This document shows positions 1 to 64,000 of a stretch of 64,000 nucleotides of DNA, one piece after another. Position numbers and translations under genes: made by a program. This DNA comes from Gammaproteobacteria bacterium. GTDB taxonomy: Bacteria; Gemmatimonadota; Gemmatimonadetes; Longimicrobiales; Gaopeijiaceae. Each line of letters opens with the position of its first letter. The first letter of the stretch is position 1. The stretch is from assembly GCA_028821195.1 (NCBI GenBank), contig JAPPHB010000090.1:1-64000 (forward strand), in the 5' to 3' direction. A model generated the notes under the pieces. It did no database searches and had not been told where the DNA came from. It saw only the letters and a program-made list of their open reading frames with translations.

Positions 1-1
1 G

Positions 2-37
2 CAGATCGTGCGGTCCATCATCGGAGGAATCGAATGA
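2..37 (+). CDS. 3' end of an unidentified gene upstream of the integrase (partial)
   Basis: Reading frame 2 is open from the window edge and ends in QIVRSIIGGIE then TGA, the stop sharing bases with the integrase ATG (ATGA overlap). A small DNA-binding/excisionase-type gene often sits just before an integrase, but 11 residues are far too few to identify it. The integrase frame itself is also open back to the edge, so the integrase could in principle start further left. Confidence 0.3.
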   Translation, partial: QIVRSIIGGIE

Positions 38-1197
38 TGGCACGCACGAAGCGGGACCGGCGCAGTTACAGCGCCGGCGAGTGGGGCCGGAACCGGGTGA
101 GGGTGTTCGCCGATCCCAAGACCGGCCTCTACCAGATTGAGTGGCGGGAGAACGGGCGCAGGCTCACCAGATCGCTGAAGCACCGCGATTGGGTGAAAGC
201 GAAGCGGCAGGCCGACGAAGCCGCCGCGGGCCTCGCGGTCCACGAGCCCAGAGGCAAGGCCGACGCCGAGCCCGAGCCGCTCACGCTGGGCAAGCTCTTT
301 GACATCTACGGTGAGGAGGTGACGCCCACCAAGGGCATCACGTCCCGCATGCACGACCGGGCGGCCGCGGCGATGTTCCTGAAGTTCTTCGGCAGGGACC
401 GAAGGCCGGAGACGCTGTCGCAGCGCGACTGGGACCGGTTCATCAGGGAGCGGCGCGCGGGCAGGATCGGACCGAGCGGAAGGCCCGTGTCCGACCAGAC
501 CGTCGGAGGGGACCTCACGTTGCTGATGGCGGTGCTCAACTGGGCCGCGAGGTCGAGAGACGAGCACGGCCGCCTGCTCCTCGACAGGAACCCGCTCAAG
601 GGTCTCAGGAAGCCCGTCGAGAAGAACCCGGCTCGCGTCGTCGTTACGGACGAGGAATACCGGGCGCTGCTCGGTGTTTCCCGGCAGGTGGGATGGCGAT
701 TCCACGTCGCACTCGTGCTTGCGCACGAAACGGGACACCGCATCGGGGCTATCCGGCATCTGAAGTGGTCCGATGTGGACATCGACGGCAAAACCATCCG
801 GTGGCGCAGCGAGCACGAGAAGACGGGATACGAGCACCGGACTCCGTTGTCCGCCCCGGCGCTGGCCGTTCTCAGGCAGGCGTGGAGGAGGAGCCCCCGG
901 ATCAAGGATGCGCCGGTGCTGCCCTCGGAAAACCAACCCATGAAGAGTGTGAGCCCGTCGCAGCCGAGCGTCTGGTGGTACCGGGCCGAGCGACTCGCGG
1001 GGATGGAACGGAAGGACCGGAGGGGTTGGCACTCGCTGAGGCGCAAGTTCGCCAGCGACCTCATGGACCAGCCGCTGAAGGTGCTCTGTGAGCTTGGCGG
1101 CTGGAGAAACGCCAAGACGGTGCTCGCCTGCTATCAGCAGCCCGACGAGGGACAGCTTCGGAAGGCTCTGGAAGCCCGCCGTGGGGCGCACGGCTAG
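34..1197 (+). CDS. Tyrosine recombinase / phage-type integrase
   Basis: 387 aa, the usual length for a mobile-element integrase. An N-terminal SAM-like core-binding domain (about residues 85-190) is followed by the catalytic domain. The catalytic set is complete: R236 in the HRIGAIRHLKW motif, K263 in the beta-hairpin, H333 and R336 in WHSLRRK, W357 in GGWRN, and nucleophile Y367 in CYQQ. The ATG has a good Shine-Dalgarno (GGAGG at 23-27) and overlaps the stop of a preceding frame. The enzyme should carry out site-specific integration/excision of an element lying mostly to the left of this window. No tRNA target is visible; the 14-bp tandem repeat just after the stop may be part of the attachment region. 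It could be active or a remnant. Confidence 0.9.
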   Translation: MMARTKRDRRSYSAGEWGRNRVRVFADPKTGLYQIEWRENGRRLTRSLKHRDWVKAKRQADEAAAGLAVHEPRGKADAEPEPLTLGKLFDIYGEEVTPTKGITSRMHDRAAAAMFLKFFGRDRRPETLSQRDWDRFIRERRAGRIGPSGRPVSDQTVGGDLTLLMAVLNWAARSRDEHGRLLLDRNPLKGLRKPVEKNPARVVVTDEEYRALLGVSRQVGWRFHVALVLAHETGHRIGAIRHLKWSDVDIDGKTIRWRSEHEKTGYEHRTPLSAPALAVLRQAWRRSPRIKDAPVLPSENQPMKSVSPSQPSVWWYRAERLAGMERKDRRGWHSLRRKFASDLMDQPLKVLCELGGWRNAKTVLACYQQPDEGQLRKALEARRGAHG

Positions 1198-1207
1198 AAT
1201 CCCACTT

Positions 1208-1235
1208 AGCGGGAACCGAACAGCGGGAACCGGAC
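1208..1235. repeat. 14-bp tandem direct repeat after the integrase
   Basis: Two adjacent copies, AGCGGGAACCGAAC and AGCGGGAACCGGAC (13/14 identical), lie 10 nt after the integrase stop, in the 88-bp gap before the convergent Cache/beta-barrel gene. Short direct repeats beside an integrase are often recombinase arm- or core-type sites. The attachment-site role is inference. Confidence 0.45.
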
Positions 1236-1285
1236 CGCGAAATCCCGTAAGATGAAGTGATCCCAGCACATAACCAGTATCGCGG

Positions 1286-3670
1286 TCAATGTCCGCCCAA
1301 CTGATAGCCGTACCTGCCCTGGCTCGATGCGTGTAGCGGCATGTTTGCGGCCTGCCCCGCCGTCCGGTACGCGCCGAGATAGCCGGAGCCGGGCTGCTCG
1401 GACATGGCGAGCCTGGCGTAGGGCGTGAACACGGCCTGGCCCTCCCCGGCGCCGAATCCATAGCCGACCTCCGCGTTCAAGCCTCGGGCTCCGTATGTGT
1501 TGGCGGTCATACCCGCCGCACCCTGCGCCCAGAGACGCGCCAGCCCGCTTGCCGTCGATCCCCAGGTCGGTCTCAGGCCGACGGAGAGTCCGCGTCCGTC
1601 GCCGCCCGGGTTGAAGTCGATCGATCCGCCAAGACCCCATTCCTCGTAGCCGTTCTGTTCGTGCGTGAGCAGCGTACGGCCATGCACGCGGATGGTGAGT
1701 CCCCGGTTGGGGTCCACGAAGGCAAGGCCGCCTCCCGCCTCCATCCCGAGTCCGGATTCGGTGTCGCCACCGTCGTACCGCATGCCGGCACGTACCTGGG
1801 GCCGCAGCATCGCACCGGAGCCCGTGATGAATCCCGTCGAAGCTTCGAGGAGCATCCGTACGCGGCTTGCGTCGGCGGTCAGTTCGCTTCGCCCCTCGAC
1901 GGCTTCCGAGCTCGTGCGCGCGAGAAAGGCGTCCGAGCGCAGTGCCAGTTCGAAACCGCCGGCGTCTTCGGAGCGCACGAGACCTCCCTCGAACCCCACA
2001 CCGCCCATCCGCATGGAGATGTCGCTCTCGGGGTCCTCCTCGCCTCCGCCCGTGACGTCCAGCCTTCCGGCGCCGTAGCCGAGCACGCCCCAGGTGAGCA
2101 GGCGGTCGCTGATGGCAAGCCGGGCATAGGGGAAGCCGCTGGTGAGACTGCTGGAAACCTCTCCCGCATCGTCCTGGCCCGGTCGCCCGAGCTCGAAATT
2201 GCCCGACCCGCGGCTGTGCGTCACCGCAAGGCCGGTCACCACGGGGCCGACCTCGTAGTCGGCGCCGAGCACGGCGGTCCTGACTTCGCCGTCGCCGAAC
2301 CCTCCTCCTTCCTCGTTGGTGAACCGCGTGATCTCTCCGCCTCCCCACAGGGAGTAGCCGCCGCCGGACCCGCCGGACGACAGCTGGAAGGAGCTGCCGC
2401 CGAACAGCCCACCGCCGGACATCGGGAGCAGGATCGACGGTCCGGCCACCCCGGCGCTCGCGAGGGTGTTCGGGTCAAGGAGCGCGTCGAAATCAAGCGT
2501 CCGCCCACCCACCTCGACGAAGTCCTCCTGCCGGTAGGGGGTTGAGACGCGGTTTCCGATCATCTCCATCGTCTGGCTGGCCACCGACCTGCCGAACCGC
2601 TGGAGCCAGTCCGCCGCCGCCGCTTCCGCTTCGGCAGTGGAGAAGTTGCGGTAGAACCCGGCTCCGACGATGAACTCGATGTCCTGAAAGACGGGAAGGT
2701 CGCTCGTTATCGAGACGGCGTAGCTCACCTTGGGGCTTCCCGTGTCCTCGTCTCCCTCCACCGTCGGATCGTCCCAGAAATACTCGACGAATCCTCCGCC
2801 CCCCTGGGCTACGGCGATGACGTCCCGTACGAACGGCCGTCCCTGGAAGTCCGTGTTGTCCAGAGCCGTTCGGCCTTCCCGCCACGGGTCCGCGCCGTGG
2901 AAGATGACGTATCCCTGGGGAGTGAAGACGAAGAGATAGACGGGGCCGGACCTGAAGTGCCCGCCATCCTCTCTCATCACCGTCTTCCACTCGTTCGCGC
3001 GCTCGAACCCGACCTGCCCGACGAGCTCGGTCAACCAGCCAACCGAGCCCTCCACGAACTGCTTGAGGGTCTCCCGGTCCACCACGTCGGCGGCCGACAG
3101 CGCAGGCAGCGGGACGTCGGGGAGCGGCTCTCCGGCATGCGCGAGATTCTGAAAGTACCCGCCCACCACGACCAGATCCACGCCGGCCACCATGGAGTGG
3201 TACTGCAGTGCGTAGCTGTCCTTGCACGGGGTATCGGCCGCGTCCAGCGGATCGTCCCAGCACCACTCCACGAATCCACCTCCCGCCGCACCCGCGGCCA
3301 GCATCTGCTCGACGACTCTGGTGCCACGGTCGTCGACCACCCCGAGCACGTTCTTGCCGTCGATGTGGGGGTCTTCACCGTGAAGGAATACCTGTCCGTC
3401 CAGCGTCATCAGGATCAGGTACATGTTGCCCACGTTCCAATCGCTGCCTTCCCTGCGGAAATCGCTCACCAGCTGCGAACCCGTGTTGATGTCGGTGACC
3501 ATGCTGAATTCGGAGGTCGCCCAGGTCACGAAGCCTCGGAGCGTCTCGCGGTCCACGACCTGGCCGGCGGTGACTTTCGGCACCTGCGCGCGGGCCTGGT
3601 GCGGCCCGGAGAAGGTGGCGGCCAGGACCACCAGCGCGGTCATGAACAGGTGCAGCAGCATGGGTCGCAT
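1286..3670 (-). CDS. Secreted double-Cache domain protein with C-terminal outer-membrane beta-barrel
   Basis: 794 aa from the ATG at 3670, chosen because GGAGG lies 7 nt upstream and the N-terminus is then a clean signal peptide (MRPMLLHLFMTALVV, cleavage near ARAQ). Residues about 30-180 and 185-370 each look like a small-molecule-binding Cache domain: each has a VDRETLxxFV start, a YLxLMTxxGxVxxHGxDP-like core and a GGGFVEYxWDDP-like ending. A Gly/Ser-rich linker follows, and from about 440 to the end there are alternating amphipathic strands typical of an autotransporter-like barrel. The protein ends in YQLGGH, without the terminal aromatic of a beta-signal, so the last strand may be lost or changed; the gene ends only 88 bp from the integrase. 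Cache domains usually sit on chemoreceptors and kinases, so a barrel-anchored version is unusual. The ligand is unknown. Confidence 0.72.
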   Translation of the reverse strand: MRPMLLHLFMTALVVLAATFSGPHQARAQVPKVTAGQVVDRETLRGFVTWATSEFSMVTDINTGSQLVSDFRREGSDWNVGNMYLILMTLDGQVFLHGEDPHIDGKNVLGVVDDRGTRVVEQMLAAGAAGGGFVEWCWDDPLDAADTPCKDSYALQYHSMVAGVDLVVVGGYFQNLAHAGEPLPDVPLPALSAADVVDRETLKQFVEGSVGWLTELVGQVGFERANEWKTVMREDGGHFRSGPVYLFVFTPQGYVIFHGADPWREGRTALDNTDFQGRPFVRDVIAVAQGGGGFVEYFWDDPTVEGDEDTGSPKVSYAVSITSDLPVFQDIEFIVGAGFYRNFSTAEAEAAAADWLQRFGRSVASQTMEMIGNRVSTPYRQEDFVEVGGRTLDFDALLDPNTLASAGVAGPSILLPMSGGGLFGGSSFQLSSGGSGGGYSLWGGGEITRFTNEEGGGFGDGEVRTAVLGADYEVGPVVTGLAVTHSRGSGNFELGRPGQDDAGEVSSSLTSGFPYARLAISDRLLTWGVLGYGAGRLDVTGGGEEDPESDISMRMGGVGFEGGLVRSEDAGGFELALRSDAFLARTSSEAVEGRSELTADASRVRMLLEASTGFITGSGAMLRPQVRAGMRYDGGDTESGLGMEAGGGLAFVDPNRGLTIRVHGRTLLTHEQNGYEEWGLGGSIDFNPGGDGRGLSVGLRPTWGSTASGLARLWAQGAAGMTANTYGARGLNAEVGYGFGAGEGQAVFTPYARLAMSEQPGSGYLGAYRTAGQAANMPLHASSQGRYGYQLGGH

Positions 3671-3779
3671 TATTGCCTCCGTGCTGGAGGAGGACGAAAC
3701 AGATGTTTGTGACAAAAGTATGCTTGAAATGCGACAAAACGGCAATAATCTTGCCCCAATACGCGGTGCGCTACGCCTG

Positions 3780-3803
3780 AAAAACGGAGTGCGCTACTCC
3801 GTT
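3780..3803 (-). terminator. Probable intrinsic terminator of nfuA
   Basis: On the minus strand a 7-bp stem (AACGGAG/CTCCGTT) with a 7-nt loop runs straight into a T5 run. It lies about 155 nt after the nfuA stop and about 110 nt before the start of the Cache/barrel gene, so it would separate the two transcripts. The rest of the 286-bp gap holds nothing else convincing. Confidence 0.45.
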
Positions 3804-3956
3804 AGGCGATGCGGAGGCGGCGATCCTGCACTGGATCCGTCGGGTTTGACCCGACTTGAAAGTGCCGTGAGGATGCCGGGCGTGACGGATTGGGCGGGCT
3901 GTCTCCGGTGGTTACGCCGGCGCTACTTCGCTACCCTGCCGGCACTACTCTCCACC

Positions 3957-4538
3957 CTAACTGAAGAACGGGTTCTCCCCGGCCTGGTGGTCGGTCACGT
4001 CGTGAATCGCCGTGACCTCGGGAACGGACTGGTGGATCATCCGTTCCACGCCCTGACGCAGCGTCAGGCGCGACATCGCACATCCCTGGCACCCGCCCAT
4101 CATCTCCAGATAGATCTCGGTGTCCTGGACGTCCACGAGCCGGATCTCGCCGCCATGGGCCGCAATGGAAGGATTCACCTGGCTGTTCAGAAGGTCGGTG
4201 ACGCGCTCGGCGATCGGGCCCGTGGGCGCGCCGGCGCCCCGGCCATCGGCCTCAGGCGCGGTCTTCACCTCGAAACCGCTCTGGTTCAGCTCGTCGATGA
4301 AGTCGACCGTTGCGCCCTTCAGGCGGGGGGCGCTGGTGCTGTCGACGAACACGGTGAAGCCGCCTCCGTCCACCGTGACGTCGTCGTCGCCGAGGTCGGC
4401 GCTTCCCACCAATGTCAGCTCGAAACTGGGCGCGACGGGACTCCCGTCCATCTTCACCCGCAACGCCTGCTCTCCGTCGGGCTCGTCTCCCATGAACGAG
4501 AGCACCATTTCGCGGGCTTTGTCCGTGAAGGTCAACAT
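3957..4538 (-). CDS. nfuA: NfuA-type Fe-S cluster carrier (NifU C-terminal domain)
   Basis: 193 aa, matching E. coli NfuA (191). The N-terminal ~95 residues form a degenerate A-type (IscA/HesB-like) domain, and the C-terminus is the NifU domain with the cluster-ligating CxxC in GGCQGCAMSR. It should receive and deliver [4Fe-4S] clusters to apo-proteins in the cytoplasm. The start at 4538 (MLTFTDKAREMV) is preferred because it aligns with NfuA and has AAGGA about 11 nt upstream; an ATG four codons earlier (4550) is possible. It is transcribed away from glyS. Among genes in the window, endonuclease III is a likely Fe-S client. Confidence 0.88.
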   Translation of the reverse strand: MLTFTDKAREMVLSFMGDEPDGEQALRVKMDGSPVAPSFELTLVGSADLGDDDVTVDGGGFTVFVDSTSAPRLKGATVDFIDELNQSGFEVKTAPEADGRGAGAPTGPIAERVTDLLNSQVNPSIAAHGGEIRLVDVQDTEIYLEMMGGCQGCAMSRLTLRQGVERMIHQSVPEVTAIHDVTDHQAGENPFFS

Positions 4539-4801
4539 CGTATTCGGCATCCTTGCGTGCAGGGCCTTGCGGCTCCGTGTTCCCCCGAGGGTGAGACCGA
4601 CCGCGCATCCGGAGGAGACCCGCGCGGGTCCGACGTGTTCCGGCATCCTGCGGTCAACTCCGAAATATGGCCCGGGCTCCGGTGGAAGCAACAGTGCCGT
4701 CGGTTGCTGGCCCGCCGCGCCTTGCCGATATTCCGGCCCGAACCCGCTGGCGGCTTTCCGGCGGATTTTCCGACGGCGTCGGCGTGAACGTCTCTCATAC
4801 A

Positions 4802-4828
4802 GCGTGATACAACAGGGTACAAACTGCT
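4802..4828 (+). promoter_or_regulatory. Possible extended -10 promoter for glyS
   Basis: TGATACAAC (TG, one base, then TACAAC at 4808-4813) resembles an extended -10 element; no good -35 is seen. The implied start point leaves only about a 10-nt leader. The rest of the 290-bp divergent gap (4539-4828) shows nothing else recognisable. Confidence 0.3.
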
Positions 4829-6166
4829 ATGTCTCAACTGGATAGCATGGACAAGCTCGTCTCGCTGACCAAGCGTCGCGGGTACGTTTTCCAGTCTTCC
4901 GAGATCTACGGCGGCACCGGATCGGTGTGGGACTACGGTCCGCTGGGCATCGAACTGAAGCGCAACATCAAGGAGGCCTGGTGGAGCGCGATGGTGCACC
5001 AGCGCGACGATGTCGAGGGGATCGAGGCGGCCATCCTCATGCATCCGCGGGTTTGGGAAGCGTCGGGCCACGTGGACGGCTTCACCGATCCGCTGGTCGA
5101 GTGCAAGGTGTGCAAGAAGCGCTTTCGCGCCGACGAGCTGGAGGGTGCCCGCTGCGGCAGGAAGCCGAGCAAGGCGCCGGGCGCGTTCAAGGCCTGCGAG
5201 CTCGGCGAGCCCAGGCTGTTCAACCTCATGTTCAAGACCTTCATGGGACCGGTGGAGGAGGCCGCGGCCACCGTCTACCTGCGTCCCGAGACGGCGCAGG
5301 GCTCCTACGTCAACTTCCTCAACGTGCAGACCACCGCGCGCCAGAAGGTGCCCTTCGGCGTGGCCCAGATCGGCAAGGCGTTCCGGAACGAGATCACGCC
5401 CGGAAACTTCATCTTCCGCACGCGCGAGTTCGAGCAGGCCGAGATGCAGTTCTTCGTCACCCCGGGGACCGACGAGGAGTGGTTCGAGCACTGGCGCGAT
5501 GCGCGCATGGACTTCCACACCGGGACGCTGGGGATACGCGCCGAATCGCTTCGCTTCAGCGAACACGGCCCCGACGAACTGGCGCACTACGCGAAGAGGG
5601 CGGTGGACATCCAGTACGAGTTTCCCATCGGCTGGAAGGAGCTGGAGGGCATCCACAACCGCACCGACTTCGACCTCGACCGGCACCAGCAGTACTCGGG
5701 CAAGAAGATGCGCTACGTGGAGCCCGGGGGCGGGGGCCGCTACATCCCTTACGTCGTGGAGACCGCCGCGGGCGTCGACCGCATGCTGCTGATGGTGCTT
5801 TCGGATGCGTATTACGAGCAGGATATGGGCCGTGACCGGCGCACCGTGCTCGGCATCCACCCCCGTCTGGCACCGGTGAAGGCGGCGATCTTCCCGCTGG
5901 TGCGCAAGGACGGCCTGCCCGAGATCGCGACCCGCCTGCACGACGCCTTCAAGGCCGCGGCGGTCCCCAGCTTCTACGACGCGGCCGGATCCATCGGGCG
6001 CCGCTACCGCCGCCAGGACGAGGCGGGCACCCCCTGGTGCGTCACCGTGGACGGCCGGACCAACGAGGACGGCACGGTTACCGTGCGCGACCGCGACACC
6101 CTGGAGCAGGTGCGCGTGAACGCGGACGGCGTGATAGACTACCTGCGGGAACGGCTGGCGCGCTGA
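4829..6166 (+). CDS. glyS: Glycyl-tRNA synthetase, alpha2 (eukaryote/archaea-like) type
   Basis: 445 aa. This class II aminoacyl-tRNA synthetase charges tRNA-Gly in the cytoplasm. The class II motifs are visible: RPETAQGSYVNF, motif 2 (FRNEITPGNFIFRTREFEQ) and motif 3 (ETAAGVDRMLL), followed by an anticodon-binding domain from about residue 345. A CKVCKKRF...C...C insertion near residue 92 has the four cysteines of a zinc-knuckle-like loop. It is the single-chain homodimeric form, not the GlyQ/GlyS heterotetramer. The ribosome site is weak (AGGG about 11 nt upstream); an ATG six codons later (4847) is an alternative start. Confidence 0.95.
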   Translation: MSQLDSMDKLVSLTKRRGYVFQSSEIYGGTGSVWDYGPLGIELKRNIKEAWWSAMVHQRDDVEGIEAAILMHPRVWEASGHVDGFTDPLVECKVCKKRFRADELEGARCGRKPSKAPGAFKACELGEPRLFNLMFKTFMGPVEEAAATVYLRPETAQGSYVNFLNVQTTARQKVPFGVAQIGKAFRNEITPGNFIFRTREFEQAEMQFFVTPGTDEEWFEHWRDARMDFHTGTLGIRAESLRFSEHGPDELAHYAKRAVDIQYEFPIGWKELEGIHNRTDFDLDRHQQYSGKKMRYVEPGGGGRYIPYVVETAAGVDRMLLMVLSDAYYEQDMGRDRRTVLGIHPRLAPVKAAIFPLVRKDGLPEIATRLHDAFKAAAVPSFYDAAGSIGRRYRRQDEAGTPWCVTVDGRTNEDGTVTVRDRDTLEQVRVNADGVIDYLRERLAR

Positions 6167-6250
6167 GGCGCCGGTGAAGCCGAGGGAGCGCGGATCCGGG
6201 ACACACGTCCGATTCGCGGGGACCATCGCCGGAACACGGGAGAATCGTTG

Positions 6251-7708
6251 ATGGCATCCAGGTCAGAGGTTTTCAGCTCGCGCTGGGGCATGCTGCTGGC
6301 GATGCTGGGGATGGCGGTCGGCACCGGAAACATCTGGCGCTTCCCGCGCATCGCGGCCTCCAACGGGGGCGGCAACTTCCTGGTCGCATGGGTGTGCTTC
6401 CTGCTCCTCTGGTCGGTGCCGCTTCTCATCCTCGAGTTCGGGATGGGGAAGGGCGTGCGCAAGGGGCCGATCGGGGCGTTCGCCACCACCCTCGGGCCGA
6501 AATTCGGCTGGATGGGCGCGTGGGTCGCGTGGGTCGCGACCGCGATCATGTTCTACTACAGCGTGGTCATGGGCTGGACGCTGCGATTTCTGTGGGCCTC
6601 GATCACGCGCGAGATCCCCACGGAAGTGCCCGACGCCTTCTGGAACTCCTTCGCCGCCACGCCTTCGGCGATGATTACGCACGCCATCGCCCTGGGCATG
6701 GGCGTGTTCGTGGTGTCCAGGGGTGTGAAGGGCATCGAGACCGCCGCCCGTTTCCTGATCCCCAGCCTCATCATCCTGGTGGTCGTGCTGGCCATCCGGG
6801 CCGTCACGCTGCCGGGCGCCTCCGCGGGCCTCGCGTTCCTCTTCACCCCGAACTTCAGCGAGCTGGCCGACTACCGCATATGGCTCGAAGCGCTGACCCA
6901 GAACGCGTGGGATACGGGCGCGGGGTGGGGCCTGGTGCTCACGTACGCCATCTACATGCGAAAACGGGAAGACACCGCGCTCAACGCCTTCGTCATCGGC
7001 TTCGGCAACAACTCGATGTCGCTGCTGGCCGGGATCATGGTGCTGTGCACGGTCTTCTCGGTGATGCCGGACGCGGCCAGCCAGATCGTCGGGGCGGGGA
7101 ACGAGGGCATCACCTTCATCTGGGTGCCGCAGCTCTTCGCGCTCATGCCGGGGGGCCAGTTCTTCATGATCCTCTTCTTCATGGCGCTGGTGTTCGCGGC
7201 GTGGACGAGCCTGGTGGCCATGATCGAACTCGCCAGCCGGGTCCTGCGCGACGCAGGGATCGAGCGCAAGCGCGCGGTGGGCATCGTCGGCATCGCGGCG
7301 CTGGTGTGCGGAATCCCGAGCGCGCTCAACATGGACTTCTTCCACAACCAGGACTGGGTCTGGGGCGTGGGGCTCATGCTCTCGGGCTTCTTCTTCGCCT
7401 TTGCCGTGCTGCGCTACGGGGTGACCGAGTGGCGCCGCAAGTTCATCAACACGGGTGATTCCGACATCCACATCGGAGCCTGGTGGGACTGGGCGATCCG
7501 GCTCGTGATCGTCGAGGCCGTGGTGCTCATGGCGTGGTTCCTGTGGAGCGCCCGGGGCGAGAGCTTCGCGGAGACCTGGACGCTGTTCAGTCCGTACAAC
7601 GTCGGGAGCGTGATCATCCAGGCGGCGGTGGCGATCCTCATCCTGTGGATGCTCAACAGGCTGATCACACGGGCGACCCTGGAGGGGAGCGGCGGCCCGG
7701 CCGGTTGA
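6251..7708 (+). CDS. Sodium-dependent neurotransmitter-symporter family (NSS/SNF) transporter
   Basis: 485 aa with about 12 hydrophobic segments. The family signature of the unwound TM1 (GMAVGTGNIWRFPR) is near the N-terminus, and a conserved NNSMSLLAG stretch follows mid-protein. It should be an inner-membrane Na+-coupled importer, most often for amino acids; the substrate cannot be read from sequence. ATG 6251 is chosen (GGAG 8 nt upstream); a TTG one codon earlier is possible. A 40-aa MetS-like peptide is encoded about 3 kb downstream on the same strand and may be its small partner subunit. Confidence 0.92.
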   Translation: MASRSEVFSSRWGMLLAMLGMAVGTGNIWRFPRIAASNGGGNFLVAWVCFLLLWSVPLLILEFGMGKGVRKGPIGAFATTLGPKFGWMGAWVAWVATAIMFYYSVVMGWTLRFLWASITREIPTEVPDAFWNSFAATPSAMITHAIALGMGVFVVSRGVKGIETAARFLIPSLIILVVVLAIRAVTLPGASAGLAFLFTPNFSELADYRIWLEALTQNAWDTGAGWGLVLTYAIYMRKREDTALNAFVIGFGNNSMSLLAGIMVLCTVFSVMPDAASQIVGAGNEGITFIWVPQLFALMPGGQFFMILFFMALVFAAWTSLVAMIELASRVLRDAGIERKRAVGIVGIAALVCGIPSALNMDFFHNQDWVWGVGLMLSGFFFAFAVLRYGVTEWRRKFINTGDSDIHIGAWWDWAIRLVIVEAVVLMAWFLWSARGESFAETWTLFSPYNVGSVIIQAAVAILILWMLNRLITRATLEGSGGPAG

Positions 7709-7747
7709 CGACGGGCGGGCCGATGGTTGTCCGGGTACGGCAAGGTG

Positions 7748-8512
7748 ATGAGGTTTCGCGAGTTCGAGAGGGCCGCGCGGCGTGCCTTTGGCGAGATTCC
7801 GGAGGAGTACACGAGCGGGTTGGACGGGCTCTCGGTGCGCCAGGAGGCGCTCCCGCATCCGGTATTCCCGGACATCTATACGCTGGGCATGTGCTCGACG
7901 GAGTCGTATCCCTCGGACTGGCAGGGGCCCGAGACCACGCGCTCGGTGGTGGCCCTCTACTACGGCTCGTTCCGTGAGCTGTCCCGGCTCGATCCCGGCT
8001 TCGACTGGGAGGGCGAGCTGTGGGAGACCCTCACCCACGAGGTGCGGCACCACCTCGAGTCGCTCGCGGACCAGGATGAACTCGGCGGCGTCGACTACGC
8101 CATGGAGGAGTCGTTCAAGCGGAGCGAGGGGCTCGATTTCGATCCCTGCTACTATCAGTCGGGGAATGAGATTGCCCCCGAAGTCTTCCGCGTCGAGACC
8201 GATTTCTTCATCGAGCAGGAGTGGACGGAGGAGCGGCTCGCGCGGGCTGGCGAGGTGCGTTTCGAGTGGCGCGGCGAGGGTTTTTACATCGATGCGCCCG
8301 AGCGCCTGGGGGATGCGCACTTTGTCTGGATCGACGGTGTGGAATGCGGGCCGGGAGAGCTTCAGCTTGTACTGGTGCGCAAGCGAAGATGGTGGGAGGC
8401 GTTCCTGAAGCGGCCCGCGGAGGAGCTGTGGGAGTCGGAGGCGGTAGCGCGCCGGACGGGAGGCGCTTCCGCGCAGGTCCCGGATCCCGGCAGGCCCGCG
8501 GATCCGCGATGA
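7748..8512 (+). CDS. Zincin-like metallopeptidase family protein (PF06262-like)
   Basis: 254 aa. The N-terminus (MRFREFERAARRAF, then IPEEY) and a central LTHEVRHHLESLAD segment resemble the small bacterial zincin-like family, HEVRH being an HExxH zinc-binding/catalytic motif. The normal family is about 120-140 aa; here roughly 100 residues of unrecognised, acidic then basic sequence follow. The start at 7748 fits the family; TTG 7727 would add seven residues. The stop overlaps the next start (ATGA, 8509-8512), so the two genes are probably translationally coupled. The substrate is unknown. Confidence 0.72.
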   Translation: MRFREFERAARRAFGEIPEEYTSGLDGLSVRQEALPHPVFPDIYTLGMCSTESYPSDWQGPETTRSVVALYYGSFRELSRLDPGFDWEGELWETLTHEVRHHLESLADQDELGGVDYAMEESFKRSEGLDFDPCYYQSGNEIAPEVFRVETDFFIEQEWTEERLARAGEVRFEWRGEGFYIDAPERLGDAHFVWIDGVECGPGELQLVLVRKRRWWEAFLKRPAEELWESEAVARRTGGASAQVPDPGRPADPR

Positions 8513-9351
8513 GGATTCACGACCGCTACGCCCGTGTCACTCCGTACGAGATGGCCCTCCCGGGCCGCGCCTTCGCGGAGGAGCGCTTCGAGCTGATCCG
8601 GGAGGAGGCGGACGGGCGGGGCGTGGACATCTGGGACCCGGGCGCCTTCAGCATGCTCGAGCAGTCCCGGCGCGCCATCGCCGACATCCGCGTCGAGGAC
8701 GACAATCCGGTCCTGTTCGTGCAGTACGGCGTCATCCTCTTCCATGCCTTCCATTTCTGGAGCGCCGGGGAGCACCTGTACCTCCTCGGGAACGAGGCCG
8801 CCCACCAGGTCACGCGCGCCGGTCTGCCGTCCGGGCCGGACGACTGGGCCTTCGCGGCTCCCTCGCGGGCCGGCTACGTGCAACTGCCGCATTACCTGTT
8901 CTGGGCGCGTCCCGAGGCCGGCGGCCCTGCGGAGGCGATCGACGGCTTCTTCTGGGTGCTCACCCCCGCTCATCGCCTGCACCTCATGGTGGCGAGCGGA
9001 ATGCGGGCGGACCGTCCCGGGCTGGGGGTCATGCCCGTCCCGGAGATCCCCGGGGAGGAGGCGAGCCGGTGGGCTGCCGCGAACGTGCGCGAGCGGGGCG
9101 ACGACTTCGGGAGTACCTTGCCGGGCGGCGAGGACCTGTGCTCGATCGAGACGCTCGGCGAGGTGGTGAAGCTGGCGGGGCGCCTCTTCTGGCAACTGGA
9201 GCAGGGATTGCTGCACGCCGGTGCACCCACGAAGGGTGATGACACCCGCTCCGGCGCGCCGGAGGTAGGTACCGACCCGCGCACGTCCAGCCGCGCGCCT
9301 CTCGCGAGCACCTTGCCCTGGCGGCTGATCACAACCGCGGAGGCGCCATGA
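8509..9351 (+). CDS. Conserved hypothetical protein, coupled to endonuclease III gene
   Basis: 280 aa, not recognised. The soluble sequence begins MRIHDRYARVTPYEMALP and is rich in aromatic residues in the middle (VILFHAFHFWSAGEHLYLL). It has no signal peptide, membrane segment or obvious catalytic motif. The last ~40 residues are low-complexity. Both ends overlap neighbours by ATGA (zincin gene at 8509, nth at 9348), which places it in one tight translational unit with a peptidase and a DNA-repair enzyme. Confidence 0.7.
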   Translation: MRIHDRYARVTPYEMALPGRAFAEERFELIREEADGRGVDIWDPGAFSMLEQSRRAIADIRVEDDNPVLFVQYGVILFHAFHFWSAGEHLYLLGNEAAHQVTRAGLPSGPDDWAFAAPSRAGYVQLPHYLFWARPEAGGPAEAIDGFFWVLTPAHRLHLMVASGMRADRPGLGVMPVPEIPGEEASRWAAANVRERGDDFGSTLPGGEDLCSIETLGEVVKLAGRLFWQLEQGLLHAGAPTKGDDTRSGAPEVGTDPRTSSRAPLASTLPWRLITTAEAP

Positions 9352-9995
9352 GAGAGTCGGTCAAGGCGAGGAAGGAGCGGGCCGCGCGCATCTACGACCT
9401 GCTTGTCGAGTGCTACCCGGACGCGCACTGTGCCCTCCACCACCGCAACCCCTACGAGCTGGCGGTCGCGACCATCCTCTCCGCGCAGTGCACCGACGAG
9501 CGGGTGAACAAGGTGACGCCCGCCCTTTTCGAGCGCTATCCGGAGGCGCTGGACCTGGCGGGCGCCCGCCAGGACGAGCTCGAGCAGCTCATCCACTCCA
9601 CCGGCTTCTTCCGCAACAAGGCGAAGAATCTGATCGGCATGGCGACGGCGGTTGCGGAAAAGCACGGAAACGAGCTGCCGCGCAACATGAAGGAGCTGGT
9701 GGCGCTGCCGGGCATCGGCCGCAAGACCGCCAACGTCATCCTCGGCAATGCCTTCGGCATCGACGAAGGCGTGGTCGTGGACACGCACGTGAAGCGCCTC
9801 GCGAACCGGATGAGCTTCACCCGACACCCGGATCCCGTGCGCATCGAGCGCGACCTCATGAAGCTCTTCCCGCGCGAGCGCTGGACACTGCTCGCCCATC
9901 TCCTGATCTTCCACGGCCGCCAGGTGTGCGCGGCCCGAAAACCCCGTTGCGAGGAGTGCGCGCTGTCGCGCCTGTGCCCTTCGTCGAGCGTGTAA
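9348..9995 (+). CDS. nth: Endonuclease III (DNA glycosylase/AP lyase)
   Basis: 215 aa, close to E. coli Nth (211). It removes oxidised pyrimidines and cleaves the abasic site. The helix-hairpin-helix LPGIGRKTANVIL carries the Schiff-base lysine (K126), the catalytic Asp is in VVDTHVKR (D145), and the C-terminal [4Fe-4S] loop C-x6-C-x2-C-x5-C is complete. The start overlaps the previous stop (ATGA). Confidence 0.95.
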   Translation: MRESVKARKERAARIYDLLVECYPDAHCALHHRNPYELAVATILSAQCTDERVNKVTPALFERYPEALDLAGARQDELEQLIHSTGFFRNKAKNLIGMATAVAEKHGNELPRNMKELVALPGIGRKTANVILGNAFGIDEGVVVDTHVKRLANRMSFTRHPDPVRIERDLMKLFPRERWTLLAHLLIFHGRQVCAARKPRCEECALSRLCPSSSV

Positions 9996-10020
9996 ACCCA
10001 CCAACCAAGGACGACGCCCG

Positions 10021-10620
10021 ATGCCCAGCCGCCAGGACGCGCTGGCCCTGCTGCACGAATGGGTCGACAACGAGGGACTGAGGAAGCACATGTACGCGGT
10101 GGAGGCCGCCGTGCGCTTCTACGCCCGCAAGTACGGAGCCGACGAAGAAACCTGGGGTCTGGCCGGCCTCCTGCACGACCTGGACTGGGAGAAGCACCCG
10201 GACGAGCACCCGCACCGCGGGGTCGCGCGCCTGCGCGAGGACGGCTACCCGGAGGAAGTCATCCGCGCCGTGCTGGCGCACGGGTACCCGGACCTGACGG
10301 ACGTCCCGCCGGAGACCGACCTCGACAAGGTCCTGTGCGCCTGCGACGAGCTGAGCGGGCTGGTGTACGCGTGCTGCCTGGTCCGTCCCAACGGCATCGA
10401 CGACCTGAAGCCCAAGTCGGTGGCCAAGAAGCTGAAGGACAAGTCCTTCGCTGCCGGTGTGCACCGCGGGGAAGTGGCGCGCGGGGTCGAGCTCATCGGC
10501 ATTCCGCGGCCCGAGCACATCCAGAACGTCATCGACGGCATGAGGACGATCGCCGACGTGCTGGAGGTGCGCGCCGAGGACCTGGCGGCACGCCGGCGGG
10601 CCAGAATGAGAGCCGGTTGA
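10021..10620 (+). CDS. HD-domain phosphohydrolase family protein
   Basis: 199 aa, a compact single HD domain. The metal-binding residues are visible: His of RKHM near residue 22, the HD pair in GLLHDLDWEKHP, and a later HGY. It is cytoplasmic, with a likely phosphohydrolase role on a nucleotide or phosphorylated metabolite; the substrate is unknown. It follows nth by 25 bp and is probably co-transcribed. Confidence 0.8.
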   Translation: MPSRQDALALLHEWVDNEGLRKHMYAVEAAVRFYARKYGADEETWGLAGLLHDLDWEKHPDEHPHRGVARLREDGYPEEVIRAVLAHGYPDLTDVPPETDLDKVLCACDELSGLVYACCLVRPNGIDDLKPKSVAKKLKDKSFAAGVHRGEVARGVELIGIPRPEHIQNVIDGMRTIADVLEVRAEDLAARRRARMRAG

Positions 10621-10649
10621 GCTCTCGCCGCCCGCTTCCGTCCGGGCCC

Positions 10650-10717
10650 GCGGTCATCGGCTTTCTCCCGGCTGAGCGCGTGATCGCCGGGTTGCTTCCG
10701 GCTGGGCGCGCGGTCAC
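10650..10717. repeat. Imperfect 30-bp tandem repeat, about 2.3 copies
   Basis: Units at 10650-10679 and 10680-10709 match at about 22 of 30 positions, and a third partial copy (GCGGTCAC) follows. It lies in the 145-bp gap between the HD gene and the small membrane ORF. No function is apparent. Confidence 0.4.
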
Positions 10718-10765
10718 TTTACGGAGACCCGCTCTCACCCCAACTCCCTCCATGGAGCCCACTCT

Positions 10766-10888
10766 TTGACGACGGCTACCTGGGTCACGATGATCGTGAT
10801 CGGCGCGTTCGTTTGGGGCGGCTTCGCCCTGGTGCTCTCCAAGGCCGTGCGCACGGAATCGGAGAAGTCAGAAGCCGAACGTGCCTAA
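10766..10888 (+). CDS. MetS-like 40-aa membrane micro-protein (NSS transporter small subunit)
   Basis: TTG start at 10766 with a strong GGAG at 10754-10757 (8-nt spacer). The peptide is one membrane helix ([18 protein letters not shown]) with a charged C-terminal tail. The pattern xxxMIVIxxFVWGGFAxxL resembles MetS-type small subunits that accompany NSS amino-acid transporters; in Corynebacterium MetS is needed for MetP transport. An NSS gene lies about 3 kb upstream on the same strand, with four genes between. The ORF overlaps the carB GTG by 8 nt, so it may also couple carB translation. Assigned from pattern only. Confidence 0.6.
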
Positions 10889-13800
10889 GCGGACCGACCT
10901 CGAAAACATCCTCATCCTGGGATCCGGGCCGATCGTCATCGGCCAGGCCTGCGAATTCGACTACTCCGGGACGCAGGCGGTCCGCGCGCTGAGGGAAGAG
11001 GGCTACCGGGTCGTGCTGGTCAACTCCAATCCGGCGACCATCATGACCGACCCGGAGCTGGCCGACCGCACCTACATCGAGCCCCTCACCGCCGAGTGGG
11101 TGGAGCGGGTCATCGAGCGCGAGCGCCCCGACGCGCTGCTTCCCACCATGGGCGGCCAGACCGCGATCAACATCGCGATGGAGCTGGAGCAGGCGGGCGT
11201 GCTCGAGCGCTACGGGGTCGAGCTGATCGGCGCGAACGCCCGCTCGATCTCGATGTGCGAGGACCGCGAGGAGTTCACGCTGGCCATGCGCCGCATCGGG
11301 CTGGAAGTGCCCGCGGGCGGAGTGGCCGGTTCCATGGAGCAGGCGCGCGCCCTGGTGGCCGGGACCGGCTATCCGGCGATCATCCGTCCCGGCTTCACCC
11401 TGGGCGGCACCGGCGGCGGCATCGCCTACAACGCCGAGGAGTTCGACGACCTGGTGCGCCGGGGGCTGGACGCCTCGCCCATCACCCAGGTCCTCATCGA
11501 CCGCAGCGTGATCGGGTGGAAGGAGTACGAGCTGGAGGTGGTGCGCGACGCCTCCGACAACGTGATCGTGGTGTGCTCGATCGAGAACTTCGATCCGATG
11601 GGAATCCACACCGGCGACTCGATCACGGTGGCTCCCGCCCAGACTCTCGCCGACGTGGAATACCAGACGATGCGCGACGCCGCCATCGCCGTCATCCGCG
11701 AAATCGGCGTCGAGGCCGGGGGCTGCAACATTCAGTTCGCGGTGAATCCGGAGGATGGCGAACTGCTCGTGGTGGAGATGAATCCGCGGGTCTCGCGCTC
11801 CTCCGCGCTCGCCTCCAAGGCCACCGGTTTTCCCATCGCGCGCGTGGGCGCCAAGCTCGCGGTGGGCTTCGTGCTCTCGGAGCTTCCCAACGACATCACC
11901 CGCACCACGCCAGCCTCCTTCGAACCGGTGCTCGACTACGTGGTGACCAAGTTTCCGCGCTTCGCCTTCGAGAAGTTTCCGGAGACGGACGGCGTGCTCG
12001 GGGTGCAGATGCAGGCCGTGGGCGAAACCATGGCCATCGGGCGCACCTTCCGGGCTTCGTGGCAGAAAGGGTTGCGCGGCCTTGAAGTCGGGCGCGCGGG
12101 ATGGACCGCAGGAAAGTCGCTGGCCGACGACGGGCTGGAGAGCGACGACCGCGCGAGCCTGCTGGCGGCGCTCCGCATCCCCACGGCGGAGCGTCCGTTC
12201 CAGTTGAGGCGTGCGCTCGAAGCGGTGCTGCGGGGCGGGGAAGGGGCCGCAACCGAGCCGCCCCTGACCCTTGGCGATGTCCATCGCGCCACCGGCATCG
12301 ACCCCTGGTTCCTCGACCAGCTGATGCAGGTGATCGAAGCCGAGCGGGAATACACCGGCGTCCCCCGCGTGACGCCGGCCCATCTGCGGGCGATGAAGCG
12401 GGACGGCTTCTCGGACCGGCAGCTGGCCGCCCTTCGCGGGGAGACCGAGGCGGAGGTGCGCGCGCGCCGGCACGCGCTGGACATCCGGCCGACCTACAAC
12501 GTGGTGGACACCTGCGCGGGCGAGTTCCCGGCCGCGACGCCCTACTACTACTCGTCGTACGAGGACGAGGACGAGTCCGACCCGACGGATCGCGACAAGG
12601 TCCTCATCCTCGGGAGCGGCCCGAACCGCATCGGACAGGGGATCGAGTTCGACTACTGCTGCGTCCAGGCTGTGCTCGCGCTGCGCGAGGCCGGCTACGA
12701 GACCATCATGGTCAACTCCAACCCGGAAACCGTCTCCACCGACTTCGACGTCTCCGACAAGCTCTACTTCGAGCCGCTGACGCTGGAGGACGTGCTGGAG
12801 ATCGTCGAGCGCGAGAAGCCGATCGGCGTCGTGGTGCAGCTGGGCGGCCAGACCCCGCTCTCGCTTGCGCAGGGACTGGCCGAGGCGGGCGCCCCCATCC
12901 TGGGCACGCCGGTCGACGCCATCGACCGGGCCGAGGACCGTGAGCGCTTCGAGCGCCTGTGCCGCCGGATCGGCGCGGCCGTGCCGCCCAACGGGGTGGC
13001 CGCCAGCGTCGAGGAGGCGGTGGAGGTCGGGCGCCGGGTGGGCTACCCGGTGCTGGTGCGGCCGAGCTACGTCCTTGGCGGACGGGCGATGCACATCGTG
13101 TACGACGAAGCCTCGCTTTGCAGCTACTTCGTCCGGGCGATGGAGGCGGCGCCGGAGCACCCGGTTCTGATCGACCGTTTCCTGGAAGACGCATTCGAGG
13201 CGGACGTGGACGCGCTTTCGGACGGCACCGACGTCGTGATCGGCGGCATCATGCAGCACATCGAGGAAGCCGGCATCCACTCCGGGGATTCCGCCTGCGT
13301 GCTGCCCCCCTACCTGCTGACAGGCGCCGAGCTCGAGGAGATGCGCGAACTCACCCGGCGCTTCGCGCTGGAGCTGGGCGTGGTCGGGGTCATGAACGTG
13401 CAGTACGCCATCCGCGACGGGCGGGTCTACGTGCTGGAGGTGAACCCGCGCGCTTCGCGCACGGTGCCGTTCGTGGGGAAGGCCACCGGGGTCCCGCTGG
13501 CGCGCCTGGCCGCGCGCGTGATGGCGGGCGAGCGGCTCGCCGACCTGAACGTGCCCGGAGAGCCTTCGGTTCCCGGGGTGGCGGTGAAGGAGGCCGTGTT
13601 CCCCTTCAACCGCTTCGACGTCGATGTCCTGCTCGGACCCGAGATGCGCTCGACCGGAGAGGTGATGGGCTTCGACGACTCGTTCGGGATGGCCTTCGCC
13701 AAGGCGCAGACCTCCGCCGGCAACCATCTGCCCCAGGGCGGCGGCACGGTGATCATCACGGTCAACGACTCGGACAAGCCGACCGTGACCCCGCTTGCGC

Positions 13801-14216
13801 GCCGTTTCCACGACCTGGGCTTCCGCATCCTGGCGACCGCGGGCACCTGCGCGTACCTGAACCGGCTGGGCGTGCCCGCCGAGCGCATCTTCAAGGTGAA
13901 CGAGGGCCGCCCCGACATCGTGGACATGATCGTGAGCGGCAGGGCCCAGTTGCTGGTGAACACCCCCCTGGGCAAGAAGTCGCAGTACGATGACTTCAGG
14001 ATGCGGCGGGCCGCCATCACCAACGGCGTTCCTTACCTCACCACCATGTCGGCAATGACCGCGGCGTGCGACGCGGTGATCGCGCTGCGGTCGCGCGCGC
14101 CGGAGGTGAGGAGCCTGCAGGACCGCCTGGCGCCATCCGGCAACGGCAACGGGACAGCGCCGCCGCCCGCCGCGTCCGCCGACCTGGTCGCGGCCGGTCA
14201 GGACGCGGCCGGCTGA
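10881..14216 (+). CDS. carB: Carbamoyl-phosphate synthase large subunit
   Basis: 1111 aa (E. coli 1073). It makes carbamoyl phosphate for pyrimidine and arginine synthesis from bicarbonate, ATP and ammonia passed from CarA. Two homologous ATP-grasp halves are visible ([14 protein letters not shown] near residue 8; [13 protein letters not shown] near 575), then an MGS-type regulatory domain (from about 945). About 40 extra Pro/Ala-rich residues end the protein. GTG start 10881 overlaps the preceding micro-ORF by 8 nt, and the stop overlaps the next ATG (TGATG). No carA is in the window. Confidence 0.97.
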
Positions 14217-15193
14217 TGGCAAACGGTCCACCCACCGCCTTCTACCTGCATCCCGACGCCCCCCTGCACGACACGGGGTGGGGCCACCCCGAGCATCAGG
14301 GCCGGCTGCGCGCCCTGGCGTCGACGGTGGGCCGCAACCTGCTCACCCTCCACGACCGGGTGGAACAGCGCGACGCGCGCCCGGCCACCGAGGAGGAGCT
14401 GCTCCGGGTGCACACCCCCGACCACGTGGAACACATCCGCCGGGCGGTGGCGCGCTCGCGCGAGGAGGGGCTGGTGCGGCTGGACCCGGACACGGTGGTC
14501 TCGCCCGCCTCGTGGGGTGCGGCGACCGGCAGCGCGGGCGCGGTGATCGCGGCGGCCGAAGCGGTCGCCGCCGGCACGGCCCGGGCCGCCTTCGTGGCCA
14601 GCCGCCCGCCCGGCCATCACGCCACCGCCGACCGCGCCATGGGCTTCTGCCTGTTCAACCACGTGGCCGTCGCGGCCCGCCACCTGCAGGCCCGCGGGCT
14701 GGCCGAGCGGGTGCTGATCGTCGACTGGGACGTCCACCACGGCAACGGCACCCAGGACATCTTCTACGAGGACGGGACGGTCTTCTACCTGTCGCTGCAC
14801 CAGTCTCCCCACTACCCGGGCACGGGCGCCTTCCACGAGCGGGGCAGCGGACCCGGCCTGGGCGCCACCCTCAACCTGCCCCTGCGCGCGGGCACGCCCC
14901 CGGCGACCTGGCACGAGGTGTTCGACGAGGCGCTGGCGAAGGTCGTGGCGGGCTTCGTGCCCGACTTTGTCCTGGTCTCGTCCGGCTTTGACGCCATGGC
15001 CGGCGATCCGCTGGGCGGGATGCTCCTCGAGCCCGAAGACTTCCACCATATGACGCGGCGGGTCATGGATCTGGCGGCCGAGCACGCCGGTGGCCGGGTC
15101 GTGGCACTGCTCGAGGGAGGGTACGACCCGGCGCGCACGGGAGAGGGGGCGGTCGCGGTCATGCAGGGGTTGGCGGGCCTGGGGATGCGATGA
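14216..15193 (+). CDS. Histone-deacetylase superfamily amidohydrolase
   Basis: 325 aa, class II HDAC/acetylpolyamine-amidohydrolase fold. The motifs HPEHQGRL, RPPGHHA (catalytic His pair), DWDVHHGNG (zinc ligands D and H) and SGFDAM (third zinc ligand) are all present. It is expected to remove acyl groups from lysines, polyamines or small molecules in the cytoplasm. The ATG at 14216 shares one base with the carB stop, so translation is probably coupled. The substrate is unknown. Confidence 0.9.
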   Translation: MANGPPTAFYLHPDAPLHDTGWGHPEHQGRLRALASTVGRNLLTLHDRVEQRDARPATEEELLRVHTPDHVEHIRRAVARSREEGLVRLDPDTVVSPASWGAATGSAGAVIAAAEAVAAGTARAAFVASRPPGHHATADRAMGFCLFNHVAVAARHLQARGLAERVLIVDWDVHHGNGTQDIFYEDGTVFYLSLHQSPHYPGTGAFHERGSGPGLGATLNLPLRAGTPPATWHEVFDEALAKVVAGFVPDFVLVSSGFDAMAGDPLGGMLLEPEDFHHMTRRVMDLAAEHAGGRVVALLEGGYDPARTGEGAVAVMQGLAGLGMR

Positions 15194-15259
15194 TGCCGCC
15201 TGCACGAGACGAGACCCGGGTCTGGCCACGCCGGGCGAAGCCCGACCATGGCGCTCTTG

Positions 15260-15288
15260 TTGAATCGCTTGCGGGCGGCTTCTACTAT
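15260..15288 (+). promoter_or_regulatory. Sigma-70-like promoter for the M24 peptidase gene
   Basis: TTGAAT at 15260-15265 and TACTAT at 15283-15288 are separated by exactly 17 bp, each matching the consensus at 4 of 6 positions. They lie about 85 nt before the TTG start at 15372, in the 178-bp gap after the HDAC gene. Confidence 0.4.
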
Positions 15289-15371
15289 TCGCGGCCCGCA
15301 GAACCCGGCCGGACGTCATCCCCCGCGGGAGGATATCCGCGCCTCAGCTCACCCCTCGACGGGAGGACCCC

Positions 15372-16568
15372 TTGGCCGACAGCCCCCTTCTGACCCGCGA
15401 GGGCGTCGAACAGGTGCAGGCGGCGCTCGCCGACATGAGGCTGCACGGCTGGCTGCTCTTCGAGTTCCATGGCCAGAACCCCATCGCGGCCTCCATGGTC
15501 GGCCTTGGCTGGAACACCCGCCGCTCCTTCACGCTCGTCCCCGACCGCGGCGATCCGGTGGCGCTGATCCACGCCATCGAGGGCTCGTCGTGGCGGCACT
15601 GGCCCTGGCGCAAGCGCGTCTATTCCTCGTGGCGCGAGATGGAGTCGGCGCTCGCCGATCTGGTGCGCGGCCGCCCGCGGCTCGCCATCGAAACCTCGCC
15701 GGGATCCGCCATCCCGTACCTGGACCGGGTTCCCGGGGGGATGATGGAGCTGCTTCGGGCCGTGGGTGTGGATGCGGTAAGCTCGGGCGATCTGGTGTCG
15801 CTCTTTCATTCGCGATGGACGGCCGGGCAGCTGGCCACCCACCGCCACTCCGCCACGGTGACGGCCCGCGTCGCGCGGGAAGCGTTCGAGCGAGCGGCCG
15901 CCGCCGTGGAGGCCGGGGAACCCACCACCGAGGGCGCGCTCTCGGACTGGATCCGCGCCCGCCTGGGCGTCGGCGGCCTCACCGAGGAGGTCGACTGCAT
16001 CGTCGCCATCGGCCCGCGCGCCGCCGACCCCCACTACGCGCCCGTGGGCCAGGGCGAACCGATCCGGCGTGGCGATCTCCTGCTCATCGACCTGTGGGGC
16101 AAGCCGACCGCCGACGACATCCCCGCCGACCAGACCTGGATGGGCTACCTGGGCGCCAGGCTCCCTCGCCGCGCGCGCAAGATCTGGGAGGCGGTGCGCG
16201 ACGCCCGCGACGCCGCGATCGAGTTCCTGCGCGAACGCGCGGCCGCGGGCGACGAGGTGTGCGGCTACGAGGTGGACGACGTCTGCCGCCAGCTCATCCG
16301 CAAGCGTGGGTACGGACGCCATTTCGTGCACCGCACCGGGCACTCCATCGACGTCGATCTCCACGGCAGCGGCCCCAACATCGACAACCTGGAGACGCGC
16401 GACACCCGCCTGCTGCTCCCGGGGATCGGCTTCTCCATCGAGCCGGGCATCTACGTGCCCGACGACATCGGTGTGCGCAGCGAAGTGGACGTTCATCTCG
16501 GCGAAAACGGACCCGAGGTGACCACGCCCGATCCCCAGGAGGAGGTTTTCCTCCTGCTCGACCGCTGA
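15372..16568 (+). CDS. M24 family metallopeptidase (Xaa-Pro peptidase-like)
   Basis: 398 aa. A creatinase-like N-terminal half (about 1-165) is followed by the pita-bread domain. Candidate metal ligands are the Asp of LLIDLWG, a later Asp (ADD/DQT), His in HRTGHSID, Glu in SIEPGIY and Glu in SEVDVHL. The TTG start has GGGAGGA 5 nt upstream. It is soluble, with no signal peptide, and probably trims Pro-containing peptides or related amides. The Gly of the usual D-x-G dyad region is altered, so substrate and even activity are uncertain. Confidence 0.8.
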   Translation: MADSPLLTREGVEQVQAALADMRLHGWLLFEFHGQNPIAASMVGLGWNTRRSFTLVPDRGDPVALIHAIEGSSWRHWPWRKRVYSSWREMESALADLVRGRPRLAIETSPGSAIPYLDRVPGGMMELLRAVGVDAVSSGDLVSLFHSRWTAGQLATHRHSATVTARVAREAFERAAAAVEAGEPTTEGALSDWIRARLGVGGLTEEVDCIVAIGPRAADPHYAPVGQGEPIRRGDLLLIDLWGKPTADDIPADQTWMGYLGARLPRRARKIWEAVRDARDAAIEFLRERAAAGDEVCGYEVDDVCRQLIRKRGYGRHFVHRTGHSIDVDLHGSGPNIDNLETRDTRLLLPGIGFSIEPGIYVPDDIGVRSEVDVHLGENGPEVTTPDPQEEVFLLLDR

Positions 16569-16599
16569 CGGGCCGAAAGGGCTCCGCGCGCCGCCGGTA

Positions 16600-18876
16600 G
16601 TGCCGTCCCGCGTCGAGGTCGCGCTCCCGCTTCCCGTCGACCAGACGTTCACATACGCCCTCGCTCCGGACGGGCCGCGGCCGGCGCCGGGCACCCGCGT
16701 GCTCGTGCCCTTTCACAGGGCGAAGCGGGTCGGATGGGTGGTCGGTCCGGGACGCCCCGGGTCCGGCAAGCTGCGCCTGCGCCGCATCTCCAGGATCCTC
16801 GAGGAGGAGCCGTCGCTCCCGCCGGGGCTCCTCGACCTCGCCCGCTGGATGGCCGCGTACTACATCGCTCCGCTGGGGCTCGTCCTGCGCGCGGCGCTCC
16901 CTTCGATGCTCAGCGCGACGGGCCGGGAGCCGGGGACGATGGCTCGCACCCGGAAAGTCGCCCACATCGCGCGCTGGCTGGAGTCGCTCGCCGACCGGGA
17001 CGACGCTTTCGCGCGCGCGCCGCGCCAGAAGGCCGCCTACGAGTTTCTGGAGCGCGCCGCCGGATCGATGGCGCTTGCCTCGCTCCTCGACCAGGGCATC
17101 GGTCGGGGCGTGGTGACGGCTCTGGAGAAGAAGGGCATCGTCGAGGTCCGCGACCAGGAGGTCGTGCGCGACCCGTTCGCCTCCACCGATCCGGAGCCGC
17201 CTCCCGACCTGACGCCCAATCCCGCCCAGGCCGCCGCGCTGAGGCGCCTCGTGTCCGCGCTGGACGCTCCGGCGCCGCGGCCCGTCCTGCTCCACGGCGT
17301 CACGGCGTCCGGCAAGACCCTGGTCTACATCGAGCTCCTCAAGGAGGTCGTGGACGCGCGCGCCCGGTCGGCCATCGTGCTCGTGCCGGAGATCTCGCTC
17401 ACGCCCCAGACCGTGACCCGCTTCCGCGCGCACTTCGGCGACCGCGTCGCCGTGCTTCATTCGGGGCTCTCCGACGGGGAGCGCTACGACGCCTGGCGAC
17501 AACTGCGTTCGGGGGCCCGGCGCATCGCCATCGGCGCCCGCTCGGCCATCTTCGCGCCCCTCCCCGACCTGGGCGCCATCATCGTGGATGAGGAGCACGA
17601 AGGCAGCTACAAGCAGTCCGACGCCCCCAGGTATCATGCCCGCGATGTGGCCATCATGCGTGCCCGCCAGGATGGCGCGCTGTGCCTGCTGGGCAGCGCG
17701 ACCCCGTCGCTCGAGAGCTGGTCGAACCAGATCGGCGGCAAGTTCGAGCTGCTGCGACTTCCCGAGCGTGCCACCGGGGGTTTGTTGCCTCCCGTGCGCG
17801 TCGTGGATCTTCGCGAACGCCCTTCCGCACCCGCCTCGAACCCGCGCAACGGCGGTCGGCCAGCTCGCCCCTCGACCACCGGCCGCACCGTGCTCTCGCC
17901 CGAACTGACCGACGCCATCCGCCTCCGTCTGGAACGCGGCGAGCAGTCGATTCTGCTGCTCAACCGGCGCGGGTACTCGACCTTCTTCCAGTGCCGGGAA
18001 TGTGGGGAGGTGCCGGTATGCGCGGCCTGCTCGGTGTCGCTCACCTTCCACCGCGCCACCGGGCGGCTGCTCTGCCATCACTGCCGCTACGAGGAGCGCG
18101 TTCCGGACCGCTGCCGCCGCTGCGAATCCCGCGCCCTTTCCCGCCGGGGCCTCGGCACCGAGCAGGTGGAGCGCGTCGTGACCGAGTCCTTCCCCCGGGC
18201 CCGGGTCGCGCGCATGGACGTGGACACGACCGCGCGCAAGTGGGCGCACAGCGAGATCCTGGGACGCGTGGGCCGCGGCGAGGTCGACATCCTGCTCGGG
18301 ACGCAGATGATCGCCAAGGGCCTCGACTACCCGCGTGTGACGCTGGTCGGGGTGGTGGATGCCGATGTGGGTCTGCACCTGCCGGACTTCCGCGCCAGCG
18401 AGCGGACCTTCCAACTGCTGAGCCAGGTTGCAGGCCGGGCGGGGCGGGGCACCTTGGGCGGCGATGTCGTGATCCAGACCCGCATGCCCGGCCACTACGC
18501 CATCCGGACGGCGCGCGAGCACGACTACGAAGCCTTCGCCGAACGCGAGCTGACCGAGCGCGCGGGACCCGGCTACCCGCCGCACGCGCGCCTGGTCAAC
18601 GTGATCGTGACCAGCCCCGATGCCGACACCGCCGCGACCGCGGCCGAAGAGGCGGCCACCTGGGTGGAGCGCCGGCTGCGCGGCACACGGGTCGAACTCA
18701 CCGGCCCGGCTCCCGCGCCCATCGAGCGCCTGCAGAGCCGGTGGCGCTGGCACTTCCTGCTGCGCAGCCCGTCCGCGCGCGCCCTGGGAACGCTCACCCG
18801 AGCCTTTTCGACGGGCTTCCGTCCCCCCTCCGACACGCGGGTTCTGATCGACCGCGATCCGATGGCGCTGTTGTAG
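16600..18876 (+). CDS. priA: Primosomal protein N' (PriA replication-restart helicase)
   Basis: 758 aa (E. coli 732). The order is DNA-binding N-terminus, Walker A GVTASGKT, DEEH-type motif II (IIVDEEHEGSYKQ), a zinc-binding cluster of four CxxC pairs between about residues 465 and 510 (CREC, CAAC, CHHC, CRRC), and helicase lobe 2 with QMIAKGLDYP and QVAGRAGRG. It reloads the replisome at collapsed forks. GTG start 16600; it follows the M24 gene by 31 nt. Confidence 0.95.
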   Translation: MPSRVEVALPLPVDQTFTYALAPDGPRPAPGTRVLVPFHRAKRVGWVVGPGRPGSGKLRLRRISRILEEEPSLPPGLLDLARWMAAYYIAPLGLVLRAALPSMLSATGREPGTMARTRKVAHIARWLESLADRDDAFARAPRQKAAYEFLERAAGSMALASLLDQGIGRGVVTALEKKGIVEVRDQEVVRDPFASTDPEPPPDLTPNPAQAAALRRLVSALDAPAPRPVLLHGVTASGKTLVYIELLKEVVDARARSAIVLVPEISLTPQTVTRFRAHFGDRVAVLHSGLSDGERYDAWRQLRSGARRIAIGARSAIFAPLPDLGAIIVDEEHEGSYKQSDAPRYHARDVAIMRARQDGALCLLGSATPSLESWSNQIGGKFELLRLPERATGGLLPPVRVVDLRERPSAPASNPRNGGRPARPSTTGRTVLSPELTDAIRLRLERGEQSILLLNRRGYSTFFQCRECGEVPVCAACSVSLTFHRATGRLLCHHCRYEERVPDRCRRCESRALSRRGLGTEQVERVVTESFPRARVARMDVDTTARKWAHSEILGRVGRGEVDILLGTQMIAKGLDYPRVTLVGVVDADVGLHLPDFRASERTFQLLSQVAGRAGRGTLGGDVVIQTRMPGHYAIRTAREHDYEAFAERELTERAGPGYPPHARLVNVIVTSPDADTAATAAEEAATWVERRLRGTRVELTGPAPAPIERLQSRWRWHFLLRSPSARALGTLTRAFSTGFRPPSDTRVLIDRDPMALL

Positions 18877-19096
18877 CAGAAGCGCTGCGCCGACGATTCG
18901 CGCGCAGGCGGGCCCGGCGGCTCATGCCGCAGTTGCTCCGCCTCCCGATCCCCGATAGTTTGCGGCGCTGATCGGTCCGGCCGTGGGAGTGGGCCGTCAT
19001 CCGCCACCTGCGCAGTCAGGTAGCCGGCCGCGTCCCGGGAAACGCCGGAGCCGGGCCGGCGGCGGTCAGGGAAGGTCCCGCAACCCCGGATTCGCG

Positions 19097-19672
19097 ATGA
19101 GCTGCCTCGCGCTGAACGCCTCCTACGAGCCACTGACCATCGTCCCCGCGCGGCGCGCAGTGCGCCTGGTGCTGGATGCGAAGGCGGAGATCCTCGAGGC
19201 GGAAGACGCGCGCGCGTTCCGCTCGGAGCACCGCAACATCCCGTTCCCCGCGGTCATCCGCCTCGTACGCTTCGTGCACGTGCCGCGGCGCTTCCGCCGG
19301 CAGGTCACCAACACCTTCATGTTCGCGCGCGACGACTACTGCTGTCAGTACTGCGGCCGCCATCGCGATCGGTTGCGGTCGCGCGAGTTCCTGACCCGCG
19401 ACCATATCCTGCCGATCTCCCGTGGCGGGAGCAATCAGTGGACGAACGTGGTTTCGGCGTGCTCGCCCTGCAACAACCGCAAGGGCAACAAGACGCCCGC
19501 GGAGGCCGGCATGCGTCTGCTCTCCATCCCCGCCGAGCCCAACCACGTCCATCTGGTCTGGGCTGTGCGCAGCGTTACCCCGGTTCAGGCCAAGTACGTG
19601 CGCATGTTCTACGGAGACGAGGTCCTGAAGGCGCTCTCCCTGTCGACCGTGCGGTCGACCGGCAGCGCGTGA
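19097..19672 (+). CDS. HNH endonuclease family protein
   Basis: 191 aa. The N-terminal ~75 residues (MSCLALNASYEPLTIV) precede an HNH module: CQYCG, then TRDHILPISRGGSNQWTN and SACSPCNNRKGNKTP. These give the catalytic His (DHI), Asn and the two zinc CxxC pairs. Stand-alone proteins of this form are widespread chromosomal genes, so it need not be mobile. The start at 19097 is where similarity to that family begins. The stop overlaps the next GTG (GTGA). The 220-bp gap before it (18877-19096) shows no convincing element. Confidence 0.85.
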   Translation: MSCLALNASYEPLTIVPARRAVRLVLDAKAEILEAEDARAFRSEHRNIPFPAVIRLVRFVHVPRRFRRQVTNTFMFARDDYCCQYCGRHRDRLRSREFLTRDHILPISRGGSNQWTNVVSACSPCNNRKGNKTPAEAGMRLLSIPAEPNHVHLVWAVRSVTPVQAKYVRMFYGDEVLKALSLSTVRSTGSA

Positions 19673-20379
19673 AACCGCCGTCGCCACCGGACGGGCCCGG
19701 CGGCGCCGGGCCGGACCGCCCTCCGTCCGCCGAACCGCCGTCATCCTCAACGGCTCGACCCGGGATTCCACCTCCCGTCCGTCCCGCCCCTCCGCCCGTG
19801 GACCGGCCGGACCCGCCTCGACCAGCGCCCCCCGGGGCGCCCGCCTCTCCGGCCCGTCAGAAGCCGCCTCCGTCCGCCCGCCCTTCCTCGCCGCCGTCCG
19901 CGCGACCGCCGGCTCCGCCGCCCGAGCGCTCCGGAGCCCCGCCGCCACCCGCGTCCGGGTCGCCACCTCCCCCGGCTCGCCTGAAGCCCGCGCGCGGCAC
20001 GCCTCGGCCGGCCGCGCCGGCACGCGGGCGTCCCTCGCGTCGTGGCGAGTCTCCTGAAGAAGCAACCGTCCGGTCGGCACCTGCGTCAATCGAGTGGGGA
20101 TTCTCCGACGCCGAGGGAACGGCCTGGATCGCGCGCGTGGCGGGGACCGCGCGAAGCGGCGTCATCGCCGATTCGGGCGCCGCGCTCATGCTGGTGCGGT
20201 TCTTTCGCGCCGGGGACGAGGCGGAGAAGCCGCGCGGCGAGTTTCTGACGGTCGCCCGGGATCTTGGGGGACTCTTCCCCGACGAATGGCAGACGCTGCT
20301 GGCGGAGGCCACCCGCGAACGGCCCCGGTCGGGCAAGACCAGGCGGAAACGCCGAAGCCGGCTGCGACGTCGGCGCTAG
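19669..20379 (+). CDS. Proline-rich hypothetical protein with a small C-terminal domain
   Basis: 236 aa from GTG 19669, overlapping the HNH stop (GTGA). The first ~140 residues are about half proline with Ala, Ser and Arg (PPP and PAPP repeats), certainly disordered. The last ~95 (from IEWGFSDAEGTAWIARVAG to DEWQTLLAEA) look like a small folded mixed alpha/beta domain, followed by a very basic tail (KTRRKRRSRLRRRR) that could bind nucleic acid. The family is not recognised. Coupling to an HNH nuclease suggests a related role, unproven. Confidence 0.6.
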   Translation: MKPPSPPDGPGGAGPDRPPSAEPPSSSTARPGIPPPVRPAPPPVDRPDPPRPAPPGAPASPARQKPPPSARPSSPPSARPPAPPPERSGAPPPPASGSPPPPARLKPARGTPRPAAPARGRPSRRGESPEEATVRSAPASIEWGFSDAEGTAWIARVAGTARSGVIADSGAALMLVRFFRAGDEAEKPRGEFLTVARDLGGLFPDEWQTLLAEATRERPRSGKTRRKRRSRLRRRR

Positions 20380-20450
20380 CAGTCCGTGGGCTGCCCGCCA
20401 TTCAACAAGGTTCAATGTCCACGTGTCATTCTCGTTGAGGCGACGATCAC

Positions 20451-20981
20451 TTGGATGACGCGACGCTGGTTGCACTGGCCCGGTCGGGGGACGGGGAAGC
20501 CTTCGGGCAACTCGTAACCCGCTATCGCAGGGCGGCATTTCTGGTGGCTCTCTCCGTGATCGGCCGGCCGGAAGACGCGGAGGACGCGGCCCAGGAAGCT
20601 TTCCTGGTCGCCCTCGAACGTCTCGACGATTGTCGCAGCCCCGGCAGGTTCGGGGGCTGGCTGATGACGATCGTGAGAAACCGGTCGAACAACCTCGTGC
20701 GCCGGGAGGCGTTGCGGGCGACGGACCCGATTCCGTTCAGCGCCCGTTCCAGCACCCCGACGCCGGAAAAGGAGGCGCAGTTGTCGGAGTTGCGCGAGGA
20801 ACTCGCCCGCGCGCTCGCAGAGCTGCCGGAAGTACAAAGGAAGATCGTGCTGCTGCACGACCTGGAGGGATGGAAGCACAGAGAGATCGCACAGCGCCTC
20901 GGGCTCCCCGCGGGGACGGTTCGCTCGCATCTGCACTACGCGCGCAAGTCGCTGCGAGCGCTCCTCAGGCCGGACGCATAG
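20451..20981 (+). CDS. ECF sigma factor (first module)
   Basis: 176 aa. Region 2 spans about 5-75 (DDATLVALARSGDGEAFGQL, then DAEDAAQEAFLVAL) and region 4 about 115-170 (LPEVQRKIVLLHDLEGWKHREIA, then LPAGTVRSHLHYARK). TTG start with GAGG 10 nt upstream. It heads a run of seven same-strand genes ending with the MacB permease, so it most likely drives its own operon. The next two proteins are the candidate regulators; there is no zinc-finger anti-sigma here. Confidence 0.92.
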   Translation: MDDATLVALARSGDGEAFGQLVTRYRRAAFLVALSVIGRPEDAEDAAQEAFLVALERLDDCRSPGRFGGWLMTIVRNRSNNLVRREALRATDPIPFSARSSTPTPEKEAQLSELREELARALAELPEVQRKIVLLHDLEGWKHREIAQRLGLPAGTVRSHLHYARKSLRALLRPDA

Positions 20982-21050
20982 CTGGAGGCACTCTCGCGTG
21001 ATCCACAGGCAAGAGACACGAACAGGTAGCTGGACGGACGAAACACTCAG

Positions 21051-21455
21051 ATGAACAGACAAACCACATCAGGCCGGAATGGCGACATGGCCGACAACGG
21101 CAGAATCTCGCTGGAGCTACTCGATCCCGGGCACACCGACCCTGGCCACTGGGCCCGATTCCAGGCCCGCGTGATGGCCCTTGCGGGTCCGGAGCTGGCC
21201 AGGCGGCGCGCGGCGCGCCCGCTGACGGTAGGCGACGTGCTGGCGTCATGGTGGAGATTGCTGGTCCCGGCGTCGGTGGTCGCGGCCGCGGGGATGGCCT
21301 CCCTGCTGGCGCCGGCCGAGACGACGCCCGGATCCGGCATCGCCCTTGAGGAAGCTCTGGTGTCCGGGGTCGATGATGAGCCGCTGCCGGCGGTGCTCGT
21401 TGCCGATCAGGTGGACGAGGTAGCCTTGCTGGTCGCGATCGAGGGAGGCTGGTGA
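21051..21455 (+). CDS. Single-TM protein, candidate anti-sigma factor (CnrY-like position)
   Basis: 134 aa, not recognised by sequence. A cytoplasmic N-terminal ~65 residues with helix-prone arginine-rich sequence (WARFQARVMALAGPELARRR) precedes one membrane helix (about 70-88, LLVPASVVAAAGMASLL) and a short acidic periplasmic tail. The size, topology and place between an ECF sigma gene and a Spy/CnrX-like gene are those of CnrY-type anti-sigma proteins. The role is inferred from context only. Confidence 0.6.
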   Translation: MNRQTTSGRNGDMADNGRISLELLDPGHTDPGHWARFQARVMALAGPELARRRAARPLTVGDVLASWWRLLVPASVVAAAGMASLLAPAETTPGSGIALEEALVSGVDDEPLPAVLVADQVDEVALLVAIEGGW

Positions 21456-22018
21456 TGACCGCACGCAACACCCATGCAGCAGCCGGCGGCGTACTCTTTG
21501 TGACCCTGGTGGCCGGCTTCCTTCTCGGCCTGGTGTGGTCGAGGACATCGTCGGCTCAGGCAGAACCCGGGGCGCCCACGGCGCCTGCCGCCGTGGCGGC
21601 GGAGGAGGCGGATGAGGATCGCGGAGGGGAGACCCGCCGTCGCGGCCTGATCGTCGAGCGCGTCGGACTGAGCGCCGAGCAGCAGGTTCAGGTTGATTCG
21701 ATCGTAGGCCAGTCGCGCACGATGATGCGGCAGTTGCGGGCGGACTACCGGACGGGGTACGGGGAGTTGATCGAGTCGACGCGCTCCTCCATCAGGGCGG
21801 TGCTCACCCCGGAGCAGGCTGCCGAGTACGATGCCCTGCTGAACGATTTCGACCGCCGCAGAGATCTGGAAGACGAAAGGGACAGGGAGAGGTCGCGGTC
21901 CGAAGCCAGCGGACGCGATCGTGACCGTACGCAGGGCGACCAGGCGCGTCCCCAGCGGGACGACAGGGACGGGGAGGGGAGAGAATGGGACGGGGGAGAA
22001 TGGTCACGCAAAGTATGA
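21455..22018 (+). CDS. CnrX/Spy-like periplasmic sensor protein
   Basis: 187 aa. An N-terminal membrane anchor (about 10-30) is followed by a helical hairpin with the paired motifs GLSAEQQVQVDSIV and VLTPEQAAEYDALL, the signature of the Spy/CpxP/CnrX (LTxxQ, heavy-metal resistance) group. The last ~60 residues are a highly charged Arg/Asp/Glu tail. ATG 21455 shares one base with the previous stop and has GGGAGG upstream. It probably senses metal or envelope stress and controls the sigma factor through the preceding protein. No Met/His cluster identifies the metal. Confidence 0.65.
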   Translation: MTARNTHAAAGGVLFVTLVAGFLLGLVWSRTSSAQAEPGAPTAPAAVAAEEADEDRGGETRRRGLIVERVGLSAEQQVQVDSIVGQSRTMMRQLRADYRTGYGELIESTRSSIRAVLTPEQAAEYDALLNDFDRRRDLEDERDRERSRSEASGRDRDRTQGDQARPQRDDRDGEGREWDGGEWSRKV

Positions 22019-23304
22019 AGCACTGGCGGCGCTTCTCCGCGCACGCCATCGCCGCGCTCGCCCTTGCGGGCACCCTTTCGGCGCAGCAGCCGCTTACGCT
22101 GGACGAGGCGATCGCAAGGTCGCTGCAGGTACACCCGTCGATGGCGCAGGCGCGCGCCGGTCTGGACAACGCCGGCGTCTCGCACCGGGCCGCCTGGGGA
22201 GGCTTTCTCCCGACCCTGAGCCTCAGCTCCGGCGCGTCGACCAACAGCAGCCAGCGGTTCGACGCGGCCACCCAGCGCACCGTCGTCGGCGCGAGCCAGA
22301 GCTATAACGCGGGCCTCTCGCTGTCGTACAGCCTTTTCAACGGTGGCCAGCGCTTCGCCAACATGGATCGGGCGAGAGCGGACATCGCCGCCGCCGAGGC
22401 GGACATGGAGAACCAGCGCTTCGGCGTGATTCTGCAGACCAAGGATCTGTACTTCGCCGCCCTGCGCCAGGCGGACCTGCTGGAAGTGGCGCTGGCAAGC
22501 GTGGAACGGGCCGAGGAGAGCCTGGCCAACACGCGTCGCCGCGCCGAACTGGGCTCCGGGACGCGCTCCGACACGCTGCGGGCCCGACTGGAGGTGGCGA
22601 ACGCGATGCAGTCGGTGCTTCAGGCGGAGGCCGCCACCCGCGCGGCGCGTTTCGCCTTGGGGCGGCAGGTGGGGTTGCCGGAGCCGGTCATGCCCGAGCT
22701 TCCGGACGATCTCGGCCCGAGTCCGTTCGCTCTGAGCGAGCAGGAGATGTTCCTCCTCGCCGAAGAGCGCTCGCCGGCCGTCCGCAGCGCCCGCGCAGCC
22801 GCGCGGGCCGCCTCCGCAGCCGCCGGTTCCTCCCGGGCCTCGCGGTTCCCGTCGCTCCGCGTCTCGTCCGGCTACAGCTGGGCAAACAGGGAAGTCGCCT
22901 TCGACGGCGGGACGACTTCGTGGAATGTTCGCCTCTCCGGCAGCTACAACGTGTTCGATGGCTTCAACCGCGACCAGAACATCGCGCGCGCCGAGAATCA
23001 GGAACGCGTCGCCTTCGTACAGGAGGAGGATGCCAGACTTCTGGTCCGCGCGCAGGTGGATGGAGCGGTGTTCGCGCTGAGGACCTCCGAGCAGGCCATC
23101 GCCATCGCCATCGAGGCGAGGGATGTGGCGGAGGAGGACCTCCGGGTCGTGCAGCAGCGCTTCGATCTCTCCGTTGCGACCATCCTCGACCTGATCACGA
23201 GTCAGATCGCCCTCGTGCAGGCGGAGTCGGGTCTGGTTACGGCGCGATACGACTACGCGGTCGCGCGTGCGCAACTGGAGGCGATTCTGGGGAGCGAACT
23301 GTGA
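21985..23304 (+). CDS. TolC-family outer-membrane efflux protein
   Basis: 439 aa. Signal peptide (hydrophobic [14 protein letters not shown]), then two outer-membrane-efflux repeats beginning [16 protein letters not shown] and long alpha-hairpins. It forms the exit duct of the pump encoded by the next three genes. ATG 21985 is preferred because GGAGG lies 7 nt upstream; this makes a 34-nt overlap with the previous gene. ATGs at 22000 and 22015 are alternatives. The stop overlaps the ATPase start (GTGA). Confidence 0.9.
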
Positions 23305-24011
23305 GCCGACCTGTTATCCAAACGTCCGGACTGACCAAGCACTACGTCCTGGGAGCGGAGACCATCCGCGCCCTTCGCCGCGTCGACCTCGAGATCAGCC
23401 GGGGCGAGTTCGTCGCCATCATGGGACCCTCGGGCAGCGGCAAATCCACCTTCATGAACCTGATCGGCTGCCTGGACACACCCACCCGTGGGCAGTACTG
23501 GCTGAACGAGCAGCTCGTGAGCGACCTGAGCGACGATCAGCTCGCCCACGTCCGCAACCGTGAGATCGGGTTCGTGTTCCAGACCTTCAACCTGCTGCCC
23601 CGCGCCACCGCGCTGCACAACGTGGAGCTGCCGCTCATCTACGCCGGCGTGTCCGCCCGCGAGCGGCGCCAGCGGGCCCGCGAGGCACTGGAGACGGTGG
23701 GCCTGGGGTTGCGCATGGACCACCGCCCGCCGGAGCTCTCCGGCGGCCAGCGGCAGCGCGTGGCGGTCGCGCGCGCTCTCGTCAACGGGCCCGCGATCCT
23801 GCTGGCCGACGAGCCCACGGGCAACCTGGACTCCACCACCAGCGAGGAGATCATGTCGGTCTTCGTCGAGCTCCACCGGCAGGGGCAGACCATCCTCGTC
23901 GTCACGCACGAGCACGACATCGCGCAATACGCGCAGCGCCAGATTCATCTGCTCGACGGCCTGGTCGCGCGCGACTTCCTGAACGAGCCGATGGTGGCGG
24001 CGACCGTTTGA
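23301..24011 (+). CDS. MacB/LolD-type ABC transporter ATPase
   Basis: 236 aa. Walker [11 protein letters not shown]-loop [11 protein letters not shown], signature [15 protein letters not shown], Walker [14 protein letters not shown] and the H-loop VVTHEHD are all present. It is a stand-alone ATPase, whereas E. coli MacB has it fused to the permease; here the permease is separate (25758). It powers export through TolC. GTG start overlaps the tolC stop. Confidence 0.95.
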
Positions 24012-24055
24012 GCAACGACACCTCAGCCTGCGACGCAGGATTCTCTGGAGAGGAA

Positions 24056-25738
24056 ATGAACGTGAGCACCAAGGCACTGACGAACGGGGGCATGAGGCTT
24101 CTCGTACTGCTGGCCGTGGCGGCCTGCAATGGCGCCGACACGGTGGAAGAGACGCCCGGTCTCACGACGATGCCGGCTCTGCGCGACGACCTGCGCCTGG
24201 TGGCCGAGGCAACCGGCCTGATGGAGCCCGTGCGCACCGTGGAGGTCAAGTCCAAGGCCTCGGGCGAGATTCTGCGCCTGCACGTGGACACCGGGGACGA
24301 GCTCGAGCCGGGCGCGCTGCTCGCGGAGATCGATCCGCGCGACGTGCGCAACGACTTCAACCAGACCGAAGCCGACCTGAACGTGGCGCGGGCGCGGGTG
24401 GAGATTTCAACCGCCCAACTGGAGCGCTCCCGCCTGCTCCTGGAAGCCGGTGTGATCACCGAGGCCGAGCACGAGTCCGCCAACCTGGACTTCGCGAACG
24501 CGCAGGCAAGCCTGGTCAAGGCCACCACGAGCATGGAACTGGCCGAGCTGCGCCTGAGCGACGTGACCATTCGCGCGCCCATGGCCGGCACCATCATCCA
24601 GAAGAACGTCGAGGAGGGACAGGTCATCCAGTCCGCGTCGCAGAACGTGTCCGGCGGCACGACGCTGTTCATGATGGCGAACCTGGCCGAGATGCAGGTG
24701 CGCACGCTGGTGGACGAGACCGATGTCGGGCAGATCTCGGCCGACCTGACCGCAACGGTGACCGTGGAGGCATTCCCGGGGCGCACCTTCGCGGGAATCG
24801 TCGACAAGATCGAACCGCAGGCCGAGGTCCAGCAGAACGTGACCATGTTCGCGGTGATCGTGATGATCGATAACCGTGGCGGCCTGCTCAAGCCCGGCAT
24901 GAACGCGGAGGTGGAGATCCTCGTCGCCGAGCGGCCGAACGCCCTGCTCATCCCCAACAACGCGCTCGTCCAGTTCCAGGAGATGGCGCCCGCGGCGATG
25001 GTGCTCGGAATGGACCCGGATGCGATCGAGATGGACCGGTCGGTGTTCGCGGACCTGCGTGCCTCGTTGCCGGGCGGCTCCGGCGCGCCCGGCGGGTTCA
25101 TGGCGGCACCGGACGGCACCTCCGGACGAATGATGGCGGGCCGGGGGCCGGTGGGCGGGATGGACGGAAACGCGCGCCTGCAGGAACTTCGCGAGCAGTT
25201 GGCGAGCGGGGAGATTTCGCGCGAGCAGATGCGTGAGCAGATGATGCAGGCCCGCGCGGAGAACGGCGGCGATCCCGAAGCGGCTGTGAACGGAGACCCT
25301 GGAGCGGGCACTGGCCGTCCCGGAGCGCGCGCCGGCGCCGGTGCTGGAATGGGCGCTGGTGGGCGCTTGGGCGCCGCGGCCGGCAACGGTGCCGGAATGA
25401 TGGGCATGGGCCCCGGCGCGGGCCAGGGCATGATGGATCCCATGGGCGCCGGCGTCGGGGGGTTTGCCGGCCGTCGCGAACAGGAGGGCGCGCCCCGTCC
25501 GGCGATCACGTTCGTGGTCTCCGCCGATGGCACCATCGAGCCGCGCCCCATCCTGATCGGCGTGAACGACTGGGACAACACCGAGGTGCTGGTCGGGGTC
25601 GAAGAAGGGGAGGAGGTGGCGCTGATCGGCGCGGCCCAGCTGCAGGCGCAGCAGCAGGAGTTCATCGACCGCATGCGCGAGCGGATGGGCGGCGGAAGCC
25701 CGTTCGGAGGAGGTACCCCGCGCGGCGGAAGGCGCTGA
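24056..25738 (+). CDS. MacA-type periplasmic adaptor lipoprotein with Met/Gly-rich insertion
   Basis: 560 aa, much longer than MacA (~370). The N-terminus has a lipobox (LLAVAAC), so it is anchored in the inner membrane. Biotinyl-lipoyl-like halves and a helical hairpin lie at about 45-200, and a beta-barrel domain continues to about 320. From about 337 to 478 there is a low-complexity block rich in Gly, Ala and Met (14 Met, including MMGM and GQGMM), with a charged helix (REQLASGEISREQMREQMM) inside. The end (about 480-560) is the usual membrane-proximal domain. ATG 24056 has GGAG 5 nt upstream. Met clusters can bind Cu(I)/Ag(I); that role is speculative here. Confidence 0.85.
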   Translation: MNVSTKALTNGGMRLLVLLAVAACNGADTVEETPGLTTMPALRDDLRLVAEATGLMEPVRTVEVKSKASGEILRLHVDTGDELEPGALLAEIDPRDVRNDFNQTEADLNVARARVEISTAQLERSRLLLEAGVITEAEHESANLDFANAQASLVKATTSMELAELRLSDVTIRAPMAGTIIQKNVEEGQVIQSASQNVSGGTTLFMMANLAEMQVRTLVDETDVGQISADLTATVTVEAFPGRTFAGIVDKIEPQAEVQQNVTMFAVIVMIDNRGGLLKPGMNAEVEILVAERPNALLIPNNALVQFQEMAPAAMVLGMDPDAIEMDRSVFADLRASLPGGSGAPGGFMAAPDGTSGRMMAGRGPVGGMDGNARLQELREQLASGEISREQMREQMMQARAENGGDPEAAVNGDPGAGTGRPGARAGAGAGMGAGGRLGAAAGNGAGMMGMGPGAGQGMMDPMGAGVGGFAGRREQEGAPRPAITFVVSADGTIEPRPILIGVNDWDNTEVLVGVEEGEEVALIGAAQLQAQQQEFIDRMRERMGGGSPFGGGTPRGGRR

Positions 25739-25757
25739 GGCAGCCCGGAGATCCGAA

Positions 25758-26973
<1,216 letters not shown>

Positions 26974-26978
<5 letters not shown>

Positions 26979-27003
26979 GGCGGGGGGCGCCAGGCTCCCT
27001 ACT
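26974..27003. terminator. Bidirectional hairpin spanning both stop codons
   Basis: A 7-bp inverted repeat AGTAGGG/CCCTACT with a 16-nt G+C-rich loop spans the 20-bp gap between the convergent permease and PDZ genes; each arm contains the TAG stop of its gene. No T-run follows on either side, so it would be a weak or Rho-assisted terminator. Confidence 0.4.
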
Positions 27004-28096
27004 GTCGCGGCAGAATGACCACCAGGGTCGTGTCGCCGCGCACCACCTGCATCTCCGGGCGACCCCGGCGGATCAGCCGCCCCAGCCTGATGCGGAATTC
27101 CGTCAGGCTGCTTGCGGGCTCTCCACCGATGCTCACGATCACGTCCTCGGGCGCCAGGCCGGCGCGGTAGGCGGGACTGCCCTCCACGACCTGTACGACC
27201 TGAAACCTTCTTCCCTGCGCGCCGGAATTGGCCGCAGTGTCCGGTTCCGCCACTTCGAGTTGGGCTCCCGCTACGAAACGGTCACCGAGCAGGTAGGGAG
27301 ACCGGAAGCGAACGCCCGGGGGCGGGCCCCCGGGGCCTCTGCGTCCGCCGAAGCCACTGCCGTCGATGGTGATGCGCCCGCGCGCGGGCGACACCCTGCG
27401 GCCTCCGCGCTCGTCCGGCCCGGTTTCGTCGACCGAAATCCGTATACGTGCCGGGGGCGGCCCGCCCTGCGGCCGGGGCCCGAAACGCTGGGAGCGCATC
27501 GCCTCACGGGCCCGCACCATCATTTCCTGTACCCGCTCCATCACCTCTGCGGCCGCTTCCAGTTCGCCGGTGGGCTCGGCCTGCTCGACCATGGCCCGGC
27601 GGACGGCCTCCATGTCGGTCCGAATTCTCGCCCAGGTCGTATCGGCCATGAGCGAGTCCACCATGCGCAGGATCTGCAGGCGCGCCGAGTCGACGCGCGC
27701 GGTGAACTCCTCCATCGTGGCCGGATCCATGGGATCGGGCCGCGTTCCGGCGACCACGCGCAGGGTCCGCTCCCGGTTTGCGCGCAGCAGGGTGAGTTCG
27801 ACGGGAAGCCCGGGGCGAAGCCGCTCGCCCAGCTCGACCAGGGCTTCCGGCGAGACATCGGCCCCATCCAGACGGACCAGGAGATCGAACGGACGCACCC
27901 CCGCCCGGTCGGCGGGACTTCCGCGGTCCACCCGCACGATCATCACGCGGGTGGAACCGTCGGGCCGCGCGCGGCCTTCGACCTGGATGCCGATCCAGCC
28001 ACCCTCAGCCGCCTGGACCCGCGTCTGAGCCTCCGCGCCCGCGGCTAACAGCGAAAGCAGCAGGAGCAAGGCTCCGGAAGCGCCGAAACGGAGCAT
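26999..28096 (-). CDS. Secreted double-PDZ domain protein
   Basis: 365 aa with a signal peptide (LLLLLSLLAAGAEAQ). PDZ-like domains lie at about 30-115 (GGWIGIQVEG, then GSPADRAGVRPFDLLVRLDG) and 285-360 (VVEGSPAYRAGLAPEDVIVSIGG). Between them is a long helix (about 125-200) and a Gly/Arg/Pro-rich linker. There is no protease domain. It is the third gene of the sigma/anti-sigma operon, 1 nt after the anti-sigma gene, and may bind exposed C-termini of misfolded envelope proteins as the stress input; that is inference. Confidence 0.75.
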   Translation of the reverse strand: MLRFGASGALLLLLSLLAAGAEAQTRVQAAEGGWIGIQVEGRARPDGSTRVMIVRVDRGSPADRAGVRPFDLLVRLDGADVSPEALVELGERLRPGLPVELTLLRANRERTLRVVAGTRPDPMDPATMEEFTARVDSARLQILRMVDSLMADTTWARIRTDMEAVRRAMVEQAEPTGELEAAAEVMERVQEMMVRAREAMRSQRFGPRPQGGPPPARIRISVDETGPDERGGRRVSPARGRITIDGSGFGGRRGPGGPPPGVRFRSPYLLGDRFVAGAQLEVAEPDTAANSGAQGRRFQVVQVVEGSPAYRAGLAPEDVIVSIGGEPASSLTEFRIRLGRLIRRGRPEMQVVRGDTTLVVILPRQ

Positions 28097-28097
28097 G

Positions 28098-28802
28098 CTA
28101 GTACCGATCGGCGGAGGCGAAGAGCGCGTTCAACGCCGCTTCGCGCTCCGCTACCGCGCTGACCAGGAACCCGTTCAGGAACGGATCGTCGGGAGCTTCC
28201 TGAACGGCCGCCTGTCCCATGGCTACCATCGCGTCGATGACCGCAAGACGACGGGGATCCATGGGTGTCTCGGCCTCGGGACCGCGGGTCAGCGCCCGAT
28301 ACCGCAGCATCGCGTCCCGGTAGTTCTGTTCCGCGAGATGCAGGACCTGGGCCGCTTCCTCGGGAGTTGCGGCCTCCTCGATGGAGAGTTCGGCCGGGGA
28401 CACCCCGCTCGCCGTCATCTCGCCCGCTGCAACTTGTCCGCCACCTGCCTGCAGACCCCATTCCGCCGGTGCCAGCACCGCTCCGGAGAGACCTCCCGCA
28501 AGGAAGAGCACCAGCGCGGCGGCGGCCTGCATCCAGCCGCGCCTGCGGTCGATCAGGCGGATGACCGCATCAGCCGGATTGCTTCCGCGCAGGAGTCCCT
28601 CGCGTTCCAGCCGTGCCTCCAGCGCCGGCCAGTCTCCGGGCGCCGGCCGCAGGTCCGGCAGCGACCCCAGCGTCTCCGTCTGCTCACGCAGCCGCTCCAG
28701 CTCCCGGGAGCAGTCCGGGCAGCGCGCCAGGTGCCGCCTCTCGCTCCTGAATGGTGTCTCGTCAACCAGGCGAGCCAGAGCTTCCAGACTCAGATGCTCC
28801 AT
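28098..28802 (-). CDS. Zinc-finger anti-sigma factor
   Basis: 234 aa from ATG 28802 (AGGAG 8 nt upstream). The N-terminal zinc anti-sigma motif H-x3-C-x2-C is in RRHLARCPDCSREL; one TM helix lies at about 93-112 (AAAALVLFLAGGLSGAVL) and a periplasmic helical domain runs to the end. It should hold the ECF sigma factor of the upstream gene, with which it overlaps by 13 nt. A longer start (28850) lacks a ribosome site. Confidence 0.85.
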   Translation of the reverse strand: MEHLSLEALARLVDETPFRSERRHLARCPDCSRELERLREQTETLGSLPDLRPAPGDWPALEARLEREGLLRGSNPADAVIRLIDRRRGWMQAAAALVLFLAGGLSGAVLAPAEWGLQAGGGQVAAGEMTASGVSPAELSIEEAATPEEAAQVLHLAEQNYRDAMLRYRALTRGPEAETPMDPRRLAVIDAMVAMGQAAVQEAPDDPFLNGFLVSAVAEREAALNALFASADRY

Positions 28803-29350
28803 GCTTCCCGCTCCTGTTCGTGTCGGGGTTCGTGAACCGAACCCAGCCATTGTCTCATTTTCGCCCGCGCCTTGAAGAGCTGCGACTTGGATGTTCCCGC
28901 CGTCACGCCCAACATCTCACCGATGTCCTGATGCGTGTAGCCCTCCACGTCGTGAAGGATCAGCACGCGCCGCATCCCCTCCGGGAGCCGGTCCATTGCT
29001 CGTTCCAGCCGCTGCGCCAGGAGAGGATCCCCTGGCGAGTAACGCACCGGAACGGTATCCGGGATCGGCACCTCCCGATCCTGCCGGGTGCTCTCCCGGC
29101 GCCTCGATTGCAGCGCCGCGTTGACGGCGATGCGGTGCAGCCAGGTCGAGAACTTCGATTCGCCGCGGAACGTCGGCAGCGCCCGGATGACGCGCACCCA
29201 GGTCTCCTGGGCGTAGTCCTGGGCCGTATGGTCGTCCCCGGCGATTCTGCGCACCACGGCATACACGCGGGGGCTGTAGCGGTCGTAAAGCGACCGCACC
29301 GCCCGAGCGTCACCTTCGCTCGCCCTGCGGATCAGCCGGGATTCGTTCAT
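28790..29350 (-). CDS. ECF sigma factor (second module)
   Basis: 186 aa from ATG 29350, where sigma-70 region 2 begins (MNESRLIRRASEGDARAVRS). DYAQETWVRVIRALPTFRG is region 2.3-2.4, and region 4 is LPEGMRRVLILHDVEGYTHQ with VTAGTSKSQLFKARAKMR. The frame stays open for 108 more codons upstream, but that sequence does not resemble a sigma factor. It is first in a three-gene envelope-stress-like operon (sigma, anti-sigma, PDZ). Confidence 0.9.
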   Translation of the reverse strand: MNESRLIRRASEGDARAVRSLYDRYSPRVYAVVRRIAGDDHTAQDYAQETWVRVIRALPTFRGESKFSTWLHRIAVNAALQSRRRESTRQDREVPIPDTVPVRYSPGDPLLAQRLERAMDRLPEGMRRVLILHDVEGYTHQDIGEMLGVTAGTSKSQLFKARAKMRQWLGSVHEPRHEQEREAWSI

Positions 29351-29397
29351 CCCTTCATCCGTCGGTACCCGCTCGTCGCGAAGCGCGAATGTCCTCT

Positions 29398-29434
29398 GTG
29401 CTCGACTCATTCGGGTTGTATCCAGACCTGTTCC
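29398..29434 (-). promoter_or_regulatory. Possible ECF-type promoter of the second sigma operon
   Basis: On the minus strand GGAAC (29434-29430) resembles the ECF -35 element, about 80 nt before the sigma gene start; a GAATGAGTC stretch lies at roughly -10 distance. Self-activation is usual for such operons. The rest of the 290-bp divergent gap to thrC shows no clear element. Confidence 0.28.
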
Positions 29435-29640
29435 GGTGTCCCGAACTACGTCTGTTGGATGAGTTGCGGCGGCAGTTGGTTGCCTGTACCCTTGCGCCGC
29501 ATCCTCAAGAAGCCTAAAGCACCCGCCGAAGTTTCGGAACATCCGGGGGGGGCGCGGCCTGTGCCGACGGTCTGCAGGGCCTCGTGCCTGCCACGCGAAA
29601 CAAGGTTGGAGCATCACCCTAAGCCCTGGAAGGCGATTGA

Positions 29641-30837
29641 ATGAGCGCAATTCCGTGGAAGGCGCGCGGCGCAAGTCACCTGGAGTGCACCTGGACAGGC
29701 GAGACCTTCGACAGCGAGCAGCTGATGGGGCTCTCGCCCGCCGGTAGACCGCTGTTCGCCCGCTACGACCTGGACACCATCCGGCGCCACTTCCGCCCGG
29801 GTGATCTGGAGGGACGGCGGCCCGATCTCTGGCGCTACGAGGAGGTGCTGCCGGTACGGGTTCCCGAATGCCAGCTGTCCCTCGGAGAGGGCTGGACGCC
29901 GCTCACGGACGCACCGCGCCTCGCCAGGCGCTACGGCATGCGCCGCCTCTGGGTGAAGAACGAAGGCATGAACCCCACCGGCAGCTTCAAGGACCGCGGG
30001 CTGTGCCTGGCCGTATCGCGCGCGAAGGAGTTGGGGGCGAAGGAGCTGGCCATTCCCACGGCGGGCAACGCGGGCAGCGCTGCGGCCGCGTACGGAGCCG
30101 CGGGCGGGCTGCCGGTTCACATCGTCGCGCCCAACGACACCCCGGCCACCATCGTGGAGGAAATCCAGGGATTGGGCGCCGACCTGGTGCTGATGGACGG
30201 CCTCATCACCGACTGCGGCAAGGTCGTGCGCGAGGGGGCGGACTACATGGGCTGGTGGGATCTCTCCACGTTGAAGGAGCCCTACCGCGTGGAGGGCAAG
30301 AAGACGATGGGGTACGAGGTCTTCGAACAACTCGGGTTCCGGCTGCCGGACGCCGTGATCTACCCGACGGGCGGCGGCACCGGCCTCATCGGGATGTGGA
30401 AGGCGTTCGACGAGATGGAGCGGATGGGCTGGATCGGGAGCGAGCGCCCGAAGATGTTCTCGGTTCAGCCGACCGGGTGCGCGCCGGTGGTGCGCGCCTG
30501 GCAGGACGGAACCGAGGCCGCCCGGTTCTGGGACGACGCCGAGACCTATGCGGCAGGTCTGCGGGTCCCGGCGGCGGTGGGCGACTTCCTCATGCTGCGC
30601 GCGATCAGGGAATCCGGGGGTGGCGCGGTCGCGATCGAGGACGCGGCGATGGCCGAGGCGGTGCGCGCGATGGGCGAGTGCACCGGCATCTTCGCGTGCC
30701 CGGAGGGAGGAGCCGTGTTGGCGGCCGTGCCGGAACTGAAGGAGATGGGGCTGCTCTCCGAGGACGACGAGACCGTGCTCTTCAACACGGGGAGCGGGCT
30801 CAAGTATGTGGGAATGACGCCGGTGGAGTCAGGGTGA
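29641..30837 (+). CDS. thrC: Threonine synthase
   Basis: 398 aa, PLP-dependent fold type II. The PLP lysine is in NPTGSFKDRG (about residue 118). The phosphate-binding loop is in PTGGGTGLIGMW and a Gly-rich TAGNAGSAAAAYG segment is present. The N-terminal 45 residues include LECTWTGETFD, the cysteine-bearing start of this subfamily. It converts O-phosphohomoserine to threonine. It is divergent from the sigma operon and convergent with the export operon 40 bp away; no other threonine genes are in the window. Confidence 0.9.
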   Translation: MSAIPWKARGASHLECTWTGETFDSEQLMGLSPAGRPLFARYDLDTIRRHFRPGDLEGRRPDLWRYEEVLPVRVPECQLSLGEGWTPLTDAPRLARRYGMRRLWVKNEGMNPTGSFKDRGLCLAVSRAKELGAKELAIPTAGNAGSAAAAYGAAGGLPVHIVAPNDTPATIVEEIQGLGADLVLMDGLITDCGKVVREGADYMGWWDLSTLKEPYRVEGKKTMGYEVFEQLGFRLPDAVIYPTGGGTGLIGMWKAFDEMERMGWIGSERPKMFSVQPTGCAPVVRAWQDGTEAARFWDDAETYAAGLRVPAAVGDFLMLRAIRESGGGAVAIEDAAMAEAVRAMGECTGIFACPEGGAVLAAVPELKEMGLLSEDDETVLFNTGSGLKYVGMTPVESG

Positions 30838-30877
30838 GTCACGAGAGCTGCTGGCGATGACGGCCACCGAGCGGTAG

Positions 30878-33364
30878 TCATGCGGAACGCCCCGACAGCC
30901 CGTGCTGGATCAACCCCATCGCATCCCGCCGGACAGTCGACAGGACAGGCCTTATGATGGCAATCCCTGCCGTCAGAAACACGGTACCGCACACGACTAC
31001 CGCCGCCTCCATCCCCGGACCCTCCGCCCCGGGGAGAGCCGTCTGAGCGACCCGGACCGCGGCCAACCCGCCCACCAGCCCGAAGGGAAGTCCGGCGGCC
31101 AGGCATATCGCTCCCCGTCGCGACAGAAACCAGATCAACCTGAGTGGACCGGCGCCCATCGCCGAGCGCACACCCGCTTCGCTCGCCTGCGCGACCAGGA
31201 ATCCGGAGGTCGCCGCGTAGACACCGGACAGGGCGAGCCCCAGCGCCAGAAGGCCGATCAGAGTGGTGACCCCGGTGGCCGCCGCCCACGGTCGCCCGAG
31301 TCGGCGGATCCGGGATTCCATCGGAGACAGGTCCGAAGGTGCGATCCCGGGATCAAGGCCCGTGATGGCGCCGGTGAGATCCGCGGCGATACTGTCCGGT
31401 GGGGAGTCACCTCGAGCCATCACATAGACGTGAGGCAGGGGACTACTCTCGACCTGACCGTACGGGAGGTACACGGCAGGCGCCAGCGGTCCCGTAAAGC
31501 CACCCTGAGCCACCCCTGCGGCGACGCCGACGATGCGTCGTGGCTGATCGGGCCAGGGCCCCAGCACCAGATCCCGCCCGATGACCTCCTCATCGCGGAA
31601 CAGCATAGTTCTCAGTTCGCGGCTGATCACCGCCACAGGGGGTGCCCCGGTGTAATCCAGATCTTCGAATCCCCGGCCTTCCAGGAGATCGATCGAGAGC
31701 GTTTGGAAGTAGGCTCCGGCGACCGCGTTGAACGTGACCCCGATCGACTCCAGCTCGCTGTCGGGCTCCACGCCGGGTGGGCGCACATAGATGCCGCCGG
31801 CCATGTCGACGATCGGGAGTCGAATGGCAGCCGCGACGGAGGACACGCGCCGCGACGCTCGAACTCGATCCAGTACCGACTGGAGGAAGGCACTCTGTTC
31901 GGGGATGCGAGGATATCGATCGCGGGGCAGCGTCAACTCCGCCACGGAAACACCCTCGGGCTCGAACCCGCGGTCGCCCGTTCGGAACTGAATGTATGTG
32001 GCCGTCAGGACCCAGGCTGCTGTTCCGATTACGATGGCCAGCGCCACCTGGGCCGCCACGAAGACCGCGTGCGCCCTGCCTTGTCCCCCGGAGCGCCTGG
32101 TCGCTCCGAGGCCGATCAGTCGGGCCGTGAGATCGAGCCGCGTGGCGCGCCTGACGGGCCACAGCCCCGTGAGCGCACCCGCGCCGGTCGCGACGAGGAG
32201 ACAGAAGCCGAGCGACCACAGGTCCAGGCGAAAGGACCACAGGAAGCTGACCTGGTCGGGCATGATCGAGTTGAGAACGGAGAGACCGAGCGCGCCCGTA
32301 GCCAGAGCGAGGACGGTGGCGAGAGCCAGGATGATGGCCATCTCTCCCGTCAGTTGCGCGAGAAGATCGCCCGGCGAGGCTCCGTTGGCGACGCGGATCG
32401 CAAACTCCCGCTCACGAACGACGCCGGTGATGAGAAAGAGGGAAGCCAGGTTGGTGCAGATGACCAGGAGAACAAGCCCGGCCAGGACGAACAGCAGGAC
32501 CAGGTTCGGGCGTAGATCCTGGACCAGGCGCTCCTTCACCGTCGTGAGCGGAAACGTCATCCCCTCGTACGGGGGAGGCACGGCGTTCCGGTAGAGTTCG
32601 GCCACGCCGTTTGCGTCCACCTGTGCGTCTGCGAGGGAGCGTCCCGGCTGCACGCGCCCGACGACACCGAGGCGGAAACTACCCCAATCGACAGACGCCC
32701 GGTCTCCGAATAGCAGCGGTAGCCAGACGTCGGTGCCCAGCGGGAAATCGAATCCCTCCGGCGCGATCCCCACTACCGTGACCCTTCGCCCGTCCAGATG
32801 GATCGAACCGCCGACGAGATTCTCGCGCGCGCCGAACGCCTCCCGCCAGAGGCGTTCGCTGACGAACACCGCGTTGCCGTGATCCAGGCTCGAGTACTCG
32901 CGTGCTGGCCCGAGGTCTTCGTCGGTGAGAGTTCTCCCGCGTATCGGTCGCGGAGTTACGATGCGAAAGAAGCTGGGAGTTACACTGGCAGCCCGCACGA
33001 GACGGGGTTGTTGTTCATCATCGATTGTCGTGAGTTCGATCGGTTGAAATGCAGCTACCGGATCGATGGTCCTCAGCCCCTGCTCCAGAGCCAGGTAGCC
33101 AGCGGGTGATACGGAATTCAAGCCGCTGCCGAGTCGAGGATTCCGCTGCGTGAGCATCAGGATCCCCTCGGAGCCGGGAATCGGAAGGGGAGCGATGAGC
33201 ACCTGATGGACGACGGAAAAGAGGGCCGTGTTGAGCCCGATGCCCAGACCGAGCGTCGCGACCGCAAAGAAGCTGAATCCGGGGTTTCGTTTCAGGCGCC
33301 GCAACGCGTTCCGAATCGTCGGACTCATGAAGCCGCCTGCTCCAATTCCGCGGCGGTCCTCCAT
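30878..33364 (-). CDS. ADOP-type ABC permease (second of export operon)
   Basis: 828 aa. It starts with TM1 (RRLKRNPGFSFFAVATLGLGIG), has two periplasmic MacB-like domains and two sets of three C-terminal TM helices, i.e. a duplicated FtsX/MacB permease on one chain. ATG 33364 lies 2 nt after the ATPase stop but has no clear ribosome site; ATG 33328 (MSPTIRNALRRL, GGAG upstream) is a good alternative. It is the last gene of the five-gene export operon. Confidence 0.9.
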   Translation of the reverse strand: MEDRRGIGAGGFMSPTIRNALRRLKRNPGFSFFAVATLGLGIGLNTALFSVVHQVLIAPLPIPGSEGILMLTQRNPRLGSGLNSVSPAGYLALEQGLRTIDPVAAFQPIELTTIDDEQQPRLVRAASVTPSFFRIVTPRPIRGRTLTDEDLGPAREYSSLDHGNAVFVSERLWREAFGARENLVGGSIHLDGRRVTVVGIAPEGFDFPLGTDVWLPLLFGDRASVDWGSFRLGVVGRVQPGRSLADAQVDANGVAELYRNAVPPPYEGMTFPLTTVKERLVQDLRPNLVLLFVLAGLVLLVICTNLASLFLITGVVREREFAIRVANGASPGDLLAQLTGEMAIILALATVLALATGALGLSVLNSIMPDQVSFLWSFRLDLWSLGFCLLVATGAGALTGLWPVRRATRLDLTARLIGLGATRRSGGQGRAHAVFVAAQVALAIVIGTAAWVLTATYIQFRTGDRGFEPEGVSVAELTLPRDRYPRIPEQSAFLQSVLDRVRASRRVSSVAAAIRLPIVDMAGGIYVRPPGVEPDSELESIGVTFNAVAGAYFQTLSIDLLEGRGFEDLDYTGAPPVAVISRELRTMLFRDEEVIGRDLVLGPWPDQPRRIVGVAAGVAQGGFTGPLAPAVYLPYGQVESSPLPHVYVMARGDSPPDSIAADLTGAITGLDPGIAPSDLSPMESRIRRLGRPWAAATGVTTLIGLLALGLALSGVYAATSGFLVAQASEAGVRSAMGAGPLRLIWFLSRRGAICLAAGLPFGLVGGLAAVRVAQTALPGAEGPGMEAAVVVCGTVFLTAGIAIIRPVLSTVRRDAMGLIQHGLSGRSA

Positions 33365-33366
33365 GC

Positions 33367-34089
33367 TCAGGGACCGACCGTCTCCAGCACCTGTCGCTGA
33401 GCTTCGTCTTCGCTCACGATCTGCCCGTCGAAGAGGTGGACGGTCCGGTCGGCCAGGTGGGAATAGCGCGGATCGTGCGTCACCATGCAGATCGTGGCGC
33501 CATCGTCATGCAGTTCCTCGAGCAACCTCATCACAGCGCTTCCGTTCCGGGAGTCGAGGTTTCCGGTGGGCTCGTCCGCGAGCAGGATGAGCGGCTTTCC
33601 CACGATGGCGCGCGCGACCGCGACACGTTGCTGCTGGCCGCCCGACAACTGATTGGGGTAGTGCCGGGTGCGATGAGCGAGCCCCACGCGCTCGAGCGAC
33701 TCCTGCACGCGCTCCTTGCGTTCCGCGGCCCCCATCCCGCGATAGGTCAGCGGCAACTCGACGTTCTCGTACACGGTGAGATCACCGATCAGGTTGAACG
33801 CCTGGAAGATGAAGCCGATCGCCCGGTTGCGGACTCGGGCCCGCTGGCTGGCATCCAGGTTCTCGGCCGGGGTGCCGTCGAGCAGGTATCGCCCCGTCGT
33901 GGGGCCGTCCAGCAATCCCAGAATCGACAGCAACGTCGTCTTGCCGCAGCCCGACGGCCCCGCGATCGATACGTATTCGCCACTTTCTATCGACAGATTG
34001 ATGTTCGACAGCGCGTGGGTCTCCACCTCTTCGGCCAGGAAGACCTTGCCCACGCCGTCCAGTCGGATCAGCGCATCATCGGTCATCAT
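33367..34089 (-). CDS. MacB/LolD-type ABC ATPase of the export operon
   Basis: 240 aa. Walker A GPSGCGKTT, Q-loop FIFQAFNLIG, signature [14 protein letters not shown], Walker [14 protein letters not shown] and H-loop MVTHDPRY are present. Start at 34089 with GGAGG about 7 nt upstream; the ATG overlaps the adaptor stop. It presumably serves both permeases of the operon, as it is the only ATPase. Confidence 0.93.
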   Translation of the reverse strand: MMTDDALIRLDGVGKVFLAEEVETHALSNINLSIESGEYVSIAGPSGCGKTTLLSILGLLDGPTTGRYLLDGTPAENLDASQRARVRNRAIGFIFQAFNLIGDLTVYENVELPLTYRGMGAAERKERVQESLERVGLAHRTRHYPNQLSGGQQQRVAVARAIVGKPLILLADEPTGNLDSRNGSAVMRLLEELHDDGATICMVTHDPRYSHLADRTVHLFDGQIVSEDEAQRQVLETVGP

Positions 34090-35366
34090 CGTTCTCCTCC
34101 GCGTCCCCTCAGCCTCACCCGGTTGAACCCGTCCCATTGGGACATGTCCGACAGGATCACGACATCGCCCGGCTGCAGTCCCTCGCGTACCTCGATGTCG
34201 TTGAGCGAACTGGCGCCGAGGCGGACGGTGACGCGCTCCGCGAACCGACCGCCATCGACCAGCTTGAAGAGGCTCGTCTGTTGATTGGCCTGCCCGAAGG
34301 TCGGACGGCCCATGTGGACGACGTCGTCGAGGCGCTCGACGATGACGCTTCCGTCAACGCTGAGATCGGGCCGCGCCGACGGCGGAAGGCTCGGCGGAAG
34401 CGCGACGTCGATCGTCACCGTGCCGCTCCGAACCGCGGGATCGATGCGCACGACCCGCCCCTGAATCGTGTCCGTCCGGGTGTCGATCATCGCGACCTGT
34501 CCGACGGCGATCTCCTGCGCCTGAGTCTGCGGTATGCGGATCTCCGCTTTCAGGCGGCCTGGAGCGACGACTCGCGACAGGGCCTGCCCCGACTGCACCC
34601 ATTGTCCCTCCTGGAGCGGAATGTCGAGCGGCGCCAGCACGCCGCCCACCGACGCGGTCACGTGCATGGACTGGATTCGATCGCGGCTGAACCGAACCAG
34701 GTCGGCGAGGCGCGTGATCTGTTCCTCCTGGGCGCTGATCTGCTCCTCTGTCGTGGCCTGGATCACGGCCAAGCGCTCCGCCTCGGTCTCGAGACGAAGC
34801 GACAGGGCTTCCACGGACTCGCGTGACCGGTCGAGGTCGGCCCGGGCGACGAGTTCCGGGTTCTCGTCGAAGAGCTGCTGGTTGATGCGATAGGCGCGAT
34901 CCGCCTCGAGGTAGTCCGCACGCACCGTTGCCGTGGTGGCGCGCTGTTGAAGCTCCTGCATCCGCAGGCTGGTGCGCAGTTGAACGAGGCTCGCGTCGGC
35001 CGCCGACAACTGCTGCTGGGCTTGCAGCAATTGCATGTCCACATCGGGATTGCTCAAGCGCATGATGAGATCACCGGCCGACACGTCGGCGCCGGGCAGA
35101 GAGAGAATCTGCTCGATGCGTCCGGCGGTGACCGCAGTGATCCAGCGCATCTGCTCCGGTACGAGAGTGCCCGGACCCCGTACCTGCCGAATCAAGGTTC
35201 CGTGCGCCACCGTGTCGCTCCATACGATGGCGGCATCAACGGTCGGGACGCCCGACGGAAGCAGCTGCCATCCGAAGACGGCGATCGCGAAGGCGCCGAT
35301 GGCCGTTGCGCTCCACGCCAGCTTCTTCTTCCGCTTTCGGGGGCCGGTATCGCGAATGATGTCCAA
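34086..35366 (-). CDS. HlyD/MacA-type periplasmic adaptor
   Basis: 426 aa. Short basic N-terminus (RKRKKK), one TM helix (about 17-36), then lipoyl-like halves flanking a long coiled-coil hairpin (about 105-245), and a beta-barrel. It bridges the inner-membrane permease and TolC. TTG start 35366 with AAGGAG 7 nt upstream; 19 bp after the preceding permease gene. Confidence 0.9.
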   Translation of the reverse strand: MDIIRDTGPRKRKKKLAWSATAIGAFAIAVFGWQLLPSGVPTVDAAIVWSDTVAHGTLIRQVRGPGTLVPEQMRWITAVTAGRIEQILSLPGADVSAGDLIMRLSNPDVDMQLLQAQQQLSAADASLVQLRTSLRMQELQQRATTATVRADYLEADRAYRINQQLFDENPELVARADLDRSRESVEALSLRLETEAERLAVIQATTEEQISAQEEQITRLADLVRFSRDRIQSMHVTASVGGVLAPLDIPLQEGQWVQSGQALSRVVAPGRLKAEIRIPQTQAQEIAVGQVAMIDTRTDTIQGRVVRIDPAVRSGTVTIDVALPPSLPPSARPDLSVDGSVIVERLDDVVHMGRPTFGQANQQTSLFKLVDGGRFAERVTVRLGASSLNDIEVREGLQPGDVVILSDMSQWDGFNRVRLRGRGGER

Positions 35367-35385
35367 GTCTGGCTCCTTGGGGTTC

Positions 35386-37827
35386 TCATGAGGTCAGGAC
35401 TGTGACCGGATCCACTCCGATCGCTTCTCGTGCGGGAATCCAGCACGCGAAGATGGCCACAGCGAGGATTCCGGCCGCGGCTCCGCCGAGCGTCCTGGCG
35501 TCGGTGCCCGTGACGCCCCAGAGATAGGCTTCGAGCAGACCCGAGAAGGCCATCGCACCCGCGAGTCCAACGCCGATCCCGACGACGACCGGGAGCAGTC
35601 CTCGCACGACGACCAGCCGCAGTACCTTGTCGCCACTCGCGCCTACGGCCATTCGGATTCCGATCTCGCGACGACGACTTCGTACGGTCTGGGCGAGCAC
35701 GGCGTAAACGCCGACCGCCGTCAGGATGAGCGAGAGAGCGCCGAAGAGCGTCACGAGCAGGGTGCCGAATCGTTCCCGGGCCATCGACTCCGCGACCGTC
35801 TCGCTCAGAGCGAAGACGTCGGGGCCGGGAAGCGCGGGATCCACCGTGCGTATCGCCTGCCCGAACGCCCGTTCGAGTCGCTCCAACGGCAGGGTGCTCC
35901 GCACGACGAAAACCGGCATCGCGGCTCGGATGCTGGCGATGTAGTCGCCGGCTTGAGCGTGCGGAAGGTACATGGTGCGCCGGACCTCGGTCCGGAACGA
36001 GACATCCTGCACGTCCGCGGCCACACCGACGATCCGGACTCCGGGCCCTGCCATCGAAGGGAATCGATACTCGTTGTTTATTCGCCCGAGATCGATGCGC
36101 TGTCCGACGGCGTCGGCGCCGGGAAAGTAGTTGCGTGCGAACGTTTCGTTGACGATGGCGACCGGGACTGCGCCCCGACCATCCGCCGGCGTGAACGGTC
36201 GTCCGCGGACCAGCGGGATCGCCAGCGTCTCGAAGTAGCCCCGGGTGACGGTTCGCAGCTCGACCGAACCACCGAATTCATCACGCCCCGCGATTGAAAT
36301 CGGGAAGTTCAGGCCCCGCTCGAAGGGGAGGCTGCTCGCTCCGGCGACGAGATCGATCCCCTCCGAGGTTCGCACACCCTCGATTACGCCCTGCGCGAAC
36401 TGACCGAGCTGCTCGGAAGTGTCGTAGTTCGGCGGTCTGATCGGCAGCTTTACGGCTACGAGTGCTTCGGGATCGAATCCGGCGTCGGCCTGCCTGAGGT
36501 TCGACCAGGTGGTGAAGAGCAGACCGGCGGCCACAAGCAGGATGGTCGAGAGCGCCGTCTGCCCCGACACCAGCGCCTCCTGCAACCGACGCTGCCCGGT
36601 CGTGGTCCGGGAGCCCTGTCTGAGCGCCCGCCACAGTCCCCCTCGCACCGCGGGCCACGCGGCCACCAGGCTCACCACGACGGCAGCCGTCAGCGAGATC
36701 ACGGTCGTGAACGCCACAACCCTCCAGTCCACCGTGATCGAGCCTGCCAGCGGCAGCCGGACGGGTGCCCATGCGACGAGCACATTGGCGCCCCAGACCG
36801 CGAGCGCGACTCCGGCGGCGCCCGCCGCCGCCGCCACCACGATGGCCTCCGCCATGCCAAGCCGCAGGATCCGGCTCTGCGTGGCGCCGAGAGCAGCGCA
36901 CAGCGCCATCTCTCCTCGCCGTCGCAGTGCCCTGACCAGGAACAGGTTGCCGACGTTGGCGCAAGTGATCAGCAGGACGGCCATGACGGCACCCATCAGG
37001 ATCCAGATCGCATTCGCCGTCTGCCCGACGTACAACTCCGCGAAGGAGTCGAGCGTCATTCCGGGTTCAGCTTCGGCGGCCTGCTGCGGGTACGTCATCC
37101 CGAAACCGGCATTGAGCGACGCCACCTCGGTCCGGGCGTCATTCATCGTGTAGTCCTCGCCAAGTCTCGCGATGGCCGGCCAGTTCTCGCCGTGGTCGTC
37201 AGGATCGACGGGTGGTATCTCGGTGGGCAGGACCATCTCGACGGGTTCCGGGACGTAGGGGAACGCGAAGTCCTCGGGAAGCAGCCCGACGATCGCGTAG
37301 GGCTCTTCCTCAAGCCTGATCGAGACGCGGCCGGACACATCCACCGGTTCGCCGAAGTGCTCTCGCCAGAACCCGGGAGACACCACCGCGACCCTGGGCC
37401 CTCCGGGCCGGTATTCATCCGCGGCGAAGGCGCGACCCACCGTCGGCGACATGCCCACTACGCCGAAGAAGCCCGCGGTTACGCGCAGGCCTTGAGCGCC
37501 CGTGATCTCACCGACTTCGCCGACCCGTCCGAAAAACGACTGCCAGCTCGCGAACGTGCCCAGGGAGCGTGTGCGCTCCTGCCAGTACGAGAACCTGGCT
37601 GCCGTCAGGTAGGGAGAAACGTAGGTACCGTAGTTCCACGCCAGGTTCACCACCCGATGGCCGTCCGGAAACGGCACGGGCCGCAACACCACGGCGCTCA
37701 GCACGCTGAAGATCGCGCTCGTGGCGCCGATCCCCAGAGCGAGCACCAATGCGGCCACGACGGTGAACCCGGGGGTCCTCCGAAGGGACCTCAGGGAGTA
37801 GCGGACGTCATCGAGGATTGCAGACAC
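35386..37827 (-). CDS. ADOP-type ABC permease (first of export operon)
   Basis: 813 aa from GTG 37827 (AGAGGA 5 nt upstream, 10 bp after tolC). The N-terminus YSLRSLRRTPGFTVVAALVL with LALGIG is typical of ADOP permeases, then MacB-PCD and FtsX regions occur twice. The frame is open 108 codons further upstream, but that part is the tolC gene read in another frame. It differs clearly from the other permease of the operon (30878), so the pump may be a permease heterodimer. Confidence 0.92.
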   Translation of the reverse strand: MSAILDDVRYSLRSLRRTPGFTVVAALVLALGIGATSAIFSVLSAVVLRPVPFPDGHRVVNLAWNYGTYVSPYLTAARFSYWQERTRSLGTFASWQSFFGRVGEVGEITGAQGLRVTAGFFGVVGMSPTVGRAFAADEYRPGGPRVAVVSPGFWREHFGEPVDVSGRVSIRLEEEPYAIVGLLPEDFAFPYVPEPVEMVLPTEIPPVDPDDHGENWPAIARLGEDYTMNDARTEVASLNAGFGMTYPQQAAEAEPGMTLDSFAELYVGQTANAIWILMGAVMAVLLITCANVGNLFLVRALRRRGEMALCAALGATQSRILRLGMAEAIVVAAAAGAAGVALAVWGANVLVAWAPVRLPLAGSITVDWRVVAFTTVISLTAAVVVSLVAAWPAVRGGLWRALRQGSRTTTGQRRLQEALVSGQTALSTILLVAAGLLFTTWSNLRQADAGFDPEALVAVKLPIRPPNYDTSEQLGQFAQGVIEGVRTSEGIDLVAGASSLPFERGLNFPISIAGRDEFGGSVELRTVTRGYFETLAIPLVRGRPFTPADGRGAVPVAIVNETFARNYFPGADAVGQRIDLGRINNEYRFPSMAGPGVRIVGVAADVQDVSFRTEVRRTMYLPHAQAGDYIASIRAAMPVFVVRSTLPLERLERAFGQAIRTVDPALPGPDVFALSETVAESMARERFGTLLVTLFGALSLILTAVGVYAVLAQTVRSRRREIGIRMAVGASGDKVLRLVVVRGLLPVVVGIGVGLAGAMAFSGLLEAYLWGVTGTDARTLGGAAAGILAVAIFACWIPAREAIGVDPVTVLTS

Positions 37828-37837
37828 GGTCTTCCTC

Positions 37838-39361
37838 TCAGAGCTCGGCGTCGGGCCGCAGACGCCGCCCGACCGCGGCTTCAAGCGACCAGATGGCGGC
37901 ATGAAAGTCGTACACGGCAGCCAGGTGGTCGCGCTCCGACTGCGCCATCGAGTCTTCCGCATCCAGAAGCTCCAGGAACGGGGCCGCCCCGAGCGTATAG
38001 CGCCGGCGCGCGAGCTCGAGCTGCTCGGACGCGACCTCGAGATTGCGCTCCTGGATGCGCAGGGCCCGGTATGCCGTCGCCAGATCGTCGTAGGACTGCG
38101 TAACGGCCGCCCGGAGCCTGAGTTCCTCCGCCCTGCGAGCGTACGTGGCATCTCGCCGGTCCGCCTGGGCCTGGGCGATGTTGCGCTGTCGGGTGAAGCC
38201 CTCGAATACAGGGAGACTCACGCTCAGGCGAAGGCTCAGCGGCTGCCTGGTAAAGTCGAACGGGAACGTCTGGTTCGCCGCCAGGACCTGCTGGCGCATC
38301 TGCTCGGTGAGCACGTACTTCGAGCAGTCTTCCGCCGTGAGCCCCGGCAGGTCCTGCAGGTGGGCGAGAAGGGCGTTGTCGAACTGGCAGCTTCGCTGCT
38401 GGCGGTCGACGCTGCCCCGGGCCTGCTGAACGACGTAGTCCCGGTTGCCGACCTGGCGGGTGAACCCCGACCAGACCGCTGACGCCGAGACGGTCGGAAA
38501 GTAGCTGCTGCGGGCCCGGTTGACCTGCGCCGAAGCCGACGCCTCCGACGCCAGCGCCGCCCGCAGGCCGGGATGTCCCGACATGGCCGTCTCGATCAGC
38601 TCTCTCCGATCCCAGCCTGGTTCGAACACGGCGAAGTCCGAAGCCAGCTCGAGCGGGGCTCCCAGATCCGTGCCGAGTTGCTCCATGAGGCGGGCGATCT
38701 CGGTGCGGTAGAGGTTTTCCGCCCGGAGAAGGGCCACCCGGGCTCGCCCCAGGTCGACCTCGGATTGCTTTCCTTCGGTCGAAAGGGCGGCTCCCGCGTC
38801 AACCCGCGCACTGATCAGCGCAAAGTTCTGCTCCCAGCGGGCCACCTGACGCTCCGCTACTTCGACCGCGTCCCTTGCCCTCAACGCAGCGAGGTACTGC
38901 AGCGTCACGGCGGCCTCCAGGGCAAACTCGTCCGCCGCGCCACTGGCCTCGGCGGCGCGCTGGTTCGCACGCGCGGACCTGGCCTGGAAGAACGTGTTGC
39001 CGTCGATGGACCAGTTGACGGACAGGAAATAGCTGGAGAGCAGGTAGTCGGTGGTGCCCGCCGCGATGTCGGCCGACGAGAAGATGCCGAAGCGCTGCAC
39101 GCCCGCGTACTCGTACTGGGCTCCTCCCCCGGCCGTGACCGAAGGCAGGAACTGACCCCAGGACTCGCGGACCTGCCATGTGGCTCGATCCAGGTCGTTG
39201 GTCGCCGACAGAAAGGCCGGGTTGCCATCCTTCGCGATCCGAATGGCCTCTTCGAGCGAAAGGCTCATGCGTTCCTGGCCCGATGCGCGAGCGGGGGTCG
39301 AGATGGTGCCGACCCCGGCCATCAGGACGAGAACCGCGCCCACTGCGGTGCCTCGAACCAT
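37838..39361 (-). CDS. TolC-family outer-membrane protein of the export operon
   Basis: 507 aa. Signal peptide (VLVLMAGVGTISTPARA), then MSLSLEEAIRIAKDGNPAF and long helical hairpins with beta segments (FLPSVTAGGGAQYEY). ATG 39361 is chosen for its GGAG 9 nt upstream. It is the first gene of the operon, about 50 nt downstream of a sigma-54-like sequence. Confidence 0.9.
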   Translation of the reverse strand: MVRGTAVGAVLVLMAGVGTISTPARASGQERMSLSLEEAIRIAKDGNPAFLSATNDLDRATWQVRESWGQFLPSVTAGGGAQYEYAGVQRFGIFSSADIAAGTTDYLLSSYFLSVNWSIDGNTFFQARSARANQRAAEASGAADEFALEAAVTLQYLAALRARDAVEVAERQVARWEQNFALISARVDAGAALSTEGKQSEVDLGRARVALLRAENLYRTEIARLMEQLGTDLGAPLELASDFAVFEPGWDRRELIETAMSGHPGLRAALASEASASAQVNRARSSYFPTVSASAVWSGFTRQVGNRDYVVQQARGSVDRQQRSCQFDNALLAHLQDLPGLTAEDCSKYVLTEQMRQQVLAANQTFPFDFTRQPLSLRLSVSLPVFEGFTRQRNIAQAQADRRDATYARRAEELRLRAAVTQSYDDLATAYRALRIQERNLEVASEQLELARRRYTLGAAPFLELLDAEDSMAQSERDHLAAVYDFHAAIWSLEAAVGRRLRPDAEL

Positions 39362-39411
39362 TGATTCCCGCTCCACGTCCGGAGTGATCGATGCCTTCGT
39401 GGGGAGAACAT

Positions 39412-39428
39412 TGTAAGAAGCGTGCCAG
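39412..39428 (-). promoter_or_regulatory. Sigma-54-like -24/-12 promoter of the export operon
   Basis: Minus strand reads CTGGCACG-CTTC-TTACA. The -24 block is a perfect YTGGCACG, the spacer is exactly 4, and the -12 block differs from TTGCW only at the G. It points at tolC (ATG about 50 nt away) and lies directly downstream of genes for a sigma-54-type activator and its kinase. Confidence 0.6.
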
Positions 39429-39432
39429 GGCG

Positions 39433-39484
39433 GTGTCTTCGGGCCTATATGATTTCAAGACAACAGGTTATGGAGTGTCTTCGG
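39433..39484. promoter_or_regulatory. Candidate upstream activator half-sites
   Basis: GTGTCTTCGG occurs twice as a direct repeat (39433-39442 and 39475-39484), 42 bp apart, i.e. about four helical turns; an inverted half-site AAGACA lies between (39457-39462). They sit just upstream of the sigma-54-like promoter, though closer than typical enhancer sites. They may bind the neighbouring response regulator; this is inference. Confidence 0.3.
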
Positions 39485-39569
39485 CCCGCGTGGGGAAGTG
39501 CGGTCCGCCCGGTTGTGGGACTCGAACGTGCGATTGTGAACGGTTGACGACGGTGCCCAGGTACCGGTC

Positions 39570-39592
39570 CCGTGGGTGTTGTGACCCGTCGG
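39570..39592 (-). terminator. Hairpin after the histidine kinase gene
   Basis: CCG-T-GGGT / ACCC-GT-CGG with loop GTTGTG forms a 7-bp stem with a bulge, about 27 nt after the kinase stop. There is no T-run. It could partly separate the regulator transcript from the export operon. Confidence 0.28.
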
Positions 39593-39618
39593 AGCGACTA
39601 CGGATGCGGTCTTCTTCT

Positions 39619-40959
39619 TCAGTCGTCCGAATCCATGGGAATCGCGATGCGCGCCCGCGCTCCGCCGCCGTCTCCGCGATTCTCCAGCAACAGAGTTCCG
39701 CCGTGGCTCTCGGCGATCTGCCGTGACAGCACGAGGCCGACCCCGGAGCCCCCGGACTTCGTCGTAAAGAAGGGCACGAAGAGGTTGCCGGTGTCGCCGA
39801 GCCCGGGGCCCTCGTCTTCGACGATGATCTCAACCCTGGCGTCATGAACCTCCCATCCGAGCCGCACCCGGCGGCCCTCGGCTTCGAGGGTGGCATCGGC
39901 CGCGTTCCTCACGAGGTTGATCAGCGCCTGTTGCAGCTGATCCGCGTCCGCGGAACAAGTAGCCTCGGGGCCCGCCACCACCTCCACGGGAACCCGCGTC
40001 TCCAAGTCGGCAACCACCTGTACCAGACTGCCGACCGGGACTGGAGCAAGCTTCGGTGCCGGCAGCCGTGCGAGCCGGGCGTATGACGCCATGAACCGCC
40101 CCAGCGTCTCGGCCCGTGACGAGATCACGCCCAGGCCTCGCTCCACATCGTCCTCGATCTCGGGGGGAAGCCGGATGCGCCGCAGGAGGCTGTTGAGGCT
40201 GCCCGAGATCGACTTGATCGGGGCGAGGGAATTGTTGATCTCGTGGGACAGCACCCGGATGATGCGCTGCCAGGCTTTTCGCTCCTCTTCGTGCAACGCG
40301 CGGCTCAGGTCCGAGAGCGCGATCAGCCTGAGGGGATACCCCTCCTGGCGGACGACACTGCGCCGGAGTTCCCACCGGCCCGACCCGCCGGGAAACGACA
40401 GCTCCACGGTGCGCGGCGTAGTGCCGGTCAACTGGCTGGAGAGACGCAACTCGTCCGCTGTCCTGCCCCTGAGGCGGTCCGCCGGTTGGCCGAGCAGTCT
40501 CTCGCCGGCGCGATTGACGATGCGCAGCACACCTTGCGGGTCGAAGGCCAGCACCACGATGTCGATCTCCTCCAGGACCTTGCGGAGCGTCTCCGTGGCT
40601 TCGACGGCTCCGAGCCTCTGCTCCCTCAGGATCTCCTCGAGCGAGTTGAGCTCCAGGTAGGCCAGCGAGAGAGGGTCCCGGGCATCACCCACCCTGGCCC
40701 TGATCGAGAAGTCCCCCTCACGCAGGGCCGCAAGCATGTTCGCGATCGTCTCGTACGGACGGAGCGCATGATTCTTCGCAGCGGTGCTGAGCCCGAGCCA
40801 AACAACGATCAACGCCAACGACAGCGGCCACCGAATGGCCGGGTCGAACTCGCTCCGCCAGAGCAGCAGGAGTGCGACGACGACGGCGGGCAGGCCCGCC
40901 AACACGGTAAGGAGGAGAACCCGCCTGTCGTGTCGCGTACCCAGCCACCTGAGGCTCAT
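39619..40959 (-). CDS. NtrY-like sensor histidine kinase
   Basis: 446 aa from ATG 40959 (GGAG 5 nt upstream); a TTG at 40998 overlapping the regulator stop is the alternative. Two TM helices (about 15-35 and 45-60) with almost no periplasmic loop, a HAMP-like linker, a PAS domain (VLAFDPQGVLRIVNRAGERL), the H-box VLSHEINNSLAPI with phospho-acceptor His, and HATPase N, G1 and G2 boxes (NLVRNAAD, DEGPGLG, GSGVGL). The input is probably a membrane or cytoplasmic signal. Confidence 0.92.
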   Translation of the reverse strand: MSLRWLGTRHDRRVLLLTVLAGLPAVVVALLLLWRSEFDPAIRWPLSLALIVVWLGLSTAAKNHALRPYETIANMLAALREGDFSIRARVGDARDPLSLAYLELNSLEEILREQRLGAVEATETLRKVLEEIDIVVLAFDPQGVLRIVNRAGERLLGQPADRLRGRTADELRLSSQLTGTTPRTVELSFPGGSGRWELRRSVVRQEGYPLRLIALSDLSRALHEEERKAWQRIIRVLSHEINNSLAPIKSISGSLNSLLRRIRLPPEIEDDVERGLGVISSRAETLGRFMASYARLARLPAPKLAPVPVGSLVQVVADLETRVPVEVVAGPEATCSADADQLQQALINLVRNAADATLEAEGRRVRLGWEVHDARVEIIVEDEGPGLGDTGNLFVPFFTTKSGGSGVGLVLSRQIAESHGGTLLLENRGDGGGARARIAIPMDSDD

Positions 40960-40994
40960 TCCGTCTCCCGGCCTTCCATGCCGCGCGAACGCGA

Positions 40995-42377
40995 TCAACC
41001 AGTCACGGGTTCCCGATCATCGTCCTGGGCCCTGATCCGCTTCAGACGCCGGTAGAGGGAGCTGCGGGTAAGCCCGAGCGCCCGCGCCGCCTTGCTCACA
41101 TTTCCACCGTGGCGATCCAGCGCCTTCCGTACGAGGATGCGCTCGGCCTCCTCCAGCGTAACGTCGTAGAGGGCTGCCGAATCGCCTTCGCGCCCGCGCA
41201 GCCGCAGGTCGGCCGCCTGGATGTGCGAGCCGCGTGCCATGACCACGGCCCGCTCGACCGAGTGCTGCAGCTCGCGCACGTTACCGGGCCAGGCGTGCGC
41301 CGTGAGGGCAGCCTCGGCCCCCCCCGAAAAGCCGACAATGGCTCTTCCGTACCGGGCCGCCTGCCTCCCCAGGAAGTGCCGGGCCAGCAAGGGAATGTCT
41401 TCGGGACGGTCCCGGAGTGGCGGAAGCTCGATCTCGACCGTGTTCAACCGATAGAGCAGATCTTCGCGGAAATCACCTCTCGCCACTGCTTCGCCGATGC
41501 TGGCGTTGGTGGCGGAAATGACCCGCACATCGACGTGCCGCACCTTTGACGAGCCGACGCGCCGGATCTCGCCGCTCTCGAGCACGCGCAGGAACCTGGC
41601 CTGCTGTTGCAACGATACGTTGGCGATCTCATCAAGAAACAGGGTGCCCTTGTGGGCGAGTTCGAAGCACCCGACCCGCTCGGTCCTGGCGTCGGTGAAG
41701 GCACCTTTTACATGTCCGAAGATCTCGCTCTCGAAGATCCCTTCGCCAAACCCTCCCGCGTTCACGGCGACGAGGTCATACCCGGATCGATGCGACACGG
41801 CATGCAGCCGTCTGGCGACGACCTCCTTTCCCGTCCCATGCTCCCCGGTAATCAGCACGTTTGCGTGCGAGGGGCCGACGCGTTTGATGATCTCCAGCAC
41901 CGGCCGCATGGCTGCGGACTCGGCGATGAGTGTCGGTGCGCTCTCCCCCTTGAGCCTGATGTTCTCGGTCTCGAGCCGCTGGGCTCGGCGCAGAGCCCGG
42001 CCGAGGTCCACCTGCGTCCGAATCGTGGCGAGCAGCCGCTCATTGTCCCACGGCTTCTCGACATAGTCCCGCGCTCCCCGGCGCATCGCCTCCACGGCGC
42101 CGCCCACGCTTCCCCACGCGGTCATGGTGACCACGGGCAGGGTTTCGTCCAGTTCGCGCAGGTCGCCGAGCAGGCCCAGTCCCTCCTTTCCGGAGGTGGT
42201 GTCGCGGGTGTAGTTCAGGTCGAGCAGGGCCAGGTCGAAGTCGCCCTTTTCGACCGCGCGCCGGGCCGCACCGGGCGACGTGACGGCCGTGGTCTCAAAA
42301 CCCTCGCCCTTAAGCAGCAGGCGCAGTGCTTCAAGAATGTCGCTCTGGTCGTCCGCGATCAGGATACGCGCCGCCAT
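40995..42377 (-). CDS. NtrC-family sigma-54-dependent response regulator
   Basis: 460 aa. Receiver domain (1-125; DLALLDLNY holds the phospho-Asp, KPW the conserved Lys), AAA+ domain (about 150-390; Walker A GEHGTGKE, Walker B GTLFLDEI), and a Fis-type HTH (GGNVSKAARALGLTRSSLYRRL). The sigma-54-contact loop reads GAFTDA rather than GAFTGA. It should activate sigma-54 RNA polymerase at promoters such as those at 39412 and 42503. It is followed by the kinase gene with overlapping or close start. Confidence 0.93.
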   Translation of the reverse strand: MAARILIADDQSDILEALRLLLKGEGFETTAVTSPGAARRAVEKGDFDLALLDLNYTRDTTSGKEGLGLLGDLRELDETLPVVTMTAWGSVGGAVEAMRRGARDYVEKPWDNERLLATIRTQVDLGRALRRAQRLETENIRLKGESAPTLIAESAAMRPVLEIIKRVGPSHANVLITGEHGTGKEVVARRLHAVSHRSGYDLVAVNAGGFGEGIFESEIFGHVKGAFTDARTERVGCFELAHKGTLFLDEIANVSLQQQARFLRVLESGEIRRVGSSKVRHVDVRVISATNASIGEAVARGDFREDLLYRLNTVEIELPPLRDRPEDIPLLARHFLGRQAARYGRAIVGFSGGAEAALTAHAWPGNVRELQHSVERAVVMARGSHIQAADLRLRGREGDSAALYDVTLEEAERILVRKALDRHGGNVSKAARALGLTRSSLYRRLKRIRAQDDDREPVTG

Positions 42378-42502
42378 GGGTTGCCTGCCTCATTCTCGTG
42401 CACGGTTGAAGCCGCCAGCTTGCTCGACGCCTGAAAGATGATGCTGATGGCCGCTGCCTTCCACCGTCGGCTTGCCCGGCCCCGCTCAATCGTGAACTCA
42501 CG

Positions 42503-42519
42503 AGAAAGCTTCGTGCCAA
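42503..42519 (-). promoter_or_regulatory. Sigma-54-like -24/-12 promoter of the response regulator
   Basis: Minus strand reads TTGGCACG-AAGC-TTTCT. The -24 block is perfect, spacing exactly 4, and the -12 block has one change (G to T). It lies about 126 nt before the regulator ATG, suggesting autoactivation. Confidence 0.5.
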
Positions 42520-42617
42520 TCGACGGCAGGAGGTCGTATCAGATGGTAGCCCAAGAGCTTATGGCCACCGTCAAAGGATGAGCGCCAGGACGGCCATCGA
42601 CCGATAGTGGGACGGGA

Positions 42618-42634
42618 TGTTCCGTTTTCGAACA
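42618..42634. promoter_or_regulatory. Dyad TGTTC-N7-GAACA, possible enhancer
   Basis: A perfect 5-bp inverted repeat about 100 bp upstream of the -24 element of the regulator promoter, at the distance usual for NtrC-type activator sites. Only one copy is seen here and none before the export operon, which weakens the case. Confidence 0.3.
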
Positions 42635-42689
42635 AGTGGCGCAGGTGGTTCGGAGTTGTTGGGCGATGGTCCCGCTTGACAGTTGGCGC

Positions 42690-43937
42690 TCAGGACGGAG
42701 GTCGGTCAGCCGGTGTGATGCGGCCTCGGACGACGTAGCTCACGTCCAACTCGTCCGTCACGATCAGCCATACCAGTTCTCCGCGCACGACCGGGACGAC
42801 TGGACCAAAGAGGTTCAGGCCGGGTCCCAGGCTGACCGTTCCGAGCCAGGCGCCGTCGCCGGAGTAGACATCAAACAACACCCCGTTGTCGCGGGACGGC
42901 GTGCGGACCCACAGATTCCCCTCGGCCGACTGGAAGATGGCCTCGACGGCGGGTCTGATATTCGGGACACGGGACCAGTCGAACTGGCCACCCACGCCCA
43001 TGCTCGAGAGCATTTCCCGCATCCCGTCGATCACCGAGTCGCGTTCGACCGCAGGCACGGGGACGGGGGGTCTCCGGGTCTCGACCATGAGCGTCGCACC
43101 ACTTTCCGCCTGCCACCGGGTGATTCGATACTCCGGATCGCCGGCCCGGGTGGACCACACGGCGCCTCGCGCATCGATGTGCCTGACCTCGGCCGCGAAG
43201 AACGGGATGCCATACACCATGTAGCCGCCGTCGCGCTCCAGGTAGAAGGTGCCGGGCTGGCTTGCGGGGTCGTATTCTTCATCCTCGGGGGGGTCGGCGG
43301 ACGGAGGCAGAGAGTCGATCCGCGTCATCGTCAGATCGTAGACGCGAATCTGCTCCCGGTTCCCGCCCGACCACGGCCGGTAGATGCGGCTCCCGTCCAC
43401 CATCGCGCCGTTCCACACCCAGCCGGAATACCCGCCGTCGAACGGAAAGGACTCGATGTAGCCGGCCTCGGGATCGAAGACCGACATGCGCCCGTTGCGC
43501 TCATCCGGGACCCAAATCCGCCCGTTGGGGCCGAGCATGAGACCGTTTGCGTCCATGAATTCCCCCGGTCCCTGGCCCCTTCCGCCGTGGGTTGCGAGGT
43601 GGGAGCCATCCGGGCCGAAGACGCGCAGTTCCTGCACCTGGGAATCGAGGACGGCGAAAGCTCCCCCGTCCAGCACGACGAGACCCTTCAGATACGCGAA
43701 CCCATCCGGTCCGTCACCATCGACCGAGCCGACGCGGAGTTCCTCTACCAGCGTCCACGTGGGAGATACGTTCGCCGGCGGGATGTTCGTGACGCGAGCC
43801 CTGCCGGATGGCAACGTGTCCCGCACTGTGGTCCAGCCGCTCCGCGAAGCGGTGTCATTGCAGCCGATCAGGACGACGGAGGCCATTCCAATCAGGGTGG
43901 ATCGCATTCGTATACAGCACGTACCATGCCATTTCAT
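42690..43937 (-). CDS. Lipoprotein with six-bladed beta-propeller (NHL/6-bladed family)
   Basis: 415 aa. The N-terminus ends in a lipobox (VVLIGC). Repeated blade motifs follow: VLDSQVQELRVFGPDGS, then GRGQGPGEF, GRIWVPDERNGRMSVFDPE and NLWVRTPSRDN. This arrangement, with GxGPGEF, is typical of 6-bladed propeller lipoproteins of Gemmatimonadota and Bacteroidota. No catalytic residues are evident; it probably binds a ligand or protein in the periplasm. AGGAG lies 10 nt before the ATG. Confidence 0.75.
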   Translation of the reverse strand: MKWHGTCCIRMRSTLIGMASVVLIGCNDTASRSGWTTVRDTLPSGRARVTNIPPANVSPTWTLVEELRVGSVDGDGPDGFAYLKGLVVLDGGAFAVLDSQVQELRVFGPDGSHLATHGGRGQGPGEFMDANGLMLGPNGRIWVPDERNGRMSVFDPEAGYIESFPFDGGYSGWVWNGAMVDGSRIYRPWSGGNREQIRVYDLTMTRIDSLPPSADPPEDEEYDPASQPGTFYLERDGGYMVYGIPFFAAEVRHIDARGAVWSTRAGDPEYRITRWQAESGATLMVETRRPPVPVPAVERDSVIDGMREMLSSMGVGGQFDWSRVPNIRPAVEAIFQSAEGNLWVRTPSRDNGVLFDVYSGDGAWLGTVSLGPGLNLFGPVVPVVRGELVWLIVTDELDVSYVVRGRITPADRPPS

Positions 43938-43998
43938 GATCGCAAATCTCCTGCCAAATCATAGCGGTGGCGCGCCCGACGACACGTTCGCCCCAGCC

Positions 43999-45060
43999 TC
44001 AGAATCCGTCCGGGAGACCGCTCAACCATTCCGACCAGGCGTCAGGTTCCGCGCCAAGATCCTCACCGCTCACCATCGTCAAGAGGTCCATCGCGGTTTC
44101 CCGCGTCTTCTCGTGCGCGGCGCCAACGTGGGCAAGAAGCAGGTCGGACGCTTCCCGGATCAGCTGTTTTCCGAATTCCGGCTCGATTTCGGTGGCGACC
44201 AGGACCCTGAGAACCACCTGGAACGCGAACGGATTGGTGCCATCGAGTAGTGCCGACAGGGGTTCCCAGGCCCCAGTCCAACGGACCGAGCGGTGTCTCT
44301 CTGCTTTCAGAAGCCCCCGAAGAACCGCCTCGGCCGCCCCCTGAACCCGCGCGTTCGGATGGATCAAGGTCGAGACCAGGTCGTGCCAGGTGGTGTCGTG
44401 CGCACTGAAGTTGACGAGGACGACCGCCGCCGCCGCTCGCGAGGACCAGGATTCGTCGCGCTCGAGTAGTGCACGGGCCAGGAGACGATCCCGCTCTCTA
44501 TCCATGGCCTCGATCTGCCCCCAGATCGGATCAAGATCGGCGGGGTCGATGCCCACGACTTCCACGTGTTCCTGCACCCTCTCGGGATCGTGTCGCGAGT
44601 GGAACATCTCCGCAGCCATGACCAGAGTCCCGAAGTTCCTTTCGGCCAATGACTTGAGGGCCTGCCAACGCTCGGGCAACGGGAGAGTCTCGCTGCCGGG
44701 GGTCCGATACCGGACTCGCGCACGGTCCTCCACGCCGACGATGACCGTATACGGTTCGGCGGCATCGGACATGAGGAAGTCCACCGAATAGGAGTCGTAG
44801 TGGACGGCGACGGCGGCATCGGCGAATCCAAGCTGACTCTTCATCGTGATGGCGCACGCGTGGAGAGGCCGGTCGGGATCGATCCGCTGGATGGCCTCAA
44901 GCAACTCGGGCGCGCTCCAACGCTTCAGCCCGATGAACTCGACCGGTCCTCGCGGCCCGGCGAGGACCTGACTCGTACCTCCTGACGCCGTTGCGCTGAG
45001 GAGAATCGCCATGTACAGGATTGATCGGGGAATGGTCATCGGGTACCGAAGGATGGTCAT
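43999..45060 (-). CDS. Secreted hypothetical protein with HEAT-like helical repeats
   Basis: 353 aa from ATG 45060 (GGGAG 8 nt upstream). It has a signal peptide (ILYMAILLSATASG). Residues about 35-130 form a mixed domain (PVEFIGLKRWSAPELLEAIQ), the rest helical pairs suggestive of HEAT-like repeats (SSRAAAAVVLVNFS, ARVQGAAEAVLRGLL). Family not recognised. A 13-bp sequence 76 nt upstream is identical to one before blaI, so it may belong to the BlaI regulon. Confidence 0.65.
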   Translation of the reverse strand: MTILRYPMTIPRSILYMAILLSATASGGTSQVLAGPRGPVEFIGLKRWSAPELLEAIQRIDPDRPLHACAITMKSQLGFADAAVAVHYDSYSVDFLMSDAAEPYTVIVGVEDRARVRYRTPGSETLPLPERWQALKSLAERNFGTLVMAAEMFHSRHDPERVQEHVEVVGIDPADLDPIWGQIEAMDRERDRLLARALLERDESWSSRAAAAVVLVNFSAHDTTWHDLVSTLIHPNARVQGAAEAVLRGLLKAERHRSVRWTGAWEPLSALLDGTNPFAFQVVLRVLVATEIEPEFGKQLIREASDLLLAHVGAAHEKTRETAMDLLTMVSGEDLGAEPDAWSEWLSGLPDGF

Positions 45061-45135
45061 CGGGTGCACTCCCTGCTGAAGGTGCGTGGTATTCTCGGTT
45101 TTGGGGCTTGGGAGCTGGATTGTGCTCAGGAACGG

Positions 45136-45148
45136 TGAAAAATCAACA
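45136..45148. promoter_or_regulatory. Candidate BlaI-type operator, copy 1
   Basis: TGAAAAATCAACA, identical to 48021-48033 upstream of blaI, lies 76-88 nt before the start of the secreted HEAT-like gene. The flanks keep partial dyad symmetry (GGTGA-AAAA-TCAACA). The rest of the 194-bp gap 45061-45254 has nothing else recognisable. Confidence 0.4.
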
Positions 45149-45254
45149 CTTTGGATCCATAATGATCTTCCCCGGGAAAGCCTTGTCCTAGGGCGATCTC
45201 CCGGGTCGGCAGAACGCTGATGAAGAAGAACGGAAGTAACGGAACCCGGAGGCG

Positions 45255-47507
45255 TTACCCGATGATGCGGCGCAGGGCGGCGACCTCGTCGTCCAGCGAG
45301 CGCTCGATTTCGTCGATGCGTCCGTCCGCGTCAAATTCCTCGACCCGACCCTCGGCTTCCTCGATCTTGCCAGCGAGGTCGTATTCCTCGATCTCCATCT
45401 CGATTCCCCGGATCCTACCGTCGAGATCGTATTCCTTGATCTGGATTTCGATCTCCCGGATCTTGCCGTCGAGATCGTATTCCTCGATCTGCTCCTCGAT
45501 CTCTCGCACCCTTTGGGCCAGGTCGTACTCTTGGATGCCCTGCCGCAGGGCTCGCGACTCGGTCTCCATGCGGTCTGCCTGCAGTTCCAATGACTGCATC
45601 GTGGCCCGAAGCGCCCCTTGAATGCCGGCGAACGGCATTCGCGCGATCTCCCGACGCAGGCGATCGACCTCCATGTCGGTATATGCCAACTGGTGGTGCA
45701 GGTCGCTGACGTGCAACTGTTGGGTGCTGATCTGACGCTGCAAGCCACCAACGTGCCTCTGGTGAGTGCCGATCTCACGCTGCAAGCCACCGACGTGCCT
45801 TTGGTGAGTGCCGATCTGACGCTGCAGGCCGCTTACATGCCTTCGGTGGGCCCATCCGGTCTCCCGCAGGCTGCTTGCCTCGGCGAGGACGTCCTGCACA
45901 TCGAGGTATCCGTTCATCACCGTGAGCATCAGGTCGCGCCATTCGCGGGCCCGGTCGTCAAAGACCTCGGAGCGCCCATCGATGCTCCAGTCGTACTCCA
46001 GCCCGCCGGGACCACGGGTAACCACCAGCCGGTGCAGCCTCTCCGCCTGCGACTCGAGCACGAACCAGCTTCCCTCATCCGCGCTGTCGGTGGCCACGTT
46101 CTGCGACCCGATCTCGAAGTTGCCGCGGTTGCGCATGCACATGCGAAGGCCGTCCACTTGGCGCTGGAGGGTCCATTCGCCCCTTCGGCGCACTATGGTC
46201 CACTTTCCCGGATTGCACTGGAACGGCTGGGGGTTAACGGCCTCAGGTGTCGCAAGCGGAGCGGGTGCGGGCTCAACACTTCGCGATTCGACGGGCGGTG
46301 CATTGGTGACGGGCGGTGGGACTTCCATAGGTTCCGACATCGGAGGCGCAGCAGCCAGACGCTCCGTTTCCGCATTCTCCGGGGTCGAGGGCTGGGGGGC
46401 CGGCTCTCTTGGCACTGGATGGCCGCAGGCGAGGAGAGTGCCCACCATACCGATCGCTGCAAGCGCGGACGTGGTGCCAACCGCGGAATACCGCGGGCGA
46501 TGCCGTCTGAGGATGGACAGGATGCGGTCTTCCAGTTGCGAGCGCTGCACCATGCCAAGGGCCATTGCGGCTGGCCGGCCGACGGTCTCCGACGCCAGCG
46601 AGAACAGGTGCCGGGCGTATTCCGAAGGGCGTGTCCCCAGAGCCAGGACCTCCTCGTCGCAGGATCGTTCGCTGGCCACCGCCGACAAGCGGGATGCCAG
46701 CCAGCCAAGAGGATGAAACCAGTAGCAGGCCGCCGCCACGCGGCCCAGGAGATGCCGCAGTGCGTCGTGTCGGCGGACATGTACGAGCTCGTGTGCGAGC
46801 ACAACCTCGCGGCGATCCGGCGCCCAGGTCTCGGCCGAAGACGGGAGTAGAATCACGGGCCGCCACAGGCCCCCGGTCATCGGTGTAGTCGCTCCAGCAC
46901 TCGACAGGATTCGCACGTTCTTTCGCATGCCCAGACGCCGCCGGATCGAGGCGGCCTGCTTCAGCCAGCCGGGTTCGCTCATGGGAACCGCAGCGCGAAC
47001 CAACTTCCGGAACCGGAGGCCGCCGACGACCAGAGATACGAGCGCGGCAGCGCAGCCCACTACCCAGATGAGGAACGCGATGGCGGAGAGGGCCAGCGGG
47101 GAGGGTAGGTCGCTCGCTCCGAACTGGGGCAAGCCGGATTCCACCGGCGAGGAACCGGACGCGGTTGTCGGGCGGGTCGCCTGCCGCAGCGACCCGCCCG
47201 AGATGGGTGCGCCGGGCATTTCGCGCGGCATTCCCGCAGCGGATGCCCGCTCCAAACTCTTCTCAAGGGAAAGCACTCCGGCCTGGGCGTCCCCCGCTGG
47301 CAGAATGGGCACCGGCCACGACGGACCAAGGAGGCTCACTATCGGCAGCGCCAGCAATACGACAAACGTGGTCGTCCAGAGCAGGTGCAGAGTTCGAGCG
47401 GATCCTCGTCGCGCGAGCCAAGCCAGCGCCAGCGCGAGACACATCACCAACGTGGCTTTGAGAACCAGTCCCGCAACACCAGCGGCGGCAACGCCCAGCG
47501 CGCTCAT
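45255..47507 (-). CDS. BlaR1-like M56 membrane metallopeptidase with coiled-coil repeat sensor region
   Basis: 750 aa. BlaR1 topology: TM helices at about 8-30, 38-60, 138-165 and 345-365, with the cytoplasmic zinc protease between TM3 and TM4 (LAHELVHVRRHD, HExxH; SERSCDEE). The extracytoplasmic part (366-750) has no penicillin-binding motifs (no SxxK). Instead there is a Pro/Ala-rich linker, a small domain with two cysteines, then four 14-residue repeats (HVGGLQRQIGTHQR-like) and four 16-residue repeats (REIEEQIEEYDLDGKI-like) predicting coiled coil. It should sense a non-beta-lactam signal and cleave BlaI. ATG overlaps the blaI stop. Confidence 0.85.
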   Translation of the reverse strand: MSALGVAAAGVAGLVLKATLVMCLALALAWLARRGSARTLHLLWTTTFVVLLALPIVSLLGPSWPVPILPAGDAQAGVLSLEKSLERASAAGMPREMPGAPISGGSLRQATRPTTASGSSPVESGLPQFGASDLPSPLALSAIAFLIWVVGCAAALVSLVVGGLRFRKLVRAAVPMSEPGWLKQAASIRRRLGMRKNVRILSSAGATTPMTGGLWRPVILLPSSAETWAPDRREVVLAHELVHVRRHDALRHLLGRVAAACYWFHPLGWLASRLSAVASERSCDEEVLALGTRPSEYARHLFSLASETVGRPAAMALGMVQRSQLEDRILSILRRHRPRYSAVGTTSALAAIGMVGTLLACGHPVPREPAPQPSTPENAETERLAAAPPMSEPMEVPPPVTNAPPVESRSVEPAPAPLATPEAVNPQPFQCNPGKWTIVRRRGEWTLQRQVDGLRMCMRNRGNFEIGSQNVATDSADEGSWFVLESQAERLHRLVVTRGPGGLEYDWSIDGRSEVFDDRAREWRDLMLTVMNGYLDVQDVLAEASSLRETGWAHRRHVSGLQRQIGTHQRHVGGLQREIGTHQRHVGGLQRQISTQQLHVSDLHHQLAYTDMEVDRLRREIARMPFAGIQGALRATMQSLELQADRMETESRALRQGIQEYDLAQRVREIEEQIEEYDLDGKIREIEIQIKEYDLDGRIRGIEMEIEEYDLAGKIEEAEGRVEEFDADGRIDEIERSLDDEVAALRRIIG
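45285..45506 (-). repeat. 48-bp repeats in blaR1, four copies plus a degenerate fifth
   Basis: In-frame units at 45506-45459, 45458-45411, 45410-45363 and 45362-45315 encode 16-residue blocks of the pattern REIExQIxEYDLDGxI; a degenerate fifth (DEIERSLDDE) follows. The heptad-like spacing of Ile/Leu predicts a charged coiled coil. Confidence 0.8.
45672..45839 (-). repeat. 42-bp tandem repeats in blaR1, four copies
   Basis: In-frame units at 45839-45798, 45797-45756, 45755-45714 and 45713-45672 encode HVSGLQRQIGTHQR and variants. The middle two are nearly identical in DNA, implying recent expansion. Confidence 0.85.
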
Positions 47508-47917
47508 CGTCCTTGCTCCGCAGCTTCATCGATCATCGCCTTGATGCGCTTGCGCTGGGCCGATGTCAGGTCGCCCTCATGGAGCTTGAGAAGCGTGGCT
47601 ACCGCGCCCTCTACAGAGTCGCCGAAGAACGTCGACAGCACGTGACGCATGGCGGAACGGCTCGCGCGGGGGACTGGTGTCGTCGGCGAATAAACGTAAC
47701 GGGGGCCGTCACGCTCGCGGGTCAAGTGCCCCTTGTCGATCAGGATGCGCAGGATCGAGCGGACCGCCGAGTCCGTCGGGGGGTCCGCCATGCGCTCCCG
47801 GATCTGGACGGCGGTGGCGCCGCCCGACTCGTAGAGGATGTCCATCACCTGGCGTTCCCGCCGGCTTAGCTGGGGACGTTCGTTCACCTGTGTCACGCTC
47901 CCTGGTAGTGGGTTCAT
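47504..47917 (-). CDS. BlaI/MecI/CopY-family transcriptional repressor
   Basis: 137 aa. Winged helix with LSRRERQVMDILYESGGATAV and SAVRSILRILIDKGHLTRERD, then the C-terminal dimerisation helices including the cleavage region. It is expected to repress its own operon until cleaved by the adjacent M56 protease (blaR1, ATGA overlap). The ATG at 47917 lacks a ribosome site; GTG 47887 has GGGAG 10 nt upstream and would give 127 aa, more usual for the family. Confidence 0.92.
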   Translation of the reverse strand: MNPLPGSVTQVNERPQLSRRERQVMDILYESGGATAVQIRERMADPPTDSAVRSILRILIDKGHLTRERDGPRYVYSPTTPVPRASRSAMRHVLSTFFGDSVEGAVATLLKLHEGDLTSAQRKRIKAMIDEAAEQGR

Positions 47918-48017
47918 GCGATAGTGGTGTCGGCGGCTGCGGTCGGAACAAGGAGAGAACTCAATGCCGCGTTCCGACGGGGTCGATCAGCATCTGCAGC
48001 ACACCATACCACGTGAT

Positions 48018-48033
48018 TGCTGAAAAATCAACA
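48018..48033. promoter_or_regulatory. Candidate BlaI-type operator, copy 2 (upstream of blaI)
   Basis: TTGCTGAAAAATCAACA region: TGCTGA-AAAA-TCAACA is a dyad matching at 5 of 6 arm positions and contains the 13-mer shared with 45136. It sits about 100-130 nt before the blaI start. Operator role is inferred from symmetry, position and recurrence. Confidence 0.42.
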
Positions 48034-48127
48034 TCGTGGGATCAGCCGGACCCCGGCGCAGCCAACGATGCGCGACCAGCTGTGATTGTATGAGCCTGCT
48101 AATGCGGAAGCCGGGGATCGCCGGCTC

Positions 48128-48646
48128 TCAGCGCGGGTCCGCGAAGCGGTAGTAGAAGGCTGGTAGAGGGACGATGCGTGTACGCGGCGGGCGTTCGTCC
48201 ACCGGGTCGGGGCGGCGCATGGCCAGGGCCCGGTTGAGGTTGAGTTCGAATCCGGCGGCGTGTCGCTCGAGCGCGTGCCAGTCCACCCCGATCGGGGCCC
48301 GCGCGATCAGGGCGAAACCGGCGCGCTGATCGGCGGGGAAGGCAGCGACGCCCCAGAGTCCGGCGCCGGCGAATGCCCGAAGGTCGCCCCCGCCGAGGTA
48401 CTGCTTGCCGGTGACGGCCAGCGACAGGTCCCGTCCCGAGAAGGTCCCGAGCGCGATCTCCACCGCGCGGTTGCTGGATTCGTACTCGAAGACCAGGGAG
48501 ATGAGGGCGGTGCCCCCGAGGGTCAGACCGTACCGGTAGACGGGTGGATCGTCCGCCGGGTCGACCGGGGACTGTGCATGCAGCAAGCCGCCGGGAGCGA
48601 GCCCCGCACAACCGGCCAGCAACAGAACCGCGAGGGTTCGGATCAC
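48128..48646 (-). CDS. Secreted hypothetical protein, last gene of the TonB receptor operon
   Basis: 172 aa with a signal peptide (TLAVLLLAGCAGLAPGG; the LAGC could also be a lipobox). The remainder alternates like a small beta-structure (YGLTLGGTALISLVFEY, DLRAFAGAGLWGVAAF). Not recognised. GTG start overlaps the TonB receptor stop (GTGA), so it is co-translated and may assist that receptor or its substrate. Confidence 0.65.
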   Translation of the reverse strand: MIRTLAVLLLAGCAGLAPGGLLHAQSPVDPADDPPVYRYGLTLGGTALISLVFEYESSNRAVEIALGTFSGRDLSLAVTGKQYLGGGDLRAFAGAGLWGVAAFPADQRAGFALIARAPIGVDWHALERHAAGFELNLNRALAMRRPDPVDERPPRTRIVPLPAFYYRFADPR

Positions 48647-50796
48647 GGCAGCCCTGCGCGCAGGCCGACGTAGAAGCTCCGGCCCGGACCGGGCTCGTTG
48701 TAGCGCCTCCCGAAGGCGTTCACCACCACCGACGCCGTGTAGAGCGTGTCGAAGATGTTGGTTACGCCCGCCACCGGGGCCACGTCGAGCGCGCCGACGG
48801 GCACCGGATCCAGCTCGAAGCGCATGTCCAGAAGCTGGTAGGGATCCGTCTCGGCGGTGTTGACGTCGTTGACGGGAATGGCCGACACCCGGGTCAGGCG
48901 CAGTTCCGCGAACCAGCCCGGCTGGTCCAGCGAGGCAATGGCTTCGGCCCGGTGGGGGGCGAGCCCCGGGATCTGGTTGCCGCCGTAGTCGTTCCCGCGC
49001 GCCACGTAGTCGTCGAAGACCGCGTCCGTGTAGCTGTAGGTCGCGCGCAGGGAGGCACCACCGCCCGCCGCGAGGGTGAAGGCGGCCTCGAAGCCCTGGT
49101 GGCTCGCCGACCCGGCGTTCGCGTAGAAGGTGCGGTCGATGTCGGGCACCTCGATCGGGACCAGCGCGTCGGCGATGCTGGTGGTGAAGACGCTGAACTC
49201 GTAGGCGAACCGGTTCCCGGAGACGCCTCGCGCCCCGGCTTCCAGGCTCAGGCTGCGCTGCGGGTTCAGCTCCGGGTTGAAGCCGCCGCGTCCGCTGGGG
49301 TCGTTGGCCAGTTCGGTGGTGGTGGGGCTCTCGAAGGAGGTGCCGACGGTCGCGAACAGGCCCACGGACGGGCCGGCCGCGACATGCAGCCCGATCGACG
49401 GGCTGACGGCGTCCATCAGGCGGTCGCCCGAGTCGTCGCCGTTGGAGAGGAACGAGTCGTCCACGGAGAAGTTCAGCCGGTCGTAGCGCACCCCGCCCAC
49501 CAGCCGGGCGCGCTCGCCCATCCGCAGGTCGCCCTGGCCGAAGAACGCGAGGGTGCGCACGTTCTCCAACTGGTCGAGCCTCAGGTCCGACCGCTCGCCG
49601 CCGTCATTGCCGTGGTTCTGGCGATCGTCGCGCTGCAGGGCGTACTCCCCGCCGAAGTTCCAGGAGAACTGCTCGGATTCCCCCGCTTGTCCCCGCAGCG
49701 CGCCGCGCACTCCGGCTGCGTTGCGCTTGAGGTCGATGACGGCGGGGGGAATGGGGTTGTCCAGGTTGCGGAAGAGACCCCACGCCGCGAGGTCCGCCTC
49801 CCCGGCGGCGGCAGTGCCGGTCCAGCGCACCCCGAGCTGTCCCTGGGTGACCTGCTTGTTGGTGCCCTGGAAGATGTTGCCCCGGTGCGCCCGGCGGTCG
49901 CCCACGGCGAGCAGCGAATCGTTGATGGAGCCGGGATTGTCGCCGTCCAGATTGGCCAGATTCGCGGTCACGATCAGCTCGCCATCCGCCAGCGGCGAGC
50001 GCAGTTGCCCGTTCAGATGCAGCTTGCGCGCCTCTCCGAAAACGGAACCGTCGTCCGCCACCGGGTTTGTGCGGAAGCCCTCGTATTTGAAGCGCGAGGC
50101 GCTCAGCAGGTACTCCGTTTCACCGCTCACGCCGCTGGTGGTCGCCTGCAGCCGCGTCATGCCGTTGCTGCCGCTGACAAGTGAGAGTTCCGGGCGGAAC
50201 GGCTGGTCGGCCGCCCGCCGGGTTTCGAAGCGCAGCACCCCGCCCGCGCCGTTGCCGTAGGCGGACGAGCCCGGGCCGCGCAGCGCCTCCACCCGTCCCA
50301 GGGTGCCCAGGTCGAGGTGGTCGAGGGTCGACTGCCCGTCGGGCAGGGTTGCGGGGATGCCGTCCACCAACACAGTCACCCCGCGTACGCCGAACTGCGA
50401 GCGGGCGCCGAAACCGCGTATGGAGATGCGCTCGCCCACCGCCGAATTGTAGCGGTTCTGCACCTGGACGCCGGGCAGGCCCTGGAGCGCCTCCTCGATG
50501 GAGAGCCCGGCCTTCCCGCGCGTGAGCGCCGATTCACCCAGCACCGAGACCGCGAAGGGGACTTCTCCCAGCAGGATGGGCGTGCGCAGCACCGTCACCT
50601 CGATCTCGTCGAGCGGAATCACCGCGGACGAATCAGGCTCCTGGCCCGCCAGTGGGGCGGAGAGGTTCGCCACGGCCAGCGCCAGGGCGAAGCCTGCGAG
50701 GACCACTTGACGAACCCGGGACCGCCGCGCGGAGGAGCCGGAAACGGCCAGGGGCCCCGGCCGGACAGGGTCGTGATGCAGAGGATGAGTCATCAT
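48643..50796 (-). CDS. TonB-dependent outer-membrane receptor
   Basis: 717 aa. Long N-terminus with a signal sequence (VVLAGFALALAVANL), TonB-box region (IEVTVLRTPILLGEVPF), plug domain (about 65-180; GLPGVQVQNRYN, RISIRGFGARSQFGVRG, VEALRGPGSSAYGNGAGGV) and a 22-strand-type barrel ending in RSFYVGLRAGLP. The plug resembles FecA/PupA-like receptors, so a siderophore or iron complex is likely, but the substrate cannot be fixed. The preceding gene of the operon is 37 bp upstream. Confidence 0.93.
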   Translation of the reverse strand: MMTHPLHHDPVRPGPLAVSGSSARRSRVRQVVLAGFALALAVANLSAPLAGQEPDSSAVIPLDEIEVTVLRTPILLGEVPFAVSVLGESALTRGKAGLSIEEALQGLPGVQVQNRYNSAVGERISIRGFGARSQFGVRGVTVLVDGIPATLPDGQSTLDHLDLGTLGRVEALRGPGSSAYGNGAGGVLRFETRRAADQPFRPELSLVSGSNGMTRLQATTSGVSGETEYLLSASRFKYEGFRTNPVADDGSVFGEARKLHLNGQLRSPLADGELIVTANLANLDGDNPGSINDSLLAVGDRRAHRGNIFQGTNKQVTQGQLGVRWTGTAAAGEADLAAWGLFRNLDNPIPPAVIDLKRNAAGVRGALRGQAGESEQFSWNFGGEYALQRDDRQNHGNDGGERSDLRLDQLENVRTLAFFGQGDLRMGERARLVGGVRYDRLNFSVDDSFLSNGDDSGDRLMDAVSPSIGLHVAAGPSVGLFATVGTSFESPTTTELANDPSGRGGFNPELNPQRSLSLEAGARGVSGNRFAYEFSVFTTSIADALVPIEVPDIDRTFYANAGSASHQGFEAAFTLAAGGGASLRATYSYTDAVFDDYVARGNDYGGNQIPGLAPHRAEAIASLDQPGWFAELRLTRVSAIPVNDVNTAETDPYQLLDMRFELDPVPVGALDVAPVAGVTNIFDTLYTASVVVNAFGRRYNEPGPGRSFYVGLRAGLP

Positions 50797-50833
50797 CGGG
50801 TTCCGGTTTGGAAAGGGAAGCTGGGAGCTCCTG

Positions 50834-52627
50834 TCAGTTCCTGATGTACACGGTCATGAACTCGGGCCGGCCGGCCTCCTCCAGGACGAGGGTCTCGGGC
50901 TCGGCCGCGCGGTCCGCCACTGCCGTTTCGACCACCACGCTCGGTCCCACGGGCACCCGGCAGAAGAGGAAGCGCCCGTCCGCGCCGGTGATCGTCTCGT
51001 ACTGGCCGTCCCGCTGCTCGAGCCGCACAAGACCGGCGTTGGGGTCGCCCCCGCCGCGCGGATTGCTTCCCCGCGCGATGGTGCCGATATCCCAGCCGGT
51101 CCAGGTGGCGGTGACGAGGGCGTCCTCCACGGGGACTCCCGAGACGCCGTCCACCACCCGGCCGGCCAGCACGGCGGTGCGGTCCACGGCCTCCACCTCG
51201 GCGCAGGCATCGCGGAGCACCTCGCCCCGGGAGGGGGTCAGCAGCCGCAGCGGCGTGATCTCACCACGGCGCACTTCCACCTCCTCGGGCTCGGGCGCGA
51301 AGCCCACTTCTTCGAGCAGCGGGTGGTGGTAGGAGATGCGATACACTCCTTCTGTCAGGCCGGTCAGCCGGTAGTTGCCGTCCTCCCCGGTCACTGCCGA
51401 GTGATCGGTGCCTTCCGCGAACACGCGCGCACCTCCCAGCGGGCGAGTATGCAGCGAATCCAGCACCGTCCCTTCGATGGTCCCGGTCTCCGCCTCGACC
51501 AGGGTCTCTCCCAGCGGGGTCATGATTCGCATCACCACGGCGCCGGTCTCGCGGATCCCGGCCAGGAAGCGCTCCGGGATGTTGGTGAAGGGATTGGGCC
51601 GCATCCCGGGGCGGGGCATGCGGATATACCACTCGCGCACCACCCAGGTCCCGTTGGGGAGCCCCGCGAACATGACCTTGCCCCCCAGGTGGCGCGAACG
51701 GAGTTCGGCGTCCAGATCCGCGTAGTTGTACTCCAGCCACTGGAGCTCCGAGGACTCGGGCTCAAGCCACATGACGCCCCGGATGTCGATGTGCCCACGA
51801 CGTCCCTCCACCGGCTCGAAGGCGAGCCCGATGAGGCCTTCGGTCTCGTCGTCACCCTCGCGCACGCGCAGGCAGTGGGTGTCGAGGAAGTCGTCCGAGA
51901 GCATCACGTTGGCGTCGGGGGCGTAGTAGTAGGTGCCGTCCTCCTCCTCCTGCACGAAGCCGTCCGCCATGAGTTCCTCGACGGGCCGCGAAACGAAGGT
52001 CTGGCGCTGCATGAGGTCGCTGAAGTTGCGCTGCTCGTTCATCACCGTGCGCGCGTCGGGGTCGAGGTCCCGCTCGTACCTCATGGTGACGTAGCGATAG
52101 ACGGATGTCTCGTCGGTGAAGGCTGCCGCCGCGAGCGCCTTGCGCGCCTCTTCCCACACCCGGGCCACGTCGAGTCCACCCTCAGGACGCAGTACGCAGC
52201 GGCGCTCGCCCTCCACGGTGATGTTGTCCAGCGCGATCGCCTGCACCGGCACCACCATGTCGTGGAAGGCGGCGGCGCCGGGAGCCAGCTCGAGCGGCGG
52301 GGAGGTAATGCTGGCGTAGCCGATTCGGTCGGCGCGGAGCGTATAGGCGCCGGTTCGCGGAGCGCGCAGCGTGAACCTGCCCAGGTCGTCGGTGAGGATG
52401 CGTCCCACCTGGGTTCCTTCGGCGTCGACGAGCACGATCATCGCGCCGGGCAAGGGGGTGCCGGCGCCCTCCTCCAGCACCCGCCCGCGCACGATCTGCG
52501 CGGTGGCGGCTGAGGCGGTGGCGGCGCAGGCGACAGCCAGCCAGGCGGCCAAAACCAACCACGAACCGACCCGGCCCGCAGTGCGGGGAGTCGATGCCGT
52601 GCCGCGGTGCATTGCGTCTGTCGTCAT
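50834..52627 (-). CDS. Secreted protein with carboxypeptidase-regulatory-like domains
   Basis: 597 aa from ATG 52627 (GGAGG 9 nt upstream). Signal peptide, then a carboxypeptidase-regulatory-like/DUF4480-type beta domain (about 42-125; IVRGRVLEEGAGTPLPGAMI), a ~220-residue middle region (RYVTMRYERDLDP, WLEPESSELQWLEY), and two further Ig-like regulatory domains (GTIEGTVLDSLHTRPLGGAR; AVLAGRVVDGVSGVPVEDA). It is upstream of the TonB receptor in one operon. It probably binds or presents a substrate at the cell surface; no enzyme motif is seen. Confidence 0.75.
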   Translation of the reverse strand: MTTDAMHRGTASTPRTAGRVGSWLVLAAWLAVACAATASAATAQIVRGRVLEEGAGTPLPGAMIVLVDAEGTQVGRILTDDLGRFTLRAPRTGAYTLRADRIGYASITSPPLELAPGAAAFHDMVVPVQAIALDNITVEGERRCVLRPEGGLDVARVWEEARKALAAAAFTDETSVYRYVTMRYERDLDPDARTVMNEQRNFSDLMQRQTFVSRPVEELMADGFVQEEEDGTYYYAPDANVMLSDDFLDTHCLRVREGDDETEGLIGLAFEPVEGRRGHIDIRGVMWLEPESSELQWLEYNYADLDAELRSRHLGGKVMFAGLPNGTWVVREWYIRMPRPGMRPNPFTNIPERFLAGIRETGAVVMRIMTPLGETLVEAETGTIEGTVLDSLHTRPLGGARVFAEGTDHSAVTGEDGNYRLTGLTEGVYRISYHHPLLEEVGFAPEPEEVEVRRGEITPLRLLTPSRGEVLRDACAEVEAVDRTAVLAGRVVDGVSGVPVEDALVTATWTGWDIGTIARGSNPRGGGDPNAGLVRLEQRDGQYETITGADGRFLFCRVPVGPSVVVETAVADRAAEPETLVLEEAGRPEFMTVYIRN

Positions 52628-52735
52628 CCTGAGCATCCTCCTGACTGGACTGCACGGCATAGTTACCGCGATCCCGGCCCTCTTCCTATATTGAGTGAAA
52701 TCACCGGTTGTTTCGTTGAGCGCAGGAGGTCCGGG

Positions 52736-54889
52736 ATGTTCGGCCTGCCCCATGCATCGCTACACGATAGCGCACCACCTGTCCATTCCGCGAAAGTCGT
52801 GGCGGCGAGCCTGGCCCTGATCGCCGGGCTCACGTCGCCGCTGATGGCGCAGGAGCGCGGCTTCCAGCCCACGGACTACTACCGCATCGTGGGCGTGTCC
52901 GAGCCGGCGATGTCGCCGACCGGCGCGTACGTCGCCTTCACGGTCACGCGCGTCATCGAGGAAGAGAACCGGCGCCACCGCGAGGTGTGGCTGCAGCCTC
53001 TCTCGGGCGGCAGGCCCGACGGCGAAGCAATCCGCTTCTCCGACCCCACCTCCGAGGCCAGCGGGCCGCGCTGGTCGCCGGACGGCCGCCTGCTCTCGTT
53101 GCGCTCGAGCCGGGGCGACGACCCAAATCCCATCTGGTTCCTGCGTGTGGACGGTCCCGGCGGGGAGGCCTTCCACATCGAGGGCGTGGACGGAGCGCCG
53201 GTGTGGTCGCCCGACGGGAGCAGCATCGCCTTCACCCGCGCCCCGGATGCGGACGATGGGGAGGACGACGACGGCAACCACCAGATCGCGCCCGACGCGG
53301 TCACCGGCACGCTGGATGCGGAGCGCTTCGATGGCCACGTGATCACGGCCATGCGCTACAAGCGCGACGGAGTGCATCCCCTGCTCCCGCACTACTCGTT
53401 GCGCGACAAGACCCAGCTTTTCGTGGTGTCCGCCGACGGCGGCACGGCGCGGCAGCTCACCGACCTCGAGTTCGATGTGGGTGGGGTCGCCTGGTCTGCG
53501 GACGGCCGGCGCATCTACTTCACCGGCAACGAGCGCCAGGACGACGAATACAACTCCGAGAACACGGGCGACATCTGGTCGGTGGCGGTGACGGGCGGGT
53601 CGGTTCGCCGCCTCACCACCAACCCCGGCAGCGAGTCGGCGCCTGCGCTTTCGCCCGACGGCGGCTCCATCGCCTACCTGTCGAGCCCCGCGCGCGGCGA
53701 GCAGTCCGACCTCATGGTGCGCGAGGTGGGGCCGGACGGCAGCATGCGCGGCCTGCCTCTGAACCTCACCGAGGCCTGGGATCTGCAGCCGGGCGCGCCC
53801 TCGTGGTCGGAGGATGGCAGCGAGATCCGCTTCTCCGCGGGCATCGGGGGCAATGCGCACCTGTTCGCCGTCCCGGCGGTCGGAGGCGAGGTCGCACAGG
53901 TAACCGCGGGTGACCGCAGGCTGTCGGGCTTCTCGTTTACCGCCGACGACGGCGTGATGGCGTTCACCGCCACCGATCCGGTGACACCGGCCGAGCTCTA
54001 CGTCGCGGCCGGCGACGGCTCCACCGAGCAGAAGGCGACCGGCTTCAACGATGGCTGGCTCTCCGACATCACGCTCATGCCCGCCGAGCGCATCGCATGG
54101 ATGATGGACGACAGCATCGAGGTCGAGGGCTGGGTGGTGCGGCCGGTGGACGAGGTCCCGGGCCGCAGCTACCCGATGGTGCTCAAGATCCACGGCGGGC
54201 CGCACAGCGCCTACGGCAACACCTTCTTCCCGACCTTCCACGTGCTCTCGGCTGCGGGCCTCTACGTCCTCTACACCAACCCGCGCGGCTCCTCCGGCTA
54301 CGGGCACGCCTTCCAGTACGCCACCCTTGAGCAGTGGGGCATCGTCGACCGCGAGGACTACCTCGCCGGCGTGGACGCCACCCTGGCGGCCTATCCCGCC
54401 ATCGACCCGGAGCGTCTCGGCGTCTCGGGCGGGAGCTACGGCGGCTTCATGTCCAACTGGCTGACCGCCACCACCGACCGTTTCGCGGCCTCCGCCTCGA
54501 GCCGCTCGATCACCAACTGGGAGAGCTGGTGGGGCACCTCGGACGCCCAGGGGCTCACGGAGTACGAGTTCGGCGGCACCCCCTGGGAGGAGCGGGACCT
54601 GTACCGGCGCCTGTCGCCCATCTCGTATGTCGAGAACGTGACCGCGCCCACCCTGCTCATCCACTCCGAGCAGGACTGGCGTACTCCGATGCCCGACGCC
54701 GAGCAGTGGTTCATGTCGCTCAAGAAGCTGCGCGTTCCCGTCGAGCTGGTGCGCTACCCCAGGTCCAGCCACGGTCTCTCGCGCACGGGCGAGCCCTGGC
54801 TGCTGGTGGACCGGCTGGAGCGCATCCGCAGCTGGATGGTGCACTGGCTGATCGAGGAGGAGCAGACCGTTACGAGCCAGCCGCGGTAG
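52736..54889 (+). CDS. Secreted S9 family (acylaminoacyl/dipeptidyl) serine peptidase
   Basis: 717 aa. Signal peptide (VVAASLALIAGLTSPLMA), a seven-bladed beta-propeller of WSPDG-type repeats (about 40-430), then the alpha/beta-hydrolase domain. Catalytic triad S567 (GVSGGSYGGFM), D647 (SEQDWRTP) and H679 (SSHGLS). It cleaves short peptides in the periplasm. ATG 52736 has GGAGG 6 nt upstream. First of three peptidase genes in a row. Confidence 0.93.
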   Translation: MFGLPHASLHDSAPPVHSAKVVAASLALIAGLTSPLMAQERGFQPTDYYRIVGVSEPAMSPTGAYVAFTVTRVIEEENRRHREVWLQPLSGGRPDGEAIRFSDPTSEASGPRWSPDGRLLSLRSSRGDDPNPIWFLRVDGPGGEAFHIEGVDGAPVWSPDGSSIAFTRAPDADDGEDDDGNHQIAPDAVTGTLDAERFDGHVITAMRYKRDGVHPLLPHYSLRDKTQLFVVSADGGTARQLTDLEFDVGGVAWSADGRRIYFTGNERQDDEYNSENTGDIWSVAVTGGSVRRLTTNPGSESAPALSPDGGSIAYLSSPARGEQSDLMVREVGPDGSMRGLPLNLTEAWDLQPGAPSWSEDGSEIRFSAGIGGNAHLFAVPAVGGEVAQVTAGDRRLSGFSFTADDGVMAFTATDPVTPAELYVAAGDGSTEQKATGFNDGWLSDITLMPAERIAWMMDDSIEVEGWVVRPVDEVPGRSYPMVLKIHGGPHSAYGNTFFPTFHVLSAAGLYVLYTNPRGSSGYGHAFQYATLEQWGIVDREDYLAGVDATLAAYPAIDPERLGVSGGSYGGFMSNWLTATTDRFAASASSRSITNWESWWGTSDAQGLTEYEFGGTPWEERDLYRRLSPISYVENVTAPTLLIHSEQDWRTPMPDAEQWFMSLKKLRVPVELVRYPRSSHGLSRTGEPWLLVDRLERIRSWMVHWLIEEEQTVTSQPR

Positions 54890-54900
54890 CCGCGGAGGGA

Positions 54901-56019
54901 ATGCACCAATCCCCGAGGGGCCTGCGCGAGCCCGGTAGCGGCATGAGGGAACCCGGGGCCATGCGCGAGTCCGGCGGCGAGCGCGCGGATCCGGCCCTCA
55001 TCCTCGGGGCACGTCCTGCCGGTCTCGACGACGGTCTGCGCATCGGCACCTCCAGAGGCGGACGCCCCGTCCACGCCTTCAGATTCGGCTCCGGGCCGCT
55101 GCGCGTGAGCCTGCTCGGGGGATGCCATGCCGACGAGCCCGTGGGGCCGGCGCTCCTCGCCAGGCTGTGCGAATGGCTGGGCGGGCTGGCTCCGGATCAT
55201 CCGATGCTCGAGCGCTTCGAGTGGTGGATCGTGCCGCACGTGAATCCCGACGGGGCGGCGCGCAATCGCGCGTGGCAGGCCGGCGGGCTCGACTTCGAGT
55301 TGGGCGAGTACCTGGCGCACGTCGTGCGCGAACTCCCCGGGGACGACATCGAGTTCGGCTTTCCCGCGGACGCGGATGACAGGGGTGCGAGGCCCGAGAA
55401 CCGGGCGGCCAGCGCGTGGTGGGCCAGCGCGGGCGGCGCATTCGATCTGCATGTCTCGCTGCACGGGATGGGGTTCTCGTCGGGACCCTGGTTCCTCATC
55501 GATCCGCACTGGATCGACCGGACAGGGCCACTGCGAACCCGCTGCGCGGAGGTGGTGCGCGACCTGGGATACCGGCTGCACGACGTGGAGCGGGAAGGGG
55601 AGAAGGGCTTCGTGCGCATCGCTCCCGGCTTCTGCACGCGCCCGAACCACAGCGCCATGCGCGAGCACTTCCTGGGGCTCGGGGACGAGGCTACCGCGGG
55701 GCGCTTTCGCCCCAGTTCGATGGAGGCGGTGCGCTCGCTGGGCGGCGACACGCTCACGCTGGTGACGGAGATGCCGCTGTTCATCACGCCGGGAGTCGGG
55801 GAGACGCTCGGTCCTCCGGATCCGGTGGCGGCTCGTTGGAAGACCCGCATCGACGGGTGGAGGGCGGAACTGGCTGCCGGCCGCGCGGCGCCCGCCGAGG
55901 TAACCCGCGAGGGTGCGCGGCTGGGGATCCGGCCCATGCCCGTGGCAGACCAGATGAAGCTGCAGTGGACGCTCGTGGAGGCTGGGCTGGAGGCAGTCGC
56001 CGCCCGGGCGCGCGCGTGA
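54901..56019 (+). CDS. M14 family zinc carboxypeptidase / AstE-like deacylase
   Basis: 372 aa. Zinc ligands HxxE in GGCHADEPVG and His in DLHVSLHG, with the catalytic Glu in TLVTEMPLF; VPHVNPDGAARNRAW is the family's arginine loop. The N-terminus (about 40 residues with repeated REPG/MREPG) is low-complexity, and the true start may be one of the later ATGs (54940, 54961). No signal peptide. The stop overlaps the next ATG (TGATG). Confidence 0.8.
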   Translation: MHQSPRGLREPGSGMREPGAMRESGGERADPALILGARPAGLDDGLRIGTSRGGRPVHAFRFGSGPLRVSLLGGCHADEPVGPALLARLCEWLGGLAPDHPMLERFEWWIVPHVNPDGAARNRAWQAGGLDFELGEYLAHVVRELPGDDIEFGFPADADDRGARPENRAASAWWASAGGAFDLHVSLHGMGFSSGPWFLIDPHWIDRTGPLRTRCAEVVRDLGYRLHDVEREGEKGFVRIAPGFCTRPNHSAMREHFLGLGDEATAGRFRPSSMEAVRSLGGDTLTLVTEMPLFITPGVGETLGPPDPVAARWKTRIDGWRAELAAGRAAPAEVTREGARLGIRPMPVADQMKLQWTLVEAGLEAVAARARA

Positions 56020-57347
56020 TGTCGACCCACGGCTTCGAACCCGCCGCCGACATCTTCCGCGAGCGCCGCGCGCTGGTGCTCGACGCATTGGGAGACGCGG
56101 CCATGGTGCTCCCGGCGGCGGCGGACGCCTGCCGGCGGGGCGCCGATCCCTCCCCGTACCGCCCGGACTCCGAGTTTTTCTATCTGACTGGCTTCACCGA
56201 ACCGGGAAGCGTTCTCGTCCTGCGCGGCTTCGCCGAATCGAACCGCTCCGTGCTCTTCACCCGCTCCCGCGATGCGACCGCGGAACTCTGGGGCGGGAAG
56301 CGGCTCGGCCCCGCGGCTGCCCGCGAGCAATTGGGCGTGGATGCCGGCCATCCCCTGAATGAGCTGGGGGAGGAGCTCGGTATCCTGCTCAAGGGCGCGA
56401 GCCACGTCTTTTTCAGACTGGGATCCGATCCGTGGGTGGATCGGCTGGTGCGGGGCGCAATGGCGCATGCCCGCGCCCGCGGCGCGCGAAAGGGACTGGG
56501 GCCGCGCGGCGTCATCGATCCGGGCGAGATTCTGGATGAGATGCGGCTCCGCAAGGACGCAGGGGAGGTGGAGTCGCTGCGGAACGCCGCCGCGCTGACG
56601 ATCGCCGGGCACCGCGCGCTCGCCGGGGAGCTTGGACCGGGCGTGGGGGAGTGGGAACTGCAGGCCGCCATCGAGGCGGTGTTTCGCCGTCACGGGGGCG
56701 CGACCCCCGCTTATCCGTCCATCGTGGCGTCTGGCGCCAACGCCTGCGTGCTCCACTACGCGGCAAACCGGCGCCGGGCGCAGGCGGGCGAACTGGTGCT
56801 GGTGGACGCAGCCGCCCAACTCGGCCACTACTGCGCCGACGTGACCCGCACCTACCCGGTGGACGGGCGCTTCACCGCGGACCAGCGGGCCGTCTATGAG
56901 ATCGTGGACGAGGCACGCGCGGCCGCGGTCGCCGCCGCCGCGCCGGGTGTGCCGGTAAGTTCGGTGCACGAGGCCGCGTGCGACATCCTGGCCAAGGGAC
57001 TGGCGTCGCTCGGCGTGGTGGCCACAAGCGGCGGCAAGCCCGAGGAAAGCACGGCCCTTCGCCGGTTCTTTCCGCACCAGACCTCCCACTGGCTCGGGCT
57101 CGACACCCACGACGTCGGCGACTACGCCGTCGACGGCGCATCCCGGCCACTCGAGGAGGGGATGGTGTTCACGGTCGAGCCGGGGCTCTACTTCCACGAA
57201 GATGCAGAAGGATCGGCGGCCCGCTTCGCCGGAATCGGCATCCGCATCGAGGACGACGTGCTGGTGACCGCCTCCGGGGTGGAGAACCTCACCGCGGAAC
57301 TGCCCACCGAGGCGCGTGCCGTGGAGGCGCTGGTGGGCGGACGATGA
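56019..57347 (+). CDS. pepP: Xaa-Pro aminopeptidase (M24B)
   Basis: 442 aa, as E. coli PepP (441). Aminopeptidase-P N-domain (about 8-140; FFYLTGFTEPGSVLVL) and pita-bread domain with metal ligands Asp in LVLVDAAAQ and DVTRTYPVDG, His in HWLGLDTHDVG, Glu in VEPGLYF and Glu in IEDDVLV. It removes N-terminal residues before proline. Translationally coupled to the M14 gene. Confidence 0.92.
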   Translation: MSTHGFEPAADIFRERRALVLDALGDAAMVLPAAADACRRGADPSPYRPDSEFFYLTGFTEPGSVLVLRGFAESNRSVLFTRSRDATAELWGGKRLGPAAAREQLGVDAGHPLNELGEELGILLKGASHVFFRLGSDPWVDRLVRGAMAHARARGARKGLGPRGVIDPGEILDEMRLRKDAGEVESLRNAAALTIAGHRALAGELGPGVGEWELQAAIEAVFRRHGGATPAYPSIVASGANACVLHYAANRRRAQAGELVLVDAAAQLGHYCADVTRTYPVDGRFTADQRAVYEIVDEARAAAVAAAAPGVPVSSVHEAACDILAKGLASLGVVATSGGKPEESTALRRFFPHQTSHWLGLDTHDVGDYAVDGASRPLEEGMVFTVEPGLYFHEDAEGSAARFAGIGIRIEDDVLVTASGVENLTAELPTEARAVEALVGGR

Positions 57348-57393
57348 GAGAGGTTCGTGCCGGCTCTTGCGGGTCGTCAGCCCTCACGTCTCC

Positions 57394-57416
57394 AACCCTA
57401 ACGTTACGTCAGGGTT
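57394..57416 (+). other. Strong hairpin just before the MTHFR-like start
   Basis: Arms AACCCT-A-ACG and CGT-C-AGGGTT pair at 9 of 10 positions with a TTA loop. The AGGG arm (57411-57414) is the only ribosome-site-like sequence before the GTG at 57418, so the hairpin would cover it. It could limit translation or act as a terminator for pepP (no T-run). Confidence 0.45.
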
Positions 57417-57417
57417 A

Positions 57418-58299
57418 GTGGAGACCGCGCGGGGAACGGGGCGCAGGGGCCTGCTTGCGCGCCTGCGCGCGGCCGATCCTACCATCACCGTCGAACTGCG
57501 GCCGCCGCGCAGCGGGCTCTCCTACGCCGCAGGGATGGATGCCTGGATCGACATGTATCACACGCTGGAGCGGCTGGCGCGCGACGACCGCTACATCTTC
57601 CTCACCGACAACGCGGTCGATGCGGCCGAGGAGGAGAGCCTCGGCCACGTCGCCGCCAACCTGGCGCGCGGGGTGCCGGCTTCGCGCATCATCCCCTTCC
57701 TGACCGCCAAACACTCGCTGGACTACTGCATGATGTTCGCCCGGCGGGCGGTCTCGGGCGGCTGCGAGGCGCTGGCCGTGGTGGGCGGCGACACGACCGG
57801 GCCCCCACCGCGCTGCGTCGAGCACGGGTACCAGTTGCGCGACCTCATCCGGTGCGAGTTCCCGTCGCTCACGCTGGGAGGATGGGCCAATCCCCACGCA
57901 GACCCGGCCGTTCAGGTCGACTACATCGCGCGTGGCGACTTCGAGGCCGACTTCTTCCTGACCCAGATCGTGTCGCACCACTCGCTGCCCGCGATCGAGC
58001 GCTTTCTGGAGGAGCTGGACCGCCGGGGCGTGCGCATCCCCGCCATCTTCGGTGTCTTCTTCTACCGGAGCCCGAATCCGGGGACCCTGCGTCGGCTCAG
58101 CCGGTTTCTCCCGATCCCCGCGGAACAGATCACGCGCGAGTTCGCTGCCGGGGCGAGCGCCGCGGAGATCTGTGCGCGCAGCATCCGGGCGCTTCAGGGA
58201 GCGGGTGTGCGCAACATCTACCTGGCGAATCTGGGCTTCCGGAGGGTGGACCGGCGCTATCGAGCGATCATGCGGGCGCTGGAGGAGATGGGGGGCTAA
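57418..58299 (+). CDS. Methylenetetrahydrofolate reductase-like protein
   Basis: 293 aa. The TIM-barrel pattern of MTHFR is visible: ITVELRPPR near the start, YIFLTDNAVDAAEEE, ASRIIPFLTAKH, EALAVVGGDTTGPPP (equivalent to the substrate/FAD loop), FEADFFLTQIV and RRGVRIPAIFGVFFY. It has about the size of bacterial MetF, but several loops differ, so it may be a paralogue rather than the main reductase; a second MTHFR domain lies in the protein at 62171. GTG 57418 is the likeliest start (hairpin before it). Confidence 0.75.
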   Translation: METARGTGRRGLLARLRAADPTITVELRPPRSGLSYAAGMDAWIDMYHTLERLARDDRYIFLTDNAVDAAEEESLGHVAANLARGVPASRIIPFLTAKHSLDYCMMFARRAVSGGCEALAVVGGDTTGPPPRCVEHGYQLRDLIRCEFPSLTLGGWANPHADPAVQVDYIARGDFEADFFLTQIVSHHSLPAIERFLEELDRRGVRIPAIFGVFFYRSPNPGTLRRLSRFLPIPAEQITREFAAGASAAEICARSIRALQGAGVRNIYLANLGFRRVDRRYRAIMRALEEMGG

Positions 58300-58314
58300 G
58301 GAGCCGATTCTCCC

Positions 58315-59826
58315 CTACGGGTCCCCGTACTTCTCGATGTACCCGCGCACCCGGTACTTCCTCGCGGTGTTGGCCGAACTCATGTAGCGGATCTTGCCGA
58401 ACACCGGGCGCTCCGGGCCCCAGGCGCGGTCGTGGAGGCCGAGGATCCAGAGCATCCCGGTATAGGAGTTCGGGTCGTGTCCGTCGAGCGCGTACTTGTC
58501 GTTGAGTTCGATCATGATGCGGAGCGCTTCGCGCGGGCTCTCGCTCCACTCCAGGATCTTCTTGCCCCATAGCATGCGCAGGTAGTTGTGGATGCGGCCC
58601 TCGCGCCGAAGCTGGTTCTGGGCCGCGTTCCAGAGAGGGTCGCAGGTCCGCGCGTTCTCGAAGTCGGCGAGTCCGTATACGGGTTGCCGGGGATCCGAGG
58701 CGTGCTCCGCCAGCGTCTTTCGAGCCCATTCGGGCAGGGCCTCATAGGTGTCGTAACGATCCACCTGGCGGCATCGAACGAACCCGAGATCACGCCACGT
58801 AACAAGTTGATCCAAAAATGCTTCTGCGCTCTCACTCATGCCCCACCAACCGGCGCGGCTGCCCCGGACATCCCGCGAGAGGCGGGCACAAGTCCATCCT
58901 TCGTGCGCCGCGATTCGGTCGAATACCTCGTGCGCGGAAATGTGGCCGAAGTGCAGGTAGGGGGAGAGCCGGCTGGTCGCGTTGCGCTCCGGATGGTTGC
59001 GGTCGGTGGCGTACCGGTCGAAGGCGCCCGCGACGAAGGCGGAGAGCCGGGCCGCCGCGGCCTCCGAACCGCCGCGAAGGTCGACGGGCGGGACCGAGTG
59101 ATCGATGGGAAGGCGTGCGATGAGATCAGCGGGATCGCTCACGTCGGCGGCGGGCCATCGGTCGAGGATATCGGCAGGGACCTGCGCCTCGGAGGAAGAG
59201 GTGAGGATGTCCAGTGGATCGGGATGCGGGGGCCGTTGCAGGTGGGCGGGAAGCTCGCGCTGCAGGAATCGTCTGAACGCGTAGGCTGTTGCGAAGGGCC
59301 CGTCCGAGGCTCGCAGAGGAAGCAGGCCGTTGCCGTCTATTGCCTCGACGCGCACCGAAATCCGTTGCGCGGCCGCCTTCACCATCCGCGGCAGGAAGAA
59401 GCCGGGGAAGTCGTCAGTGACGATGACGGCCGCGTGTTCCGCGAGGGCTTCGACGAGTCCCTTGCCGGCGCCGTCCGCAGGCTCGACGTCGGGGTAGTAG
59501 GCGACGCCGCGTTCTGCGAAGCGCGCTTCGTTGTCGATCATCCCATCGATGACGACCCGGTGGAGGCGATCCGATGCCCACGGGTATCCGGCGCGCAGGG
59601 GTTCCAGCACGAGAAGCGGCAGCCCGTGGTCGAGGCTGAGTTCGGCGGCCCGCTGGAGGCCGAAGTTCCAGCGCGTCCGGCGCGCGCCGATCATCCAGTA
59701 CAGGATGAATGCGCCGGCGGCGGCCGGGGCGTCGTTGCAGCGCCTGATTCGGGCTGCCGGCGTTCTCGAGCGTCGTGATCGCGGGCCCGCGTCGCTGTCT
59801 TCGTGAAGTGGAGCGCTCCTGCTCAT
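58315..59826 (-). CDS. phr: Class II CPD photolyase
   Basis: 503 aa from ATG 59826 (a GTG at 59850 is possible; neither has a strong ribosome site). The N-terminal photolyase domain has FILYWMIGARRTRWNFGL, the class II signature, and the C-terminal FAD domain has NATSRLSPYLHFGHIS, NYLRMLWGKKILEW and DPNSYTGMLWILGLHDRAWG. It repairs cyclobutane pyrimidine dimers using light. Convergent with the MTHFR-like gene, 15 bp apart. Confidence 0.94.
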   Translation of the reverse strand: MSRSAPLHEDSDAGPRSRRSRTPAARIRRCNDAPAAAGAFILYWMIGARRTRWNFGLQRAAELSLDHGLPLLVLEPLRAGYPWASDRLHRVVIDGMIDNEARFAERGVAYYPDVEPADGAGKGLVEALAEHAAVIVTDDFPGFFLPRMVKAAAQRISVRVEAIDGNGLLPLRASDGPFATAYAFRRFLQRELPAHLQRPPHPDPLDILTSSSEAQVPADILDRWPAADVSDPADLIARLPIDHSVPPVDLRGGSEAAAARLSAFVAGAFDRYATDRNHPERNATSRLSPYLHFGHISAHEVFDRIAAHEGWTCARLSRDVRGSRAGWWGMSESAEAFLDQLVTWRDLGFVRCRQVDRYDTYEALPEWARKTLAEHASDPRQPVYGLADFENARTCDPLWNAAQNQLRREGRIHNYLRMLWGKKILEWSESPREALRIMIELNDKYALDGHDPNSYTGMLWILGLHDRAWGPERPVFGKIRYMSSANTARKYRVRGYIEKYGDP

Positions 59827-59865
59827 TTGGCTGGATGAATGATGCGGCACCCGTGTGTCGGCCGC

Positions 59866-62157
59866 CTATGACGCGGGAGGTTTCGGTTCGGCTTCGCCCG
59901 TTCCCTTCGGACGAGATCGTTGTCGTCGGGAAGGCGCCAGCAGGTCCCGTCCGGTGCGTAGCAGGGTGGAGGGCGGGGCGCTGCCGAGCAGGATCAAGGG
60001 TTTGTCGGAACCCACGGCGACCGCGTGCGGGATGCCTCGGAGGCTGCGCCGGCCGCCCGATTCGGTGCGCATGCCCATGACGATGAGGTCGGAGGCGCGG
60101 CCATGCCTGATGATGGTGTCTCCCGCGTCGGCGGCGGTTTCCACGACGATCTCGTAGGGGCCGGTGGCTTCGTCGCGCACCATTCTGTGGATCTCGCGCT
60201 CGAATCGGCGGCGTTCCTCCTTCGATGCCGAGGGATGCGTCGTAGCGAGATACGTGATGGCTCGTCCCTTCGTGCGCGCCAGGCTGGCGAGCAGACGGAC
60301 CCGCGGGCGGCTGTGGCTCCGATGTCCTTCCAGAGGCACCAGGACGCGCTCGGCATCCTCCATGGACCAGCCCGAAGGGGTGCGCGCGACCACAACGTCG
60401 CAGCCGATCGCCGCGATGCGGCGCTCCAGCGCGGACTCGACGACCGGGTCGGAGAGGTTGGGCAGTCCCAGCAACACGGTCTCGCAGCGATGTTCATCGG
60501 CGACGCGCGCGATCTCCGTCCAGGGGTCGGGGGCGGTGGTGACGAGGATCTCCGCCATCATCGAGTGCTCCAGGCTGTGCACCATGGACTGGCCCAGCAC
60601 GGTCTGCGCGCCGATGACCCGGGATTCCGATGGGGACGCCGGGTCCGGCGGCGAGAGAACCGTGAGCAGCAGGACGCGGCCCGAGCCCGGCGTGCGCAGG
60701 GTTCCGGCGATGTCCACCAGGCTGGCGGCGCTGGCCGGGTTGGCGATGGGCGCGAGCACCAGCGGGCTCCGCCCCCGGAGCAGTGTGAGATGCGGATGCG
60801 TGGCCTCTGCGGAGACGTCGGTGAGGCGCGCCGCCGGGGCCAGGAGGGTGAGGTAGAACGCGGTGCCGATGGCGATCCAGGTCATCACGATGCTGCCCGC
60901 GAAAGGCACCGCGAAGATCTGGAAGGCCGCAAGCGATGCGCAGCACACGCCGCCCAGGACGGGCAGGAAGGAGATGCGCCGCGAGGCGGAGCGGTACTCG
61001 ACCAGGACCGTCGCCACGTGCACCATGGCGAACGAGATGAGGAAGATGAGGCTCGAGGCGGCGCCGGCGGCCGGGACCTCGCCGACGGCGAGGGCGATCA
61101 CCGCCACCACCGTGCCCGTGACCACGACCGCCGTCGCGGGGGTGCCGCTCGACCCGCGCATGCGCGCCAGCCGGCGGGGCAGGGTGCGGTCGCGGGCCAT
61201 GGCGAACGCCACCCGCGATGCGCCCAGGAGGTTGGCCTGAAGTGCCGAGAGCATCGACAGGATCCCCGCGCCGATGACCAGCCAGTAGCCCGCCACCCCC
61301 ATGTACTCCTCCACCGCCGCCGCCACCAGCCCTTCCGGATTGGCCGCCGCCACCGCCGCCACCCCGCCCGCCCCCGCCGGTGTCCCCACCGTGGCGAACA
61401 GGAAGAGCATGGGCAGGTAGAGCGTGAGCGCGATGCCGAGCGAGAGGTACATCGCGCGCGGGAGGGTCCGCTGCGGGTCGCGCACCTCCCCCCCCACCGC
61501 GGCGATCAGGTCGAACCCCTGGAGCGCGATGAAGGTGTAGCCCATGGCCCGCACCACCCCGCCCGCTCCCTCCGTGAAGAACGGGTTCAGACGGTCGGCC
61601 AGTTCGCCTGGCGACCCGGTGGCCCACGCCCACGCCCCGCCGGCGATGACCACGGCGAACACCACCACCTTGCCGATGGTCTCCGCGGTGCCCCCCCCCG
61701 CCGCGCGGCGGACGAGCGCCAGCATGTAGGCGCCGATGGCGACCGCGGCCGCGGCCAGACGGGCGGTGTCGCCGCCCAGGCGGGTTTCGGCCAGTTGCGG
61801 CAGGGCGCGCAGCAGCCCCTCCATGAAGAAGGCCGCGAACCCGAGCGCATAGAGCACCCCGGCCACGATCGAGGCGAACCACACCACCCAGCCGACCACG
61901 AAGGCCAACTCGATGGAAAAGACGTTCTTGGCGTAGGTGTAGGTCCCGCCGGACTGGGGGAAGCGGCGGGCCAGGCGGGCGAAGCTGGCCGCGGTCAGCA
62001 GGGCGATGCCGCCGTTCATGGCGAAAGAGACCATGGCGCTCGGTCCGGCGACCGAGAAGGCCGTGCCCGCGAGCGCGAGGATCCCCCCGCCCACGATGGC
62101 GCCCACCCCCAGGATGGTGGCGCCGAACAACCCCATGTGCCGTTCCTGAACCTGCAC
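59866..62157 (-). CDS. APC-family amino-acid permease fused to universal-stress-protein domains
   Basis: 763 aa. Residues 1-430 form about 12 TM helices of the amino acid-polyamine-organocation family (ATILGVGAIVGGGILALAG is TM1 with the substrate-binding GxG; QSGGTYTYAKNVF). Residues about 450-590 and 600-735 resemble two USP domains, the second with VMGMRTESGG (part of the ATP-binding G-x2-G-x9-G(S/T) motif). The last 30 residues are basic and proline-rich. GTG 62157 has GGAGG 5 nt upstream. It follows the homocysteine methyltransferase gene by 13 bp; the substrate could be methionine or another amino acid (inference). Confidence 0.9.
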   Translation of the reverse strand: MQVQERHMGLFGATILGVGAIVGGGILALAGTAFSVAGPSAMVSFAMNGGIALLTAASFARLARRFPQSGGTYTYAKNVFSIELAFVVGWVVWFASIVAGVLYALGFAAFFMEGLLRALPQLAETRLGGDTARLAAAAVAIGAYMLALVRRAAGGGTAETIGKVVVFAVVIAGGAWAWATGSPGELADRLNPFFTEGAGGVVRAMGYTFIALQGFDLIAAVGGEVRDPQRTLPRAMYLSLGIALTLYLPMLFLFATVGTPAGAGGVAAVAAANPEGLVAAAVEEYMGVAGYWLVIGAGILSMLSALQANLLGASRVAFAMARDRTLPRRLARMRGSSGTPATAVVVTGTVVAVIALAVGEVPAAGAASSLIFLISFAMVHVATVLVEYRSASRRISFLPVLGGVCCASLAAFQIFAVPFAGSIVMTWIAIGTAFYLTLLAPAARLTDVSAEATHPHLTLLRGRSPLVLAPIANPASAASLVDIAGTLRTPGSGRVLLLTVLSPPDPASPSESRVIGAQTVLGQSMVHSLEHSMMAEILVTTAPDPWTEIARVADEHRCETVLLGLPNLSDPVVESALERRIAAIGCDVVVARTPSGWSMEDAERVLVPLEGHRSHSRPRVRLLASLARTKGRAITYLATTHPSASKEERRRFEREIHRMVRDEATGPYEIVVETAADAGDTIIRHGRASDLIVMGMRTESGGRRSLRGIPHAVAVGSDKPLILLGSAPPSTLLRTGRDLLAPSRRQRSRPKGTGEAEPKPPAS

Positions 62158-62170
62158 GGCGTCCTCCGTA

Positions 62171-64000
62171 TTACAACCGGCCGAGCAGTTCGGCCGCCCG
62201 GCTCAGGTCGTCATCGGGGAGGCGGACGCGCACGCCCCGGACCAGATGCCGCACTCCGGTGAACATCTCGCGGGCGATCGCCAGTCCTTCCGCGCGGGCG
62301 TGCGCGGGGCTCCTGCGCTCGGCTACCCGCATCCGTTGCACGATCCCTTCCGGCACTTCCACGCCGGGCACCTCGTTGGCCATGAACTCGGCGTTGCGCA
62401 GGGAGGAGAGCGGCAGCAGGGTTGCGATGACCGGAATGTCGGTGTCGGCGCGCGCCAGGAAGTCCTCCAGGCGCCCGGGATCGAAGAGCGGCCGGGTGAC
62501 GGCGAAGTCCGCCCCGGCCTCCACCTTCCACCGGAAGCGGCTGAGCTCGAGCGCCTGGTCGACCGCCGCGTGGTCGAGCCCGACCCCCGCCACCAGTTCG
62601 GTGGGCGCGCCGATGTCGTTGCCGCCCGCGTCCAGGCCGCGGTTCAGGCGGTGCACCACGTTCACCAGCCCGATCGAGTCGATGTCGGAGATCGCGGTTG
62701 AGTCGGCGTAGGGGCCCAGGTCGGTCGACTCGCCGCTCACGATCACCAGGTTGCGGATGCCCGCCGCCGACGCCCCCAGCAGGTCGCTGATCATGCCGTG
62801 CATGTCGCGGTCACGGCAGACGTAGCGCACCAGCGGCTCGATCCCCGCGCGGTCGCCGAGCACCATGGCCGTGGTCAGGGCGTCCATGTGCGCCTGCCCG
62901 CGGGTGCCGCCGACCACGAAGACCGCGTCCACCCCGTCGAGCGCCAGCGCGCGCGCCCGCTCCGCAGTCTCTTCCATCCGCCAGCCACGCGGGGCGGCGA
63001 TCTGCACGGTGGTCACGAACTGACCGGTCGCGAGCTTCCTGCCCCACGCGGACCGCTCGGCGAGCGGCACCGCGGACCTGCCCGTCCGCCCGGCTGCTCC
63101 CGCGCGCGCCGCCGTCCGCACGCGTACCGGCTGCACGCTGGCCACGTGGTCGCGGATCTTGCGCACGTGCGCTGCGGTGGTGCCGCAACACCCGCCCACG
63201 AAGCGCGCGCCGGCGGCGACCAGGCGGCGAGCGTACTGGCCCATGTACTCCGGGCTCGCCATGTAGATCTGGCGGTTCTCGACCACCCGCGGCAGCCCGG
63301 CGTTGGGCTGGGCGGAGGCGGGCAGCCCGGAGCTCGCGGCCAGGCGCTCCACCGCGTCCAGCATGATCGCCGGTCCCACCGAGCAGTTGATGCCGGCCAC
63401 GTCCACCCCCCACTCCGCCATCGCCGCCCCGGCGGCCTCCATGGTGGTGCCCCCGGGGGTGGCGCCGTTGTCGCCGATGGTGACCTGGGCCAGTACCGGC
63501 AGGTCGGTGAGCGAGCGCACCGCCCGGAAAGCCGCCTCCAGCTCGCTCAGGTCGCTGAAGGTCTCCAGGCAGAACCCGTCCACGCCGCCGTCAATCAGCC
63601 CCCGCGCCTGCCGCCGGAAGAGCGCCACCGCCTCCTCGAAGGCCGTCGCCCCCCAGGGCTCGATGCGGATGCCGAGCGGGCCCATCGCCCCCACCACGGT
63701 GGCCCGTCCCGCCGCCGCATCGCGCGCAAGCTCGGCTCCCGTGCGGTTGATGGTTTCAGTGCGCTCCTCCAGCCCGAACCCCGACAGCTTCACCGGGTTG
63801 GCCCCGAAGGTGTTGGTTTCGAGGATCTCGGCGCCGGCGTGCACATACTCGTCGTGAACCTCGCGCACCATCTCTGGTGTCGAGAGGTTAAGCTCGTCAT
63901 AGCATACGTTTACGAACACACCCTTGCCGTAGAGCATCGTGCCCATGGCGCCGTCCACCACGTGCGCGCGCCCGTCGGCGATCAGGTCGCGCAGAGTCAC
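62171..64000 (-). CDS. Bifunctional homocysteine S-methyltransferase / methylenetetrahydrofolate reductase (at window edge)
   Basis: 609 aa to the edge. The N-terminal Hcy-methyltransferase domain (1-295) has HVVDGAMGTMLY, zinc ligands in GINCSVGP and GGCCGTT; the C-terminal MTHFR domain (about 320-609) has TTVQIAAPRGW, NLVIVSGESTDLGPYADST and GADFAVTRPLFD. It should make methionine and supply its own methyl-folate, cobalamin-free. The last codon in view is GTG (V-T-L-R-D), which is very likely the start, but the upstream region is cut. Confidence 0.92.
   Translation of the reverse strand: MTLRDLIADGRAHVVDGAMGTMLYGKGVFVNVCYDELNLSTPEMVREVHDEYVHAGAEILETNTFGANPVKLSGFGLEERTETINRTGAELARDAAAGRATVVGAMGPLGIRIEPWGATAFEEAVALFRRQARGLIDGGVDGFCLETFSDLSELEAAFRAVRSLTDLPVLAQVTIGDNGATPGGTTMEAAGAAMAEWGVDVAGINCSVGPAIMLDAVERLAASSGLPASAQPNAGLPRVVENRQIYMASPEYMGQYARRLVAAGARFVGGCCGTTAAHVRKIRDHVASVQPVRVRTAARAGAAGRTGRSAVPLAERSAWGRKLATGQFVTTVQIAAPRGWRMEETAERARALALDGVDAVFVVGGTRGQAHMDALTTAMVLGDRAGIEPLVRYVCRDRDMHGMISDLLGASAAGIRNLVIVSGESTDLGPYADSTAISDIDSIGLVNVVHRLNRGLDAGGNDIGAPTELVAGVGLDHAAVDQALELSRFRWKVEAGADFAVTRPLFDPGRLEDFLARADTDIPVIATLLPLSSLRNAEFMANEVPGVEVPEGIVQRMRVAERRSPAHARAEGLAIAREMFTGVRHLVRGVRVRLPDDDLSRAAELLGRL

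Follow-up and report, generated by a model that had tools for sequence, protein, structure and literature searches.

The window analysed here, a 64,000-nt stretch (contig JAPPHB010000090.1 of assembly GCA_028821195.1, positions 1-64,000, forward strand) from a Gemmatimonadota bacterium, contains a minus-strand locus in which a regulator-kinase pair adjoins a predicted five-gene exporter operon. Each of these two units is preceded by a candidate sigma-54 promoter with a shared type of predicted enhancer upstream.

Gene content of the locus

The regulator (40995-42377, 460 aa, ATG at 42377) combines the three domains required of an NtrC-type sigma-54 activator, namely a receiver (REC, PF00072), an AAA+ module (Sigma54_activat, PF00158) and a Fis-type HTH (HTH_8, PF02954), all scoring above cut-off. 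Its AAA+ loop reads GAFTDA, which PMC4641369 places among the GAFTGA variants that keep activity; the same motif occurs in 62 of 63 aligned regulators, the remaining sequence being cut at that point. The best NCBIfam models for the protein include TIGR02915, AtoC and ZraR, all below their curated cut-offs. Overlapping the regulator gene by 4 nt is a histidine kinase gene (39619-40998), whose product has two hydrophobic segments separated by a short loop, a PAS domain, an H-box and an HATPase domain. The domain matches are HATPase_c and PAS_4; HisKA gave no match at the threshold used, and the H-box HEINNSLAP is taken from reading the sequence. Of 68 kinase sequences, 56 give two peaks, and in these the helices lie 24-39 residues apart centre to centre, with a mode of 31.

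Downstream lie, in order, a TolC-type outer-membrane channel (OEP, 37838-39376, likely start ATG 39361), an ADOP permease with MacB_PCD and FtsX domains (P0004, 35386-37827, likely start GTG 37827), a HlyD/MacA-type periplasmic adaptor identified by domain match (34086-35366), a MacB/LolD-type ABC ATPase (33367-34137, with an alternative start at residue 17, coordinate 34089) and a second ADOP-like permease, again with MacB_PCD/FtsX domain matches (P0007, 30878-33364). P0004 passes the ADOP model TIGR03434 with 721.9 bits against a curated cut-off of 622.3, and P0007 falls below it at 546.5 bits. Judged from gene content and spacing, one predicted operon thus encodes every component of a MacAB-TolC-type exporter, with adaptor, MacB-fold permease, ATPase and outer-membrane channel.

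A sigma-54 circuit also needs the sigma factor, and the rpoN gene on which the original prediction depended is intact in this genome (RpoN box ARRTVAKYR). A search of 147 genomes, its own included, found the gene in 138. Five further sigma-54 activator matches covering the AAA+ domain occur in the same genome, one of them with an internal stop.

Promoter sites and their chance background

Both predicted promoters were found as described, each a TGGCACG block, a 4-nt spacer and a one-mismatch -12 block in intergenic DNA and in the correct orientation, on the minus strand. Site A (TGGCACG-CTTC-TTAC, 39413-39427) precedes the pump operon, with an inferred transcription start at ~39401 and 52 nt from its near edge to the likely OEP start; site B (TGGCACG-AAGC-TTTC, 42504-42518) precedes the regulator-kinase pair, with an inferred start at ~42492 and 127 nt to the activator ATG. 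Each differs from TGGCACG-N4-TTGC at a single position. The -24 GG and the -12 C are correctly spaced in both, and the base missing in both is the -13 G, a point that the original prediction did not stress. Salmonella glnH, TGGCATGATTTTTTC, offers an earlier case of a TTTC -12 block (PMC3844500).

Taken alone, sites A and B are weak evidence, because the usual -13 G is missing from each and match counts are at chance level. The window holds four matches with at most one mismatch, compared to 0-6 (mean 1.6) in 20 first-order Markov windows; TGGCAYR-N4-TTNC has 17 matches in the whole genome and its reversed pattern 16; and in 58 genomes of the family, sites with TTGC number 30 against 36 controls and sites with TTYC 49 against 40. 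Counts by themselves are therefore uninformative at all three scales, and the significance of A and B must come from their conservation and from the enhancer described below. Neither the other relaxed matches in this genome nor the surroundings of its other activator genes include a clear sigma-54 promoter for comparison. The missing -13 G may be peculiar to this regulon or may go with sigma-54 in the lineage as a whole.

Two further matches in the window were set aside. TGGCAGG-AGAT-TTGC (43942-43956), before a beta-propeller gene, was rejected as a promoter because it ends 5 nt before the first ATG of the ORF, the DNA upstream is mostly a neighbouring ORF, and no enhancer match of the window lies there. 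A one-mismatch match at 41225-41239 falls within the regulator gene.

Conservation of the sites and a probable paired-dyad enhancer

Scanning relatives revealed that both sites are kept within the genus and that in other genera, too, a site of this kind precedes the pump operon, so that neither of the two checks proposed with the original prediction (rpoN and site conservation) spoke against it. The 15 bases of site A are identical in all eight aligned sequences and also in L133; site B is identical in six further genus loci (L124, L125, L126, L127, L129 and L131). Identity at this level could largely reflect plain intergenic conservation. The arrangement varies within the genus: in L128, L130, L133 and L134 the regulator lies after pump genes and HlyD is the gene preceded by the site, and in L134 site A was not found after the kinase. 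At least one pump gene (OEP, HlyD, ABC or ADOP) lies beside the kinase in the fetched stretches of 54 of 67 relatives, which belong to Gemmatimonadota, Acidobacteriota and one Chthoniobacterales MAG; in the other 13, several of them on short contigs, no pump gene was found in the available stretch.

We then compared pump-operon heads with other gene starts, using a set of 41 loci reduced to 21 heads by setting aside 17 without OEP or HlyD upstream and three with too little sequence (L201, L224 and L235, less than 250 nt upstream). A -24/-12 site is present on the coding strand in 13 of the 21 heads, nine of these outside the genus, on the opposite strand in none, and at only 3 of 402 other gene starts. 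The difference has a Fisher p of ~6e-17 (~1e-15 with one of two near-identical loci removed), in a count that was not blind, as the sites had been seen before counting. Eight of the 21 heads have no site at threshold (L211, L213, L215, L216, L217, L222, L223 and L228).

Upstream of both A and B we identified a predicted enhancer absent from the original prediction, a pair of GTYC-N7-GRAC dyads ~80-120 bp upstream of the -24 block. Enhancer B (42599-42634, minus strand) is a zero-mismatch match with dyads GTTC-N7-GAAC (42633-42619) and GTCC-N7-GGTC (42613-42599), centred 20 bp apart. In enhancer A (39507-39542, minus strand), a PWM match, the first dyad has decayed and the second reads GTCC-N7-GGGC (39521-39507). 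With a PWM trained on the genus minus the window, enhancers B and A are the best and second-best matches of the window, at 38.5 and 31.1 bits; enhancer A is not among the best six window matches of a PWM built from other genera. The genus-minus-window PWM also places its best match on the known element in seven of seven loci from other genera, in either orientation, with only 9.6 bits in L203.

Of 16 promoters compared, 14 have the enhancer aligned upstream, and in 36 measured matches its start lies 125-132 nt from the -12 C. Being equidistant from both promoters, as judged from the DNA, it would tie A and B to one activator. All 13 zero-mismatch matches in the genus lie at the regulator-kinase-pump module, so the regulon looks self-contained; allowing up to three mismatches in 11 genus genomes gave 42 matches against 29 for the reversed pattern. 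The PWM scan found no enhancer over threshold in Acidobacteriota or Chthoniobacterales loci, and the switch is therefore seen in Gemmatimonadota only.

Variant arrangements also occur. In L217 and L220 enhancer-like elements are not followed by any convincing -24/-12 site, and L213 and L222 have an enhancer with a two-mismatch site. L225 and L226, in which element spacing or arrangement differs, were left out of the 39-nt PWM. The string TGGGACG...TTCCC before pump genes in family f3 was first taken for odd -24/-12 sites; in L219 and L222 the enhancer scan assigns it to the enhancer, and a -24/-12 site follows 100 nt further on, whereas in L214 and L223 the scan did not call it.

A composite of enhancer plus -24/-12 site has 50 matches in 154 genomes of the order and none when reversed in the same genomes, with patterns that were derived from sites already seen. 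Two patterns contribute 35 and 15 matches, the latter with one extra gap base and representing a real sub-type. For 48 of the 50 we examined the downstream sequence (G070:C121 and G013:C42 were left out): a module gene follows in 39, spread over 11 genera, including L303, where it is a kinase fragment only. The other nine precede no module gene, three of them with less than 215 nt of sequence downstream.

These results bear on three other readings of the locus. That the -24/-12 matches are chance or leftover intergenic conservation, with the genes using sigma-70-type promoters, would agree with raw counts no higher than in random windows or for the genome-wide reversed pattern, and with family counts barely apart from controls. 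However, it leaves unexplained the coding-strand sites at pump-operon heads in other genera, their near-fixed distance from a shared enhancer and the empty composite control, and we regard it as very improbable. The promoters might instead be real and the enhancer bound by another activator encoded in the genome, without autoregulation. The five other activator matches supply candidates, but the composite matches fall mostly at loci of this regulator or its pump type and the regulator HTH is well conserved over 63 aligned rows, leaving this reading a slim chance. Lastly, the dyads are palindromic, as many repressor sites are, and the neighbour classification in relatives covered module genes only, so that a travelling repressor gene is possible. 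Their position well upstream at a nearly constant distance is instead that of an enhancer (such elements lie ~70-150 bp upstream at many sigma-54 promoters; PMC3844500), and a repressor operator seems very improbable.

A predicted autoregulated switch and its relation to known systems

In our reading, the locus is very probably a sigma-54 two-component system that controls its own expression and is reserved for an ADOP/MacB-type exporter. The order and domains of the genes, the two promoters, the equidistant enhancer, rpoN and cross-genus conservation, as read from the DNA, argue for the coupled, autoregulated control of an ADOP-type pump originally proposed. From them we infer phosphotransfer, DNA binding, activation and a working exporter. 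The membrane kinase would phosphorylate the NtrC-type regulator, which would bind the paired dyads upstream of the two promoters and so switch on transcription by RNA polymerase-sigma-54, both of the regulator-kinase operon itself from site B and of the adjoining tripartite exporter from site A. As the kinase has almost no periplasmic part, our guess is that it responds to a membrane-borne toxic compound or to the activity of the pump itself.

ZraSR/AtoSC-type systems, of which ZraSR is autoregulated, likewise pair a membrane kinase with a REC-AAA-HTH regulator acting on neighbouring genes, but here the target is a tripartite ABC exporter and the enhancer differs. The pump resembles MacA-MacB-TolC in its adaptor, MacB-fold permease, ATPase and TolC-type channel, and differs in having duplicated ADOP-type permeases and a separate ATPase gene. 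In BceRS-BceAB detoxification modules, the genes of a MacB-fold ABC transporter adjoin that of a kinase whose extracytoplasmic loop is very short; the likeness here extends to a short-loop kinase gene adjoining such a transporter, with the loop known as a short inter-helix distance only, and the output is an NtrC-type sigma-54 regulator in contrast to the OmpR-type regulator there.

The original suggestion that such a system had not been described stands for Gemmatimonadota and for this architecture, and gives way in part elsewhere. PMC12316311 (PLoS One 2025) predicts sigma-54 promoters before FtsX-like (COG0577) ABC-type antimicrobial-peptide exporter permeases in Gammaproteobacteria, Opitutia and Bacteroidia, and before many NtrC-family regulator genes (COG2204), so that sigma-54 control of such permeases is already partly known, by prediction, in other groups. 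The consulted parts of that paper give these permeases no dedicated activator, enhancer motif or autoregulation, and the terms acidobacteri and gemmatimonad have zero occurrences in its text. A survey that includes Gemmatimonas (PMC3162934) gave no match to efflux or ABC transport terms in the portion consulted, and PMC11573002 reports RAST counts of ADOP genes. Among the matches listed in a limited literature search, none was a sigma-54 regulon study for Gemmatimonadota. New here are the phylum, the code of the enhancer and a type of promoter in which a -13 G is rare.

It is conceivable, though rather unlikely, that the lineage has its own class of sigma-54 promoters (TGGCAYG-N3-CTTYC, consistently without the -13 G), dependent on a paired-dyad enhancer at an almost fixed distance and on a GAFTDA activator, and that these form a very tight switch, with pump activity read by a kinase lacking a periplasmic sensor, in effect a flux-sensing exporter wired to sigma-54. 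The module offers a concrete, testable regulon for Gemmatimonadota, with an enhancer sequence, spacing, promoters, regulator and targets. It raises the question of how sigma-54 would work where a promoter no longer has its -13 G, and it would assign a defined signal pathway to an ADOP-type exporter, a member of a permease family that is little understood.

Candidate sigma-54 promoters of the pump module

In the window, an NtrC-type response regulator gene (40995-42377), whose product exceeds the Pfam cut-offs for receiver, sigma-54-interaction and Fis-type HTH domains, is followed by a histidine kinase gene (39619-40998) and then by five tightly spaced pump genes, all on the minus strand. The pump operon opens with a TolC-type channel (OEP; 37838-39376) and continues with an ADOP permease (35386 to about 37827) that passes the curated ADOP cut-off (721.9 versus 622.3 bits), an HlyD-type adaptor (34086-35366), an ABC ATPase (33367-34137), and a second ADOP-like permease (30878-33364) that falls below the same cut-off at 546.5 bits. 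Upstream of the module lie a BlaR1-type M56 peptidase gene (45255-47507) and, beyond it, genes for a TonB-dependent receptor and a carboxypeptidase-regulatory-like protein (48643-52753).

The original prediction placed TGGCACG −24 blocks with one-mismatch −12 blocks before the regulator gene and the pump operon, and both are seen: site A (TGGCACGCTTCTTAC, 39413-39427, minus strand) precedes the pump operon and site B (TGGCACGAAGCTTTC, 42504-42518, minus strand) the regulator gene. Each is one base off TGGCACG-N4-TTGC, always at the −13 G. By match counts alone the two sites are nothing out of the ordinary, as the window holds 4 matches with at most one mismatch while 20 Markov windows give 0-6, and a relaxed pattern yields 17 matches in the same genome versus 16 for its reverse. 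Another sigma-54-like match (43942-43956), ahead of a beta-propeller gene, has no enhancer with it and was rejected.

A putative paired-dyad enhancer at near-constant distance

Upstream DNA of 16 such promoters contains a recurrent element, the putative enhancer, at a near-constant distance, consisting of two GTYC-N7-GRAC dyads with centres 20 bp apart; it is present upstream of both site A and site B. Two loci in which it is arranged otherwise (L225 and L226) were excluded from the weight matrix. With a matrix built from the genus minus the window, the two window elements took the top ranks (38.5 and 31.1 bits, against 15.8 for the match after them). When applied to other genera, its top match coincided with the known element at all 7 loci, in either orientation, scoring 9.6 bits in L203 and 16.8-20.9 bits elsewhere. 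A matrix from other genera placed enhancer B first; enhancer A, whose first dyad is decayed, was not among the matches listed. A 14-element matrix detected the enhancer in loci outside its training set, including L140, L210, L213, L219, and L222, followed after 100-116 nt by −24/−12 sites with no more than two mismatches; in L217 and L220 the same scan found the element with no convincing −24/−12 site behind it.

Across 11 genomes of the genus the enhancer has 13 zero-mismatch matches, every one of them at the module; they come from 10 genomes, and the remaining genome is 67% complete. Allowing up to three mismatches gave 42 matches versus 29 for the reversed pattern, and therefore only close matches are telling. 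In one family among the relatives (f3) the enhancer approaches a perfect palindrome of 34-36 bp, GTYCGGTnnTGGGA...TCCCAnnACCGGAC (locus coordinates 252-290 in L213, 12701-12739 in L210, and 10850-10888 in L222).

Conservation within and beyond the genus

A kinase search, with phyla taken from record titles, recovered orthologues across Gemmatimonadota, with further ones in Acidobacteriota and a single Chthoniobacterales MAG, and 54 of 67 fetched relatives carry at least one pump gene in the same stretch as the kinase. Four public MAGs (L044, L045, L046, and L054) are titled Gammaproteobacteria, with kinases 95-97% identical to that of the genus (83% in L054); other members of the genus are titled Gemmatimonadetes, and the four titles look wrong.

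Conservation of both sites in orthologous loci, on which the predicted regulon depended, was borne out within the genus, save that L134 has no site at the place of site A. The 8 aligned sequences, and L133 as well, agree at every one of the 15 positions of site A, and L128 and L130 carry TGGCATGCTTCTTTC at its place. The window shares an identical site B with L124, L125, L126, L127, L129, and L131 (L132 is cut and so fell outside this comparison); in L128, L130, L133, and L134 the regulator comes after the pump genes and the site precedes HlyD (L229-L232). As the DNA around the sites is also conserved within the genus, the comparison was extended to other genera.

There the pump operon often continues into the regulator-kinase pair, so a promoter is expected at its head. 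Among 41 loci, 17 were without an upstream OEP or HlyD gene and 3 had too little sequence, leaving 21 testable. At a threshold of 1.5 weighted mismatches, coding-strand sites stood at 13 of 21 heads (4 in the genus, 9 outside) and at 3 of 402 other gene starts (compared by Fisher test), in a test that was not blind, the sites being known from an earlier listing; the opposite strand gave 0 of 21. In many relatives (L200-L235) the gene immediately preceding the regulator encodes a diverged ATPase (about 45% identical); a closer ATPase gene is frequently present as well, and ADOP genes lie in the vicinity.

Exact composites of enhancer and promoter matched 15 times with one pattern and 35 times with the other in 154 genomes of the order, and the reversed patterns 0 times; the patterns were derived from sites seen beforehand, and many matches lie in genomes new to the analysis. 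Of the 50 matches 48 were examined: 39, spanning 11 genera of one family, have a module gene downstream (OEP, HlyD, ATPase, ADOP, regulator, or kinase; for L303 just a kinase fragment), and 9 have none. The patterns left the −13 base free. Of 36 composites with a module gene, 17 have C there, 16 have T, 2 have A, and 1 has G; G occurs in 1 of their 24 distinct −24/−12 sequences and, with three further matches included, in 2 of 39 composites. All 36 place the −12 C 125-132 nt from the start of the enhancer. Since glnH of Salmonella has a TTTC −12 block (PMC3844500), the lack of a −13 G need not disqualify the sites.

At about 13577-13709 of L231, on the strand opposite to the pump, a separate enhancer and TGGCATGCTTCTTAC site stand before a divergently oriented gene encoding a Sel1-repeat protein (P0010), possibly a third target of the regulator. 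In L301 an enhancer-like element and TGGCATGGACCTTTC precede a gene whose 419-residue product resembles neither the pump nor the regulator proteins; this may be an extra target or a chance match.

Activator, kinase and proposed control of the exporter

The regulon as predicted turned on rpoN, which is present in the window's own genome as a single intact gene, RpoN box included. Of the 147 genomes screened for it, this one among them, 138 gave a match. The activator loop reads GAFTDA in 62 of 63 regulators, the remaining one being cut at that place; GAFTDA is among the variants given as retaining activity (PMC4641369).

The claim that such a system was not described appears to hold only for this phylum and for the architecture of an ADOP pump with its own sigma-54 system, and gives way for FtsX-like permeases, before which a 2025 survey predicted sigma-54 promoters in three bacterial classes, calling this first evidence (PMC12316311). 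Many NtrC-family regulator genes are likewise predicted in that survey to have sigma-54 promoters, and the terms gemmatimonad and acidobacteri are absent from its text (PMC12316311). Among the best-ranked matches listed in a limited literature search, no title or abstract opening dealt with the paired-dyad enhancer of the module, with a sigma-54 regulon in Gemmatimonadota, or with a dedicated sigma-54 system controlling an ADOP pump.

Two hydrophobic segments mark the kinase; their spacing, measured centre to centre in the 56 of 68 sequences showing two peaks, is most often 31 residues (range 24-39), which leaves the protein almost no periplasmic part. With so little exposed there, the kinase probably takes its signal from the membrane, from its own PAS domain, or from the pump. 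Activation by phosphorylation, enhancer binding, looping, and promoter opening is established for the NtrC family, and by that analogy the same steps most likely operate at the module. The kinase would phosphorylate the regulator, whose dimers would occupy both dyads, assemble an AAA+ ring, and loop to RNA polymerase-sigma-54 at sites A and B, opening both promoters. The outcome would be positive feedback on the regulator together with induction of the exporter.
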